From Earliella scabrosa (lineage: Eukaryota > Basidiomycota > Agaricomycetes > Polyporales > Polyporaceae), in the NCBI GenBank assembly GCA_022605405.1, contig JABYQQ010000010.1, positions 744,001-808,000 of the forward strand: DNA of 64,000 bases, given 5' to 3'. How positions within the stretch are numbered: the stretch's first letter is position 1; the number at the start of each line of letters is the position of its first letter. This document shows positions 1 through 64,000 of this stretch, piece after piece. Under the pieces are notes generated by a model, which did no database searches, was not told the DNA's origin, and saw only the letters and a list, made by a program, of their open reading frames with translations. Position numbers and translations under genes: made by a program.

Positions 1-2
1 GC

Positions 3-62
3 AGCGAGGAGGAGATCAAGGTTGTGCTTACGAAACTGGGTGAGCTGTTAAAGTCTCTGTAG
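3..62 (+). CDS. 3' end of an upstream gene (partial)
   Basis: The frame starting at base 3 is open and ends at TAG 60-62, giving a short tail that finishes in GELLKSL. It is lysine- and leucine-rich, like the end of a helical domain. The rest of the gene lies outside the window, so no family can be named. It could be a chance open frame, but an isolated 19-codon open stretch at the edge followed by 600 noncoding bases fits a gene end. Confidence 0.35.
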   Translation, partial: SEEEIKVVLTKLGELLKSL

Positions 63-683
63 ACTGGACGTGCTGTAGAAATCATGATGTAGACTTTGGC
101 CGTTCAGCTGGCGCCGTACTGACACGCGCGAAGGACGACGGGTGAGAGTGTTCGGTCCCGTGGGGTGGGGGCCCTCCGGGGGCGCGTCGCTCGGTCAACG
201 CGTTGTGTCACGTCACGGTCACAAGGTGGCAACGTGGGTCGACGCGCGAGTGCAAAGTGAAGGTTGCTCCACGCTGCTCCCTCCACGGAAGCGGGCTCCC
301 CCAATGGACGCGGTCCCTTTGCTGCTGATAACAACGGGGCCTTTCAGGGCCTCTGGCACCCTCTGGCGTGTGCGCGGACACGGCCGCCTCATTTGCTGGA
401 GTGGTGGCGTTGCTCATTCGTGCACCGAGGCGGCCTCGCAGCGGACTCGATCGACCTCCGCTGACATCATCTCCTCCCACCATTCTCTGTGGGCGTATCG
501 TCCCGAATAGGATGTTTCTGAGAGATGACGTCTTGCTCGTCATCGGGACCGTGGTATATATACCTCGAACGTCGGGGGCCCTTGCCCAAATCACATCTCC
601 ATCCCCAACTTTCCCCACTTTGTCACGACCCACCTACTGCTACGAATAATCTCCCCGCCTAGTTTCACGACTAATACTCCATA
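63..683. promoter_or_regulatory. Intergenic region and promoter of the HAM1-like gene
   Basis: No supported gene. A clear TATA-type element (TATATATA, about 554-561) lies about 125 bp upstream of the ATG at 684 and is followed by a pyrimidine-rich stretch (596-640), as is common at fungal transcription starts. Confidence 0.5.
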
Positions 684-3600
684 ATGTCTCTCCCTCAAGC
701 TCAGAAAGATGTTGGTGACAAGCCGGCCAAGGTACGTCTTGCCTTCCCCTCTCTGTCACTCTCTTTCGGCGTGCTAACAACAGGTGGTGTAGATGTCCGT
801 CGTTGAGCCCGTCGACAAGCAGACTCAGGCGGCGGACGTCGACCGCAAGCTTCGCTTCTACGGTGTCATCAAGGCGTTCAGCGAGTCCCGCATGCCCTCC
901 AATGCGCAAATCGACAAGTTCCTCAACTACGTTCTCCAACACTCCCCCGTCGACACCCACGAACTCTCCCCCGACGGCCAGCGTCTCATTCAGGACACTC
1001 GCGATATCATAGAGACCGCCCGCACTATGGTTCAGCAAAAGAACGCCGACGAGCTCTTCCAGAACTTCATCTGGCACACGCGCGACGTCGACGTTGACCA
1101 GGCGAAGAAGGACCCGAATGAGGTGGTCCCCGTCGACAAGGAGAAGGCCAAGAACGACGGTCAAGAGGCCGTTCAACATCTCCGCACCCTCCTCTCCCTC
1201 GTCCTCACGAACGCCGAAGTCCGCAAGCTCCTCACCGACTTCTCCGTGATCGGCCGCGACATTCTCGCACGCACCGCGAGCAAGGTCGCCGAAAAGGCTC
1301 GTCCAGACGAGGAACGTCTTCGCCGCATCGACGAGTCGGCGCCCCACGACCAGTTCGTCACCGAGGGCGGCCGCCTGGTTGGTCCCGATGAGACTCCGGT
1401 GGGTATATGCGCCCTATTTGCTGCGTATTGATGCTAACAGTCCTTCAGGTGCTTGAGGCTCGCATTCCGGGTACCGGTACGACGGTCGCTCAGCATCCCC
1501 GTGAAGAGTTGGGTCACGGCGCACAGGTCACGAAGGAGAACGGCGAGGTTCAGAGTGGCGCATCGGCCATCAACGAGGCGCAGGAACGCAAGGATGCTAC
1601 GATCGAGCGTGCGAAGGTGAGTTCAGTGTTCTCGTGGTGCTCGTTGGTTTTCTAAGTTCGGTTTATCAGGTCGAGACTCAGCGTCAGAAGGGCGATCTCA
1701 ACAACGTCGTCGGGGGTGATATCGTACCCGAGGATCGTGCGGACGCTGAGGCTAAGAAGTCGGGTCTCATGGGCAAGCTTCGCGGTGTCAGGGTGCGTTG
1801 ATTGTCTACCGTGTAACGCTATTCGTCTCACCGGGTCCGTCTTATAGGACAACCTAACCGACAGAGTTCCGCAGGAGCACAAGGACCGTGCCAATGAACA
1901 TTACGATAACGCTAAGCGCGTTCTGACAGAGGACTACTTCCCTGAGGAGCGCCGTGATCAGTTCATTTACCGTGGCAAGAAGGTAGGACGCCGCGGTATG
2001 TTCGTGTATCGTGTTTTCTCACATTTGATTGGTGCAGGTCATCGTCGAATGCCAGAAGCACAAGGACTACCAGGAGTCCATCCAGTGGCTCCTCGGCTTC
2101 CTGGAAGAGTACGCTTCGCACGGCAAGACTGTTGCAAACCATGGTAAGCATTCGTATAACCCTGCTCGACTCGTATTGATCCGCAGAGCAGGCAAAGACT
2201 CCGGCCAGCAACTCAAGTCCGACTCTGCTCTTCAGCAGGCGACTTCAGAGCTTCGTACCCTTCTTGAGCGTTTCGCTAACGGCAAGAGTCTCGAAACGAT
2301 CGGTGACGCTATGCGAACCTTGTATGACGACGCCCAGAGAGACGAGGAGCTTAGGAACTGGTTCCGGTCGGTCGACAGCTATATCCGTAAGGTGAGTATC
2401 TTATGCACTTTCTGCCTTATGTAGGATTGACCTGAGTTTGGTGATAGGTTCTGCTCGAACCTGGCTTCGTCCTCGAGCCGCAATGTAACAATGAGGCAAA
2501 TGCGCTACGCGAAAATGGTCGCCAGTTCTACGACGAGAAGTACAAAGGTCACTTCGACAACCTTTTCAACGCCGCTGGCGACTGGTTCCGGGCACTCGGC
2601 GAGGACCCACTCAACAAACGGTTCGTGCGCTAATAATGCGGGACTTACAAATTACTGACCACCTTCCATTGCAACAGCTTCGGTGAGGATTGGGCTCGCC
2701 TCACGAAGGACCTGCTGTTCGACAGCGAGGGCAGTCTCAAATTCAAGCCCGACTTGTGGATGGACATTCGTAAAGTCATTTTGCCCAGCATTATCGAGCA
2801 GGTAAGGAGGGCTCGTTTCTATCGTCTGAGGCACATGTTTACGATATCTTGTCAGGTCGGTTACATCCCGATTCCGCGTATTGAGTACACCGACGAGGTA
2901 CTCGACCTTGTCATCGAGAATTTGGCGCTGTCCGGACGCAACCTCTTCCCCAACATCGTCAGCATGGAGGCACACAACTTCGTCAAGTTCAGCCCCTACA
3001 ACGCGATCAAGTTAGTTAGCTCGATGTCTCTTTGCTACTTACATGCTAACCCGTGCATCTTCAGGGATGAGAATCACCACGAGTTCGTTCTCACGCTTGG
3101 CCAAATCCAAGCTGATATGCGCGACGTTGCGTTCTACTTCAAGAAGAAGAGCGGCTTCCCTAAACTCTCCGACTCTGGCTTGGCCGACGTCTTGCTCGGT
3201 GGCGAGGGTCTGACCATTACTGCCCATGTCGTCTCCGCAGACAAAGACCGTTCTAGCGTTTTCAAGGTTAAGAACGTCAATGTCAAGGTTGGAACCCTCA
3301 AGTTCTCGATTCGCGACTCGAAGCACGACATCCTGTACAAGACCTTGCGCCCACTCGCCACTGGTCTCGTCAAGAAACAGCTCCAGAAGGCCATCACAGA
3401 TGCGATCACCACGGGTCTCGAATATGTCGACGGGCAGCTCGTTGGTGTTCGCGACCGGATGGACGAGGCCAAGGCTTCCGAAGACAAGTCGCGCACTCAG
3501 GTTCTACAGGACGTGAGTGTTCTCATCGCCTTTTGCTTTGCAGCCGATTGCTGACACAGCCCCATGATATTGACAGCTGTTCAAACGCAATAAAGACGAG

Positions 3601-3834
3601 GCGCAGTCCATCAAGTCGAAGGCTGATGAGAAGGGCTCGCACTTCAAGATTGTCTCGCGCCGCGACTCCGCATTGCTGCCTCAGCAGGGTCACCCCGCTG
3701 GGTGGATCAACCGCACGCAAGAACGCGAAGACGCTGCTCTTCGTGGGCAAGATTGGCGCAGTGACGCGTAAGTCGTCTGATCGTGTGCACCCAAACCTCG
3801 TACTAACGAAGCTTTCAGTTTCACCGTCGTCTAG
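684..3834 (+). CDS. HAM1-like protein (fungal TULIP/BPI-like family), 831 aa, 13 exons
   Basis: Thirteen exons join in frame: 684-731, 793-1398, 1449-1616, 1670-1792, 1848-1982, 2038-2143, 2189-2391, 2448-2620, 2678-2801, 2856-3010, 3065-3512, 3577-3767 and 3819-3834. All introns are GT..AG and 45-65 nt long. The 831-aa product has a charged helical N-terminal part (about residues 20-350) and a C-terminal part rich in alternating strands. This matches the fungal HAM1-like two-part family (HAM1 N and C domains, formerly DUF5923/DUF4449), thought to have a lipid-binding TULIP-like fold; the molecular role is unknown. There is no signal peptide. The start at 684 is preferred over the ATG at 793 because the 48-nt first exon splices in frame and sits below a TATA box. 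The family name is from memory; the gene model itself is strong. Confidence 0.75.
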
Positions 3835-4182
3835 GGTCTGTCGTGACATACGTGATCTTGATTCTTGCATCATCGCCGTAATGCCGTTTCTTGCGACCTT
3901 TCATACCTTTCTCATATCGCGATACGTTCTTCACTCTTCGGATCCATACCCTATCATGTAGATTACTCCCGTATGACTTGCCTGTATCGTACATGGACTC
4001 CAGTTAGTCAGATTTCATACCTTCGCCTCAGACGTTCCTCGTCCTCGTCCTCGCTCCCGACACACGCCCAACGGTGATACAAAGGCTGCATTGATCCTCT
4101 AACTTCGTACAACATCATAATCGCACATACATGTCGTCCCGGGAGATGCAATTGGCATCCTCTTCCGTGCTGCGTCGCGTAC
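3835..4182. other. Intergenic region between convergent genes
   Basis: Tail-to-tail spacer between the HAM1-like gene and the minus-strand PAH gene. Nothing beyond probable 3' UTRs is seen. Confidence 0.5.
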
Positions 4183-4632
4183 TCATGCCCAGCTGAAGAC
4201 CCGGAGTACATAACCCGTACCATCGGGGACCCACTGCCGCACGCCCCCTATCAAGGGCTGCGAGATAACTTTGAGTCTGTACCCAGTGGGTAAGAACTCG
4301 TTGAAGCGGGTCACCAGCGACGGGTGCTCCCAAAACAAGCTGGCTACGTCCACCATTAGGCTTGCGATGGTCCCACTATTACATATGAGAGCACGTAGAG
4401 ACGAGGGCAAGTGATATGGGACCTACCGCCCTTGCTGGAAGTCCTCCAGTGCGCTCATCAAGGCGTTGTACCTGGTGGTGTCGCCGGGATACGCGTTGCG
4501 CACCGCTTGCAGGTACCGCATTGCGGAGGACGGGTCGCTGGAGGCGAGGGAGTGCTGGTTGGCGCGCGGGGGATCCTCGGGAGGCCGCCCGACGACCGCG
4601 AGGTTGAGGCCGGTACGGATTCGTGAAGTCAT
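4183..4632 (-). CDS. Small stand-alone PAH-domain protein a, 132 aa (Sin3-type fold)
   Basis: Two exons (4632-4427 and 4375-4183) join in frame. The product carries one paired amphipathic helix domain at about residues 37-110: helix 1 AMRYLQAVRNAYP, helix 2 YNALMSALEDF, then after the intron VASLFWEHPSLVTRFNEFLP. This is the same order of motifs as Sin3 PAH domains, where the groove binds short helices of transcription repressors. The protein lacks the other PAH copies and the histone-deacetylase interaction region of Sin3. The intron splits the domain between helix 2 and helix 3, as in the other PAH genes here. A TATA-like box (GCATATAAGC, read on the minus strand) lies near 4812-4820. Role unknown; it could compete with Sin3 for partners (inference). 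Confidence 0.75.
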
Positions 4633-5207
4633 TTCAGGCGAGTATTAGTTGGACCTTAGACTAGAGAGACTAGGTTAGGGAACTGTGGGAGCAAGTTGGT
4701 GAGCGTGCGTGCGTGCGTGAGTGATGGTCTTGGTGTGCAGCACTCACCGGAAGGCTCTGTGTAGAGCGTGAGGATCTCAGGATGATCGAGGTGACTGGAA
4801 CAGTGGGTGGGGGCTTATATGCCTGGGTGGAGGAGAACGAAGGGTATTGTGAGCGAGGCGGAGATAGACGATTCACCTTGCGCTGTAGAGAAAGAACTCG
4901 ATGCGGTGTGAACGGGTGGGAAACGGTAACGCGAGAAGTGGTTGCTAGACTAAGGGAGCGACGTGTGGTTATCGCTCGTTATGTGCGCATTGACGAAAGA
5001 GCTGTTCGTGTACGAGGATGCCATCAGCGAATTAGATCGTTTGACCTTTGGAGTTCGCCACTCACCTTTCGTCGCGGTGGCCACCCTGTGCCGTAGAACT
5101 CACCTTTGTCCGAATTGGGCTGTGGCCACCACACATTGACCATTCAAGCTCGGTGATTACATTTGACTGGTAAAGAGCTAGACGATACAATGACGACGAG
5201 TCCACGA
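4633..5207. promoter_or_regulatory. Promoter region of PAH gene a
   Basis: No gene. It contains a short GTGC/GTGA-rich run (about 4700-4725) and the TATA-like element of the downstream minus-strand PAH gene at about 4812-4820. Confidence 0.4.
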
Positions 5208-5606
5208 TTACCAATACAACGGAGAGACTTTCAGAGTGACCCGTCCATCGGGGTCTGCTTGCAGCCAGGACCCGGCGGCCATGAAGATAGAGAACCCAAC
5301 GACGAGATGAGGATGATCCTCGAAGAGCACGCTGACGCGTTTCGCGACCTCGGAAACACCGATCCTGGGTGGGGCGGAGGCAAAGGTCGTTAACGCAATG
5401 CATGGAATGGAGCGATTGGTCCGAAAGACTTACGCATTGCAACGGAAAGCTGCCATGGTCTGTAGGAACTCATTGTATGTTTCGGGGTTGTCCGCGAACG
5501 CGGCTTTGACGAGGTCGAGGAAGGTCAGAGCGTCTGTGACTCGGAACTCCGGCTGGCCTGAGGACGGCGCGGTCGGCCTCGCGGGAGTTGAAGCTGTAGC
5601 AGGCAT
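5208..5606 (-). CDS. Small stand-alone PAH-domain protein b, 109 aa
   Basis: Exons 5606-5434 and 5364-5208 join in frame. After a proline/threonine-rich start comes a single PAH domain: DALTFLDLVKAAF, YNEFLQTM, then VSVLFEDHPHLVVGFSIFM. It ends with a short strand-like tail (DPDGRVTLKVSP) that is also seen in PAH protein c. The intron position is the same as in PAH gene a. A minus-strand TATAAAGG element lies at about 5767-5775. The gene is in tandem with gene a on the same strand and is probably a divergent duplicate. It is too small to be Sin3 itself. The function of stand-alone PAH proteins is not established. Confidence 0.75.
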
Positions 5607-7000
5607 GGTAAAAATGCGAGACGGGGAGCTGGGAGTAGCAGGCTGTCAGCGCTAGCTCTGTATAATGTGTAGCAGGATTACGGGATTGTAGGAAGACGAC
5701 TCACTCCGGAACTCGAATGTCGAGAGCGTGAGCGTGGAGGTAGCCTCTCGACTGAGGTACTCGACCTATCCTTTATACACGCACAGCGGGGCTTTGATGG
5801 TGACCGCGAATGAAAACTCACAATTGGGTATGGAGGTATAGTGAGCAGGTAGAACATAGGTCAATAGACGTGGGATAAGCCGTGGTTCTGATTATCCTCC
5901 GGGGTGCTTCATACAATGGAGCCAACATGGTGTTGTCTATACTTACGCCGAAGGCTTTGAGAACCTCTTGCAGCATGAGGTCTGGTGACAGGGTTGCTGA
6001 TGTACCCCCGTTGGGCGGCTGGTCACTTCCTGGATGAAACTCGTCCGCCAGTCGCCCGTTGACGACTCGCAAAAGTCACGAATCAGGGTGGCCCCACGTC
6101 CTTTCCAGATATGGCCCGTAAGGACGGCGTTGTATGATTTCATCAACGCATGGAACTGGCTGCACATTGGGATCTCTACTAGTCGGAAGGCATCAGACGC
6201 TGAAGTTCAGCGAGGTTCAACGTTGACTTGGGGGTGGATGATTAGGTACTTACTACGTGTAATGAGTGGCCTGAACACGTCACGGACACGTCTGCGATTC
6301 GGCGAGGGAGGTTACGGTTCCGATCTATACGCAAATGCTTGATCCGGAACTGGGAAGCTAGAGGAGCTGAATCATCAGTGAATGGTGCAAGCTCCCAACG
6401 CCGAGGACTATCGTTTCGGGACTTTTCATGTACTTGAACAGTTGAACCTGAAATTCCGCGTATAGGCACTGAAGTCTGCGCTGGACGCGATTCGAGATTG
6501 CAAATTGTGAAGAACGTCTCGGCCATGAGGTCGGTCTTGACTACATAGTGTCGGACGTTACCCGGAGACTGCGCGGGCGGGACGATAGCCACGGTGGGTA
6601 TGATCATTGGAGGCCACAAGGAGATGACCCATAGGCGCCTTCTCTCGATGGATTAGGGTTGTCTCGCGTGGGAACGATGCGAGAAGATGGGATGAGCGTG
6701 GGAAGACGATGCGGACAATCGTGCCTGAACACTCAATATCCCATCCCAGCTTGTCCCCAAAGCTCGCCATCTCCTCCCCCGACCCCTCCGGCCCCAAGCC
6801 CCCTCCGGCCACCGTCCACGTCGCCAGCGACGCCTGCGGTACAACGCCCAACGTCTGTCTTTCAGACCCGCTGCGCTGCGCAGCCAGATTGGCTCGACTT
6901 CGCTCACCTGCTCGCGCCGGGCGCTGCGCACCGCTGCTACATTACATTACCCCGGCCCTGACTCTCCCCCACCGCTTGCCACTCCCCGACTTCCCCCACG
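5607..7000. other. Region with a possible unrecognised minus-strand gene; upstream part of the protease gene
   Basis: Minus-strand reading frames at 6620-6242 (ending in a donor-like GTAAGT) and 6167-5943, plus one ending in a donor at about 5952, could be exons of one gene. I recognise no family and cannot join them with confidence. 6660-7000 is the likely promoter and 5' UTR of the ubiquitin protease and is C-rich. Confidence 0.25.
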
Positions 7001-10000
7001 ATGATGAAGAACAAGAGCAAGCAGACTCCTCAAGACCTCTACCGGGAGAAGAAACGGCGCGAGGAGGAGGAGAAGGATGCCAGCCTTCCACCCGGTTTCA
7101 TCAACCATGGCAACACTTGCTTCATGAACTCTACTCTGCAAGGGGTGCGCGCCCTATCTCCGGAAAGCTTGTTCGACTCGGTCATTGACTCTATGCATGC
7201 AGCTTCTCGCAACACGCCCATTACACGACCTCGTCCATTTCCAAACCCTATCACCGTCTCTACTGCCTGCACAGGGCTCATCCATCCTTGCCCGGAGATC
7301 ACCCCAACTCACTAACGCTCATGGCCTGGGCGGTCCTTACGAACTCGAGTGGACAGAGGGCATGCCACTCGGCGACATCTTCATCACCATCATGAAGAAA
7401 GCATGGGCCCTGCAGGATGCGAAGCGGAGGGAGAGCATGAGCCCGAAGTGAGTACTTGTTCACTTGTTCACTTCCCCCGGTGACCAGGGAGATGCGTCTG
7501 GGGCCACATCTTCCTGTTCGCAACTTCGCATCCGCACCCACTGGCGTAGCGCGAAGGGGGTTACTGTGCTGTTAATACGCCGCCCAGCTCTTCGAACTCC
7601 CTCCGTGTCTCGCATGATATCACCGCGTCGGGATTATGCTCCTAAGAGCGCGGTGTATCACCGCCTAAGCTTAAGACACGCACAGTGTCGCGTCGTGCAC
7701 TCATGGTATCGCGCTCGAGCGAGCTGGGTGATACGAGTGGGAAACCCCGCCCACAGTGGAGTGGTCTCCAAACGATCGCGCACCGCTCTTCTTCGGGGTT
7801 CCCTCTCGCCGGTGGCTTGCGTTTTCGTAATGCGAACACAGAGGCGAGAGTGCCCAGCACGCGTTCGGGACACGTTCCGGGGACGTCGATGCCAAGCAGA
7901 CAGGCAAACATTCAGTCGGTGCTGACCACATGTCTTCACAGAGAGATCCTCACGACAATAGGGCGGAAATATGATCAATATCTTGACTTCCGGCAACAGG
8001 ATGCTCACGAGTTTCTGCGGCATATGTTGGACGCCATGCGCATGGAGGAGCTTGATGTGAGTCATCTCTTTACTCTTTTTAGTCATGGCACTTCGGCATG
8101 TCGAAACCCCCTGCGTGTGGGATGGCATCGACCTGGGGATTAGTGCGACTTTGCGAGTGTTGAGATAAGCGAAGGCTTTGGGTATCCTTCCCTCGCACGC
8201 ACGGACAGCCGGAGATGGCTCTTCGGCATCATCGGCCTCGCTCTTCGCTCCTGAATCCCACTCACCATGCTGTAGATAATCAAGAAACGTCAACCGCCGC
8301 CGCCGAAGACAAAACGCAAACGGCCGCGCCGTGATGCCGACTCGACCGTTGCGTCACCGCCGCTGCCTTCCCCTTCCCTTCCTCTCTCCGAGACGCCTTC
8401 TCTACCCCCGACTTCCCCGCAGCCGGATCTCAACCGCCCCCTGCCCCCGGCACCGCACGAGGAGGAGAAGCTGGAGTCGTTCGTCGACATGCTCTTCGGC
8501 GGCCAGCTCGCAAGCATCCTGGTGTGCGAGAAATGCAAGAAGATCTCGGTCACGCACGAGGACTTCAATGACCTCAGCCTGAGCATCAAGCCCGAGGACT
8601 ACGTCAAGGGCCGCAAGCGCGACCGGATCAAGAAGATCGCCCGCAAACTGCGCATACGCCCCCCGGCCGCTGGAACCGCGCACGACAGCACGACAGGGAG
8701 TGGGAGCGGGAGCAGGGGGCGGGGTGTGTGGCGGGCGTCGTCGATGCCCGCGAGTCCTGTGCGGAGGAGCTCAGAGGCCGCTGCGGAGGAAGAGGAGCCG
8801 CCGACGAGTGTGGACCCGAGGAGGCGGAGTTTTGATCACCCAGGCGAGGAGGATGAGGCGAGGGATGTGGTGAGAGAGATGGCGGGGTCGAGCTCCGGGC
8901 CATCAGGGATTCAGTCCGCAATAGCGGAAACTGAAGAGGAGACATGCGCGGAGGGTGCGGATGGAGCGGAGGGGCCAGAGGCGGAGGGAGGACAGAAGGC
9001 GGATGAGTGGACGAACGTCGAGGCGGAGCCTAATGGTGTTACCGTCGACGAGAAGGGGCGCGAGAAGAGCGGGAAGGACAAGAGCGACGCGTGGGGCAAG
9101 CTCGCGCGCCGGATCAGCGTCTCGATGAAGCTGAGCAACAAGGACAAGGACAAGGATAAGGACAAGGACTCGCGTCCGTCCAGTCGCACAGGGCAGCGCG
9201 GGCGCAAGTCCGAGACCAAGGACCCGAAGCGCGTCAGCGAGCCTCGGTCGCCACGGACAGGCTCGCTCGCTCCTGGTGCGTCAGTCCACGATCCCCCTTC
9301 CGATAACGGCGAGACGTCCGACGCCGGCAAGACAAGGGCGTCCTCTCCTGTACCCGCGTCCCCACGATTACCTGCCTCGTTCGTGCAACGACCCTCTAGC
9401 TCAAGACGGTCGTCCGCCAATCCCTTCAAGCAACGCTCACATCCCGACGGCGTAGCCAAATCTCCAGTCGCGCCACGAATGTCAGAAGAGGAGACTGCGT
9501 ACCTCCGGCGTGTGCTCGCAGACGTCCATCCCGTCACCGGCAATCCACTATCCATTCTTCAGCAGGCGTTCACAGGAGCGGTAGGCGGGGCGGGTGCCAT
9601 CGGCCAGACTGCGCTCGTGACGCAGACGCTGTGGGCGAAGCTGGGACACCTTCCGGGCGTCGAGGAGTGCCTGCGGATGTTCACCGCTGTGGAGATTCTG
9701 GACGGGGAGAACATGGTCGGGTGCCACCGGTGTTGGAAGATCGCGAACGGGACGTACCAGCCGCACTTGCGCGGGAACGGGGGGATCGTGCCCGAGGACG
9801 ACTCGGACAGCGAGAGCGAGGAGGACAGCGACGACTCGTCTGGCAACTCTGACCAGGGCGCCGCCAAGCCCCCAGCAGACAGTACAGGGTCTCCTGTTCC
9901 TCCGAAGACTCCACCAGGGCTGGGCGAGGGGGACGATGGGACAGTCTCCTCTCCGGATCTGAGCAGTGGGCGCGTCTCACCTGCATCAACCTCGTTGGTC

Positions 10001-11222
10001 TCGACCGTCGTGACGCAGGCTTCAAGCACCCCGGACGACTCGACGTCTATCTCGTCAGCACCTACGACTGTCACCATCCCTCCCTCACCTCCTGCAATAC
10101 CGCCGACTCACGGTCGCAAGGAGAGCGTGTTGTCTCCGAGCACCTTCGGCGGGCTGCCGATCCCCCAGATCTCAACCACCGAACCTGATTCGCCCGAAGC
10201 TCTGACGACAGCTCCGCCCATCTCTCGGGATCCACTCCATCGGACGTGGTCTTCAACGCGAGCCGTGATTGGTTTGTCGCTCTCGGACGACTCGCTGCTT
10301 ACCCCTAAAGGCCGCCGGCGCGGGCGTTCGAAAGGCAAAAAGGACGGTACGGAGGACAGCAGCACGAGCTCGGAAGACGAGTACGACGACTCCGCGAGCG
10401 ACACCTCTGCCCCTACGTCTGTCTGCTCGGACGGTTCCGCCTCCCCCTCGGTCTCGCCGAGGTCGTCGGTGGAGAAGCTCTCGGATACCCAGCTACCGTC
10501 CCCGCTCGCGTCGCCCAAGCTGAACGGCAAGCCGACGCACCTGGTGCAGGAGAAGAAGGTCCCGCGTTCGAAGCAGGTCGTGCTGCGGCGGATGTACAAG
10601 CGGTATCTGATCAGCACGCCGCCGCCGATCCTCGTCATCCACCTCAAGCGCTTCCAGCAGACGAGCAAGACGCACGCCGTGTCGCTCTCGGGCGGGTTCA
10701 AGAAGCTGGACGAGTTCGTCGCGTTCCCCGAGTACCTCGACCTTGCGCCGTTCCTCGCGCCGAAGAGGGAGGACTTCACGCACGAGAAGGTGGAGAAAGA
10801 GAAGGAGAGGGAGAAGAAGGGGAAGCACACGCAGGAACGGTGCATGTACCGCTTGTATGCGGTCGTGGTGCATATTGGCAACATGGTGAGTGTCCAGTTC
10901 GTCGTTCAAACCTATTATCCGTTGTGCTCATTGTCTTCCCTATGCTCAGCTCGGTGGCCACTACATCGCGTACACTGCGCTTCCTCCAAGCACCCCTTCT
11001 CGCACTTCTGAACCGCTGAACTCAGAATCTGAAAAGGCCGCATCGTCCCCCACTCCACCTCCTCCGGCGAGGGCCGACTCGCGGACAAGTCACTCTTCTT
11101 CGGCTGACAGTGAGCGACCGCCCCGGCAGTGGGCGTACATCAGCGACACCGTCGTCAGGCTCACTACTCTCGAGGAGGTTCTAAAGGCCAAAGCGTACAT
11201 CTGCATGTACGAACGTGTTTAA
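7001..11222 (+). CDS. Ubiquitin-specific protease (UBP/USP family), 1128 aa
   Basis: Exons 7001-7144, 7203-7447, 7942-8056, 8276-10885 and 10950-11222 join in frame. The product is a cysteine protease that removes ubiquitin from proteins. The Cys box is FINHGNTCFMNS with catalytic Cys40. The QQDAHEFLRHMLDA motif follows. A CxxC pair (CEKCKK) and a later CHRC form the usual zinc-finger-like fingers. The core HLKRFQ strand and the His box LGGHYIAYT (His1042) come late, followed by the Asp box WAYISD. Between the two halves lies about 480 residues of low-complexity Ser/Pro/Asp/Glu/Lys sequence, including an alternating Lys-Asp run. The layout resembles USP16/45-like enzymes. Intron 2 (7448-7941, 494 nt) is far longer than the others, though it splices in frame. 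Confidence is high for the family and moderate for the subfamily. Confidence 0.9.
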
Positions 11223-11803
11223 ACCATTCGCCCTCGATTCTTCCGGATGTCCGACTGCATCACCTCCTTCGATACCCAACGCGCGCCGCTCCCGCGTCCT
11301 TCGCTACTCCGCTTGGATAGGCTGCGCCACCCCATACCATCCTGCCCCCCATACGCACCTATTCTACAGTATCCCTGCAACTGACACTTTGTGACACACC
11401 TGCTTCCCGCACATACAGACGACACCCCAATCCATACTCTAACATCAATGTATAGTACACCTAACTTATCCCACACGTACCGCGCATTTGTTAGAGTCAT
11501 CTGTAGGCTATACCTGTACCCTAGCACGTTGCACGTCTATTGATTTCTGTTCTGTACACCGGAACTGCTATCGGTCCGTCTTTGGATTCCTCTGCTTTGG
11601 GGCTGTTCGGCACGACTTCTCGCAGGGTACCCGTGTGATCCCGCATGCCAGTGGACATGGACAAGATCTCCGATTTCCGACGCTCTTTCGCCGCCGACGG
11701 TTGCTGACGGGCCCGAGACCTAGGTGAGTCATGAACGCATGTCTCGTCTACACGTAGCTATAAAGGGCTTGACCTCGCTCACTGACTTGTATCATCCCCC
11801 AGC
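11223..11803. promoter_or_regulatory. Spacer and promoter of PAH gene c
   Basis: No supported gene. A TATAAAGG element at 11759-11766 lies about 40 bp upstream of the ATG at 11804. Confidence 0.5.
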
Positions 11804-12150
11804 ATGTCTGCGGCTACCGAACCTCAGTATAACATCTCAGGCGCGCTTCGCTACCTCGACACCGTGAAAGCCACGTTCGCGGACAGCCCCGAATCGTACG
11901 ATGCGTTCCTACAGATCATGACTGACTTCAGGAATGAAGTGTAAGTGTCTACATCCAATATACCGTCCTCGGTGCTGATGTGTCTCCCAGAATTGATGTT
12001 CGTGGGGTGGCGGACAGGATCATCACGCTTTTCGAGGGCCATCCTGACCTCATCGCTGGGTTCAATGTCTATCTGCCCCCTGGGCACAGGTTGGAGGCCG
12101 GTGACGATGGTCGGATTGTCCTGAGGGTTCCTCCTCTATCTGCACTGTAA
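11804..12150 (+). CDS. Small stand-alone PAH-domain protein c, 98 aa
   Basis: Exons 11804-11940 and 11991-12150 join in frame with a 50-nt intron. Nearly the whole protein is one PAH domain: ALRYLDTVKATF, YDAFLQIMTDF, then the near-canonical second half IITLFEGHPDLIAGFNVYLP followed by GHRLE. It ends with a short DDGRIVLRV strand like protein b. Of the small PAH genes here, this is closest to genuine Sin3 PAH sequence. A TATA box close upstream suggests it is transcribed. No DNA-binding or catalytic domain is present. It may act as a small decoy for Sin3 ligands, but that is inference. Confidence 0.8.
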
Positions 12151-12463
12151 TAGCACTAGTAAACAGACATCTCAACAACGTTGACACGGAACACATAAGC
12201 GCTACTGTGGGTCCTCCCATGTCCTTCCGCCGCCGTGGCCTATTCAAATCGCTGTCATCGGCCAAATTGATGCTCGCCGCCGAGCAGGCTACGCACAGCC
12301 TACGGCAATCTGTATGGTGACGAGCACAGATCATACCACTCAGCCCACCGCGAGGACGCCTGTATTGATACGAAATGTCGTTACAAGCTCTCCGCTGCGC
12401 ATGCACGCACCAGTGCGCCGAGCAACAAAGTGCCAGTGATCGATGCGACGCACGGCAGCCTCG
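12151..12463. other. Spacer, nothing seen
   Basis: Tail-to-tail spacer between PAH gene c and the kinase pseudogene. No gene or repeat recognised. Confidence 0.4.
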
Positions 12464-14147
12464 TTATTCCTGTCTCGGTTGCGGTTGGCTCCAAGTCGAC
12501 AGTAGTATCCGAACGCCTTCCCAGACTCTTGTTGCAAGAGCTCCGACACGCACGATACAGATGACGACTTCGAGCACTTGCCGTGCTCTGCGGGCACTGG
12601 GGCGGCAGTGGCATACGGTCGTGCACCCGCGCTCATTCCCAACAAGCCAGCCGGTGAGGTGGCGCACAAGCCACGGCTGTGGATCGCCCCGATATTTGAG
12701 CTGAGATAGTGCCAGTGAGCCGGGAAAAGGAAACATAAGGACCATGGTACTAGCAACGAACCTCAGCGATCCGCTCGAACACCTTCCCGACACAGTACAC
12801 GTCCCACGAGTAAGGGTCGAATCGCTTCATATCTAGCGGCGCATGTTGCCCTGTAGCGGGCAGATCTACAGCCGTCTGCGAGCCGGGGCCAAACTCGAAG
12901 CGTCGCGACCTGTCAAAGTCGATGATGTAGACCTTGCCTGCCTCTAGTTCTTTGAAGTGCGCCACATGTTCTTCGGTGGCCATAAGGACGTTCTGAAAAT
13001 AGAAGTCCTGAGCGGAATCAGCATACTGATGCTAAGCTAGTTTGTTGACCCCTTACCATATGTGCGATGCGGTGATTGTGCAGCAGCTCAAATCCCTACA
13101 CGCATAGATGTGAGGATAGTGAGGTATGGCGGAGAGGGCCGCTCGTTACCTCTACGACCTGGTACAGGAATTCTAACAGACCTAACATGTTCCATTGCCT
13201 GCAATAGGATCTCGGCGAGTCCAGGCAGGGCATAATAAGCAGCGACCGCGGTTCTGATCGAATGATATCACACGGCAGTGTGTGGTTTGGCCGCGATAGG
13301 AGGGACTTCAGTTCCGGGGTTGCAACCCACCCGTCTATTAGACGTCGTGGGTTGCAACCCACTCGCTTAACGAAAATCCCGCCATATTTGGCATCATCGT
13401 CTCGCTTGTGAGCCGCCCAGTGACTCGCTAAGTCCCTTTTGGAGTCAATCCTGACTTCCAGCCCGTGCGCGAAGAGGACCCGCCATTCGCGCTCCCTCCC
13501 CTCCCTCGCTGCGCTCGGGGGGTCCCCCGAGCCGGTCGCGCTCAGGCGGGCACACTAAAGCCTCGTTCGCGCGATTAAATCACCCCGGCTCCCTTTGGGG
13601 GTTGAATGAATTACGAGTGGCGGGGTTAGACGCCGGTCCCCGACGTGGAGCGGGAGGTGGGAGGCAGCACACGTGGGAGCGCCAGCAACAGGCGGGGGCC
13701 CGACGACGGTGCAAAATGCCCTCCATGGAGGACGGCAGCCGGCGAGAATGACAAGTCCGCGGTCGGCTATGGGGGGAACAGTGCTAAGCGCGTGGGTTGC
13801 AACCCACGACGTCTAATAGACGGGTGGGTTGCAACCCCGGAACTGAAAGTACTGGCGATAGACCAAGTGAATGGAGCTGGTCGTAGAATCCACCTTCTCT
13901 TCCCTCTGTGTCAAGAATCTTGACAACGTGGGGAGTCACTCTGTAGCGCTGCGTTGTTCTCCAGACCATCAAGGTCTTGAGGAGTCGCAAGTCTCATCTC
14001 AGCTGCCTGGCCGCAAAGCAACTACTGAGGAATACTTACTGGTGTCGTGGGGTCCTCGAGGACTATACCTCTGACTGTGAGCTCGGGATGACCCTGGAGC
14101 CATTCGGGAACAACGAAACCAGACTTCGGGTCCATTGGTGTTGACAT
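12464..14147 (-). pseudogene. Agaricomycete kinase-like gene, broken by a frameshift and a transposon-like insert
   Basis: Minus-strand exons can be followed from ATG 14147: 14147 to about 14048, about 14001-13848, then the interrupting element, then 13306-13150, 13095-13057, 13007-12762 and 12700-12464. Recognisable parts are PEWLQGHPELTVRG, RLATPQDLDGLEN, HVVKILDTEGREGGFYDQL, LPCDIIRSEPRSLLIMP, the catalytic loop HRIAHMDFYFQN with Asp and Asn, IIDFDRSRRFEFGPG, and WLVGNERGCTTVCHCRP near the end. This is the kinase-like family common in mushrooms, whose substrates are unknown. Two lesions are seen: a run of four G at 13930-13933 shifts the frame between LQSDS and HVVK, and a 541-bp element sits between FYDQL and LPCDII. 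The rest is well preserved, so inactivation may be recent. Confidence 0.7.
13307..13847. mobile_element. 541-bp non-autonomous element with 56-bp terminal inverted repeats made of palindromes
   Basis: The ends 13307-13362 and 13792-13847 are perfect inverted copies starting TTCAGTTCCGGGG; similarity continues a few bases further inward with a mismatch. Each repeat holds the perfect 16-bp palindrome GTGGGTTGCAACCCAC and the near-palindrome GTCTATTAGAC, so each end can fold on itself. The interior has no coding potential and is GC-rich, with a C/G palindromic stretch near 13500-13540. The element interrupts the kinase coding sequence. No clear target-site duplication is visible. It fits a MITE or fold-back element moved by an enzyme encoded elsewhere. 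Confidence 0.75.
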
Positions 14148-14721
14148 TGCAATTGGGTGTATGGCTCGCAATGGTAGAGAGAGCGGAGAGCGAGGCCGCG
14201 TGTGGTGGCACGGCCATCACTGAGTCGCCACGTGTTGGCACGGAAAACGCCCGTGAGCTTGCCTATCTACGTAGCAGCTAGCTTTCGCAAGTTCTTGAAG
14301 TTCGAGTCGCTCCACCTTGGAACGGTTCTATCCTCCAGGACAAAGGCTTCATTTCATCGAACACGAGACCAAACGACTTGAAGGTCGACTCAGCAACCTC
14401 ATCGTGCATGCCTCTACAGCCAGTCGCGGCCACGGGCGTAGACCCACAGTGACTTAAATCCCACTATTTGCGCCCATAGTAGTCTGACAACCGACAGATA
14501 CAAACCTTTCGATGCTACGGGGCTTTAGCGGCAGGGGTACCGTCGTACCTGCGTTCTCTTCGAGCCCACCGAGCACAAGTTTGCAAAAAAAATCGTGTGT
14601 ATTCAGTCAACAATGTCTGCAAAGGGTACTGACTCCGAGCCGTCTCGATAACCCAGCATCTTCGAACACATTACACCACACTGTCATCTCGCTCGTCGTT
14701 CGTCATCACGAGCCCCGTCCC
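14148..14721. other. Spacer between kinase pseudogene and BAS2-like gene
   Basis: Probable upstream region of the kinase gene (14150-14300) and 3' flank of the secreted-protein gene. Nothing else recognised. Confidence 0.4.
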
Positions 14722-15286
14722 TCAAGCCTGGCCACGGAGAGCACGAGCGGCGCGGTCGTTGGGGACGGGGTCACCGAAGCCGCAACCACCGTCACGCTCC
14801 TGGGCGATGATCGCACCAGCGCACTTGCCAGAGGTGAAGCCACAGCAGCCAGACGCGCACTCGCCATCGTTGGCGCACGGGCCGGTGATGAATTGCGTGC
14901 CCGGGGGCTTGCCCGAGCCGCCAGCCGCGGGGGCGGCGGGGGGCGCAGCGGGGGCAGCAGGCGCAGCGGCGGGGGCCTCGCCGCGGAAGACACGCGCGGC
15001 GCGGTCGTTGGGTTGAGCGTCGCCGAAGCCGCAGCCACCGTCACGCTCCTGGGCGATGACGGGGCCAGCGCACTTGCCGCTGTTGAAGCCGCAGCAGTCG
15101 GACGCGCAGTCGGCGTCGCTCTGGCAGGGGCCAGTGATGAACTGCGTGCCAGCGGGGGCGCGGGGGAGGTAAGTCGCGGCGGCGACTGCGCGGAGACGAG
15201 GTGAGTGGTCGTCGTTCAGTATGTGAGGAGCATGTGGGACACGTACTGTTGAGGAGAGCGAAAGCGAAGACGACGGTGAACTTCAT
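14722..15286 (-). CDS. BAS2-like small cysteine-rich secreted protein, two repeats, 167 aa
   Basis: Exons 15286-15247 (40 nt) and 15185-14722 join in frame. The N-terminus MKFTVVFAFALLN is a signal peptide. Two cysteine-rich repeats follow, each running GTQFITGPC, DCCGF or GCCGF, GKCAG, AQERDGGCGFG, PNDRAAR, and joined by an Ala/Pro linker. Six cysteines per repeat suggest three disulfide bonds. The motif matches fungal proteins annotated as biotrophy-associated secreted protein 2 (BAS2) family, reported as secreted effectors in plant pathogens; the role in this fungus is unknown. A paralogue with three repeats and the same 40-nt first exon lies at 61963-62751. A TATA-like box near 15503 suits this start. 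Confidence 0.8.
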
Positions 15287-17027
15287 GATCGTAATGAGTG
15301 TGTTTGGTTCTGTGGAAGCGGGGACGTGAGCGAGCGAACGTCGAGACGGCTGAGGGCCGGACGAACCGTTCAAAGATGAAAAGCCGTAAGAAACTTCGTC
15401 AAGAAGCAAAGAGTAGCAGACAGAGAAGACGTTACACAACCGGTGTGTAGAAAAGGGAGTAGGAGAGAAGGGGAATGGCTTTCCACCTCGCCCGCCCTCG
15501 TCCTATTATACTAGCTCGGACGCGCGTGCATCAGCAGGACTCCTGCGGGATCATCACCCTCTTCCTCAGGTTTCGATGAGCCGGGCGTTAGAGGGCGGTG
15601 TTATTACCAACAGAAACCAGCGTCCGTGCGCGCGGAACAGTTCGGCCATAGTACAGGCGATGCCCTCGCTCCACCTCTCGCTGGTTGTTTTGCACGGCTT
15701 CTGGGCGGCCCGGGTGAAGGTGGAGCTCGCTACGGTGGACAATTGCAATTTTCGACCCTTGGGCTGATGCTGGGTTACGACCTCCTCGCACAGGCATCCA
15801 CAGGAGCTCATCTGCATCATGATGAACGACGGGCACCGAAAGTTCGTCGTCGTGGAACGGCTCCACTGTACCACCGCTTGACGCAGCGGCAGAGATGTAC
15901 ACAGGAGAAACAAGGATCGATTGGGCATGCTAAGACCGTCTGGTGAGTGTTTGATCTATACTTAGGACTTCTTCGAACCTAACAAGGAGAACAAGGGCAA
16001 CTCAAACAGCAGATGAACAATGCGACATGGATCCCAGCATTGTTCTCAGTTGCTGCACGGGCACTATGAGGACATAGTAATGCGACCGGACGTTGGGAGG
16101 CCACGTCAACGACGTCGGCGTCGGCGCCATGCCGCCTACTTACGGTGGCGCAAACCCTGGCCAACCAACAGCCCAACGAGCCCCGCCTTCGGGCACCCTT
16201 GATGCGACCTGTTCCTGCGCGTGCGGGCACTGCGCTTTTACGCTTGGCATTGCCGCCATCTTCCAGTCTTCGCCCGACGCCCGCTGTTGCGCATAGGTCT
16301 AATCCAACCTCGCGGAAAAATCGCTAGACGGATTCTCGCCAGGCCCACAGCGATCAGCCCGGAGCGCGGTGTGTCGGTCGACGGTATGCCAGGAAGTACT
16401 AGGTCAGGGCTACTGCCAGCACATGTACAATTGAATGGAAGCCCACCCTGAGCCGACCGCAGCGGGAATGCCGTTGTAAGGTCGGCGTGCGACGAGCACC
16501 GTAGCGCGTACGCACATCGCCGGTGATCATTTCCCAGCCAGCTCGGTCTCCGTTCTGCGCGAGGGCGAACAGGTAGATGTGCAGTCGTAGGAAGTTGCCC
16601 ATCAAGCTGGTGAGGTGCGCCGTGTCAGTACTAGTGGTGGGGGTGAAGTGCACCGTGTAATTGAAGCAGAGAAGGTGAACGACATTGGAAGGAAGCTTAA
16701 GGTTAGACTTGGTTCCATGCGCGATGACGTATGCCCGTTGCCATGGTACTACCTGGCTCCAGTACTTCGCCCAGACTGTACTCATGCGACAACCCCAAGT
16801 GAGTGTCACGACGCGCCACGCGCCGCGGCGCTTGTGCTGTTTTTCATTCGCGGGGAGGGACTATGCTACAGGACGGGGATAAATAGCGAAGACACGCGCT
16901 CCAGAGCACTTCGGACGCGCGACAATAGTTGTGTGCAAAATCATGTATCGACAGCGCGGGCAAAGTCAAACGTGCGCTACACGGCGGGCGGCGGAGCGAA
17001 GGATGTGTGGGGGAGAGAGGAGTGCGC
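15287..17027. other. 1.7-kb region without a supported gene
   Basis: Several short open frames exist on both strands, for example 15928-15566 and 16809-16399 on minus, but none shows a recognisable family or convincing splice pattern. The proximal end (15290-15520) is the upstream region of the BAS2-like gene. Confidence 0.4.
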
Positions 17028-18359
17028 TCAGAGGCGGTTGAGGTACGAGCGGCGGCGGTAGATGGGGGTCGCGCGCGGGAGGAGGGAGAACGAGAGGGTG
17101 TCGTTTGCTCCGGCGCTCTCCGTCGCGGCGGGCTCCTCGACGGACGCGGACTCGGCCGCCGTTTCGGTAGCAGCGGCGGACTCGGTCGCGGTCGCGGTCG
17201 CCTCGACGGACTCGGTGGCAGTCGCCTCTGCGGACTCGGTGGCCGTAGCCTCTGCGGACTCGGTGGCCGTAGCCTCTGAAGACTCGGTCGCGGTGGCCTC
17301 AACAGACTCCGTGGCGGTAGCCTCGACGGATTCCGTGGCGGTGGCCTCAACGGATTCGGTTGCGGTGGCCTCGACGGATTCCGTAGCAGTGGCCTCAGCG
17401 GATTCCGTGGCGGTAGCCTCGGCCGACTCCGTAGCGGTAGCCTCGACGGACTCGGTCGCCGTCGCCTCGGCCGACTCAGTTGCAGTCGCCTCAGCAGACT
17501 CGGTAGCGGTGGCCTCCGCGGACTCGGTGGCGGTCGCGGCGGCGTCGTCCGTCACGGTGACGGTGACGGTCTCGGTAACGGTCGCATCGCAGTCCTCAGT
17601 GGCAGTCGCCTCTGCGGACTCGGTCGCCGTCGCAGTGGCTTCGACGGACTCGGTAGCGGTGGCCTCGGCGGTCTCCGTGGCGGTAGCCTCGACAGACTCG
17701 GTCGCGGTGGCCTCGACGCTCTCGGTCGCGGTGGCCTCAGCAGACTCGGTCGCGGTGGCGGTCTCCTCCGCAGCTGAGTCGGTAGCCGTCGCGGTCTCCT
17801 CCGCGGCAGACTCGGTCGCAGTCGCGGTCTCCTCAGCGGCGGACTCGGTGGCAGACGCGTCGCCGCCCATGCCGCCCTTGCCCTTGCCCTTGCCCTTGCC
17901 GCCCATTCTGCTCAATCCGCGGCCCCGGCCGCCCCTGCCGTCGACGCCGCCCCGGACACCGGCGACGCCAAAGCGACTGACCGCGCCGTCAGACGAGTCG
18001 CACGCGAGGCTCGTGCCGGCCTTGTTGACGAGCGGGAGCGCGAAGCACTCGGTGCCGCCCGCGCACTGGGTCACGACGAACTCGCCGCCGACGCACTGCG
18101 CGAAGCCGCCGTCGATGCAGGCCTGCTCGCCGTCTGTAATGCGCGATTTCCATCAGGATCGACGTTCGAAGCGATGAAGAGAGAGGGGGGGAAGAGGGAA
18201 AGACGTACCAGTGCAGGAGTCGGTCGCGCTCATGGTCGCGAACTTCGCGTTGAGCGCTTGGGCCTCGACCGCGTTCTGCTTCTGGAAGTTGGCGGGCGCG
18301 GCCTGCGCGAGGGCGGCGAGGGAGAGGAAGACGAATGCGGAGAGCTTTGCGGAGAACAT
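17028..18359 (-). CDS. Secreted CBM19-like protein with long Ala/Thr/Glu/Ser repeat tail, 418 aa
   Basis: Exons 18359-18209 and 18133-17028 join in frame. The signal peptide is MFSAKLSAFVFLSLAALAQA. Residues about 48-105 hold a cysteine-spaced module (DGEQACIDGGFAQC, FVVTQCAGGTECFALP, SLACDS) resembling carbohydrate-binding module family 19, which binds chitin. A Gly/Lys/Arg-rich hinge follows (GGKGKGKGKGG), then about 230 residues of tandem ATATESxE repeats. The tail ends in a basic segment without a GPI-type hydrophobic end. The Thr/Ser-rich repeats would be heavily O-glycosylated, suggesting a cell-wall or extracellular protein (inference). Repeat DNA is varied at third codon positions while the peptide is kept, implying selection on the repeat protein. 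The start was chosen for the signal peptide; an in-frame upstream ATG exists at 18392. Confidence 0.75.
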
Positions 18360-19736
18360 GATGGATGAGGTGGGTCGTGCGAAGGTGATCAACAGGTGCG
18401 AAGATCTGCAGAAGGGCTATGCTGGCGAAGGAAGGAGCGGGTGTAGTAGCGTCGATAGCAGACGAATGAAAACGAGACACAGACACAAGTGCGCTGGGCG
18501 AAGTGACGTGGAAGAAGAAAGAAGGGCAGAAAGAGCACCGGGCTCGGACGTTGTGAACAAGGGGAAGTTGTTCTGGAGGCCGCGAGGAGCCCGGCGGGGT
18601 CTTATATATGTACGGGCGAGGGGGGCATGTGCCTCATCGGGAGCGCAATATGCATCAGCCATCGAGGGTGCATCTGAACCGCAGGGATAGCAGCGATCAC
18701 GGCTTCCTGACCCACAGACGTTGCTGCGCCCGTCGTCCCCCCGTTGTCCTCCCCCGCATCGCCGATGGAGCGGGTGGAGCAACCACCAAACACGCGAGAC
18801 CACGACGCCCGTTCGCGTTCTATTCAATGCGAAACAGGCCTCTTGCGGCCATGTTCCACCACGCTGGGCTTGGGAGTGACGTGCCTCTAGGCGGTGTACA
18901 TCTAGTCTCGGTCAGGACTCAAGAGTGAGCATCGATGATGTGACCCCGAGGCTCGGTCTAGGGACGGCACAAACCTCCACCCGCGTCCTTGCTGCGGAGA
19001 TGGTCTCGACATCAGTCCGGTTGATAGACACGGAGCCAAGGACGGTCGGTCGTCCTGCTCAAGCGCTGTCCTCGATGCATGCCTCGCTCCGACATGGAGG
19101 ACAAAGTCAACGGAGGGCAAGACCGGTCAAGGGGGGTCAAGATGATGGACCAGGATTGTTGATCGCTGTGACGCGTTTACCACTGATGCTCTGCTTAGCG
19201 CCCCTCTAGATCTCGCAACCGGGGTCCGACTTTCGAGCTGACAGCCACGGTGGAGGCGCGAGCGAAATGGAGTGTTGTGCTGGCAACGCAATAAATGCGC
19301 GCGACGGCCGCGGCCACCACATCATCATGTCCATGTATACACCAGAGTCTCGGAAGACCCCTTCGCTAGCGTCACGGTTCACCAATGCGCTTGACAGGCA
19401 CAGGTGCTGCATCCCAGGGGATCAGCAAATAGACGGTCGCGAAGGAGAGAAGAACCCGCAGACCGCACGCCGCATGTGCACGAACAAGCAAAACTCACGC
19501 TGCAGCTGCGCAAGGAACTCTCAACCTTATAGCGTTCTCATGTCGACGCCCAACAGTCTCCAACAGCACGGATGATGCACAGACGCGAGTACTGTGCAGG
19601 TGGAGGCGCAACAACGTTGTGCAAATATGAGGCAGGGGAGCGAGTGTGAAGATTCCCTCTGTCCGTACACGACGACATCGCCCTCTAGTCTTCGAAACTC
19701 TAAAACACCGTCCGTCCCCACCCTCGGGCTCGCCGA
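18360..19736. other. 1.4-kb spacer
   Basis: Contains the promoter side of the CBM19-like gene (TATATAT-type box near 18602-18608) and otherwise no supported gene. Confidence 0.4.
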
Positions 19737-20507
19737 TCAGTGGGCGTGGTTCTTGTGGTGCTCTGTAACGCAATCCGCGGTCAGCGATGTGCCACGACCA
19801 CCGCACGTCGGTGCCATGGGATCGGATATAACACTCACTCAGGTGCACTGCAGACACGAACCCCACGTCAACGCCGACACCGGATACGTGACACCGCACG
19901 AACGATCCCGTCAACGACGCAACCACCGCAGGGAGTTTCGGGACGACGTATGGCAATGGCAATTGCGGACCAGAGATAAAGAACGAAAAGCCGTCAGCAA
20001 CACGAACGCTACATATAACGCGGGAAGACATCATCAAGAAAAAAGCCCTCCATCGCCGAACTCCCAATCGGACATCAACAACGGGTGGGGGGAGAGGTAT
20101 AAACGAGTCAAGAAGTGACAGAAAACGCACTCTGGTAGTCAATCGTGTACCCCAGCCCGAAGATGGTGAGGATCGTGAACAGCACAGGCGCGGCCGACGC
20201 GTTCTTCCCGTTGAAGTACCGGCCCTTGATTCCCCCCGCGGCCGTCGTCGCCGCGGAGCCCTTGGGCAGCTTCGAGTAGAAGCTCACGAGCGGACCCAGG
20301 CCGGCGCCCTGGCCAGACGACTGAGGTGTCCGCAAGTCCAGTTCAATTGTCCCAAGTCAAGGTCGAGGGCAAGGCAAGGAAGGACAAGGTCAGCGAGAAG
20401 TTTCCTCGCCAGCGAAGGCCGGGAGAGAGACTCACAAGGATGGACGGAGTGGCGATTTTGGGGGGGACGAGGCCACCGAGCTGACGGCGGATGAGAGTGG
20501 GCTGCAT
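19737..20507 (-). CDS. ATP17: Mitochondrial ATP synthase subunit f, 98 aa
   Basis: Four exons join in frame: 20507-20436, 20320-20131, a 9-nt micro-exon 19847-19839, and 19762-19737. The product starts MQPTLIRRQLGGLVPP and continues with GAGLGPLVSFYSKLPKG, then GGIKGRYFNGKNASAAP, a membrane segment (VLFTILTIFGLGYTI) and a basic His-rich end (DYQMHLKHHKNHAH). This is the usual layout and length of fungal F1Fo-ATP synthase subunit f, a small inner-membrane protein of the Fo stalk. The micro-exon is inferred because it completes the expected end QMHLKHHKNHAH; skipping it would still keep the frame but drop three residues. RNA reads would settle the last two exons. Confidence 0.85.
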
Positions 20508-20978
20508 GCTGAACGCGACCCGGTGTACGAGACCAAGAGTTGGAACTTGGAAGGAGTGCTGTTGGCTGTCTCTCGAGTCTCTCCTCTACAGCACGGCCGC
20601 CCGGCACGTGTCCCGCAATCTTCCGAGCCTCAAGCGCCGGTCAGCTATGACGAGCCCTTCGGACGAGCCAGGCTGCTGGTGGCAGAGGCCACCTCACGGT
20701 GACGGAGGAAACAACGCATCTGCGGCATAGTACGAAATGGTGAGGCACAACGTCCGTTACTGTGTCGCAGAGCTGAGACTCTGGGGGGCTGTCCGCCCTT
20801 CGCCGGACAGTCTGAACAGTGCTGAGGAGTTTTGGTCGGACCGTTTGCTGTGGTGCGCAACTGCACACAGCTGCCGGACATAGTATCTGTCGCAGCGGAG
20901 AGAGAGAGACATCGTAAAGTCCACGGTTACATATTGCCGATGACGGCGTTCTGATACAGCGTAAGTGTCATTCCACGT
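20508..20978. other. Spacer
   Basis: Probable promoter of ATP17 and 3' flank of the NTPase gene. No gene seen. Confidence 0.4.
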
Positions 20979-23900
20979 TCACAACGGTTCTGCTTCTACA
21001 ACACCACGCGGGGTTGGACTGCCCATTGACACATCCCCGTCAGCGTCCTCCGCACCCTCTGCATCCCCAGCATTATCCTCGTCATCGCTGGCAAACCTCC
21101 CAAGCTCGACAGCAAACTTGACGCCCTCGTCTACCTCCGGGACATCGACATTCAGGACTTCATCATCCGCCCAATGATAGCTTGCCGCCCCAGCGGACCA
21201 GAATGGTTTCTGAGCCCGGACGAACGCCAGCGGAACGGGCTGCTGGCGGGGATGCTCAGCAAGGAGATCGCTGCCACGGAGGATGCGATGGTAGATTGGT
21301 TTGTCGCTTTCGCTGACAACGGCATAGACGCTGGGAGAGCACCCATAGGCGTAGATACTGTAGCGTGGGTGAACGATCTTCGGGTTCTTCGCGCTCGCCC
21401 GCGTTCCATGGTCGGTCGGTGGGGTAGGAATGACAAGCTTCGAGGGCGAGGCCGCGCCTGGTGCCTGCGCAAAGCTTGCGTCGCCCTTCTGAGCCATTTG
21501 CTTCCGGATCCTTTCCCTGTTTGCCTTCGCACTCTTCGAGAAGTAGTCCGTAGGCGTTTGGGAGAGTAGGGAGGGTGGACTGACGACCCCGAGCTCCATG
21601 ATAAGAGTGATATAAGGACGCAGCTGCAAAGGGTTTACGGTGATGTCGACGGGGGGGAAGAAGTTGATATCCGTCTGATCAATGGCGTACGCAGCCGGAG
21701 GCCCCGCTGTCTTTTTCGCCTTGAACTGGAGGATGAATCCGGTCATGTTGTCAGGTGTGAGCGGCCCGTTCCGGTCGATGAGAATGGGGATGAAGGCGTC
21801 GGCGAATGGGGCGTTGTCGCGACAGATGACCGCCATCCCACGTACAAAGCATAGGCAGGCGTTGCGCTCGCTGATCGCCACGTTGTCCGCCCATTTCGCG
21901 AAATGTGTGAAGTTAATCACGGCGTTTTTGAACGCATCGCGAAACTTCACCGGACCATCGAAGTCCCTGTCTCGCGGAAGCCTGATATTGTCTGGTACGC
22001 TCTCCAGCACCTCCTCCGCACGGTCCTTCGAGAACAGCGCGCTGACGAAATCGTTGACCCCAACAAGTCCACAGAAGGGCGTGTACCTGCCGTCAGCTTG
22101 ATCCGTTGTCGGCCCCTTGGCGCGATCGCGCGCAGTGGTGAGGAGCAGACGCGCAACTGTCTCTCCGACTTCGCCAACATCAAGAAGGTTATGCTGCATG
22201 TTATCGAGCAGTGTCATCACCGAGGGATTGGGCCCAGAGTCTTCGTGCGCTGCCCAGCCGTCCATGATGCGGGCTGCTGCTGCGGCTAAGATGGGTTCCG
22301 ACGAGTACCCAGAGCGGATGCATTCGTGATCCCTGGGTATGGAATAGACGGTACGCATGTGGCTGGCCACCAAATCCATCTCGTGCCGGTGAGCAGCAGA
22401 GCGTCCGGCCTCGAAGGAAAGCTTGATCCGGACATCGAGGACAGCGGAACGAGCAGCGGCAGAGTAGTCCGTGTACCGCTTCGAAAGGTCCTGTTTGCAG
22501 AGGAGCTTTGTACACGCAATATCGAGCAGCCGCTTGCATTGTTGGTCCAGCCACGCGTGGTCCTGGACGGACATGGTGTATTGACTGTCCCTGGTATACT
22601 GCAGCAGTATATTGTCAGTATACGGTAGCAACAAGGACCGCCAACTGGATTATGCATGAGCAAATGATCGGGTGAGAGTCAATATACTTGTCGCTTACAG
22701 CGGGCGCCCGAAGCATGCCATCAAAACCACATCGCACAACTTGTCTGGTTTAATCCGACAGGCCAAGATACGCCGTGAACCAAAGCAGTCAAATGGCGTC
22801 TCTGTGATGGGAGCGTGTAGGGTCCCCACAAGATCGCGATGACGACCAGATTGAGGGTAGGTAGAGGACAGTGCTAGCGGCTCCACGCTGGACTGCGTCG
22901 ACATTAAGATCGCGAACAGACCCATCCCGGTGAAATCGTCCAGCACGCTCAGGAGAACGTCGAGGGGTGCTTTGCCAGCCACCGACGACGCACGCTTCAG
23001 CGGGGATTTGTCTTTCGGAGGCATTGTTGACGGGATGGATGTTTTTGCAAGGACATGAGCTTCGTCGAAGTAGATGAGCATGTGGAGTTGAGGAACAGTT
23101 CCAGCCGTATCGCGGAGCGGACAAGGCTTCCCCGCAGGCCCTCCATTGGTCGGGCAACCGGATTGGTTGGCACAGACAGTCACAGCAAGATTCCAAAGGG
23201 CGGATCTCGCGGCTCGCCTGTATTCTTTGATCTTCTCGCTCGTAGTCCCAGACCTAACCTCTGCAACCTCAATCAAAGACCGCTAGCCATCGCTGTCAGT
23301 CGATCTGATCGGCGGTGATAAATGGCAGACCCACGGTTCTTGCGGCTACTTGCGCGTATAGGACTTGACGATTCGTGAGGGGGCTTAGTGTGTCTTTGCG
23401 TTTGAGGTACTCGTGCCAGCGGAGCGCAATTGCCTTTGTGGAGTCACGAGTCGTCTCCGCCAAGCAACGATCGAGAGCGTTCTTCGTGTCCTGGAACAGC
23501 ACACCAAAAAAGCAGAGATGACGAAGATATATCACCGACTCATCGGGCCCCTTCCCAAGCTCTTGTAGGAGGTCTCGGGCACTTTCATCTGGGGGAGGCC
23601 AGGCGCCATCTGTAGCACCGTCAGGTCACAGCTCGGGTTGAAACGATGGACACTCACGTTTGTCTTCGCTCTTGTCTCGAATGTTAAATGGAATGGTGAA
23701 TATGGTCTTCGCGATCTCGTCGACAAGCCGCGACTTTCCCGACCCAGAGCACTGGATAATAGTCGTGTGTGCCAGGTACTTCTGATCCGCAGCGTCAGTG
23801 TTGGGGGACAGAGACCGACGATACATGTCACGGAGGAAGCCGGCGATGACATGGTGGTGGTTTCCAATGAATGGTGCAGTCCAAGCCTCCTGTACAGCTG

Positions 23901-24408
23901 AAGCCACCAAGACGCGTCAGTTCAACTGGGAGGACAAGATTGGAGGAGACTCAACCAGTCTGTAGGTGATCGATCGAAGCACTATGCTCTGAGACTGTGG
24001 CGGACTATACAGATCCTCTAGATGCTGATATCGGTGAACATGGCCGGCACGAGTTGACAACGACGTACTGATCAACATGACCGTGGTCCAATCGCTGATC
24101 TCAAAGGCCTCGGCAACCACCTTGGATATGTGGGCCGCGTGTTCTCGTATGAACTTTGCAGATGGTTGCTTCATGAAACCCGTGCTTTCTGCAACGATCC
24201 TCAGGATTTCGAAGCAAAACACATCATGATATTCGTGTAGAGAGCGGGCTTTGAGCGCGGCGCAGATCTTTTGGTTGAGCGTAGAGAGGACGTCAGGGGC
24301 TGGCAGATCCGCCGGAACGCGAAAATGTAGTGACGATTCTTCGGTCCTGGAAATCTTCGGTGGAGGAACCTCAGACAGTTCTCCTGAGGCAGGCCGTCTC
24401 GGTGCCAT
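20979..24408 (-). CDS. P-loop NTPase of a mushroom-specific family, possibly Crinkler-related, 1069 aa
   Basis: Five exons join in frame: 24408-23956, 23889-23658, 23609-23335, 23282-22699 and 22644-20979. Residues about 196-206 hold a Walker A loop (QCSGSGKSRLVDE) followed by KTIFTIPFNIRD, and a Walker B motif (MLIYFDEAH) comes around residue 320. The long C-terminal part has no domain I can name; it ends in an acidic, low-complexity tail. There is no signal peptide. Similar NTPases are numerous and lineage-expanded in Agaricomycetes; some eukaryotic Crinkler-type effectors combine such an NTPase with a nuclease-like domain, but I cannot show a nuclease motif here. The ATG at 24408 is the first real ATG in frame. 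Exon 1/2 splice sites are the least certain. Confidence 0.65.
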
Positions 24409-24812
24409 GGTGGTGGTGGTTGGATGATAATATGGCAAACGAGACTAAGTAGTCAGCTTAGTAGCGCTCAAGAGCCAATCATCCGGGCGGCAAGCACCGG
24501 ACATATGGACGAGTTCGAACCTCACTGTCAACTGGGCGCACACCATCGGAACGAGCCTAGACGATGAAGTGCAATGATACAATGCGTGTAGCGATAGAGT
24601 GGAATCTACTAATACATATGTAACGACCCAGAGATGTTGAAAGTCTGGGGGGCCGGACTATGTTGAATACCCGACATGCTAGTATTTTACCTCTAGGTCC
24701 TGTCTCGACCGCCAACGAGACCCTGCACCAAAGCACCACCTCGTCTCTCCAGAAGCCATGTCATATAATACAAATCAAGCAGCAGCAACACCCGACGCCA
24801 GCCAGAGGACGC
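24409..24812. other. Spacer between NTPase and SHMT genes
   Basis: Promoter side of the NTPase gene and 3' flank of the SHMT gene. A T-loop-like motif near 24511 is not part of a foldable tRNA. Confidence 0.4.
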
Positions 24813-26705
24813 CTAATCGTCCTCCTCGATGCCAGCAGGGCGCGTCAGCGTCGAGACATCGACGCCAGGCAAAGGCCACCTCCGAGCAAAGGCGCGCACC
24901 TCCTTACGGAGGTCGAGGACCTGCTGTGCGCCGACCTTGCCCTCCTCAGGTGTCGTCGCAACGCGGACAAAGTCCTTGAGGAGCTTGCTGCCCGCCTCCT
25001 TCTGGAGCACGAGCGCGATCTGCACCGCGCGGTGGAGGAAGTCCGCTACGAGCTTCATGTCCGCCTCGAGCATGTCGCGCGAGGTGAGCGCGGCCGTTCC
25101 CAGACGGATGCCGCCGGGTACCTGCGCAGACGCGTCGCCGGAGACAGCGTTCTCTGCGGTGCCAATCAGCCGAGTCCCGACTGTGGAGAGGGGAGATAGA
25201 GCGGAGACGTACTGTTGATTGTGATACCGACAAGATCGCAGAGCTTCTCAAGCTTGCTACCAGTAAGGCCGAGCGGACGAAGGTCCCAGAGGACGAGGTG
25301 GTTGTCCGTGCCGGACGTCTGGAGCTTGTATCCGCGAGCGACGAGCTCGTCACCGAGAGTCTTTGCGTTCGCGATGACCTGCTTTGCGTACGCCTTCCAT
25401 GTTGGCTGGCACGCCTGAAGAAGTGCAGTCGCGATACCCGCAATGGTCTGCATTGTGGTGTATCAGCATATCTCCGCAAGACCAAGACGCAAAGGCATAC
25501 GTTGTTGTGCGGGCCGCCCTGGCAAGCAGGGAAGACAGCATCGTTGACGCGCTTCTCGAGGTCCTTCGCCTTGTCTGAGTCCTTCTTGAAGAAAATGAGA
25601 CCGGCACGAGGGCCGCGGAGCGTCTTGTGCGTCGTGGTGGTGACCACATCACAGTACTGGAAGGGGTCGGCAAGCTCGCCAGCAGCCACAAGACCGCTCG
25701 TGTGAGCGATGTCGGCCATGAGGAACGCGCCATGCTCGTCAGCAATCTCGCGGAGAGCCTTGTAATCCCAGTCGCGGGGGTACGCAGAGGCACCGCAGAT
25801 GATCAGGCGGGGCTTGTAGATCTTCGCCAGCGACGCAACGTTCTTGTAGTCCACGAGTTGCGTCGCAGGGTCAAGACCGTAGGGGAGCGACTGGAAGTAG
25901 ATGGAGGAGGCCGTCATCTTCTTCTTCGCGGTCTGCAATGACGTAATGAATTTGACTGCAACAGCACAGAGTGGTCGACGCGACGTACGTAGTACCCGTG
26001 CGTCAAGTGGCCGCCATCCGGGAGACCTAGGCCCATCAAACGGTCCTGAGGCTGGATAAGAGCGGTGAGGGCCGCAAAGCTGCACGGACGCTATCAGCTA
26101 TATTCCAATTGCACGATAGCGAGGGTACTAACTTGGCAGTCTGTGAGAAGGCATATCAGTACGGCCTTACGTTTCAGATGCGCGGAGGGAACAAAGTTAC
26201 GTACGCTGCCGGAGTATGGCTGGACGTTGACGCCCCACTTAGCGGCATCGAGGTGGAAGGCCTGGAGGGCACGCTTCTGACAGAGGACCTCAAGCTCGTC
26301 GACGTACTCGTTGCCACCATAGTAGCGGGCGTTGGGGAGACCTTCCGAGTACTTGTTGGTCAGGATGGAGCCGTTGGCCTCCATGGTAGCACGGCTCGTC
26401 AAGTTCTGGGGCGGAGATAAGTGTGACGCATCGGAGGAGGGCGGGATATAGCGTACCTCGGACGCGATGAGCTCCAAACCGGAAAACTGCCTCCATGTCT
26501 CCTTGTCGATGATGTTCTGCACCTCGGGGTCGACCTCGGCGAGCGGTGCGTAGAGCACCTTGTTCTGGATACAGGGGTGAGCATGCAGGCCATCTGTAGG
26601 ACTGCGGAGAGGACGCACAAAGGCGGGCGTGTTGGACATCGTCCTGAGGAACGGGGGGCGGCGGACGGGGGAGGCGCGGAGGGGGCGAGAGAGAAGACGG
26701 AACAT
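24813..26705 (-). CDS. SHM: Serine hydroxymethyltransferase, 518 aa, with possible dual targeting
   Basis: Seven exons join in frame: 26705-26457, 26405-26205, an 8-nt micro-exon 26140-26133, 26079-25989, 25932-25501, 25447-25213 and 25153-24813. The enzyme interconverts serine and glycine using PLP and tetrahydrofolate. Signature pieces are [14 protein letters not shown] (across exon 1/2), [29 protein letters not shown] (across the micro-exon), [14 protein letters not shown], and the PLP-lysine motif [16 protein letters not shown] with Lys at about 286. The first ATG gives a basic, Arg-rich leader ([20 protein letters not shown]) typical of mitochondrial import. A second in-frame ATG at 26639 (MSNTPAFV) would give a cytosolic form from the same gene. 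All active-site regions are present. Confidence 0.92.
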
Positions 26706-27875
26706 CGAAAAAAATCGAGGGCTGGTGCTATAAACCAAGTCAGAACCTCTTGAACGATTCGCCACGAGGGGAAGGTCACGTGGACGTGCACTAATTGACT
26801 CGACAGCTTCGCGCACGAAAGGCGCCACCGTCCCGGCCTTCCCGACGTTTAGCCTCGCCCATGCCTCTCTTTGGCTCTCCATGGGAAGCCTCCTCCAAAC
26901 CTTCTCTTCGTGCCCACGCTTCCTCAGATCATTAGTCAAAGAGAGATCAAACGTCTGCAATTTCTCGCGCAACACAGGACAATCGTCTCCTTCATCTCGC
27001 ACCGCCGCTAGTATCCTTGAAGGCTAGAGGACAGCATAAGGTGCGAGATCCGTAGCCATACTAATATTACTGCAGGACCGGAGGTATGCTCGCATTGGAA
27101 TGTCCCTGGACACCGCACATATCAGTGAGCGTCGTGTATCTACATCTGTGCTCGCACCTGTTCTGCGAATCGACCCCCAGTTCTGGTGAGCTCGTCATCG
27201 ACGGACCAAGTGCGCGACTGACGGAACTCACCAGCTGACAGCAGCGTACTTGTCATATGAATATACCGTGCCAGTCATCCGTCACCGCCTGACTTTGTGC
27301 CGCAACCTTCAGCTTCTTAGGCACGGTCATTGCGGTTTTCTTCACTGGCAGATTAGTACCGTCGTCGTTAGGAGGTGCTCCGATTATGCCCTGGGCATCG
27401 TCGCTATGCTCTTCCGCCGGCACTTATGGTAGTGTTCGCTGCCTTATCGCTCCTAGAGTTTGAATGCTCTCTCGCAGTGCACTGGGCCATGTGATGATTG
27501 CATCACTCCGTCCGTCATGCATTCATGGTCCGAGGGAGGTGGAGGCAACTCTGTCAGGAGGATGCTCCTGGCTTGCCCATGGACGCTATGATCCATCCTT
27601 GTGTCGCCGAAGATGTTTATGCGTCGGCTCCTTCGTCAGTTTCAGGGACCATAATATCTTTCATCTTGTGCTAGGGCCCTTGGTCTTGTTGTCGCATTGG
27701 CCATTGCCACCTTTGATCACATCCGGTGCACTCATATAGTGTCTGTGCCACCGCACGGCTGTCCAGGCTTCCCTCTGTTCCCCTGTGGTACGACCTTCCC
27801 ATCATGCATCCGCTCACCGAAATCGCTCACCATCGCATTGTCTTGTCCCAAGCGCCACCTTCAAAACCACCAGCG
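26706..27875. other. 1.2-kb spacer between divergent genes
   Basis: Upstream regions of the SHMT gene and PAH gene d. Short open frames only; the frame 27804-27875 could extend the PAH protein upstream. Confidence 0.4.
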
Positions 27876-28276
27876 ATGGACGCATCCCACGACCTGACCG
27901 ACATCCCAATCATCCTATTCTCTGAAGAACCCGAGCATCATCCGGAGCAGCACTGCGTCTCACATCCAACCGATCCCGCGCAACAGAGGCAGGCTCAGGC
28001 AGACGACTACTTTGCCGAAATCAGGGAGACTTATGCTGCGCAGCCAGACATCTATGTCTCGCTTGTGCGGCTCTGCGACGACTATGCCGATGGAGAGTGA
28101 GTGTCTACTAGGGGCTTCTCTTACGTTCATCCATACCTCCGACGCTCATGCTCGCTAACCGAATGGATGACAGGATCGATCGAACAACCCTCCTAATGTC
28201 GGTCGCAGCGATATTCAGCACCCGCCCAGACCTCGTCGAACGGTTTACGGAGGTCACCTTTGGGGATCTGGCCTGA
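27876..28276 (+). CDS. Divergent stand-alone PAH-domain protein d
   Basis: Exons 27876-28096 and 28174-28276 join in frame (107 aa from this ATG). The PAH domain runs DDYFAEIRETYAAQPDIYVSL and CDDYADGEIDRTTLLMS, then IFSTRPDLVERFTEV, and the protein stops soon after, at FGDLA. The second half lacks the usual proline-rich end of helix 4, so the domain is shorter than in genes a-c. The intron splits the domain at the same place as the other PAH genes, which supports common descent. An alternative ATG at 27804 is in frame. Its second exon and downstream region are duplicated at about 32030-32300 without exon 1. Confidence 0.6.
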
Positions 28277-29139
28277 GTACAGGCTGTGATATGGCCCGGC
28301 GAAGTGTTGTGCCACTCGAGATACTTCGCGGCATGAGCCAGGTTTTCGTATTGTTCCGTCCATCTTACTGGCCTGTATATAGGCTACGCTCATAGCATAC
28401 CGCGTGTTGCAGGCGGTGAGTTTTCTAAACTATCTATGCATGGTTACAGCGCTAACATTATATCCGAAGACTCCATTCATAAACTAGGAATGCCTACGCT
28501 CGAGGCTTGCTACTATTAGGGACAAAAGCAAGATCGGCATGGGTGGGCGGACCGACCAATGCCACCAAAGGTGCGGAAACGTTTGCTTCTCGTTCATTGC
28601 ATTCCCGACACTACAGCATGGTATAGGCTCCAACATAGCCTTCTCATGACAGGTGAGAAACGCTAGCGTTATGTTGCGAAAGTACTTCCCGTTGCACTGA
28701 GCATAACCACATACTTAGTAGGAGAAGCCGGCCCCGCTTAATACTGCAACATTCATGCTTCAACTTTGTCTGCATAGGTGAAGATGAACGCGAACTGGCC
28801 GCCTCCGGTCGGGCGCGTAGTAGTTCTGCCCTCCAGGCTGCGGTGTTCGAGTGGTAGATCATCGAGATGGACGTGTCAGATGATGGCATGCCAGTATTAC
28901 GCAGTAGGAACGGTGAGTGTCTGTGATCGTCGGGATCCTCGAGAGGTGAAGCTGACTCGTGTTATCGGCCACTTAGAATCGAGAAGGTTGCTCTACGGCA
29001 GCGCGGCGCTGAGGCGCTGTACAAGCATCCTGAGCTCTTCGCTGTGGGATAATGGAGCCTACAACGGGGATGGGTACATACGGAGTCCGAGAGTATGCCG
29101 AAGCTCGTCGAGTAAGTTGAGGTGCCTGCATGGGCCCAA
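28277..29139. other. Spacer between PAH gene d and F-box-like gene
   Basis: Noncoding, partly shared with 32150-32900 in copy 2. No gene recognised. Confidence 0.4.
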
Positions 29140-30568
29140 TCATGGAGGAACTCTTCGTTCTGCGGCAACATCGGAGGTCGTCCAGCTATCCCATAAGTAC
29201 TCTGCTATCAATGTGTATACAATCAGCTATGGCTCTACAGGTGGAGTCTGGAGAAAATCACTGTACCATCTGCATGGAGCTCTACTTCGACTGAAAGAGC
29301 AGAGTAGAGGTGGGTCGGGAGTCGATGCACCATTTGCGTCTGCCACCATTCTTTGTGGTAAGCCGGTTGATCATCCCAGAGCGTCAATTTGAGATGGCGT
29401 AACGCGGAGAATGAAGATAGAATCCCGACGATTTCCTCGCCAAGTATAACGTCGAGGTAACTGATACGACTAGCCCCGTAGCGGCGTACGTGGTCGGGGT
29501 TAGTACTGCCAGGGAGAATCTCGATAGCGAGGGATAGCACCGCTGAGCCCGGTTGTAAGCTGCTTAAGACTGCGCGTAAGTTATGAATCCGACAGTCACT
29601 CTGGAATTCGTAGGACTGCAACCCGCTTGACCCGACACGGTTGAGTACGGGCCCGCCCGGTATGGCGGTTACGACCAGCGTTTCTAGTCGGCGAAATTTG
29701 GAGATGCACTCCAGTGTGCCAGCTGCCATGTAGATGTAGCGTGAAAATTTGGCAACTCCGAGGGCGCTAGGTTACAGTACCTGATATGCCTTCCGATGAA
29801 TCAATCTGCAGTGCGATGACGGAATCGCCGAAATTGAAGGGTGTCCAATTGATGAGGGCACATTCTTTATCCTGTTGGAGCGGAGATGTGGCCTGTTGAG
29901 CTCGCGTCACGGTGCGAGCCGTACAGGAAATGACGACATACCAAGTAAAGATGGCGTAGACTCTGGCTGATCCTTGTGTGCCTCTTGCTGCGAGAGAAAT
30001 AAAGGGGTATCTCATCCGGCACGAAGGTACGTGATGACGTCAAGGAAAGCTTGCGCAGCTTTCGAAGCGACGTAATCAAGGATAATGTCGAGGGGAGTGC
30101 CTTCGCTTCGCAGAGGTCTATGTCGAGATCCATGATCCTTGGCGACCACACGCGGAACGTAGTTTCGACGAGGCGGGGCGGACATGTGCGCCAAATTGAG
30201 GAAGACAGCTGCAGGCTCGTAACATTTTGACACAGCTGTGGAAGAAGCGTCCGGGCAAATGGCACATACACCCGGACGTGGTCGGGTTGTACCACGAGTC
30301 TGGTCACTGAAGCAGCATAGTGCGGGGCCTCCTTCAATGTCCGGATGAGGAGGTCAACTTGAGTTCCACTCGTCAGTCTGACTTCATTGTATAGTTTCGA
30401 CCGGCTGCGAGGGAGCCAGGCGGAGCAGACAAGGGAGGTTTGGCACCATTGGCGAACGGCCTCGGTAGATGTCGATCCGGCAGTGGACGAAGATCGCGAG
30501 GAGGGAGGTTCGTAGAGGGAATCAATGATGTGCTCGCATAGTTCGATGGGCAGGAGGCAGTTTTCCAT
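29140..30568 (-). CDS. F-box-like protein, 419 aa (intact copy)
   Basis: Exons 30568-29942, 29892-29781, 29722-29267 and 29204-29140 join in frame. The start MENCLLPIELCEHIIDSLY is an F-box-like motif, followed by CSAWLPRSRSKLYNEV, the usual linker in Agaricomycete F-box proteins. The remainder has irregular leucine-rich stretches (LCQNVTSLQLSSS, RRLETLVV, FSALRHLKLTLWD). F-box proteins bring substrates to SCF ubiquitin ligases; large lineage-specific families occur in mushrooms, mostly of unknown target. This copy is uninterrupted. Its duplicate is split between 32908-33510 and 49007-49821 by the 15.5-kb insert. Confidence 0.7.
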
Positions 30569-30986
30569 GTCGACCGATGGTCAGGGAGGGGTGTGGGGGG
30601 AGACAGAGGTTAGCCTACTGCGGCCTGACTCTTATGGACGAGAGATCGTGGCAGGCGGTGATTCAGACGTCGACAAAGTACGTACTACCCGCTGTATGTA
30701 CTGACCCGGAAGGACAAGAGCCGTCGAAACGACCTGTGCAATCTAGTAATCTGTCATTGCTGCCACGAGTCGCGTGAAGCGGGTCCGCGGCTAAAACTAC
30801 CCTCCTCCTCCCACGCGCACAGCCCCTACCACAAGCTGTAGTAGCCGTCTTCTCTTCGCAAGTCGTTGGAAGGCAGGGAACAAACGCCGGACGCATTTGA
30901 ACTTCAAACTTCGTAGCACAGCAAGCTTCCGTGCCTACTAGTACACGAGATATAGAGTAGCAACCGATAACACGATGATCGAGCGA
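30569..30986. other. Upstream region of the F-box-like gene (copy 1)
   Basis: Shared with 49822-50112 in copy 2 at high similarity; no gene. Confidence 0.5.
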
Positions 30987-31576
30987 ATCGGGGTGCGGGG
31001 AAATAGCCTGAAGGGTCTGGTTAACCGGTAATTCACCCACCCCCAGCGGAGGGGTGTCAAATTGACGGGGTAAATGACGGTAAATTTACCGGGCGCTTAT
31101 TCTCCTCTCCACGCCAGTTTCCCTTCGTCAAACCGGCTGGAGGCACCTCAAAACGATGTTTCAGTGTGTCCGTGTATAAAAGGTCGCTGTGTGTACAAAC
31201 CGGATGAGATATTGATTGTGCTATGGGCGAACTTGAAGTGGGTCGGAAGCGCTCACATATATCAAGCGCCGATCTCACTTACGCCAGCCTTGGGTGCGGC
31301 TGGGGTGCGGTGAGAAATTGGTGAAAGTGCACCCAGGGACTCGGAGATCGTTCTACGGACGGTTCAACTATTGAGGTTCATGCGGGATTGCCAGCATGAA
31401 CCTCACTTGCAACCGTCTTCGCGCCATCCTTGGTTGCCCCTGGTCAAGGTCTGTTTGACCCAATTTGACACCCCGTTTTTCCCCCTTGGCTGTTTGACCG
31501 GTAATTTACGGTAAATTACGAGGGTTAAATAGCTTTCTGCTAGTTAGCCCGAGCAATTTCCCCGCACCCTACCTCG
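30987..31576. mobile_element. 590-bp non-autonomous DNA transposon-like insert
   Basis: Copy 2 has the uninterrupted sequence GATCGAGCGATAGC at about 50106-50119, whereas copy 1 has GAGCGA on both sides of this 590-bp stretch (30981-30986 and 31577-31582). That gives an insertion with a 6-bp target duplication. Near the two ends are inverted copies of GGGTGCGGGGAAAT. Subterminal GTGTCAAATTGAC/GTAAATTACC motifs also recur in opposite orientation. The centre holds a hairpin at about 31373-31406 (TGAGGTTCATGC and its inverse). No coding potential; it needs an enzyme from elsewhere. Confidence 0.75.
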
Positions 31577-31939
31577 GAGCGATAGCATGCAGTAAGGTAC
31601 GGATACAGATACATAACGTGCGGCAATAATGCATGGTGATGGGATAGGATGGGATTCGATGAGATGGGATGATGACCGACGAGCATGAGGATCCAAACAA
31701 CAACAACAGATGCAGCACAGAAAAACCCAAAGGGAATAAGTAAATGACACCAACAGAACAGCGGAGGTATATGTGGCAGCGCGCCGATAAGAACAAATCG
31801 TCCACCGTCCCGAAACTTCGGATAACGCACACAGCACTGACTCGGACGTGAAAATTTGAAGAGAAGAGGGGTCCTGACGAGAAGGAGAACCTGGCCAGGT
31901 GGCAGTGGGCGACTAGAATCTTGACCTCGAATCCTCGGG
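31577..31939. other. Duplicated 3' flank of the carboxylesterase gene
   Basis: Matches 50113-50455 downstream of the intact carboxylesterase. No gene of its own. Confidence 0.5.
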
Positions 31940-32024
31940 CGGGCCATTCAAGCACAACTCCGCGCCGAGCTTCTGGACGAGCCCCAGACCAAGCGGCTGG
32001 AGCGCCTCCTTCCACACCTACGTA
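31940..32024 (-). pseudogene. Carboxylesterase 3' fragment
   Basis: Translated on the minus strand it gives VWKEALQPLGLGLVQKLGAE and then nearly the same ending as the intact carboxylesterase at 50456-52636 (the last ~30 residues). The fragment starts abruptly at the duplication junction and has no start, so it is a relic and not a gene. Confidence 0.8.
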
Positions 32025-32029
32025 TGACC

Positions 32030-32149
32030 AAATCGATGACAAGGATCGACCGGGCAACCCTCCTCATGTCCGTCGCAGAGATGTTTAGCACCCGCCCAGA
32101 TCTTGTTGAACGGTTCACGGAAGTTGGCACCTTCGGGGATCTGGCGTGA
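32030..32149 (+). pseudogene. PAH gene fragment (second exon only)
   Basis: Encodes RIDRATLLMSVAEMFSTRPD then LVERFTEVGTFGDLA and a stop, closely matching exon 2 of PAH gene d. The first exon is absent because the duplication junction lies in the intron. Not expected to make a protein. Confidence 0.75.
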
Positions 32150-32907
32150 GCAGGCGGGGTCCTCAGGCCGTGATATGCCCGGGCGAAGTGCTCTGCCACT
32201 CGAGTTGCTCCGCCGCATAAACCAGATCTCCAGATCTTCTAGTTGTCGGTACAGACGCATCCGCTTGCTTGCCTGTACACATATGCCATGTGTTGGTGAG
32301 TCGGCTCATTTGATCGTCTGCGCACGGTGTCGGCGCTGACACCATGTTCGAAGATCCTCAGGCTGTTGTTTACACGTGTCCACGAGAATAGCCCTCAGGC
32401 CTAGCCTTTGGTCGCATTCCACGCATGCTTATCCGAATGGTATACATGTTTCATCAGCGCGGTGTCCTATAGAGCCGATGGCCGAGACAGGTACGTATGT
32501 ACATACTAGCAAAGGAGCCCACCTAGTAGCTACATATGGTCAATCATAGGTGACGGGATGAATCAGGACGTACAGCCGGACGTGGAACGTGAAACTGAGT
32601 GACACAAGGCTGAGAGATCCAGACAGAATCAATCAAAAAGTCGCGTATGGGGACGGCGTTGGAACCTGAGGATACATCAAGATCGTGCGAGGATGCGTTC
32701 CCTAGGAAGTCTACGATTTTGAATCGCAGGAGGACGTACTTTTGTGCTATCGAGTGCCCTGAAAACGATGCATATAGAAGTGTCAGGGCTGAGGTGGAAC
32801 ATGATAGGTATGTATGTATATGAGTGACCTGGAGGGTCTGCCAAGTTCCGGTGAAGTAGCGCGCGGCTCGTTCGTGGATCGGGATGAAGTGCCTGGATGG
32901 GCCCCAG

Positions 32908-33510
32908 TCATGGAGTTCTTCGTTCCGCAGCAATATCTGAGGCCGTCGAGGTATCCCATAGGCGTTTCGCTATGTATGAATACAATCAGCTCTGGTTAGA
33001 CAGGTTGAATTTGGGAAAAGCACCGTACCATCTTCATGGAGCTCGACTTCGACTGAGAGAGCAGAGTGAAGGTGACTTGGGAGACGATGCACCATTTGCG
33101 CCTGCCACCATCGCCCGCCGTAGGCCGGAGTATTATCCCAGAGCGTAAACTTGAGATGGCGTAACCGGGAGAGACCAGACAGAATCCCGACCATTTGCTC
33201 GCTAAGTAGAAAGTCGCATAAGGCGATGCGGCTTGCCTCGTAGACTCTCCTGGTGGGACTTCCCATGAAGCTCGTTTTAGGAAAAACTTCGATAGCAATG
33301 GATAGCATCGCTGAGCCCGGCTGTAAGCTGGCTAAGACTGACCGCAGATTGCGGCCCATATAATCGAAGAGTAATTTGCCCAGCATGAAGGATACGCTTA
33401 AGTTCTCTAACTGGCGAAATTTGGAGATACACCCCAGAGTACTAGCTGCCAGTGTGTAACATCAACAGTGGGCGATCCCGTGACTCAGAGAGAGCGAAGT
33501 ACCTGATACC
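32908..33510 (-). pseudogene. F-box-like gene, duplicate copy, C-terminal half
   Basis: The minus-strand translation contains LASLQPGSAMLSIAIEV, SGLSRLRHLKFTLWDN and LHSALSVEVELHEDG, equivalent to exon 3 of the intact copy, plus a last exon ending AAERRTP and a stop at 32908. Its N-terminal half lies 15.5 kb away at 49007-49821. The break falls in the equivalent of exon 2, precisely at the target duplication of the large insert. Confidence 0.8.
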
Positions 33511-33516
33511 CCGATC
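33511..33516. repeat. Target-site duplication CCGATC, left
   Basis: CCGATC immediately precedes the left inverted repeat; the same six bases follow the right inverted repeat at 49001-49006. The intact paralogue lacks the insert at the equivalent position near 29790. Confidence 0.75.
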
Positions 33517-33558
33517 TATGATGTTCGTTTTGCACATTTAATTAAAAACGAGGACAAT
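33517..33558 (+). repeat. Left terminal inverted repeat, 42 bp
   Basis: Matches the reverse complement of 48959-49000 at 40 of 42 positions (mismatches at positions 6 and 27). Similarity stops abruptly inward. Confidence 0.8.
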
Positions 33559-33927
33559 TATCGGCTTCGCGGAGAATGTATGCCCAGACTACTGGTGTGA
33601 ACATTGTTAGGCTAGTATGAGTAACAGTCGCGAGACTTATCAGCGACCTATCATCAGACCGTCATTTTTAGCAGGCTTACCGGAGGGCAAACATTTACGC
33701 GTGGATAGTTACCCGGACGGACTTATTGTTGAGCTAAGAGGCTGAACCGTCGTGCGCAAACCATTCCTCTGGCTTGGGCTAGACTACAGTTGTGACGGAA
33801 CATTATGTGTTCAACCACCAACAAAGCAGACATTCAATTAAACGCTGGATTAACGCTGGTTTACAGCGGGCCAAGCTGCCCTACTAATTCCAACCTCGCT
33901 ACCACGTAACAAATACACGGGGGCTCC

Positions 33928-36025
33928 CTAGCCTACCATCGCCGTCTTGAGGCGATCCAAAACACTCTCCCATTGACTAAACAGACCCACACCCCACTTC
34001 CATCGCTCGGCGCCGGTGCGAGGCAGCTGGCCTCCAGCCTCCGACAGCTGCCGGAACGATTGAAACCCACACTCCGCCCAACGGAACAGCCCGCCAGCCG
34101 TGTACTGCGTGAGGGAATAGCGGCGTTCGTGCGGGGCAATCGCAAGGTTGGAGTGGTGAATGATGGCTGAAGGGATCAGGATGGTGGATCCGGGGGGAAA
34201 TTCGATGATCTTCTTGAGCTCCCAAAGGATGAGATGCCCCCCAAGGCGCGGGTTGAACTTGCCAATGGCCGTGATGGCGCACCAGCCGAACGGAATGTTG
34301 AGGTAGTCGACGTGCTTCGCTGTGACCGTCCGCGGGCCGACGTTGGCAGTGGCGCAGGCAAACACGTTGTTCCTGTAGTTGCGTTCGAGGGTGGGGTCCC
34401 TCTGACAGACACCGTCCAAAACCCAGTCGTAAAGCTGGTAGATGTCGGGGGCAAACATTTGAAGAGCGGCTGCAAATCGCGGAAGGTCAGCACAGCCTGC
34501 CAGGAGGGGGAGTAGGTAGCGCACCATTCGCGAAGTTGGCCACCCGCAACATTGCAGGGTGGCGGCGCAGCACATCCACTACGGCATAATTCCGGTGGCT
34601 TCCCTGTGCTAGTCGGCCAACTCGCTGCTAGCAGTCAGCCCACAATTCGGCCGTGGCGCTCACAGGACGGCTCACGCACCTGCTGTCCCCCGCCGAAGGA
34701 CAGCCCATAGGAGATCCAGTGATAGTCGTCGCCCACACGGCGGTTGGTGCCGGGTTTGAAGGTGTAGGCCTCCCGGCATTCGTCGAAGAGCTGGGAAAGG
34801 GTGTCGTTCACGTCCTGCTGCCAGCGAGGATCTTTTGGCTGGCCGCCCAGGGCGGAGACCACGCGGAACCAAGGGTCGAGGAAGGGGGTCGGGGTTCTGA
34901 AATTCCCGAAAGATTTGGGACTGGGCGCAAGGAAAAGGGAGGGGGCCGCCCACCTTCCATCCCACTCCACATACTGAAAGCCGCGCTGTTCGAAATATTG
35001 GCGAAGGCGCTGCACCCGTTCGTCCTCCGTGGCGTCGTCCTTTAGACCAATGAAGGCCGTGCTCGCAACGTGAACGCTGTGAAAGTCGTCGAAGTCGAAG
35101 TCAGTGGTGACGGGCGTTGGGCCGTCGGCGTTCCCAGGCAAGGGGAGCGAAGGCTCGTCGACAGGAGGAGTAGAGAGGACGCGCTCCTCCTGGACATGTC
35201 GGCGGGCGCTCTCTTTGATGGGGCGGTTCATGCCGCCAACATTGTGGGTGTCCCGAACCTTCCGACGCCGATCGTAATGGCGCTGGTTGCGGAGGGCCTT
35301 TCCGGTCGCTGGGGCACGGGGCTGGCTGCTGTGTTCAAGCTGCGGCGAAGGAAGCAGCGCCACCATCGAGGCTGGGAGGTCGAGAGTGTGGACGTCGGGG
35401 CAGCCGGCCACATCTTCGCGCCATCTCCCTGGCACGACGAAGGGATCTTCGTCGTCTTGCACATCTGGAAAGGGGGCGCCGTTGGGAGGGGTGACATGGG
35501 GCGGACACGGGGTTGGACTCTCGAAGGAGAGCTCGGAGGAGAGCTCGGAGGGGCGACATTCCGGCAGGTTGCGTGGGGGTGGTCCTGGGACTTGGCCTGG
35601 CTGCGCTGTTAGTGAGAGGGCTCATGGGCTGCTGAGGGGGCGTACCTGGGTCGTTGAGGCGGTCCTCCGTTGCGCAGGCGGCGGCAATGCGGGCCTCGGT
35701 GCTGAAGTCCGGCGGCGCGTGGAGAGGCACGCCGATGTCGGAGTACCACGGCGAAAACGCCGAGCCTGAGCGGGTCTAACAAGGGAGTAAGGGGGACATT
35801 CAGGTTTGGCAAGTGACTAAACCCACCTTCCGAAAAGCCGCAAAGTCTTCGAAGGGGTTGGGTCCTGAAAAGAAGGAGTGTGTCAGCGCGTCGTTCACGC
35901 CGAAGGCGGCAGCCCACGACTATCCACCATCGCACCACGCGTTCTGGGCCCCAAGGTCGAAGCACACGAGCCCGCTGGCACGACGGTTTCAAGTTTGAGC
36001 GAGGGGAGAACGTACCTGCTGACAT
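33928..36025 (-). CDS. TET/JBP-like 2-oxoglutarate/iron dioxygenase of mushroom transposon type, 574 aa
   Basis: Six exons join in frame: 36025-36016 (only 10 nt), 35864-35827, 35775-35646, 35605-34680, 34603-34525 and 34469-33928. The C-terminal domain contains KHVDYLNIPFGWCAITA, giving the iron-binding HxD pair (His447, Asp449), then GGHLILWELK, EFPPGSTILIPSAIIHHSN with a candidate distal His (499/500), and RYSLTQYTAGGLFRW with a candidate 2-oxoglutarate Arg. This pattern belongs to the abundant Agaricomycete family described as TET/JBP-like, known to expand with KDZ-class transposons; such enzymes oxidise methylated bases in DNA. The N-terminal half is Pro/Ser-rich and unrecognised. The gene lies inside the 15.5-kb insert, downstream of and on the same strand as the integrase-type gene. 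Activity on DNA is inference. Confidence 0.65.
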
Positions 36026-36511
36026 TGCAGCGTGACAGCGGCGGCGGATTCGTGGGCAGGGTTGGGCGGCCGTGAGCGAAGTCGTGAGCGAGGTCGTAGG
36101 GGAGGTCGTGGGCGCGGTCGTGGGCGCGGTCGTGAGCAAGGTCGTGAGCAAGGTCGTGAGCAAGGTCGCAGAGGGTCGGAGGCACTGAGGAAGGAATGGG
36201 GACGTGGCAGAGGCGCCAGCTCTGTTGATCCCATCACGTGAGCGATCGGCGCTTCGAGCCAGAACGCGTGACGTCACGCGAACATGACAAGGTCCGCGGC
36301 CGAGGGAGGACGAGGATGAGGGACGAGGGACGAGAGAAGAGAGACGAGACGTCGGGCGGGCGCGATAACGAGAAGCAGGGGAGCCGTTACAGCAACGCAA
36401 ACAGAAACTTACAGCCTCTGATAGTGTGGCTACGACTGGCTTATGTGAATAACACGGCGCCACTATGGAGAGGGGCTCCGATGTTCTGGGTGCAACGCTG
36501 GTTACAAATAG

Positions 36512-38616
36512 CTACCCGTGCTCTTCCGTCCCATGCTGCATGCGCAGAATCCTGTTCATTAAGTCCAATCCCTGTGCCCACAGTACCGCCCTTGACCACC
36601 AAATCGTGAACGGCAGCTCCACCGCCACCCTCCTACCATGCCTTCCCAAGGAGATGAACTCCTGTGATCCATACCCACCTTCTGGCCATTCCGCCTCAGC
36701 TACTCCCAAAAACGAGGGCACCAAACCAGCAGATCGAATCTCCGCAAGACAATTCGTGAAGATGTCTAAGGTAGCTGCGTCGAAGGGGCAATTCGAGGGT
36801 GGAACTGGAATGGCGTCGTGGCGTATGTGGTGCTCCTGAGATGCTGCGATAGCGTCATCGAGGGGTGTGTGGGCTGTGCCATCAGGTGAGGAGGAGGAAG
36901 ATGGCGATGGGGAGGAAGGCGAAGAGGGTGGTTGAGAAGGGGAGGGTTGCGACCCGCTCTCGCTTTCCTCGTCCGAGTGTCCAGCGCCTGTCTGTCCAGG
37001 GTGCCGTCTGCGCTCCTCTCGGTCGACCCCATAGTACTGTTCGAGAATCTCTGGATGGACTTCCTGGAAATCGTCGTGATTGTGTGGCTGTCCATGCTTG
37101 AGCTGTCCAAGAAAACGGATATCCTGAATAAGAGGCGCAGTTCATAAGAAAGTTTGAAACTAAGTGCGATTATTAATGGTCAGTAACTCACCAAGGGAGA
37201 ACGATCCCCACCCTTGCCTGAGAGAGGATGGTGATTCCAGTGTTCCTGAAAGGTGACACAGTCCTCATTGATCATAGCAAGGAAAAGATAGTGCAAGAGC
37301 CAGAGATGGTGCGGGTTGTTGGGATCAAGCTGATGACGACGTTCCAATCGAGTAAAGAAGGCCCGCCATCGGAACGCAAACTGGGTTCCAATCTCGACCC
37401 ACATGCGCTCAATGCGAGTGTTTCGCGTGGAACTGTAATGGCCTGTCAATGGTTGCCAAACGAAATGAGATGTCACCGCGCTCACCTTCCCCACATGAAG
37501 GATGCTCGGTTTGGACCTCGAAACTTGATCATCCAGATGGCGACGTCCACGTTCTCCCCGCCGCGATCGCCGCGCACTCGAGAGGGAACACCCCAAATAG
37601 CAACAGCTTCGAGAAAGCAGGTCTCCACTGTACGAGAGAAGTTGTTCGTGTTGCCGCGCAGCATCACCATCTGGAATCAGCAGTGGCTCAGTCGTGCTTG
37701 AACCTTTGCATAGTCCTGGCAGGCTACTTACCACGCGATCAAATCCATCCGCCCCGCCGTGGAACACGATTCCCCAGCGAATGAGCTTGTGGTAGCCATC
37801 GATGTGCCACAGGTAGTTAGGATAGGGGACGATGTATTCCCGGCGATCGATCGTCTTATGGGTTCTAAGGACTTGGCGAAGGCGATCGATTCTATTGAGG
37901 GACTGGATCACACGAGCCTTTTGAACATGTAGACCGTTGGACTCGAGGAATCCGATGGCGTAGCGGAACCCGGAGGGAGGCTTTGTCTCTCGGAAAGCGC
38001 GAAGAAGGGTGTCAAGATCCTGGTCAGATATCGTGGAGAAGGATCGATAGATATTATGACGCTTCATCTTGTTACGAAGGGTGTTTCGATGAACGCCTAG
38101 TGTCTTTGCCAGCGTTGTAAGAGGAATGCGACGATGAGTAGAAGTGGCCTCTTGAAGCCAGTTGGGATCGATGACTATCGCTGGGCGGCCACGGCGTCCG
38201 TTTCTAACCACATGCACCGGGAGAGACTGGACTATGTTTTTCTCCAAGCTAAAGGATTACATCAGTGGGGCTTGTTGAGGGTGGGTTCAATGCAGTACTG
38301 ACATGGAGCTCTCCCTTACAGCAGCCCCATCTAACTCGCATATGAGGCTTGCAAGAGCATGGGTACATTCCGCTATCCATGAAGGGTTGGAGACCTCCTC
38401 TTCTAATGCCTGCAGGATAGGCACTATACGCTTCTTCAATCGTTCGGAATGAAGCTGAAGTCGGATGGGATCGCCATCCTCGAATCGGAGGAGTGAGTGG
38501 GAATCGTGATAGGCTTTAGTGAGTATCTCATGAGCCTGTAGAACTCCGGATGACCAGCCATCAGAGGATATGGGATCGGGAAGGGAGGGAAATTGGGCAG
38601 GGCGATCAGTGGACAT
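36512..38616 (-). CDS. Integrase-type DDE recombinase, 622 aa
   Basis: Exons 38616-38303, 38248-37732, 37670-37486, 37432-37192 and 37123-36512 join in frame. A helix-turn-helix-like segment (LTTLAKTLGVHRNTLRNKM) precedes an RNase-H-fold core. The core has YLWHIDGYHKL (Asp255), RVRGDRGGEN (Asp312) and NTRIERMWVE (Glu347). The last Asp and Glu are 35 residues apart, a DD35E arrangement like retroviral integrases. HHLWLLHYLFL and an acidic Ser/Pro-rich linker lead to a conserved-looking C-terminus (GRHGRRVAVELPFTIWW). Agaricomycetes carry many such integrase-core proteins of unclear element type. All catalytic acids are present and the gene appears intact. It is the best candidate transposase of the surrounding 15.5-kb element, which makes a 6-bp target duplication. 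Confidence 0.75.
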
Positions 38617-39013
38617 TGCTCAGTAACACGGAGGTGTAAGTCTCAGATCTGAGCTCGAGACAGGCTTGAAAGCAAGAGGCGCCTTCGAACCGCTGAGCAC
38701 CACGCTAACCGGACCGTGGACCGTCTACCGACGGCTCTGGGGTTGGGTTCTCACGTACATAAGGCAATTTGGCCCGTCCAGCCAGCTCATCGCCCCTCTC
38801 CTCTCCCCATTCTGCCACTGTCTCCCTCCTTCCCCTGCTTTGACCGCTGCAAGTCTAACTCATTCGCTCATTCACTTTTGACCTTGCCCCTGCTCGTCCT
38901 CGTCAGGTCTCGCGAATTGCATACCACTCTCCTTCGGCTCTCCTCAAAGCTCCCTCGCGTCTTCTCCCTCACACCTCTCCCTCGCCTGCACCTTCTCCCT
39001 CCTGTCTCAACCG
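38617..39013. promoter_or_regulatory. Divergent promoter region of integrase and BTB-like genes
   Basis: No gene. The two genes are transcribed away from each other from this 397-bp region, which is pyrimidine-rich on the plus strand near the BTB-like start. Confidence 0.45.
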
Positions 39014-40002
39014 ATGGCTGCCGCCGTGATTGGTCCGACCCAACCCATCGTCAACGGACCAGAGCACCCCGATTACTACCACCCCGATGGCAGTTTTGTC
39101 ATCTTCGTAAGTCTTGGGTATTGCACTGGCTCTGCTGTTAGCTGACTTGCTTCCACAGCTCATGTCGAACGGCATGTTCTACAAACTGTACCGGCGGCAG
39201 CTTCTCCATCAATCCAGGCGCTTCGCCATCACCCTCTCCTTTCCTGCTTCTGACACGAGCGAGGGTTCCTCCAAGCTGATCCCTTTCGTTCTGGAGGGCG
39301 TCAACGCTGGGGACTGGGATAATACCTGTGCTTATTTGTTTGGGCAAAGGTATGTTCTGCCGCTTACTGGAGCTCCTCCCTTCCTGGTTTCTAATCAACA
39401 GCTCCAGGTCCCAGGTCGAGGCTACCCTTCGGAGCCTCCTCCGCATGGCCGTCTTCTTCGAGATGGATGACATGGGTGACTACGCGTTCAACACTCTGGG
39501 GAGCCTCCCGGGCCTGAGCCCGGTTGTTCAGCTTGAAGTGGGCTTGCTTCACGACATAGAAGAATGGATTCATGCGGGCTTCCGTCGTCTTGTGATCCAG
39601 GTGCCCATCCAGCGGCTTCAGCTCGCCGACTTCGATGTGGTAGGGCTGCGCGTTTTCTTCGTCCTCGCCCAGACCCAGGCGGATGTAGAGTTGTACCGCC
39701 GCCAGGTGTGCTACGGTGTGCCGAAGATGGTCTACTCCGCCCGCTGCCCCTTCAATGCTGGCTGCAGGATCTCCTGGAAACAGGAATGGTGGGGCGGCTT
39801 TGCGAAGCACCTGCTGAACCCGGACCCCCTGGTTCCTCGACAAACCCCGCAGGGGTTGTTGACGAAGCTCTTCGACGTCGACATCTCCTACCTCTGTACA
39901 GAGTGCAAGAAGCTGACGATCCAAGCGGCGCTTGATCATCCGGCCTGCAACGGGGAGGACCAAATCATCAACCTCGGTGTCAAGCGACTGGGGCAACTTT
40001 AG
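39014..40002 (+). CDS. BTB/POZ-like protein, 294 aa
   Basis: Exons 39014-39106, 39159-39349 and 39402-40002 join in frame. The N-terminus runs EHPDYYHPDGSFVIFLMSNG then MFYKLYRRQLLHQSRRFA, matching the BTB-like domain common in Agaricomycetes. After it comes a helical region (LRSLLRMAVFFEMDDMGDYA) and two cysteine pairs later on (CPFNAGC, CTECKK). BTB proteins often act as adaptors for cullin ubiquitin ligases, but this family is expanded and unassigned. The gene is intact and lies inside the 15.5-kb insert. Confidence 0.65.
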
Positions 40003-40125
40003 GAGGTGCTCACCAAGCCTCTTCCTGCACCTGGCATATCTCCCTCCTCGGCACTTTGTTCATCGGCATCAGCATCAGCATCGGCATCGGCAACGGCATC
40101 CGTATCACGACACTCTCAACGACCA

Positions 40126-40440
40126 CTCTCAACGACCGCTCTCCGCGACTGCTCTCCGCGACCGCTCTCCGCGACCGCTCTCCACGACCGCTCTCCACGA
40201 CCGCTGTCCTCACCACCTCTCCACGACCGCTCTCCGCGACCGCTCTCCTCTCCACCTCTCCGCGACCGCTCTCCGCGACCGCTCTCCACTCCACCTCTCC
40301 GCGACCGCTCTCCACTCCACCTCTCCGCGACCGCTCTCCGCGACCGCTCTCCACTCCACCTCTCCGCGACCGCTCTCCGCGACCGCTCTCCGCGACCGCT
40401 CTCCGCGACCGCTCTCCGCGACTGCTCTCCGAGCTGGTTC
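40126..40440. repeat. Minisatellite, 13-bp unit CTCTCCGCGACCG and variants
   Basis: More than twenty near-tandem units, with interspersed CTCTCCACTCCAC variants. The region is open in several frames on both strands only because the unit has no stops; no coding role is claimed. Confidence 0.85.
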
Positions 40441-40923
40441 TCCACCACCGCTTTCCACCACCGCGCAGCAAGCATCCTGCAAGACTTGGTTCCGCGACGC
40501 GAACGACCATTTACCAGTCCTGCAGCACGTGTGCTTGTGGGTGTAGCGGCCTTGGCCCCTCAATGGGGATTGAGGGGGTGGCGACGGCTCTCTGTCCTGC
40601 AATCTAATGTTTTCTTGATGCTCTCTTACTCTACCTACCTGCATGTCTCTGTTCTCCTGATCTTGGTGTATCCATAGCTTGTCCATTCTATCTCATACCC
40701 ATACCCTGTCTATCCGGTGCAATGCTCTCCGCCTCTATTTCACGTTCCTAGTCGTTTGTCATGTCCATGAGTATCTCATTCACACCTGTATTACAGCTCT
40801 CATCTATTCATCCACCCTCCCTTGGCCGTCTAGTTTCCAGGGAGGTCATATCCTGTTGAATAGCATCCACTACCTCAGGTTCCAACCTTAGAGCGACCTC
40901 AGTGAGGATGAGCGAACCAGCGA

Positions 40924-41095
40924 GATGGACGTACGAGGACGAGATGGACGTACGAGGACGAGATGGACGACTCGGGGGTATCAGGCGTGTCGGAGGTGCT
41001 GGGCGAGGACGAGATGGACGTACGAGGACGAGATGGACGACTCGGGGGCATCAGGCGTGTCGGAGGTGCTGGGCGGACGAGCGAACCAGCGAGAT
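40924..41095. repeat. Tandem repeat with GAGATGGACGTACGAGGAC units
   Basis: Short units and a larger block (GAGATGGACGACTCGGGGG through GTGCTGGGCG) occur twice. It lies between the BTB-like gene and the next minus-strand gene. Confidence 0.8.
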
Positions 41096-41151
41096 GACCT
41101 CGTGCAGGAGGAGTTGAAGGTGCATGAATACAAAGCAATTCATAGTACAGA

Positions 41152-42141
41152 CTACGGGTGAGGGCATCCTCGGGGATGTACACAGGGTCTAATGGTGGGA
41201 TGAGAGGGACAAGTAGGAACAGTGCCGCGAATCCATGAAGTGCCTAAGCCAGGTAGCTCACAATGATAGTCATGGAGAATCATGGTAAGGCATCCCCTAT
41301 CTCCAAATGAACGCTTGACACAAGGTGCCAGCCATGATCGGACGCAGGGCCGGGGAGATCCAGCAGCGTCGAGATCCCAGTTGTCAGGATGGGTACGGAA
41401 GTGGAGGTTGCGGTCAGCGTACTGAGCCAGCATGTTCAGGAAGCGCTCGCCACGCATCTGGTCAAGGGCGAAAAGGCTGCGTTGATGGAGGGTGAGGGAG
41501 GGATAGGCGCAGCATAAGCCGTCCGCCGCCAAGTAGTTGAAGAAGAAGGTAAGGTGTTGGAAGGCAATGGGGACCGAGGAGCAGGGAGGAAAGAGTGGGG
41601 ATCCAGAGGAGGACACCGTGACAACGACGTCACCTTTTTCAAGGACTACAAGTCGTCGCACTCCAGCCAATGTTGTCCCCGGCTCCACCTCGCAGTAGTT
41701 CGGGTTGTAATTGATGTTGAGCATCTCGTCGCCTTGTTTTTCAAAACCCTCGCGTTGGATGAGGTGTTCTTTGAACGCGTCGAAGTGGTCTTCATCAACA
41801 TAGAACGGCCATGCGAAGAGGGAAGGCGTGTCGGTGAGGAAGGCGAAGGCGGCCCCGCCAGCAAGAATAGCGCCGCATGTGCGCATAACTTCAAAAAAGG
41901 AGGTAGTGTCGTTGACGATACTATACCAACTGCCGGTTAGCAAGGAACTGAATGTCAAAAGGGGAGGGTGTACATACGTCCTGAAGAACACGGAATGACG
42001 ACGGCGGAGCTCATCGCGTACAATGGCGGACACGTCCGCATGAATACCGCGACATTTGAGGAGGAGCGTAGGGGTGTCTACGTAGTAACTGAGGAGCACG
42101 CGGATAGCTTCCAGGACAGCCTGAGGGGGGTGGTAAGCCAT
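41152..42141 (-). CDS. Unrecognised protein, possibly nucleotidyltransferase-like, about 313 aa
   Basis: Open from ATG 42141 (MAYHPPQAVLEAIRVLLSYY) to a stop at 41152, with a probable 48-nt in-frame intron near 41929-41976 that joins SVFFRT to WYSIVNDTTSFF. The segment CGAILAGGAAFAFLTDTP, followed by FYVDEDHFDAFKEHL and then EGFE, recalls Agaricomycete proteins with a G-G/S-x-A...D-D pattern like minimal nucleotidyltransferases. The acidic pair is not convincingly complete, so the call is tentative. Both spliced and unspliced forms stay open. It is part of the 15.5-kb insert. Confidence 0.5.
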   Translation of the reverse strand: MAYHPPQAVLEAIRVLLSYYVDTPTLLLKCRGIHADVSAIVRDELRRRHSVFFRTYVHPPLLTFSSLLTGSWYSIVNDTTSFFEVMRTCGAILAGGAAFAFLTDTPSLFAWPFYVDEDHFDAFKEHLIQREGFEKQGDEMLNINYNPNYCEVEPGTTLAGVRRLVVLEKGDVVVTVSSSGSPLFPPCSSVPIAFQHLTFFFNYLAADGLCCAYPSLTLHQRSLFALDQMRGERFLNMLAQYADRNLHFRTHPDNWDLDAAGSPRPCVRSWLAPCVKRSFGDRGCLTMILHDYHCELPGLGTSWIRGTVPTCPSHPTIRPCVHPRGCPHP

Positions 42142-42566
42142 CGGGGCGAGAGATGACAGAGGGGCGAGTGAGGGGATGGGGAATGGTGGAGTGCCAGGCT
42201 GCCAGCAAAATGTAATCAGATCTCGGTCGCCAAATCGCGTGGCTGAGATCAGAGATCTCATCAGGCGCCCGGGCGGTGGGGCCGCGCCAAAGTGATGGCA
42301 CATCTGCAGACGCAAGCGGAGGGCCGCCGGAGGCAACCAGAGACAACCACGGCGTTGATGGGCAAGGCGTTTGATATGCTGTCATGTGTTGGCCGCACAG
42401 CAGTGGGAGGTGAGCAAGAAGTAGCATGTAGATGGCGGCAGGTGAGACCGGCGCCTGGGCAGGAGGGGAGAGAGCGGCACCCGGGCGTAGCGGGAGAGCA
42501 CGGCGGCGGCGGGAGGGACTCGGGAGCAGCGGGAAAGCGCAGCGCGTGGCCAGCCGCATGTCAATG
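42142..42566. other. GC-rich spacer
   Basis: No gene supported; it follows the abrupt end of Wee1-like similarity. Confidence 0.4.
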
Positions 42567-44602
42567 GCCAACCGGAAGCGGCAGAGGGGACGAAGCCTGG
42601 AGTAACCAGCTCCTGGTCGTCGCAGGACGAGGCTACAGTGCTCACCGAGGTTGAGGCACGCGGCATGGCAGCCATCATGAAGTTCTTGCCCTCGTTGAGT
42701 GGTAGATCGAGCTCCCCATCGCTGTCGGAGAGGACAACGCCGGAGTCGGGGGGACGGACCTTCTTCGGCAAGGGATCGAGGCTTTCGCGCTTCTGTTTCT
42801 TCTTCGGACTGGGTGTGCCACCTTTCTGCAGACTGATGGCGAATGAAGAATCGGCAGGCCCGCTGCTGAAGAAGATGTCGGCCTCATCCTCAGATGAATC
42901 GGACTCCATCCGCTTCCGTGCGTTGACAGGAGCAGGAGATGAGGGCGCAGCAGCAGGGGACCGACTCGCCCAGGCGGACGATGCACCAGGATCAGCACAA
43001 CCACCCGCATAACTGTGGCGGTTGATGAACGAGGGACGTGCTGAAGGTGGCTCAGAGCGGAGGAACAAGGGCGAGACGGGAGTGTTGGTAACGGATGCTG
43101 TCCTACTTCCCTTGCTGCTCTTCTTCGCCGAGCTCGAGTTGTGTATCGAAGGGCCAAAGAACAGGGTTGCTGAACTTGAGCTCTCGAGGCGGTTCAATGT
43201 GCGGCCAGTATGCGACTGCGTCCGTGTCCGCGTCGTTCCAGAGGCGTTGGGGCGCGGCGAGCCAGACTCGGACGACGTCACAGAAGAGTTGGATGTTGTG
43301 CGTGTGCGCATGGTACGAGTAGAAGGGAAGGCGACTGTACTTGCGCTATTGCCTTCATTTATGCGTGGAGTGGCCGTGACCTAAGTTCCGCCGCAATCAA
43401 TATCGTGTGGCTAGGACCCCACAACAAAGACGGTGTGGCTCACCTGCTTATGCGACACAACGGGCGTGCTCTGCACCGACTTGAGTGACTCTGCAGACAC
43501 GGGGTGAGAGCGTGCTCGACCCTTGATGATGTGCCCGCCGGGGGAGATGGCTTCCGCCACCTCTTCGTCGTTGACCAAGCCCTTCCGTGTCAAAACTTCG
43601 AGGCTGGGCGGCTTGCCTTTTGCAGAGGCCTTTGTCCTGGACCTGGCCTTTATGGAAGAGAAGGGAGCCGCCGAGGTGCCGGAGCCTCCCGCAAAGAGCA
43701 GTGGCTGCTTCTCGATTGTCCCATTCGCGTCTGGGTCAGAGTCATATCCGCTCTCGTCACCAGATTGATCGAGATCGCGAATGCTGAGCATGGTCATCGT
43801 TTCCGCCTGCCTTCTGAGGTGCAGCTCGGTCTCGGCCTTGGTATGGGGAGTACGGGAGTTGAAGTGGGGGCAGCGAGAGGGGCGAGGCGGTCAAAGAGAA
43901 GGAGTCGCCTTGGCTATGTGCGAGGGCAGAGGTGACGTTAAGCGGCGTCATTGTGCACGTTCTAGAGGGTGTTGTACATATGGGCGTAGGTTTGCGCTTG
44001 GTGCCAGCGCTGGCAGCGGAAAACAGCGTCGCGGTCACGTTGAGGTGCTTGACGGACAAAGTAGAACGATCGGGTGAGAACTGGAGGGCGTCTCGGGCAG
44101 GGTCCTTGATGGGCGTCCTGAGCGGGGTTCGGAGAGCAGGGGATGATGGTGGGATGAAATGGGATGAGGAGAAAGGGGATGGGCGGAGGAATAGATCGTC
44201 ATCGTCATGGATGGTTATGGAGGAGTCTGGGGGAGGTTGGGGCGAGTATAGGCTATATGCGCGGAGAGGAGACTGGAAGCCATCGTCTTGGTCTACTGGA
44301 CCGGGAATGGGGAGCGCCTGTCGCCTGAGAGGGGATGGAGAGAGCATGGGCGTGTCGTAGGCGAGGGATGAAGCGGAGGAATTGGGAGGAGTGCGACGGA
44401 AGAGAGGAGTGGACGCACGGCAGGGCGGGACCCTGGAATCAGGTTTTGATTGTCCTGAAGGAGACGTAGTCGGAGTTGGGAGAGAGGAGCATGGCGGGAG
44501 GAGGACGAAGAAAGGTGGGATATATCGATACAGGGATGGATGAGGATGCGAGCTGCTCGTGCCTGCTCGAGTCCTGAGCCCCGCGTGGAGAATCTGAGAC
44601 AC
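42567..44602 (-). pseudogene. WEE1: N-terminal fragment of a Wee1-like protein kinase gene, without the kinase domain
   Basis: Minus-strand pieces in order include SPALRTPLRTPIKDPA, TLSVKHLN, AGTKRKPTPI, TKAETELHLRRQAETM, LSIRDLDQSGDESGYDSD, DEEVAEAISPGGHI, ARSH and PVSAESLKSVQSTP, LNRLESSSSATLFFGP, RHSYAG, EADIFFSSGPADSSF, PPDSGVVLSD and AMPRASTSVS. From memory these match the non-catalytic N-terminal region of Agaricomycete Wee1 kinases, which delay mitosis by phosphorylating Cdk1. Two single-base losses are apparent near 43830-43860 (frame changes at FDRLAPLAAP and before HFNSRTP). Similarity stops at about 42567 after SGWP, with no kinase domain downstream. A real intron is kept (donor at about 43454, acceptor about 43384), so the copy was made at DNA level. 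It lies inside the 15.5-kb insert. Confidence 0.55.
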
Positions 44603-45522
44603 GCTGCCAGTTCGTCGTGTCAGAGTGGGATCGTGCAGTATATTTCAGTACAAATCGTCATACCTAGAATGTTCGTGGCGCGCCGTCGGCCCACAACGTC
44701 GCACACCAGACAATCAGCAGCCTGTCTTCATCGCCCGTACTGTGGACCACCAGTCGGCCTGCATTCGACGCTCGCATGCACGTACCCCTGCTATCCTTCC
44801 TCTCGTCTTTGCATCAATTGATCTGGACGACCCGGCACTCCGATTGCTGACCCACGTCGACCTCAGCCTGACCGATCCGCCGCTCGCGCTGCGGTCGCTC
44901 CGGGCGGGGCCGCACTCGCGCGAGGTGGCACTTCTAATCCCGATATCTGGCCCGTTGGGGCGGCTCGAGCTGAGACGCGTGGTGGGCGAGGTGTGCATGG
45001 GGGGTCACAGGCAGGTGTGGAGGGGGGTGTGTACTGGGGCGCGATCTGAACGTTGATGCTCGGTCTGCTCCCGAGCTGCTCAACGACAACAGGAGGGAGA
45101 TCAGCACCGCGCAGCTTCAATCCTGGGATGCTGGTCGTGGAATGGGCCCGGGTTTGAAGCTAGTGGAAGGCGCGTCCCAGTCAAGCTGTCGAAACAGCTT
45201 GAAACAGCTTGAGGGGTAGGCGGAATATCGCTCCGCCGGCTGAGGAGGACAGAAGGGGCTTGTGGCGAGATTGTCCTGCTGCAATGTCGGATGAAGCCGC
45301 ACGGCGCGCGACCCAAGACTTACTGGCTTAGACTCGCGGCCCGGGCCGCGGCCGATCATACCCGGGCCTTAGGCGCCAATACACGCGGCGCGCGCGTTCC
45401 TGCCTGCCGACGTCACCAGCCACCTCTCTCTCTTTCCCTCATCTCTCCCCTTCCCTCATCTCTCCCTTTCCCTCCTCTCCTGCTCTACTCACCGCTGGCA
45501 TCCCCACCACCCGGCCTCAGCA
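44603..45522. other. Spacer, no supported gene
   Basis: Contains AGCTTGAAACAGCTTGA repeats at about 45190-45211 and a pyrimidine-rich leader before the next gene (45420-45490). Short open frames only. Confidence 0.4.
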
Positions 45523-46163
45523 ATGGCGACTCAGGACAACCCCGAGGAGGACGGCTCGGACGACGTGGTGTTCATCGGATTCAACACGGACGTCCTATTC
45601 ACCGGATTTCGGCTGCACGGCCTGTCTGAGGACGGCATGAAGACGCTGGAGGAGGAGGGGCTGGTCTTTATGGGCTTTGACCAAGGCAAGCACGAACCCC
45701 TTGGGCAACGTAAGGTGGCCAGCCTTCCGCGCCGGCGTGCCCATCCCTCCCTCAACATCGCCGACGCCGCCGTCGAACCGCTCCCCACTCCCGCTTTGAC
45801 TGCTAGCTCTGAGACGGAGGAGCGCCTCAGTGCCGGTACGTGTGCCCCTATCATCTACGACGTGCGCTGTAACAGTCCCTGGGTCAGCTCCAGCGGTCTC
45901 TCCAGGCCCACCTCCCAGCTCGACCGTCTCGTCAGACAGGAGGGACGCCCAGTCTGAGCAAGGCGTCATTGACGTTGACGAGTGGGCTGCTGCGCAGGAG
46001 GTGACTCAACAGGTGAGCCTGCTGCATACTGACACTTGCTTAGGCGGTTCTGATCAGCCAACAGATGGTGGGACGACGACGCAGCGTGGATGGGTCCCCA
46101 CCAACCAAACGGCGACGTGTAGAGAACTCGCAGGGCGATCAGGCTGGCTGTCGTGCCTCTTGA
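45523..46163 (+). CDS. Unrecognised small protein with nuclear localisation-like signal
   Basis: Three exons join in frame, 45523 to about 45837, about 45877-46011 and about 46045-46163, using short introns. The N-terminus is acidic (MATQDNPEEDGSDDVVFIGF) and the C-terminus has GRRRSVDGSPPTKRRRVE, a bipartite nuclear localisation-like signal. VIDVDEW lies in between. No domain is recognised. Its position just upstream of another plus-strand cargo gene inside the insert suggests a linked role, but nothing in the sequence shows what it is. Confidence 0.45.
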
Positions 46164-46433
46164 GCACTGTCTGGTGGGTACAACATCCATCTTGTGCCGC
46201 ACGTCTACTGAGCATTCGTTCAGCAGGGTACTTAGATGTCTCGTGCGGTTATTTTTGGACGTAGTCATGTGATTGTCGGATGCGACTGCGCACTCCGCAG
46301 TTGCAGCCCTCTGCCTTAAAGACTGCCCTTTCCTCGCCTCCCACCACCATCCTTCTCGACGCTTTTGTCTCCCTATCCCCAGCTTGCTTCTAATCTACCG
46401 TCCTTACTCGTGTTCCCGTCCGTTCTTGTCTCA

Positions 46434-47913
46434 ATGCCACTCCCGTCCCCCGCGCCCTGTTCGAAGTTCAAGAAGCAGAAAGGCGACAAGAAGAAGAAGA
46501 AACCCTGCCGCAACTGCAGCCTCCCCAAGGACGCGCACAAGAAGAAGCCTGAGGTCTCATCGGCGCCGACTGTGCCTAGTATCTTGGCGAAGTATAGCAT
46601 CAAGGGCCTCAAACCGTTAGCCTCAGAGGCTGAAGCTCGACAGGAGATGACTGCGGGTTTCCGCCCTGCTCCGCCTCCTGCTGCGTCGCAAGCCGGTCCG
46701 TCCAAGTCGTCTGTAAGTGTCGCTTCATTCCTATAAGCACTACGTCCTGACCTTGACTTTTGCTCTATCAGAAGGCCCGTTCCCGACGGAGTGCCAGCGC
46801 GAATTCCAGCAAGGCACAGAAAGAGATGGGTCCCAAACCGTCGAAACTATACCCGCTTCGCTACATGTTGGTCAATCCATGCGGTCTCTGGCTTACTGCG
46901 GTAAGTAGACTCTGCCTACCGTCGAGCGTTGGCTGGTGCCTCTGCCAGGCCCGATGGCTTTCAAGCCCTGACGCGTCTTCCTGTGCAGACTACCCCGCCG
47001 AAGATGGCGCTCACATCTGATCTTGTCCCCACGACCGCTGACGAGGAGACGTTCCGGTCGGAGAGTGTTGGCCTCCTGGTCAATGAAGGTCCGGATAAGC
47101 GCCCGCTCGCCTTCTCTGCGGACTGGTCCATGGCCGCCTTCGATCAATACCTGCGTCAACTTTTCCCTCCTCTGTTCGAATATCTGGATCTGGTATATGG
47201 TGTCCGCAATGGCACTGAAGACAAATTTCATTGGCGTTTGCTTCGGCGCTCGTACAACAAAGCAATCTTGTACGGCAAATCCACCGTCGATGGCCGCGAC
47301 CTCTTACAGTGTCGGCTTGGTGCAACCACGAAGAACAAGGACAATTTTGGGCTTATGATAGGTACGTCCTCTCCTTCAAGCACACGATCCTGTCAATCTC
47401 CTCTGTCTCCCCATACCTGTCAGTTCCCCCTAACCTAATACGTCTTCTCTCCTCCAGTCACTCGACACTTCATTCCAGCGTCCGTCTACGAGGACTGGAA
47501 GGGTGCTATTGCCGAGGCAAAGGACCAGCGCATCAAACGTGGGCACTCCCCCGTTGATGAGTTGGACGTCGAGCCAGAAATGGACTCAGAGTCATCGGAC
47601 TCGGACTCGGACAGCGCCTCATCAGTCGATGGCCGTGACTTCCAGCCCTCGGAGCCCGACACCGACAGTAGCAAGGACGATGGCTGCAATCATCGTCCTG
47701 TGACCAGGAAGGGCAACAAACGTCCCGCGAGTCGATCCCCCTCTCGGTCTCCTTCGCCGTTCTCTCCGCCTCCGATTTCCCAGAAGCGTCTAGCCAAGAG
47801 ACCTCGATTGCGTAGGCCGAACCCTATGTCTGTCGAGTGCTCAATACTGACTTTCGCGTTTCCACCCAGTCTCCCCTGCAGTCGATGACTGGGACGTTGC
47901 AGCTGCCCGTCTT

Positions 47914-47976
<63 letters not shown>

Positions 47977-48237
47977 CACGACATGTCTGAGGCAGGACAA
48001 TCCGAAGCCGAGGTCGCCGCAACAGTTTCAGATGACTCCTACCCCACTGGCCACCGCAACGCATCGTGGGATGTAACATCGTCGCAGGTTGTGAACGCCC
48101 AGACGTCATCGCGATCTATCAGCCCAGTCCCTGCCCCTGCGGTCGCGACTCCCGTTGCAAGCCAGTCCACTCGCCCGACATATGGACCAGGTCTTCGCTC
48201 GCCTACTGTCGGCTTCACCAACCCTTGGAGCCCGTGA
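46434..48237 (+). CDS. Unrecognised lineage-specific protein, 500 aa
   Basis: Five exons join in frame: 46434-46712, 46772-46900, 46989-47361, 47458-47811 and 47870-48237. A Lys-rich start with CRNCSLPKDAHKKKP could be a small metal-binding motif. The middle has AAFDQYLRQLFPPLFEYLDL, KFHWRLLRRSYNKA and TVDGRDLLQCR, a pattern I associate with uncharacterised Agaricomycete proteins found in mobile-element-rich regions. The C-terminal part is acidic and Ser-rich, with a basic RSPSRSPSPFS segment and an Asp-Asn dipeptide repeat encoded by a GACAAC microsatellite (47914-47973). No catalytic motif is seen. Confidence 0.6.
47914..47973. repeat. GACAAC microsatellite, about 10 units
   Basis: Perfect hexamer repeat within the last exon of the 500-aa protein gene, encoding alternating Asp-Asn. 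Confidence 0.9.
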
Positions 48238-48958
48238 AACGCCGTCGGTCGAGGGATGGTCTACACTTCACGACATTCCTTTATCCTTCCTTCCTCATCC
48301 CCACTTTTTCCCCCATCGTGGGGCTTGAAGTCGTTCGTCGGTTGCTATCAGTAGTACTAATCATGCTTTCTTTCATCCCGCCGTTGGTTCTGTCTCTCCT
48401 GCTCTTCACGTCTCCACTGCTTCCCGCTTTGTAGCTGCTATACCCTCGCAGGCTCATTCACATTTGGTTAACGGACATCTCATCTCGCCTCCACACGCTC
48501 CCTCTTCTGTTGCCAGCCATCTCCGGACGGACTACTCGGTCGTTACTATCGTGATATCCCCTACAATAATCATCTGTCTAATCGTTCAACTGCGTGCAAC
48601 ATCGCCCATGTGTGAACATAATCAAATGGTGCATGACAGCTGAAGGGGTATTGTCTGGTCATTCCGTTTCTGCGCTGAGGAATCAATGTTTGTTTGCGAT
48701 GGATCGGCGTACCATACTATTGTCGTGGTGCTCAGACCATCTAGCAAATTTGTCCTATATCCCAGGGTAAGTGTTTACGGTAGTAGAGCAACGACGACAG
48801 TTTGCACATGTTACGAAGCTGGATGTCAGAATATACGATGTGTACAAATGGACTACTAGACCGTCCCCGCTAACAAAAGCAGTACCTATACAAATAGAAT
48901 ATGCGGTCAGACAAAGGAGTGTTTGTTCGCTGGGAGGAGTGTTTACATAAGATCCACG
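48238..48958. other. Noncoding right end of the 15.5-kb insert
   Basis: No gene; AT-richer than the coding parts. Shares no long similarity with the left interior. Confidence 0.4.
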
Positions 48959-49000
48959 ATTGTCCTCGTTTTTTATTAAATGTGCAAAACGAACGTCATA
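48959..49000 (-). repeat. Right terminal inverted repeat, 42 bp
   Basis: Inverse of 33517-33558 with two mismatches; directly followed by the CCGATC target duplication at 49001-49006. Confidence 0.8.
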
Positions 49001-49006
49001 CCGATC

Positions 49007-49821
49007 GACACGTCAATCTGCAGGTCGACGACAGAATCCCCGAAATCGAAGGTTCCCCAGTTCATCTGAGCGCAGTTGTGATGCTGTAGGAGCGGAGATG
49101 GCCAGTGGCCTGTTGAATTCGCGCGCGAACAGAGGAAATAACGACATACCAAGTGAAGATGGCGTAGACTCTGACTTATAGTGTGCCTCTTGTGGTAATA
49201 CCACTCATGCGGGTACGCAGGCAGCACTAAGACACACGAAGATGCCATGGAAAGCTTCCGCAACTTTGGAACCGACGTGATCAAGGATAGTGTCGAGGAG
49301 AAGAATGCCTTCGCTCCGCAGACGTCTACTACATCTATGTTGAGATCCATGATCCTTGGCGACCACATGCGGAACGTAGTTTCGACGAGACGGGGCGGAC
49401 ATTTGTGCCAAATCGAGCAAGATAGCTGCAGGCTCGTAACATTTTGACACAGCTGTGGAAGAGGCGTCCGGGCAAACGGCACATACACGGGCGGCCGGGC
49501 CCAGTCGGTATGTACCACTGAGAGTCTGGTCACTAAAGCAGCATAGTGAGGGGCCTCTTTGAATGTCCGGATGAGGAGGTCAACTTGAGTTTCCCTCGTC
49601 AGTTTGACTTCATGGTATAGTTTTGACCGGCTGCGAGGGAGCCACGCGGAACAGACCAGGGAGGTTTGGCACCACTGCTGGCGAATGGCCTCCGAGATAG
49701 ATTTCGATTGAATGACGGACGCAGATTGCAATGAGTAATCTTTGTAGAGGGAAGAGGAATGTTCGTAGAAGGAATCAATGATGTGCTCGCATACTTCGAT
49801 GGGCAGGAGAGAGTTGTCCAT
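49007..49821 (-). pseudogene. F-box-like gene, duplicate copy, N-terminal half
   Basis: Begins MDNSLLPIEVCEHIIDSFY and continues with CSAWLPRSRSKLYHEVKL, close to the intact copy at 29140-30568. Exon 1 is 49821-49150. Relative to the intact copy, the next exon has about five extra bases (GCCAG near 49102) that shift the frame, and the gene then runs into the inverted repeat of the 15.5-kb insert at 49000. The C-terminal half is at 32908-33510. A truncated protein could be made but no complete one. Confidence 0.8.
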
Positions 49822-50455
49822 GTCGACCGATGGTCAGGGATGGGTGTGGGGGGAGACAAAGGCTGGCCTACTGCGGCCTGGCTCTTACATATGCACCAGA
49901 GATCGTGGCAAGCTGTGATTCATACGTCGACAAGGTTCGTACTGCCCACGCGTACAGCCCCCTACCACAAGCTGTAGCCGTGTTCTCTTCGCCAGTCGTT
50001 GGAAGGCAGGGAACAAACGCCGGATGCATTTGAACTTCAAACTTTATAGCACAGCAAGCCGTGCCTACTAGTACACGAGAATAGAGTAGCAGCCGATAAC
50101 ACGATGATCGAGCGATAGCATGCAGTAAGGTACGGATACAGATACATAACGTGCGGCAATAATGCATGGGATGGGATAGGATGGGATTCGATGAGATGGG
50201 ATGTTGACCGATGAGCGTGAGGATCCAAACAACAACAACAGATGCAGCACAGAAAAACCCAAAGGGAATAAGTAAATGACACCAATCAGAACAGCGGAGG
50301 TATATGCGGCAGCGCGCTGATAGAAGCAAATCGTTCACCGTCCCGAAACCTGGGATAACGCGCACAGCACTGCTGACTGGGAAGTGGAATTTTGAAGAGA
50401 AGAGGGGTCCAGACGGGGATGGAGAAGGAGAACCTGGCCGGGTGGCACTGGGCGA
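49822..50455. other. Upstream region of the split F-box-like gene and 3' flank of carboxylesterase
   Basis: No gene. Contains the empty site for the 590-bp insert at about 50106-50119 and a GATGGGAT-rich stretch at about 50168-50200. Confidence 0.5.
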
Positions 50456-52636
50456 CTAGAATCTTGACCTCGAATCCGCAGGCGGGCCATTGCACAACTC
50501 CGCGCCGAGCTTCTGGACGAGCCCCAGACCGAGCGGCTCGAGCGCCTCCTTCCACACCTGCGTCTTCCGCCGCGCATGGAAGATGCTCATGCTCCGCTCG
50601 CCCGTCTCGCCCTCGGGCCCGAACACGAACACCCGGTCCTCCCGCCACGGCGCCTCCCCGTACGCGAACGCGAGCCACCGCTCCTGCACCGCGTTCCGCA
50701 CGCGCGCGTACGTCCAGTCGTCGACGACCGGCATCGCCCAGTCCGCGTCGTAGTACGCGCACGGCGCCTGCCCGTCCTCGCTCGACGGCCGCGACGGCAT
50801 CGGCTCGTCCTCGTCGTCCACGTCCGAGTAGTACCCGCCGTCTTCGCGCGGCTCGAGGAAGTAGTCCGCGATCGAGGTTGAGGGGAGGGACGGGAGCGGG
50901 ACGTTGTCGAAGAGGTACATGAGGTCGACGGCGTGGTGCGGGACGCCGCGCGAGGGCGACTCCTGGTCGAAGACGTAACGCCATACACCGCGTCCACCGC
51001 GCTCGTTGCGTAAGCTTGATGCGACCTTCTCCGTGGGCCATGCAAATCGTGCGTCGTTGATGAGGTCCAGGAGGCGGTCGGGGAGCTCGTCTGCTGGTGT
51101 TTGCGCGCCAATGTCGTACAATCGCAGGAGAGAGTTCGCCTTGTTTAGTGATTGGCAGATGGCGCGTATCCGCTTGACGGCACCGGCAGACGTCCAGAGC
51201 GAGGCGGGGAGAGACCAGAGGAGAGACTCGGCGCCGCAATCACCTATCAGGATCGGTTGGTGGTAACTTGTGTGCGGATGCCGCGAGTGCGAGCGCGAGC
51301 GTGAATGTGAGTGTGAGTGCCGGTGGTGAGGAACCTTGAGGTGATGCGAGTGCCCGTTGAGTTCCACGACCAGGTTGTCGCCCAAGTGTTGCTCCGAGTG
51401 GTGGGCCGGAGAGCACGCAGAGTCGTCCACAGGTACCAGAGAGCCAGTCCAGGACTTGCGGAAGAAGTAGCCATCGTCCACGGCGCGCACGTTCTGTCCT
51501 AGGATGACCAGCTGCTCGGGATCGACCGCGCGAAGCTGCTCTATTGACTGTATGCGGAGCGCAGACATCATCTTGTTCAGCTGCCAGCCGGCTTGAGCCA
51601 CGTTCGGGACTTCCATGTCGGCGATGGCGCTTTGAATGATGGCGCGCTGGAACAGCGGCGCAATCTCGTTCGCGGCGGAGTGCAGGTGGCAGAGAATGTC
51701 GCCTGCTCCCGTGGATTCGCCGAAGAGCGTGACATTGTTGGGGTTGCCGCCGAAGGGCTGAATGTAGCGGTGAACCCACTCCATCGCTCTTCTCTGGTCC
51801 CAGAGGGCTGCACCGCATACAGATCAGTGGATGCGAAGTGGCGCGGAAGAATAGAAGACATACCATAGTTGCCCACGCCCTCGTCACCTGCTGCCTTGTT
51901 GTCCTCGCGCAGGGCTGGGCTCGCCGCGAAGCCAAGCAACCCCAGGCGGAAGCTAGACGGAATCATTCAGTCCCCGGAGTGGAGGACGAGTGGAAGATCA
52001 GCACAGCACAGGGAAACGACGTACTTGATGGACACGACGATAACTGGCTTGCCACACTGGATGCTCTTCTGGACGAGCGGGCCAGCGTCAGTAACCCAGT
52101 TCGCACCGGAACCCCGGTTCCCACCCCTGTGACTATCGTTGGCACGACTGCAGCAGATAGAAGGAGAGGCTATGCGAGCTTACCCATGGATCCAAAACAT
52201 GACCGGATAGTGGGAGTCGGGGGAGGCGTCGGCAGGGCAGGTAATGTTTAGGTTTAAGCATTCAAACTCGGATTGCTTGAGCGCCTGGTTGGGGATGCAG
52301 TCCTCGGTGAGGTTGAACATTTCCTCCTCGACGCTTTTGAAGTTGGGTTGGGGGCATATGGGCCTGCAGCAAGATGAGATGAGCTGAGTTGGAAGGTGTG
52401 TGCATGTCGTGTGACAGCACGTACCCATGGCGCGAGCAGTCCGTCTGGGGTGGGTAGCGCGTGCAGAGCTTCGACTGGCGGAAGCGCGCGGGTATGCTGG
52501 CGTACTTGATACCGAGGTACTGATGCACGGGTGCGTCAGGGGTGGAGATCGGGTGGACTACACCCGCGAAGGTGGTCTTGAGCTCCTCGTGGAGGACGAC
52601 CGGCTCCTGAACATCGTCGAGTATCTTGGCAATCAT
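50456..52636 (-). CDS. Carboxylesterase/type-B lipase-like enzyme, 644 aa
   Basis: Exons 52636-52425, 52363-52184, 52126-52025, 51952-51864 and 51807-50456 join in frame. The alpha/beta-hydrolase signatures are YLGIKYASIPARF near the start, the oxyanion-hole stretch FWIHGGGNRGSGANW, DQRRAMEWVHRYI, and the nucleophile elbow FGESTGAG (Ser226). GVPHHAVDLMYLF carries the likely catalytic His. No N-terminal signal peptide is seen, so it is probably intracellular; substrates are unknown. Two low-complexity insertions are unusual: a His/Ser/Arg-rich run around residues 345-370 (encoded near 51275-51350) and an acidic stretch around DVDDEDEP. The final 30 codons and 3' flank are duplicated at 31577-32024. 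Confidence 0.85.
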
Positions 52637-55367
52637 CGCGGATGTTGGGAGGTGCTACGTGGGACGGGCAGTCCGCAGGTGCGCAGGAGGATGTGCGAGT
52701 GCGGGGGATGGGCGGGAGGAGGAGGGGCAGTACTAGGAGGAGAGTGGGGTCGGGGCACGGAGGGGCGCGTCTGGCTTTGTAGGCCCGCTGGGCGAGCGCA
52801 TCCCTCCACGGTCGATCGACCGCATCGGGACAGGAGGAGCAGGAAACTTGAGGCCCTCTCTCGAAACGGAAACTGCCCACGCCCGCCATTCACTCGCGGG
52901 CCACAGCCAGACCCGGCAATCGCCGAGAACCTGCGTCAACAGAGCACAACAGACGCACCGACGCCCCGTCGAACGGACTGGAACCCTGTCCGCCAGTCGC
53001 AGCCTCCGCTCCCTGGGGCCCAGATGCATCATCCCTGACATCATGCATCAGCATGACCACTCAACCAACGCCCCTCCGACATCTCCCGACGCGCGAGCAG
53101 ACACCGAGGCGCGTGCGGTACACGGGAACCCCATACGTACTGCGCATATTCCAGGCCACAGCCTAAGTTGACGGAGCCAGAAGTTTTGCAGAAGACGTGC
53201 ACAGGCTGCGTGTCCTAGGAGCCTACGAGCGCGAATGCTGGACAAGGTTCGGCTCGCGGTCTGAGGCGTTCCTTGGGGCCTTCACCTAGAAAGATCCGAG
53301 GCGTGTGCGTAGAGGTGTTGGGGACGTAAACAACAGCCCGCATCGACAATTCTGGATCGTCAGCTGTTGATCGTTGTAAACCTGCACAAAGATCGCTCCT
53401 TCAGACCCAATTGGGCGATGGGGCGAGATTAGCACCAGACACACGCGGGAACCCCGGACGCAGTAAGAAACCGACCCATAGACCGTCTTGCAAATAAAGC
53501 AACCGACGGGCGCACATGTGCGCGGCCCACCTTCTACCCCACAGCTTGCGCGTAATAGGTAGTCATGCAAGACATTGGCACGTCGCATGCATTAAGCGCA
53601 AGACACGTCTCAAGTACGCCTAAGTTATCATCTGCACCGTGCACGGTGAGCGCCAGGAATAGCAAACGTAAGGAAGGCACCTACCAGTCCCACGACTGCT
53701 GGCACGAACGCTAACCCCGTCCCGACATCCGGTCGTAGACGTACACAGCGTACAAGGAAGCAGCCACAGCGCCCGCCCGCCATACACCCTCATGGAAACC
53801 TGCCACGGCGCCACGCTCAGTGAGGCGTAAGCGCGACAGAATCAGACGAGCTTACCTACTTTGCCCAGGAGGCGCACCGGTCCTCCGACCGAATACGTAC
53901 TAACGTGGCACTGAAGCTTGTGTTGGCTTCGTCGTTCGATGCATCGATAGACTGAGAAAGTGCGATCGTCAGCGGCGGAACACATACACCACTCTATGGA
54001 ATCCATCTCACGCTCGTACGTCTCCATCCCATCCCGACTCCCAACCACCCCTTGCCGGTGAATGCTTTACATACCTGCGAGCTTCGTGCGCTCCCGAGCT
54101 CCACGATCTTCGCCGCGCAACGGAGGGAGCAGGAGTCGCAGGCATGAGGCCGTCATGTGCCCAGCGCAGCCATCGAGCTCGAGCAAGGAGGCCACCTCGC
54201 AGTCGGGAACGCCGAGACCCTGCGTGTCAGCGAACATTCCCAGCGACAACCCCACAGGTCTGGCCTCGGCCGCGGTCTTGCCCGTCAAGGTATGCTTGCC
54301 TATAGTTGTGGTCGTGACGTTCGCGAAGCCCGATACCAGTACCAGATACCGTGTTGCATCCCGCCTGGCCAGTCCGCACTAGAGAAAGAGAGACCAATCC
54401 ACCAGCCCAAGCGCGCAGAGCCGACGAGAGATGGGTATCAAGAGCGAAAACCGCAGATGGCGACAGTCGCGGCCCTATATACCGCACCGGGGCCCCCGCC
54501 CCACCACGGCGTCCTTGCTATGCGAGACCAGAGCACCCATCGGAAGCCAGGAGGGGTGCATTTTGGGGTGCTTGCAGCCCGGCAGCGCTGCTGATGACAG
54601 CACTCGCCGGCGGCGGGAGGGTGCTTCGGTGGAGTGGGGGTTGCTTCGCGAGATGTTTATCGGACGCCTGGGGGAACCATCGTCCAGAGAGCGACCAACG
54701 CGCGCGCCAGCGATGTCACTGTCCAGCAAATGCAGCGCATGTACGAGCGTGTGCAGGTAAAGTGTCGCCCTAGGTCAATGGTGGTGGTTGGAGGGGCAAC
54801 GAGGTGAAGATGTGCGAGGCCCGTTCAGGCAGGGCGCGCTCGGTAGCGCGCCATCGCGCGGATCGATCGCGATCGGGACCGCGAGAAGCGCGCATAGTGG
54901 CCGAGATGGCGGCGCTGCGCCGTTTTCCGCCCCATCGGACGATGGCGGGGGCATCGAGCACGGCGGTCGGGAGGCGGACGATGGTGGTCGAGGTCAAAGA
55001 GAGGGCGGGGAGATCAGATATGCGCCCGATGGTATCGATGAGAGGTTACGGGAGGCGGATGTGGCGCGTCTCACGGCCGCGCCCCGGCACCGTGACAAAC
55101 CACCCAAACATAGACATTGGCCACAGCACGACGACAAATAAGTAAGTACCCTGCACGAGAATGGTAGGGACATTGATAAGTCGCAACGCCGCAGAAGCCC
55201 TTGAAGAGGTAAGTAAGGCGTAATGGTGGCATAGTACGCCGTATCTACTTACGCATCGACGGATCGCTACGAGGGCAACCACGGACATGAGGGAGATGAC
55301 ATGTATTGCAGCTGGAGATTCTGTAACGTACATACGCACGCCGACTCGTAGAAGAACGACGACCCGC
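52637..55367. other. 2.7-kb region without a supported gene
   Basis: Short open frames on both strands. A minus-strand stretch near 55320-55070 could encode one or two membrane helices (LVQGTYLFVVVLWPMSMFGWF) and contains splice-like sites, but no family or start is convincing. 52637-52900 is the carboxylesterase upstream region. Confidence 0.35.
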
Positions 55368-56476
55368 TCACCCTCGCACCCGCACAACCTTCCGCTTGCC
55401 TTTGCCTCCCCCACCACCACCACCGATGCCGGGCGCAGCTTCCTGTGCGCTCATTCCAGCCTTGACGGTCTCGATGAGGACTCCGGAAGGCAACGCGGGC
55501 GAGTACGGCGAGACGCGACTCGTCAGGGCCGGCCAGGGCTGAGGGGGCGAAGGCACCTTCGGTCGACGCTTCGTGTCCGGAGGTGAGATAGTCGTATTCG
55601 ACACCGACGTCGCCTTCGACCCACCCTTCGCAGGCTGCTTTCCCTTGACGGGCGTAGCAGGCGCAGGTGTCTCCTGGGCCTGGGGGGAGGGATCGGTGTC
55701 GTATGGGGGCTTGGGGACGCTGTCCGGCTTGAGCATTTGGATCTGGATCGAGATCATCTCCAGAAGCTGCTTCTCTGCACATCGACCGTGTATGAGTAGC
55801 ACGTCACGATGGCACCCGTACAAACGAAACAGGCGGCAGGCCAGTGGCACGGAAAGGTAGAGGAGCAGGGAACGTACTCGTCTTGATCGCCGGGTTCACC
55901 AGCCTGCCATCCTTCTTCCACTGCACCCGCACGCGCCCCGGGTTCTCCCAGTCGCGCGGATGCGCCTTGTGTACTTCATGCAGCGTGCCCAGCCCGAGCC
56001 GGTTCGTCGCGTCCGCAATGTCCTTGCTCAACGGCCACCACACGCTCTTCGCCCGGGGAATACGACGCTCGCCCCGCCCACACGGCCGCTTCGCATCGAT
56101 GTATATGGGGTAGATGCACGTCCACCTAGAGAAAATCCGCGGCGAGATCCAATGTTGAGTGTCGGGCGTCCGTGCGAGAGACAGGTGAGCGACAGCGTGT
56201 GCGGACGTACTTCTTGTACGGCGTGATATCCGTCACCGTCTTCATGCCTTGGGCATCTGCGCCCGTGCCAGTCCCAGGGCGGAACTGCGGTAGCGAGGGC
56301 GAGGCAGGCCCCGCGGCGGGCTCGAACAGGTCGGGGGCATCGTCCTCCTCGGAGTCGGAAGCGTCGAGCTGCTCGAGGATGGCCCCGCGCGTGCCGGTGT
56401 TTGGGAGGGGCTTGCTGGGCAGCGGGAGGTCGGTATCGTCGTCGAACTCCTCGACGACTGCGGCTCGGCGGGACAT
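55368..56476 (-). CDS. SEC65: Signal recognition particle 19-kDa subunit homologue (SRP19/Sec65), 306 aa
   Basis: Exons 56476-56211, 56125-55878 and 55774-55368 join in frame. The central domain matches SRP19: WTCIYPIYIDAKRPCGRGER, VWWPLSKDIADATNRLGL, then HPRDWENPGRVRVQW, KDGRLVNPAI and KKQLLEMIS. SRP19 binds the SRP RNA and helps assemble the particle that targets ribosomes to the ER. As in other fungi the protein is longer than the animal form: an acidic N-terminal part (MSRRAAVVEEFDDDTDLPLP) precedes the domain, and a Pro/Ser-rich region ends in a Gly/Lys/Arg tail (GGGGGGGKGKRKVVRVRG) likely to contact RNA. Confidence 0.9.
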
Positions 56477-56876
56477 CGTTGCGTGTGATCAGGGCGGAAG
56501 AAGGTGATGCGCTGAATATGTGGTGGACGGAGGTTCGAGCTCCGGATGGCGGATGTGTCGGGCGCAACGGCAAGGGGGAGGAGATGATGGATGGAGCGCA
56601 CGAAAAGTCGTCGCGTGTCCTCGAGTCCGACGAGCTCGGCGCAAGCGCTGACCAAGGTTGAGCGCATTCGCCGCTGCCGGCGCAATGTCACTGTCAGTCG
56701 GTATCGTCGCGTCCTGCAATCCCCGAGCCTGATCAACCGCAGCGCCCATGAGGTTCCATTCCATGATATCGAGCGGACAGCTGGGCGGGGTTTATAAGGC
56801 GTGCCCTGCCGCTCAGGAGTAACCTAACTTGATCACTCCCACTACGAGCTCTAGTCATTGACTTTCGCACATCACT
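56477..56876. promoter_or_regulatory. Bidirectional promoter region of SEC65 and the DUF4336-type gene
   Basis: 400 bp between divergent starts. A TTTATAAGG element at 56791-56799 lies about 80 bp upstream of the plus-strand ATG. Confidence 0.5.
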
Positions 56877-58185
56877 ATGTCGGACTCCGGAATCGTAATC
56901 AGAGAGGTATGTGATAGCTCAAGGAGAACCGCTGTTCGACTCAGCGTGCATGCCAGGTCACTCAGAACGTCTGGACGTTCTCGCGGTATGTGCAGTTTGT
57001 GCGGTTCGAAACTCAACCTTATGACCTTGCACAGGGGGTTCACCCTCTTCGGGCTGCTTCCAATCGGCGGCCGGTCCACAGCAATCAAACTGCAAGCTGG
57101 GGGAGTCTGGATACTGGCTTCGACACCGCTCACGGACGACACGAAGGAAAAGCTGGTAGAGCTCGGCGAAGTGAAGTACACACTGTCTCTCAAGGACTCG
57201 CCTTCCGTGTGATTGACGTGGCTGCGACGCAGATACATCGTCGCTGGCAACAGTTTCCACAACTTGTTCCTCAGTAGGTACCCCGCGCACTGTGCTTCCG
57301 AAGCTAAAATCCTGAGGACTCTGCAGAGCAGTACAAGGAGGCCTACCCGAGCGCTAAGTTGATTGGGCCAGAGGACATTATGAAGAAAAAGGAGCTGGTT
57401 GGGCTGCAGTTGGACGGTGGTACGCAATAGTCGTTAGTCTCAAGACAGTGAGGATGCTGAACGCTGCCTCAGCCTTTAGCGCGTCGAATCCCAACCCAAC
57501 GCTTGGGTTCGAAGACGAGGTACGTTGTGCATGATCTAGGTGTCAACCTTCGTCCAATCATAATGACGCCTCGATGTAGATTGAAACATGGTACGTTGTC
57601 CCTGCACGCGGTAGATATGTATGCTGACATCGGAGAGAAGTTTCTTCTCGGGTTTCGTGAACAAGGACACTGCGTACTACCACAAACCGTCCAAGACTGT
57701 GATCGGGGCGGACCTCCTTTTCAACAACCCTCCTACAGAGCAGGTTCGTTCGCGCGCTCTCGATCTCATGCGCTATCTGCTAGTGCTCACAGTCCGGAAT
57801 CACGCTGTTCAGTTCTCCAAGTCGACGGAATCGCCCCATTCGCTCCTGTTCAGCCGCATGAATCCTACGGGTTGGCAGCAGCGCCTCTTCATATGGTCGA
57901 AGCAGGAGAACAAAGAGTGAGGCGCCATCCTGTCCGTTTGCCTACCGATGACGTGTCTCACATTCGCGTTCTCCGATTTCTGCAGGGCGTTGCGTCGCGA
58001 GGCCAAGACTGTGCATTCGTGGGACTTCGACCGCTACATCCCCTGCCACGGAGTACGTCTCATTGTGCTGCGGTCGTCTCGTGCTTTCGTTCGGCGTGTT
58101 GATTGCTTGTGTCTCGTTGCAGGATGTGATCGAGACCGGCGGGAAGGCGGCGTGGGCGGCCGCATGGGTCAACTATCTCTCATGA
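56877..58185 (+). CDS. DUF4336-type protein, 242 aa, 11 exons
   Basis: Eleven exons join in frame: 56877-56906, 56957-56985, 57035-57175, 57233-57273, 57327-57419, 57473-57519, 57580-57590 (11 nt), 57641-57743, 57813-57916, 57986-58052 and 58123-58185. The product reads like the fungal DUF4336 family, distantly metallo-beta-lactamase-like: TLFGLLPIGGRSTAIKL, VWILASTPLTD, NSFHNLFL, YKEAYPSAKLIGPED, TLGFEDE, CFFSGFVNKDTAYYHKPSKT, ADLLFNNPP, WDFDRYIPCHGDVIETGGKA. The biochemical role is unknown. Very small exons make this gene easy to mispredict; each junction was chosen because it restores frame and family motifs. Confidence 0.75.
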
Positions 58186-61100
58186 GCAGCGTCGTTTCGT
58201 GCGCGTACCCTGTCCTTTTGCATATCTATACCCGATCCTCATCGCGCGTGTCCTCGATGTCAAGTGTGTACTCTTCAGCGAGGCTTGATGATGAGTCTAC
58301 ACGGTCGTTTCCCCTAGGCGTATCCTGGTGAGCTGGTTATTACCCCACTCCGAGGTCCAGCGTTCTCTGCACCGCGATGCATGCCAATCACGTAGAACGA
58401 AGTCACGATCAGAGAATCGTGCACGTTGACGCGTCTCTCTCTTCATGAATGGCGCGCGCTCGGCACACTACTCACCGGCAGACGGATATGGATTGCAGAG
58501 TCCTAGATACGGCCCAGGTGCGACTCAAGGTTCACTGCCTGACCGACCCCTTCTAGTATCACAGCGCGACCAACGAAAGGAGACCTACTAGCTGCATCTC
58601 AATACCATGCGCGCGTGCAGAATGATGACGGTATGTATTCTGACGCGCTTTCCATCTGTGTACTCACCTTACCAGAGTTCATTATAGAAGATGAGCCCTC
58701 TGCTTGCCGAGGTCACCGATGTCAGGGACAGGACAACATTGAATCAGGTTCGGGAGTCTTCCATTCCGTTAGGAATCCTGATGCAAGAGCCTGCGTCCTC
58801 ATATTGGGTCGACCGTCTCTTTCTCGACTGGCAACGTCGGGGCTACCGGCGGCCGTCAGGGGATCCCAATATCATCGTGCATCGTGTTCTAAGCTCGTGC
58901 ACGCTTCGGAAAGCACCAGTGGACAGATGATAGAACCGTGAAGATGGCCACGGTAAGTTTCGGTCACTGGTCAGCCTCGTTTTGGACTCGATCCTAATAC
59001 GCACTAGGTTACACGATCTACCATATAGGGTATACCTGTCAATGTTCGTAGTCTGTCATTCAGTGCCAAAAGCTTACCATCACCTTGGTATGGCCCATGC
59101 TTCTTCTAGGAAGGAGATAAAGTTGTGGACGCTGATATAACATATCGACCCCACCCGCAGTTGCTTCTTAGGCTGTGCTCACGAAGACTAAGGTTCCGCC
59201 TTCTCCCATGATGGCCATAGGTCACCGTAGTAGGTGCCTCTCGACAATCTGTCAAGCGGTCAGCTTCGGGTGAACTCCGAGTCGCGGTGGTACCCGGACC
59301 GCACGCCGAGGTATTGCGCCGAATCTCTAAGAGGTTCATGAGAGTCCATCGCCATCGCAGTCAACATCGAACAGTGCGCTGTTCCTGAACACGATGCCTC
59401 CGGGGTGGCAGATGATGAACATGGTGCGTCGAGGTGGGTAAGATCAGCCCGCCGTTATGGTCAGTTCTCCTCGATCCATTCCTGTCATATAGTTCTTACA
59501 GGTCATACAATACGGGGAGCCTGGGTCATCCGAGATGTCATCCAGACTGCGGGGAGTTTGTATAATCACGAACACTTCGTGATACCCCACGAAGAGCATC
59601 AAGACCAGATCAAGACACGCACGATGTGTGTTGCCCTGAAGGGTGAGGTTCGTGCTCAAGAGCCTCTGGCGGCGAGCTCGGGGGACACGATTGTATTACG
59701 CCCAATGCCAGGCATCAACGTGCACACACTCACCACGAGCAACTTTGATGCGGACGCTGCTGCGGCTTCGACGCTGCGACTGCCAGTGTGAGGCGGTTCG
59801 AGCGCATGGCCAGCGCTGGTCAGCGTGTATATGTATGATGTATCTACTGACTGAGTCAGTCAGCAATGCAGGTATGCAGAAGTATGTACATGGCTGGAAG
59901 GGGAGTTTCGCCGATCCTGTGCAGATGTTTAGATGGGAGTCCGCGGGGATCCTCGTCGACGACGCCGTTGTCATCCCGACTACAGGCTACAGCATCCAGA
60001 CGTGTGCGTCATACCCTATAGGTCAGTACATAGTAAGCCGTATCCAACGTCGGTGAGGGCGATGCACGATCCAGGACTACATCGCCCTCAAGTTGCCTGG
60101 TCAGCGCTCAGCACCCGGTGCCTTGTGGATGGTGTTCTCGGTCGTCTTGCCAAGTGGTTGAGAGCACAGAGTTTGGGATCAAGGAGGCGGCGAGCACTCG
60201 GGCACGGACCCTTGCGCCTCGGCGATGCGTTTGTGGCGGGTCAACGTTGCTGACTCTGATGCCGACCGTGCTGTCAATCTTTTGCAGATTCGTTCAAACG
60301 CCAGGCCTGGCACCTGGCACCTGCCATCATCGGATTCATCCCGCCGACAGGGCGACGACAAGGACATAGGGGCTGCGTTCAGACACATTCTGCCACTGGT
60401 TGACGCAGTCGAGGAGAAACCTACCGACGTCTGCGCATCTCCTGCTCAAATGTACAGGAAAGTGGTAGGGATCCTATGGTGTTCTGTATCAACCACGAGC
60501 GTCTATTGCACAGCAAATGCATTGGAGGCGGTGAGTCCGAAGTCGGGATTGGTCGGTTGATGGCCTACAATTCTCCTCCGATGTCTACGGCTGCCTGTTC
60601 CCAGCATAGGTGAGTGTGTCAGTCCCAATCCTCTGCGAGAGTGCAAATGCTTCGCGTCTCGGGTTGTGCTTGGCCACGGGCTGCGCTACATACCATCTCC
60701 GCTCTGCCTCGGAAGGGTCGGGCACGGCATGATGCAGAACGTCATCTGGCGTCGAGCCACCAGGCTCTTGAGCCCACGGACCACCGGCACTTCCTGAGCG
60801 CATCAAGCAGAGTCTTCCAGGCCTCCTGCCCAGCTAAGCGTTAGGATCCGGAGATCGGTGCACACACTGTGCAAACGCGTAAGTTCTTCGGGCCGCGCCC
60901 GCTCAGACCATCACAAAGATTGCTCCGCCCCGGAAAAGCGTCGTGCGTGCCCATTCAAAGCAAAATACTTCATCCCGACTCCGGCCCAGCAAAACTGATC
61001 GCAGTGCATCGATCGTTAACGGTTACGCCCGTGGCGTATCCAGATTCCACAAAGCATCGACCACATGCGCGCGGGAGCCCCTGAGGTGTGGTGTGGTCTG

Positions 61101-61962
61101 CGATGAAAGAACGAAGGAGAATCGCTGCGGGGAAGCGGAGCCGTGGAAGATATCCTTGAGCACAAACGCAAAAGGACGAAGCTTGTTGGTGGAGAAGAGG
61201 AACAATCATAGACGGAGTTTTCCGCCATGGATACGGCATAGGCGTTACGCCTAGTTACTAGATCCCAGGATCGCATCTCAAGGGAGTCAGATGGAGTTTC
61301 GTGCCTCATGTGGTCTACAGCCTCCCATCAGGCTACCCTGGAACAGATCGGGGTCATCGTAGGGCTTTCTTTGGTTACGCCCGGCGCCGCGCAGACTATC
61401 GCCAGCACATGTGGTCCTCCGCGAAGAGCTTGAGCCATCGATGCTGACCGCTGGTGCGCTTGAACGTCCACGACGTTGACATTGGAAATTGACGGATCGT
61501 TTAGGAAATTGGAATGCAGTAGAATGCAGCATGAACATGCGATCATGCATCAGGACGCACAAGGAAAGTGTTCGGCATCTCACTCCCGTTCGATCACATC
61601 TCTTCAGCCCCCTTGCGCTCATCTTGTACTGCCTCGTTGCTAATTACGACCACGCTTGGCGGCCCTCAGGCCTTTGGTGATGGAGGACCCTTTGTTGTCA
61701 CCAGGGAACCCGCAAGTCATGTGGTCCCAGCCCCTCAGGGGGTATATTAGCTCGACGAAGTGCGACTTGGAAAACCATTCCTCTTCTCTCCAACCCCCTT
61801 TTACACACAGGCTGTGTATCGTCTCCTTGTCTGCCACTCTCTCCTTCTTGACGAAGTTCTTACGACTTTCCAACTTTTATAACGTATGTGCTCCGCTCTG
61901 TGAACTCGACATCAATCCACTCACCGTGATCTTCTCTAGACCACACCACTCATTTTACGAAC
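58186..61962. other. 3.8-kb region without a supported gene
   Basis: Plus-strand open frames at 58691-58930 (WVDRLFLDWQRRGYR), 59405-59791, 59643-60056 and 60225-60560 are protein-like in places but cannot be joined and have no recognised family; the first is followed at once by stop codons. They may be remains of a decayed gene. 61640-61960 is the upstream region of the BAS2-like gene. Confidence 0.35.
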
Positions 61963-62751
61963 ATGAAGGTCTCCGCTGTCATCGCTTTCGCTCTCCTCAA
62001 CAGTACGTGTATCAGTCTATCTGATCGAGCTGATTACTCACCTTGTCTTCGAATAGTCGCTGCTGCGACCTACGTCCCGCGTGCACCGGCTGGCACGCAG
62101 TTCATCACTGGCCCGTGCCAGAGTGACGCGGACTGTGCGTCCGACTGCTGTGGCTTCCGCACTGGCAAGTGTGCCGGCCCCGTCATTGCGCAGGAGCGTG
62201 ACGGTGGCTGCGGCTTCGGCGACGCCGTCCCCAACGACCGCGCCGCGCGTGTCTTCCGCGGCGAGGCCCCCGCCGCCGCGCCCGCTGCCCCCGCTGCACC
62301 CGCGGCGGGTGGCTCCGGCAAGGCCCCTGGCACGCAGTTCATCACCGGCCCCTGCGCCAACGACGGCGAGTGCGCGTCGGGCTGCTGTGGCTTCAACACC
62401 GGCAAGTGCGCCGGTGCCATCGTTGCGCAGGAGCGTGACGGTGGTTGCGGCTTCGGCAACGCGACCCCCAACGACGACGCCGCCCGTGCTCTCCGTGGCC
62501 AGGCACCCGCCGCTGCGCCTGCTGCTCCCGCCCCCGCTGCACCCGCGGCGGGTGGCTCTGGCAAGCCCCCTGGCACGCAGTTCATCACCGGCCCCTGCGC
62601 CAACGACGGCGAGTGCGCGTCGGGCTGCTGTGGCTTCCGCTCCGGCAAGTGCGCTGGTGCGATCATCGCCCAGGAGCGTGACGGTGGTTGCGGCTTCGGC
62701 GACCCCGTCCCCAACGACCGCGCTGCTCGTGCTCTCCGTGGCCAGGCTTAA
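61963..62751 (+). CDS. BAS2-like cysteine-rich secreted protein, three repeats, 244 aa
   Basis: Exons 61963-62002 (40 nt) and 62057-62751 join in frame. Signal peptide MKVSAVIAFALLN. Three cysteine-rich repeats follow, each with GTQFITGPC, DCCGF or GCCGF, GKCAG, AQERDGGCGFG and a PND-AAR end, joined by APAAAPAAPAAPAAGGSGK-type linkers. The repeats are nearly identical in DNA as well as protein, so copy number may change by unequal exchange. The two-repeat paralogue is at 14722-15286, with the same first-exon length and intron phase. Probably exported; function in this fungus unknown. Confidence 0.85.
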   Translation: MKVSAVIAFALLNSTCISLSDRADYSPCLRIVAAATYVPRAPAGTQFITGPCQSDADCASDCCGFRTGKCAGPVIAQERDGGCGFGDAVPNDRAARVFRGEAPAAAPAAPAAPAAGGSGKAPGTQFITGPCANDGECASGCCGFNTGKCAGAIVAQERDGGCGFGNATPNDDAARALRGQAPAAAPAAPAPAAPAAGGSGKPPGTQFITGPCANDGECASGCCGFRSGKCAGAIIAQERDGGCGFGDPVPNDRAARALRGQA

Positions 62752-63484
62752 AATGTTGACGAGTTTTACGTTTGTATAGTGGTGTTTAAAAGTTGCTGGC
62801 GTTGTCGAGATGGTTCGGAGTAACTTATTGCAGACATTGTAGACTGAATACAGACTTTCCTTAAAACCTTGAAGTGTGCCTGTGTGATCTCTATTCCCCT
62901 GCAAGAGCAGGAGCGACGACCATAGTACTTGTTTGGGTCTTATTGCCGCTCCATGTTTAGCGAGGAACGGTAGTGATGATAACCCTCACGTCGGTCCTGC
63001 CAGGTAAAGGCTGGTAAAGCATCGTTGCTGGTGAGATGGTGTACTACTTTATGCTGTCGGACTTTTGTTTTGAGATGCGGTTGGCTCAGAAGGTCTGTAC
63101 TTGGATACGACTGCGCGAAGGACGAGCTTGCGTTGGAAGATTTGCGTCGACGATAGAGTGCGCAAGTAGGCGCCCATAGGACAGAGGAGGAGGTCACGTG
63201 CAGAATTGATCGACTCGTGACGCTGCCTCTTCCTGGCAATCGCAGGCTTCAGCCACCGCAGATAGCCCTTGTCCCCTCCTCGAGAGTTCTTTGTCTCTTC
63301 AACTCCCCCCGCGCTCAGAGGTAGACTATCTATACGCCCGTGAACACTTGGAGCAGCCATAACAAGTTTGGGAAGATCAACACCGGCTCGGTACGCTTCT
63401 CGACTCGTGTAAACGGCCTTGCGCCTGACAGTGCCGTGCCGGACCAACAGGACCGCTCTTCTTGACACCCACGACGAGGCTGCG
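62752..63484. promoter_or_regulatory. Spacer and upstream region of the Sin3-type gene
   Basis: No supported gene. An in-frame ATG at 63419 could extend the next protein by 22 codons. Confidence 0.4.
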
Positions 63485-64000
63485 ATGGAACCTACAGAAG
63501 GCGGCTCGGCCGGAGATGTGAGAATGTCTTCGGCGCCTCGCGCTACTCCGGCTGCTCGCAGTCGACCGCCATCTCCTCGCCTTCCGCCTACTACGCAAGC
63601 CTTGGACTCCGATCTTCCCAATCAACTCCCAGAGAGCCCGCGCGCATCCGAGTACATGGACGGACCCTCTGGAGCACCCCTGCAGCACGATGAATCCCAG
63701 GACCAATCCGCTGGAGGCCCGGACCGACAGCTCAACGTGAGCGACGCGCTCAGTTACCTCGACTCGGTCAAACTGCAGTTCGCGGAGCAGCCGGAGGTGT
63801 ACAACAAGTTCTTGGATATCATGAAGGACTTCAAGAGTCAGCTGTGAGTGCTTCCTCTGCAGAATTTCTTTGCGGCGATGCATGCATAGTCGGAGGCCTC
63901 CTCTCCGTCCCTCAAAGACGCCACTTGTTGCTTCGCCCCCTCCTTTCTCAATCGCCCGCAGTGATTAACTCGCTCCCGGTGCACAGTATCGATACCCCAG
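63485..64000 (+). CDS. SIN3: Sin3-type protein, start of gene (cut by window end)
   Basis: Exon 1 is 63485-63843, then a 143-nt intron, then exon 2 from 63987 to the window edge. A Pro/Ser-rich N-terminal stretch of about 80 residues precedes a PAH domain nearly identical to classical Sin3: [34 protein letters not shown], then IDTPG at the start of exon 2. Sin3 is the scaffold of histone-deacetylase repressor complexes. Among the PAH genes here this one is by far the most canonical. Whether it is full Sin3 or another single-PAH gene cannot be decided without the sequence beyond the edge. Confidence 0.65.

What the first reader, a model, noticed from the sequence alone, without database searches (positions are those of the whole stretch)
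33517..49000. A 15.5-kb candidate cargo transposon splits a duplicated F-box-like gene, with its empty site in the same window
Seen: 42-bp terminal inverted repeats (40/42 match), a CCGATC duplication on both sides, and two halves of one F-box-like gene on either side. The tandem paralogue at 29140-30568 is continuous across the same point. Known: terminal repeats plus a short target duplication mark DNA-transposon insertion. Inference: the whole segment, with a dioxygenase, a DD35E integrase-type protein and other genes, moved as one unit. No fungal element class I know has exactly this combination (Starships use a tyrosine recombinase; KDZ elements use another transposase; Polintons carry DNA polymerase).
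Basis: partly seen in the sequence, partly recalled or inferred. Interest (0 to 1): 0.93.

Follow-up and report, generated by a model that had tools for sequence, protein, structure and literature searches.

The report
Mushroom transposon carrying captured host genes
A 15.5-kb stretch of a bracket-fungus genome is a real jumping element that carries its own integrase, an enzyme resembling DNA-demethylating TET proteins, and copied pieces of host genes; each part is known from other transposons, but the combination in this group of fungi looks new.

Summary
Window 33517-49000 is one mobile unit: 42-nt inverted ends, CCGATC on both sides, and joined flanks that align straight through to the tandem paralogue. 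A second copy (C1, 15,546 bp; 11 substitutions and four length changes) lies at an unrelated place with its own 6-bp duplication. A third, diverged element (C6, 17,336 bp) and eight 0.8-kb elements have the same ends.

TA..TA ends, 6-bp duplications (6 of 7 insertions), a DDE transposase of Pfam rva_4 without an HHCC motif, and a TET/JBP-like dioxygenase fit the IS3EU/GingerRoot superfamily. TET-carrying IS3EU elements were published in 2025 from rusts and a truffle; that survey reports only Kyakuja carriers in Polyporales.

New here: the host is probably the polypore Earliella scabrosa. Between two element-associated genes lies a slot with different host DNA in different elements: the 5' part of a Wee1/Myt1-family kinase gene in the two young copies, 4 kb of the fatty-acid synthase beta gene in C6. 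These pieces keep introns and have broken frames, so part of the cargo is transduplicated host sequence, not intact genes. Verdict: new variant of a known kind.

The parts
33511..33516 (.). left target-site duplication CCGATC
33517..33558 (+). left terminal inverted repeat, begins TATGA
33928..35621 (-). TET/JBP-like dioxygenase; modelled exons 35621-34680, 34603-34525, 34469-33928 (520 aa); the N-terminal end is not fixed and an upstream exon is likely
   Evidence: splice model; same model open in copy B; homologues; fold of the relative P0002
36512..38616 (-). DDE transposase, Pfam rva_4; modelled exons 38616-38303, 38248-37732, 37670-37486, 37432-37192, 37123-36512 (622 aa); D255, D312, E347
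39280..40002 (+). ORF2, element-associated protein of unknown family; earlier exons from about 39014 are likely
   Evidence: conserved in C6; 6 of 7 matches in the genome lie at rva_4 transposase loci
40061..40529 (.). 13-bp tandem array beside ORF2 (best-scored part 40120-40431); its length differs between copies A and B
40934..41075 (.). 70-bp tandem repeat; related repeats lie beside the C35 host gene
41144..42157 (-). probable captured copy of a member of a host multigene family, 79% identical to C35:96126-97137; holds most of ORF 41152-42381
42547..44546 (-). captured 5' part of a host Wee1/Myt1-family kinase gene, 96% identical to C1:3364740-3366755, intron kept, frame broken
44709..45043 (.). 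two short pieces resembling C9:341782-342324 (81% and 73%)
45373..48234 (+). ORF3 region, several ORFs conserved in C6 (31-69% by protein); splicing not worked out
   Evidence: matches beside other rva_4 loci
48959..49000 (-). right terminal inverted repeat, ends TCATA
49001..49006 (.). right target-site duplication CCGATC
49001..49833 (-). 5' part of the interrupted host gene
32970..33516 (-). 3' part of the interrupted host gene
29140..30580 (-). uninterrupted tandem paralogue (empty-site equivalent)

Best explanation
It is a recently mobile DNA transposon of the IS3EU/GingerRoot type in a polypore. Shown: the whole 15.5 kb sits at two unrelated places with separate 6-bp duplications, and its transposase and dioxygenase models are open in both copies. 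Inferred: the DDE transposase recognises the TATGA..TCATA ends, moves the element and joins both ends to target DNA at cuts six bases apart. Inferred: the TET/JBP-like dioxygenase oxidises methylated cytosine on the element and so counters silencing, as Kojima (PMC12730594) proposes for TET-carrying fungal transposons. Shown: between ORF2 and ORF3, next to tandem repeats, is a slot that holds different host DNA in different elements. Inferred: breaks or stalled forks in the repeats were repaired by copying host genes (gap filling or template switching), and the captured DNA then spread with the element.
Against: No transposition was observed. The C6 element has a 7-bp duplication. The helix-turn-helix hits are below Pfam's cut-offs. 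The window's own dioxygenase hits no Pfam family, and neither it nor the profile of 24 relatives finds a TET enzyme in PDB by sequence; the fold evidence is from a relative, 40% identical over 75%. The alpha-kinase gene of published TET-carrying IS3EU elements is absent. The CpG pattern of mutations is suggestive only and the directional tests disagree.
Confidence: 0.82

Rival explanations
1. The element is moved in trans by another transposase with the same ends; the internal rva_4 gene is a passenger.
For: Eight 0.8-kb elements with the same ends share only the ends with the long element and must be moved in trans; other rva_4 genes exist in the genome.
Against: The internal transposase is open in both young copies. 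The next-best rva_4 copies with these ends are the broken C6 gene; the 52-53% relatives at C23, C24 and C4 all contain stops in the matched stretch.
Confidence: 0.08
2. The slot contents came in by separate later insertions of other mobile elements, not by capture during repair.
For: The slot of copy A is a mosaic of pieces resembling C35, C2, C1 and C9, and the captured frames are broken.
Against: Both young copies, at unrelated loci, hold the same slot sequence at 100% rounded, so it was inside before the last move. The host loci hold the longer genes, so the direction is host to element. No terminal structure was seen at the kinase or FAS edges in the two alignments viewed, though none was searched for systematically.
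Confidence: 0.06
3. The dioxygenase is not a TET-type DNA enzyme but another 2-oxoglutarate oxygenase, so the silencing-escape idea does not apply.
For: No Pfam hit for the window protein; one relative carries a prolyl 4-hydroxylase name (P0098); a shared fold shows no function.
Against: TET, NgTET and CcTET structures stand well above FTO, AlkB and prolyl hydroxylases; two relatives are named JBP1/TET oxygenase and one matches Tet_JBP at E 9.5e-7, below the cut-off.
Confidence: 0.2
4. Assembly artefact or segmental duplication rather than transposition.
For: Two copies are nearly identical.
Against: Similarity between the window and 35 kb around copy B stops exactly at the ends, the flanks show none, and each copy has its own duplication; an uninterrupted paralogue exists.
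Confidence: 0.01

Closest known systems
TET-carrying IS3EU transposons of Pucciniales and Tuber indicum (Kojima 2025, PMC12730594; abstract, parts 1-4 of 7 and find passages seen, supplements not)
   Same: TA.. ends longer than 30 bp, 6-bp duplications, IS3EU-type transposase, a TET/JBP gene inside.
   Different: Host is a polypore, where that survey reports only TET-carrying Kyakuja. The dioxygenase lies at one end, not between transposase and an alpha-kinase gene, and no alpha-kinase match falls in the three long elements. ORF2, ORF3 and captured host genes are present.
IS3EU/GingerRoot superfamily (PMC10045372; find passages only)
   Same: TA..TA ends, usually 6-bp duplications, DDE transposase without HHCC motif.
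   Different: Size of 15-17 kb with additional genes; sequence relation to Repbase entries not tested.
Transduplication of histone H3 by hAT elements in Dothideomycetes (PMC6710886; find passages only)
   Same: A fungal inverted-repeat DNA transposon that carries host gene sequence.
   Different: There a transcript or retrocopy without introns was captured by hAT; here genomic, intron-containing pieces of two other genes in an rva_4 element.
Pack-MULEs and Pack-TIRs of plants and animals (PMC8277862, find passages; PMC8903248, search listing only)
   Same: Copied host gene fragments between inverted ends; repair by template switching or gap filling proposed.
   Different: Those are mostly short and non-autonomous; here the fragments sit in a long element with its own transposase.
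Gene-capturing Helitrons of Pleurotus (PMC4289320; search listing and a passage of PMC6431247 only)
   Same: Captured host gene fragments in a mushroom transposon.
   Different: Rolling-circle element without terminal inverted repeats; a different enzyme.

Membership tests
IS3EU/GingerRoot | TA..TA termini (PMC10045372) | tested here: met
   TATGA..TCATA in all 3 long elements and the 3 short ones examined this way
IS3EU/GingerRoot | 6-bp target-site duplications | tested here: met
   6 of 7 insertions examined; C6 has 7 bp
IS3EU/GingerRoot | DDE transposase without an upstream HHCC zinc motif | tested here: met
   rva_4 match, no C..C and no HHCC pattern in the model; catalytic D, D, E invariant in 16 relatives
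IS3EU/GingerRoot | transposase clusters with Repbase IS3EU and GingerRoot sequences | not testable with these tools
   Repbase not held; relatives by the same Pfam model include mollusc, fish and coral proteins
TET-carrying IS3EU as published | TET/JBP gene inside the element | tested here: met
   by fold of a relative and shared motif, not by activity
TET-carrying IS3EU as published | TET/JBP gene lies between transposase and an oppositely oriented alpha-kinase gene | tested here: not met
   5 alpha-kinase matches in the genome, none inside the three long elements
PE-type TET/JBP dioxygenase | HxE instead of HxD | tested here: not met
   HVD at residues 393-395 of the model
AG-type TET/JBP dioxygenase (CcTET-like) | Gly or Ser 3, and Asp 9, residues after the Asp of HxD | tested here: inconclusive
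   counting from HVD in the printed sequence gives N and C, but no residue alignment to CcTET was made
KDZ (Kyakuja-Dileera-Zisupton) and Plavaka | their own transposase families | tested here: inconclusive
   the only transposase-like Pfam match is rva_4; not every ORF was scanned and the Pfam library may lack these families
Starship | tyrosine recombinase at one end (recalled) | tested here: inconclusive
   no such Pfam hit in the ORFs scanned; inverted ends and a DDE enzyme argue for another mechanism
Polinton/Maverick | protein-primed DNA polymerase | tested here: inconclusive
   no polymerase hit in the ORFs scanned; not every ORF was scanned
Pack-type transduplication | truncated copies of identifiable host genes between the element's ends | tested here: met
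   kinase and FAS beta pieces

The most novel reading that the evidence does not exclude
The slot is a hostage device: by carrying 5' parts of genes the cell cannot do without (a Wee1/Myt1-family kinase, fatty-acid synthase beta) beside a demethylating enzyme, the element makes homology-based silencing of itself dangerous for the host, so such captures are selected rather than accidental.
Probability: 0.06. Interest if true: 0.85.

Novelty: new variant of a known kind. Interest (0 to 1): 0.52.

Why it matters
It would extend TET-carrying IS3EU-type elements to polypores and offers a clean natural experiment: two near-identical 15.5-kb copies at unrelated sites, an empty-site paralogue, short elements with the same ends, and two independent host-gene captures with known parent genes. 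Whether a transposon-borne TET-like enzyme protects its element from silencing, and how a long element with its own transposase takes up host genes, become testable in one genome.

Tried and rejected
Chance inverted repeat: rejected. Segmental duplication: rejected, similarity between C10 and C1 stops exactly at the ends and the flanks show none. All cargo being intact genes: rejected for the kinase and FAS pieces. Polinton and Starship: no support in the ORFs scanned, but not every ORF was scanned.

Led nowhere: Pfam and NCBIfam on ORF2, ORF3 pieces and the 41152-42381 protein (one insignificant Pfam hit); homologues of a joined ORF3 piece (3 short unnamed proteins); the dioxygenase against PDB by sequence, alone and as a profile (no TET enzyme); inverted ends of the C24 relative within the 9 kb seen (none recognised); a paper search for the Pfam accession (one unrelated paper). 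Statements about what is not in print rest on the listings of searches in the open-access library; of searches only 20 of 217, 8 of 25,451 and 10 of 127 papers were listed.
Full report
OBSERVATION. The inverted ends 33517-33558 and 48959-49000 match at 40 of 42 positions and are the only inverted pair of 30 nt or more found in 28-52 kb. CCGATC flanks both. When the insert is left out and one CCGATC kept, the flanks align to the tandem paralogue through the junction, 830 of 1,067 columns identical. The interrupted gene is on the minus strand.

MOBILITY. The first 184 bases of the element occur identically at C1:5315537-5315720 and the last 401 bases identically at C1:5330682-5331082. The two copies (15,484 and 15,546 bp) differ by 11 substitutions and four length changes of 39, 108, 1 and 6 bp; the 39-, 108- and 6-bp ones lie in or at repeat arrays. 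Copy B is flanked by GTACTT on both sides. The window and 35 kb around copy B are similar only inside the element. A third long element, C6:2239585-2256920 (17,336 bp), is about 65-74% identical where DNA aligns (85-91% at the ends) and is flanked by a 7-bp CTAACAG; its transposase stretch contains stops. The end pattern TATGAYGTTCRTTYTGCACATTTA, up to 2 mismatches, has 24 matches in the 51.7-Mb genome and 0 for the control: 11 pairs (A, B, C6 and eight of 820-838 bp) and 2 single ends, both on C9. Three of the short elements are 98-99% identical, with duplications CTACAT, CTACAC and GAGTTC; they share only the ends with the long element. A fourth, 3 kb from copy B, has CCGCTC. Target duplications were examined for 7 insertions: 6 have 6 bp, one has 7.

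HOST. Three dioxygenase homologues labelled Earliella scabrosa (P0001, P0006, P0011) lie on contigs of 617,978, 775,439 and 1,308,075 bp, exactly the lengths of C26, C21 and C16 of this genome. The host is therefore very probably Earliella scabrosa, Polyporales.

TRANSPOSASE. One ORF was open over 358 codons, but comparison with C6 showed short introns. The five-exon model gives 622 aa, rva_4 at E 2.3e-59, and D255, D312 and E347 with 34 residues between the last two. It is open in A and B, with one amino-acid difference near the start. The matching residues are invariant in an alignment of 16 relatives picked from basidiomycetes, Rhizophagus, a mollusc, two fish and a coral (the window protein was not in it). 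Best hit: Trametes versicolor, 52% over 98%; 419 proteins passed E 0.001, 120 were listed. Helix-turn-helix matches upstream are weak and below Pfam's cut-offs. In the genome, 35 exon-level matches of the ORF were scored.

COMPANION GENES. ORF2 (39280-40002) has 7 matches in the genome: A, B, C6, C4:461 kb, C24:464 kb, C23:273 kb and C2:813 kb; the first six lie at rva_4 transposase loci. ORF3 (46905-47438) has 9 matches: A, B, C6, C4:457 kb, C24:460 kb and C23:269 kb lie at rva_4 loci, C4:2988 kb lies near an rva_4 fragment, and two lie at C2:846 kb. Transposase, ORF2 and ORF3 therefore look like the core of this lineage. At C24 the order is ORF3 and transposase (minus), ORF2 (plus), then another ORF, 464886-465362 (minus), that matches Tet_JBP at E 4.4e-6, below the cut-off. 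TET-like genes may have joined this lineage more than once.

CAPTURED HOST DNA. Comparing A with C6, the proteins of the region between ORF2 and ORF3 are not shared. In A and B it holds 42547-44546, 96% identical to C1:3364740-3366755. That host gene runs on into a kinase domain matching the membrane-associated cdc2-inhibitory kinase (E 1e-28) and Wee1-like kinases (4.5e-18) among solved structures. The copied stretch begins 54 bp before the presumed ATG, keeps a putative intron, and ends before the kinase domain; gaps of 1 and 10 bp break the frame. The slot also holds 41144-42157, 79% identical to a member of a host gene family at C35 (60 exon-level matches in the genome, many weak), and short pieces resembling C2 and C9. 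In C6 the slot holds 2249023-2252938, 91.5% identical to C16:555548-559538, with SAT and Fas1-AflB-like helical domains of fatty-acid synthase beta. Weaker similarity reaches back to near the FAS start, a putative intron is kept, and several gaps are not multiples of three. Two different elements thus hold different host genes in the same slot. Both captures begin near a presumed start codon; two cases are too few to call that a rule. Since B holds the same slot sequence (100% rounded), the capture came before the last move. Intron-containing capture separates this from the histone H3 case in hAT elements (PMC6710886, passages).

METHYLATION HINT. Of 11 substitutions between A and B, 11 are transitions and 6 lie at CpG; with 15.6% of positions in CpG, 6 or more of 11 has P 0.003. 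There is no matched non-transposon control, and directional tests disagree: CpG losses in the element against the host copy are 12 to 6 for the kinase piece and 32 to 34 for FAS, and the non-transposon paralogue pair gives 9 to 4. CpG observed/expected is 0.93 in A, 1.02 in C6 and 1.06 in the rest of the window. This is a hint, not proof, that the element has been methylated.

KNOWN OR NEW. PMC12730594 reports TET-carrying IS3EU in seven rust species and Tuber indicum, and in Polyporales only TET-carrying Kyakuja (supplementary tables not read). PMC10045372 gives the superfamily features tested above (passages). IS3EU itself is reported from a polypore, Ganoderma leucocontextum (PMC8955403, passage). 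Nothing in the listings of searches or 92 describes host-gene capture by an IS3EU element; those listings were partial, and subscription papers and preprints were not searchable. The finding is a new variant of a known kind.

Noticed in passing
C24:459853-465362 (L068, L025, L069): A related rva_4 locus with ORF3, transposase and ORF2 carries a different Tet_JBP-like ORF (464886-465362, minus; E 4.4e-6, below Pfam's cut-off); no inverted ends were recognised in the 9 kb seen.
   Followed up: partly
C26:468456-469614 and C3:2601848-2603006: Two further loci hold the closest relatives of the dioxygenase outside these elements (77% in the last exon, with a stop upstream) and no rva_4 match was reported there; they may belong to another kind of transposon.
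   Followed up: no
C1:5315137-5331482 (copy B): Copy B also seems to lie inside a coding sequence; by recalled pattern the flanks printed resemble an EF-hand protein gene. Not tested.
   Followed up: no
C6:2239585-2256920: This element has a 7-bp target duplication (CTAACAG) where the other six insertions examined have 6 bp.
   Followed up: no
C1:5311687-5312524 and C1:5315537: A 0.8-kb element with the same ends lies 3 kb from the long copy B.
   Followed up: no
window 28172-33500 and 49001-50563: The interrupted gene lies in a larger tandem duplication; blocks at 31.6-32.0 kb and 50.1-50.6 kb are 90-100% identical, mostly more alike than the gene copies themselves.
   Followed up: no
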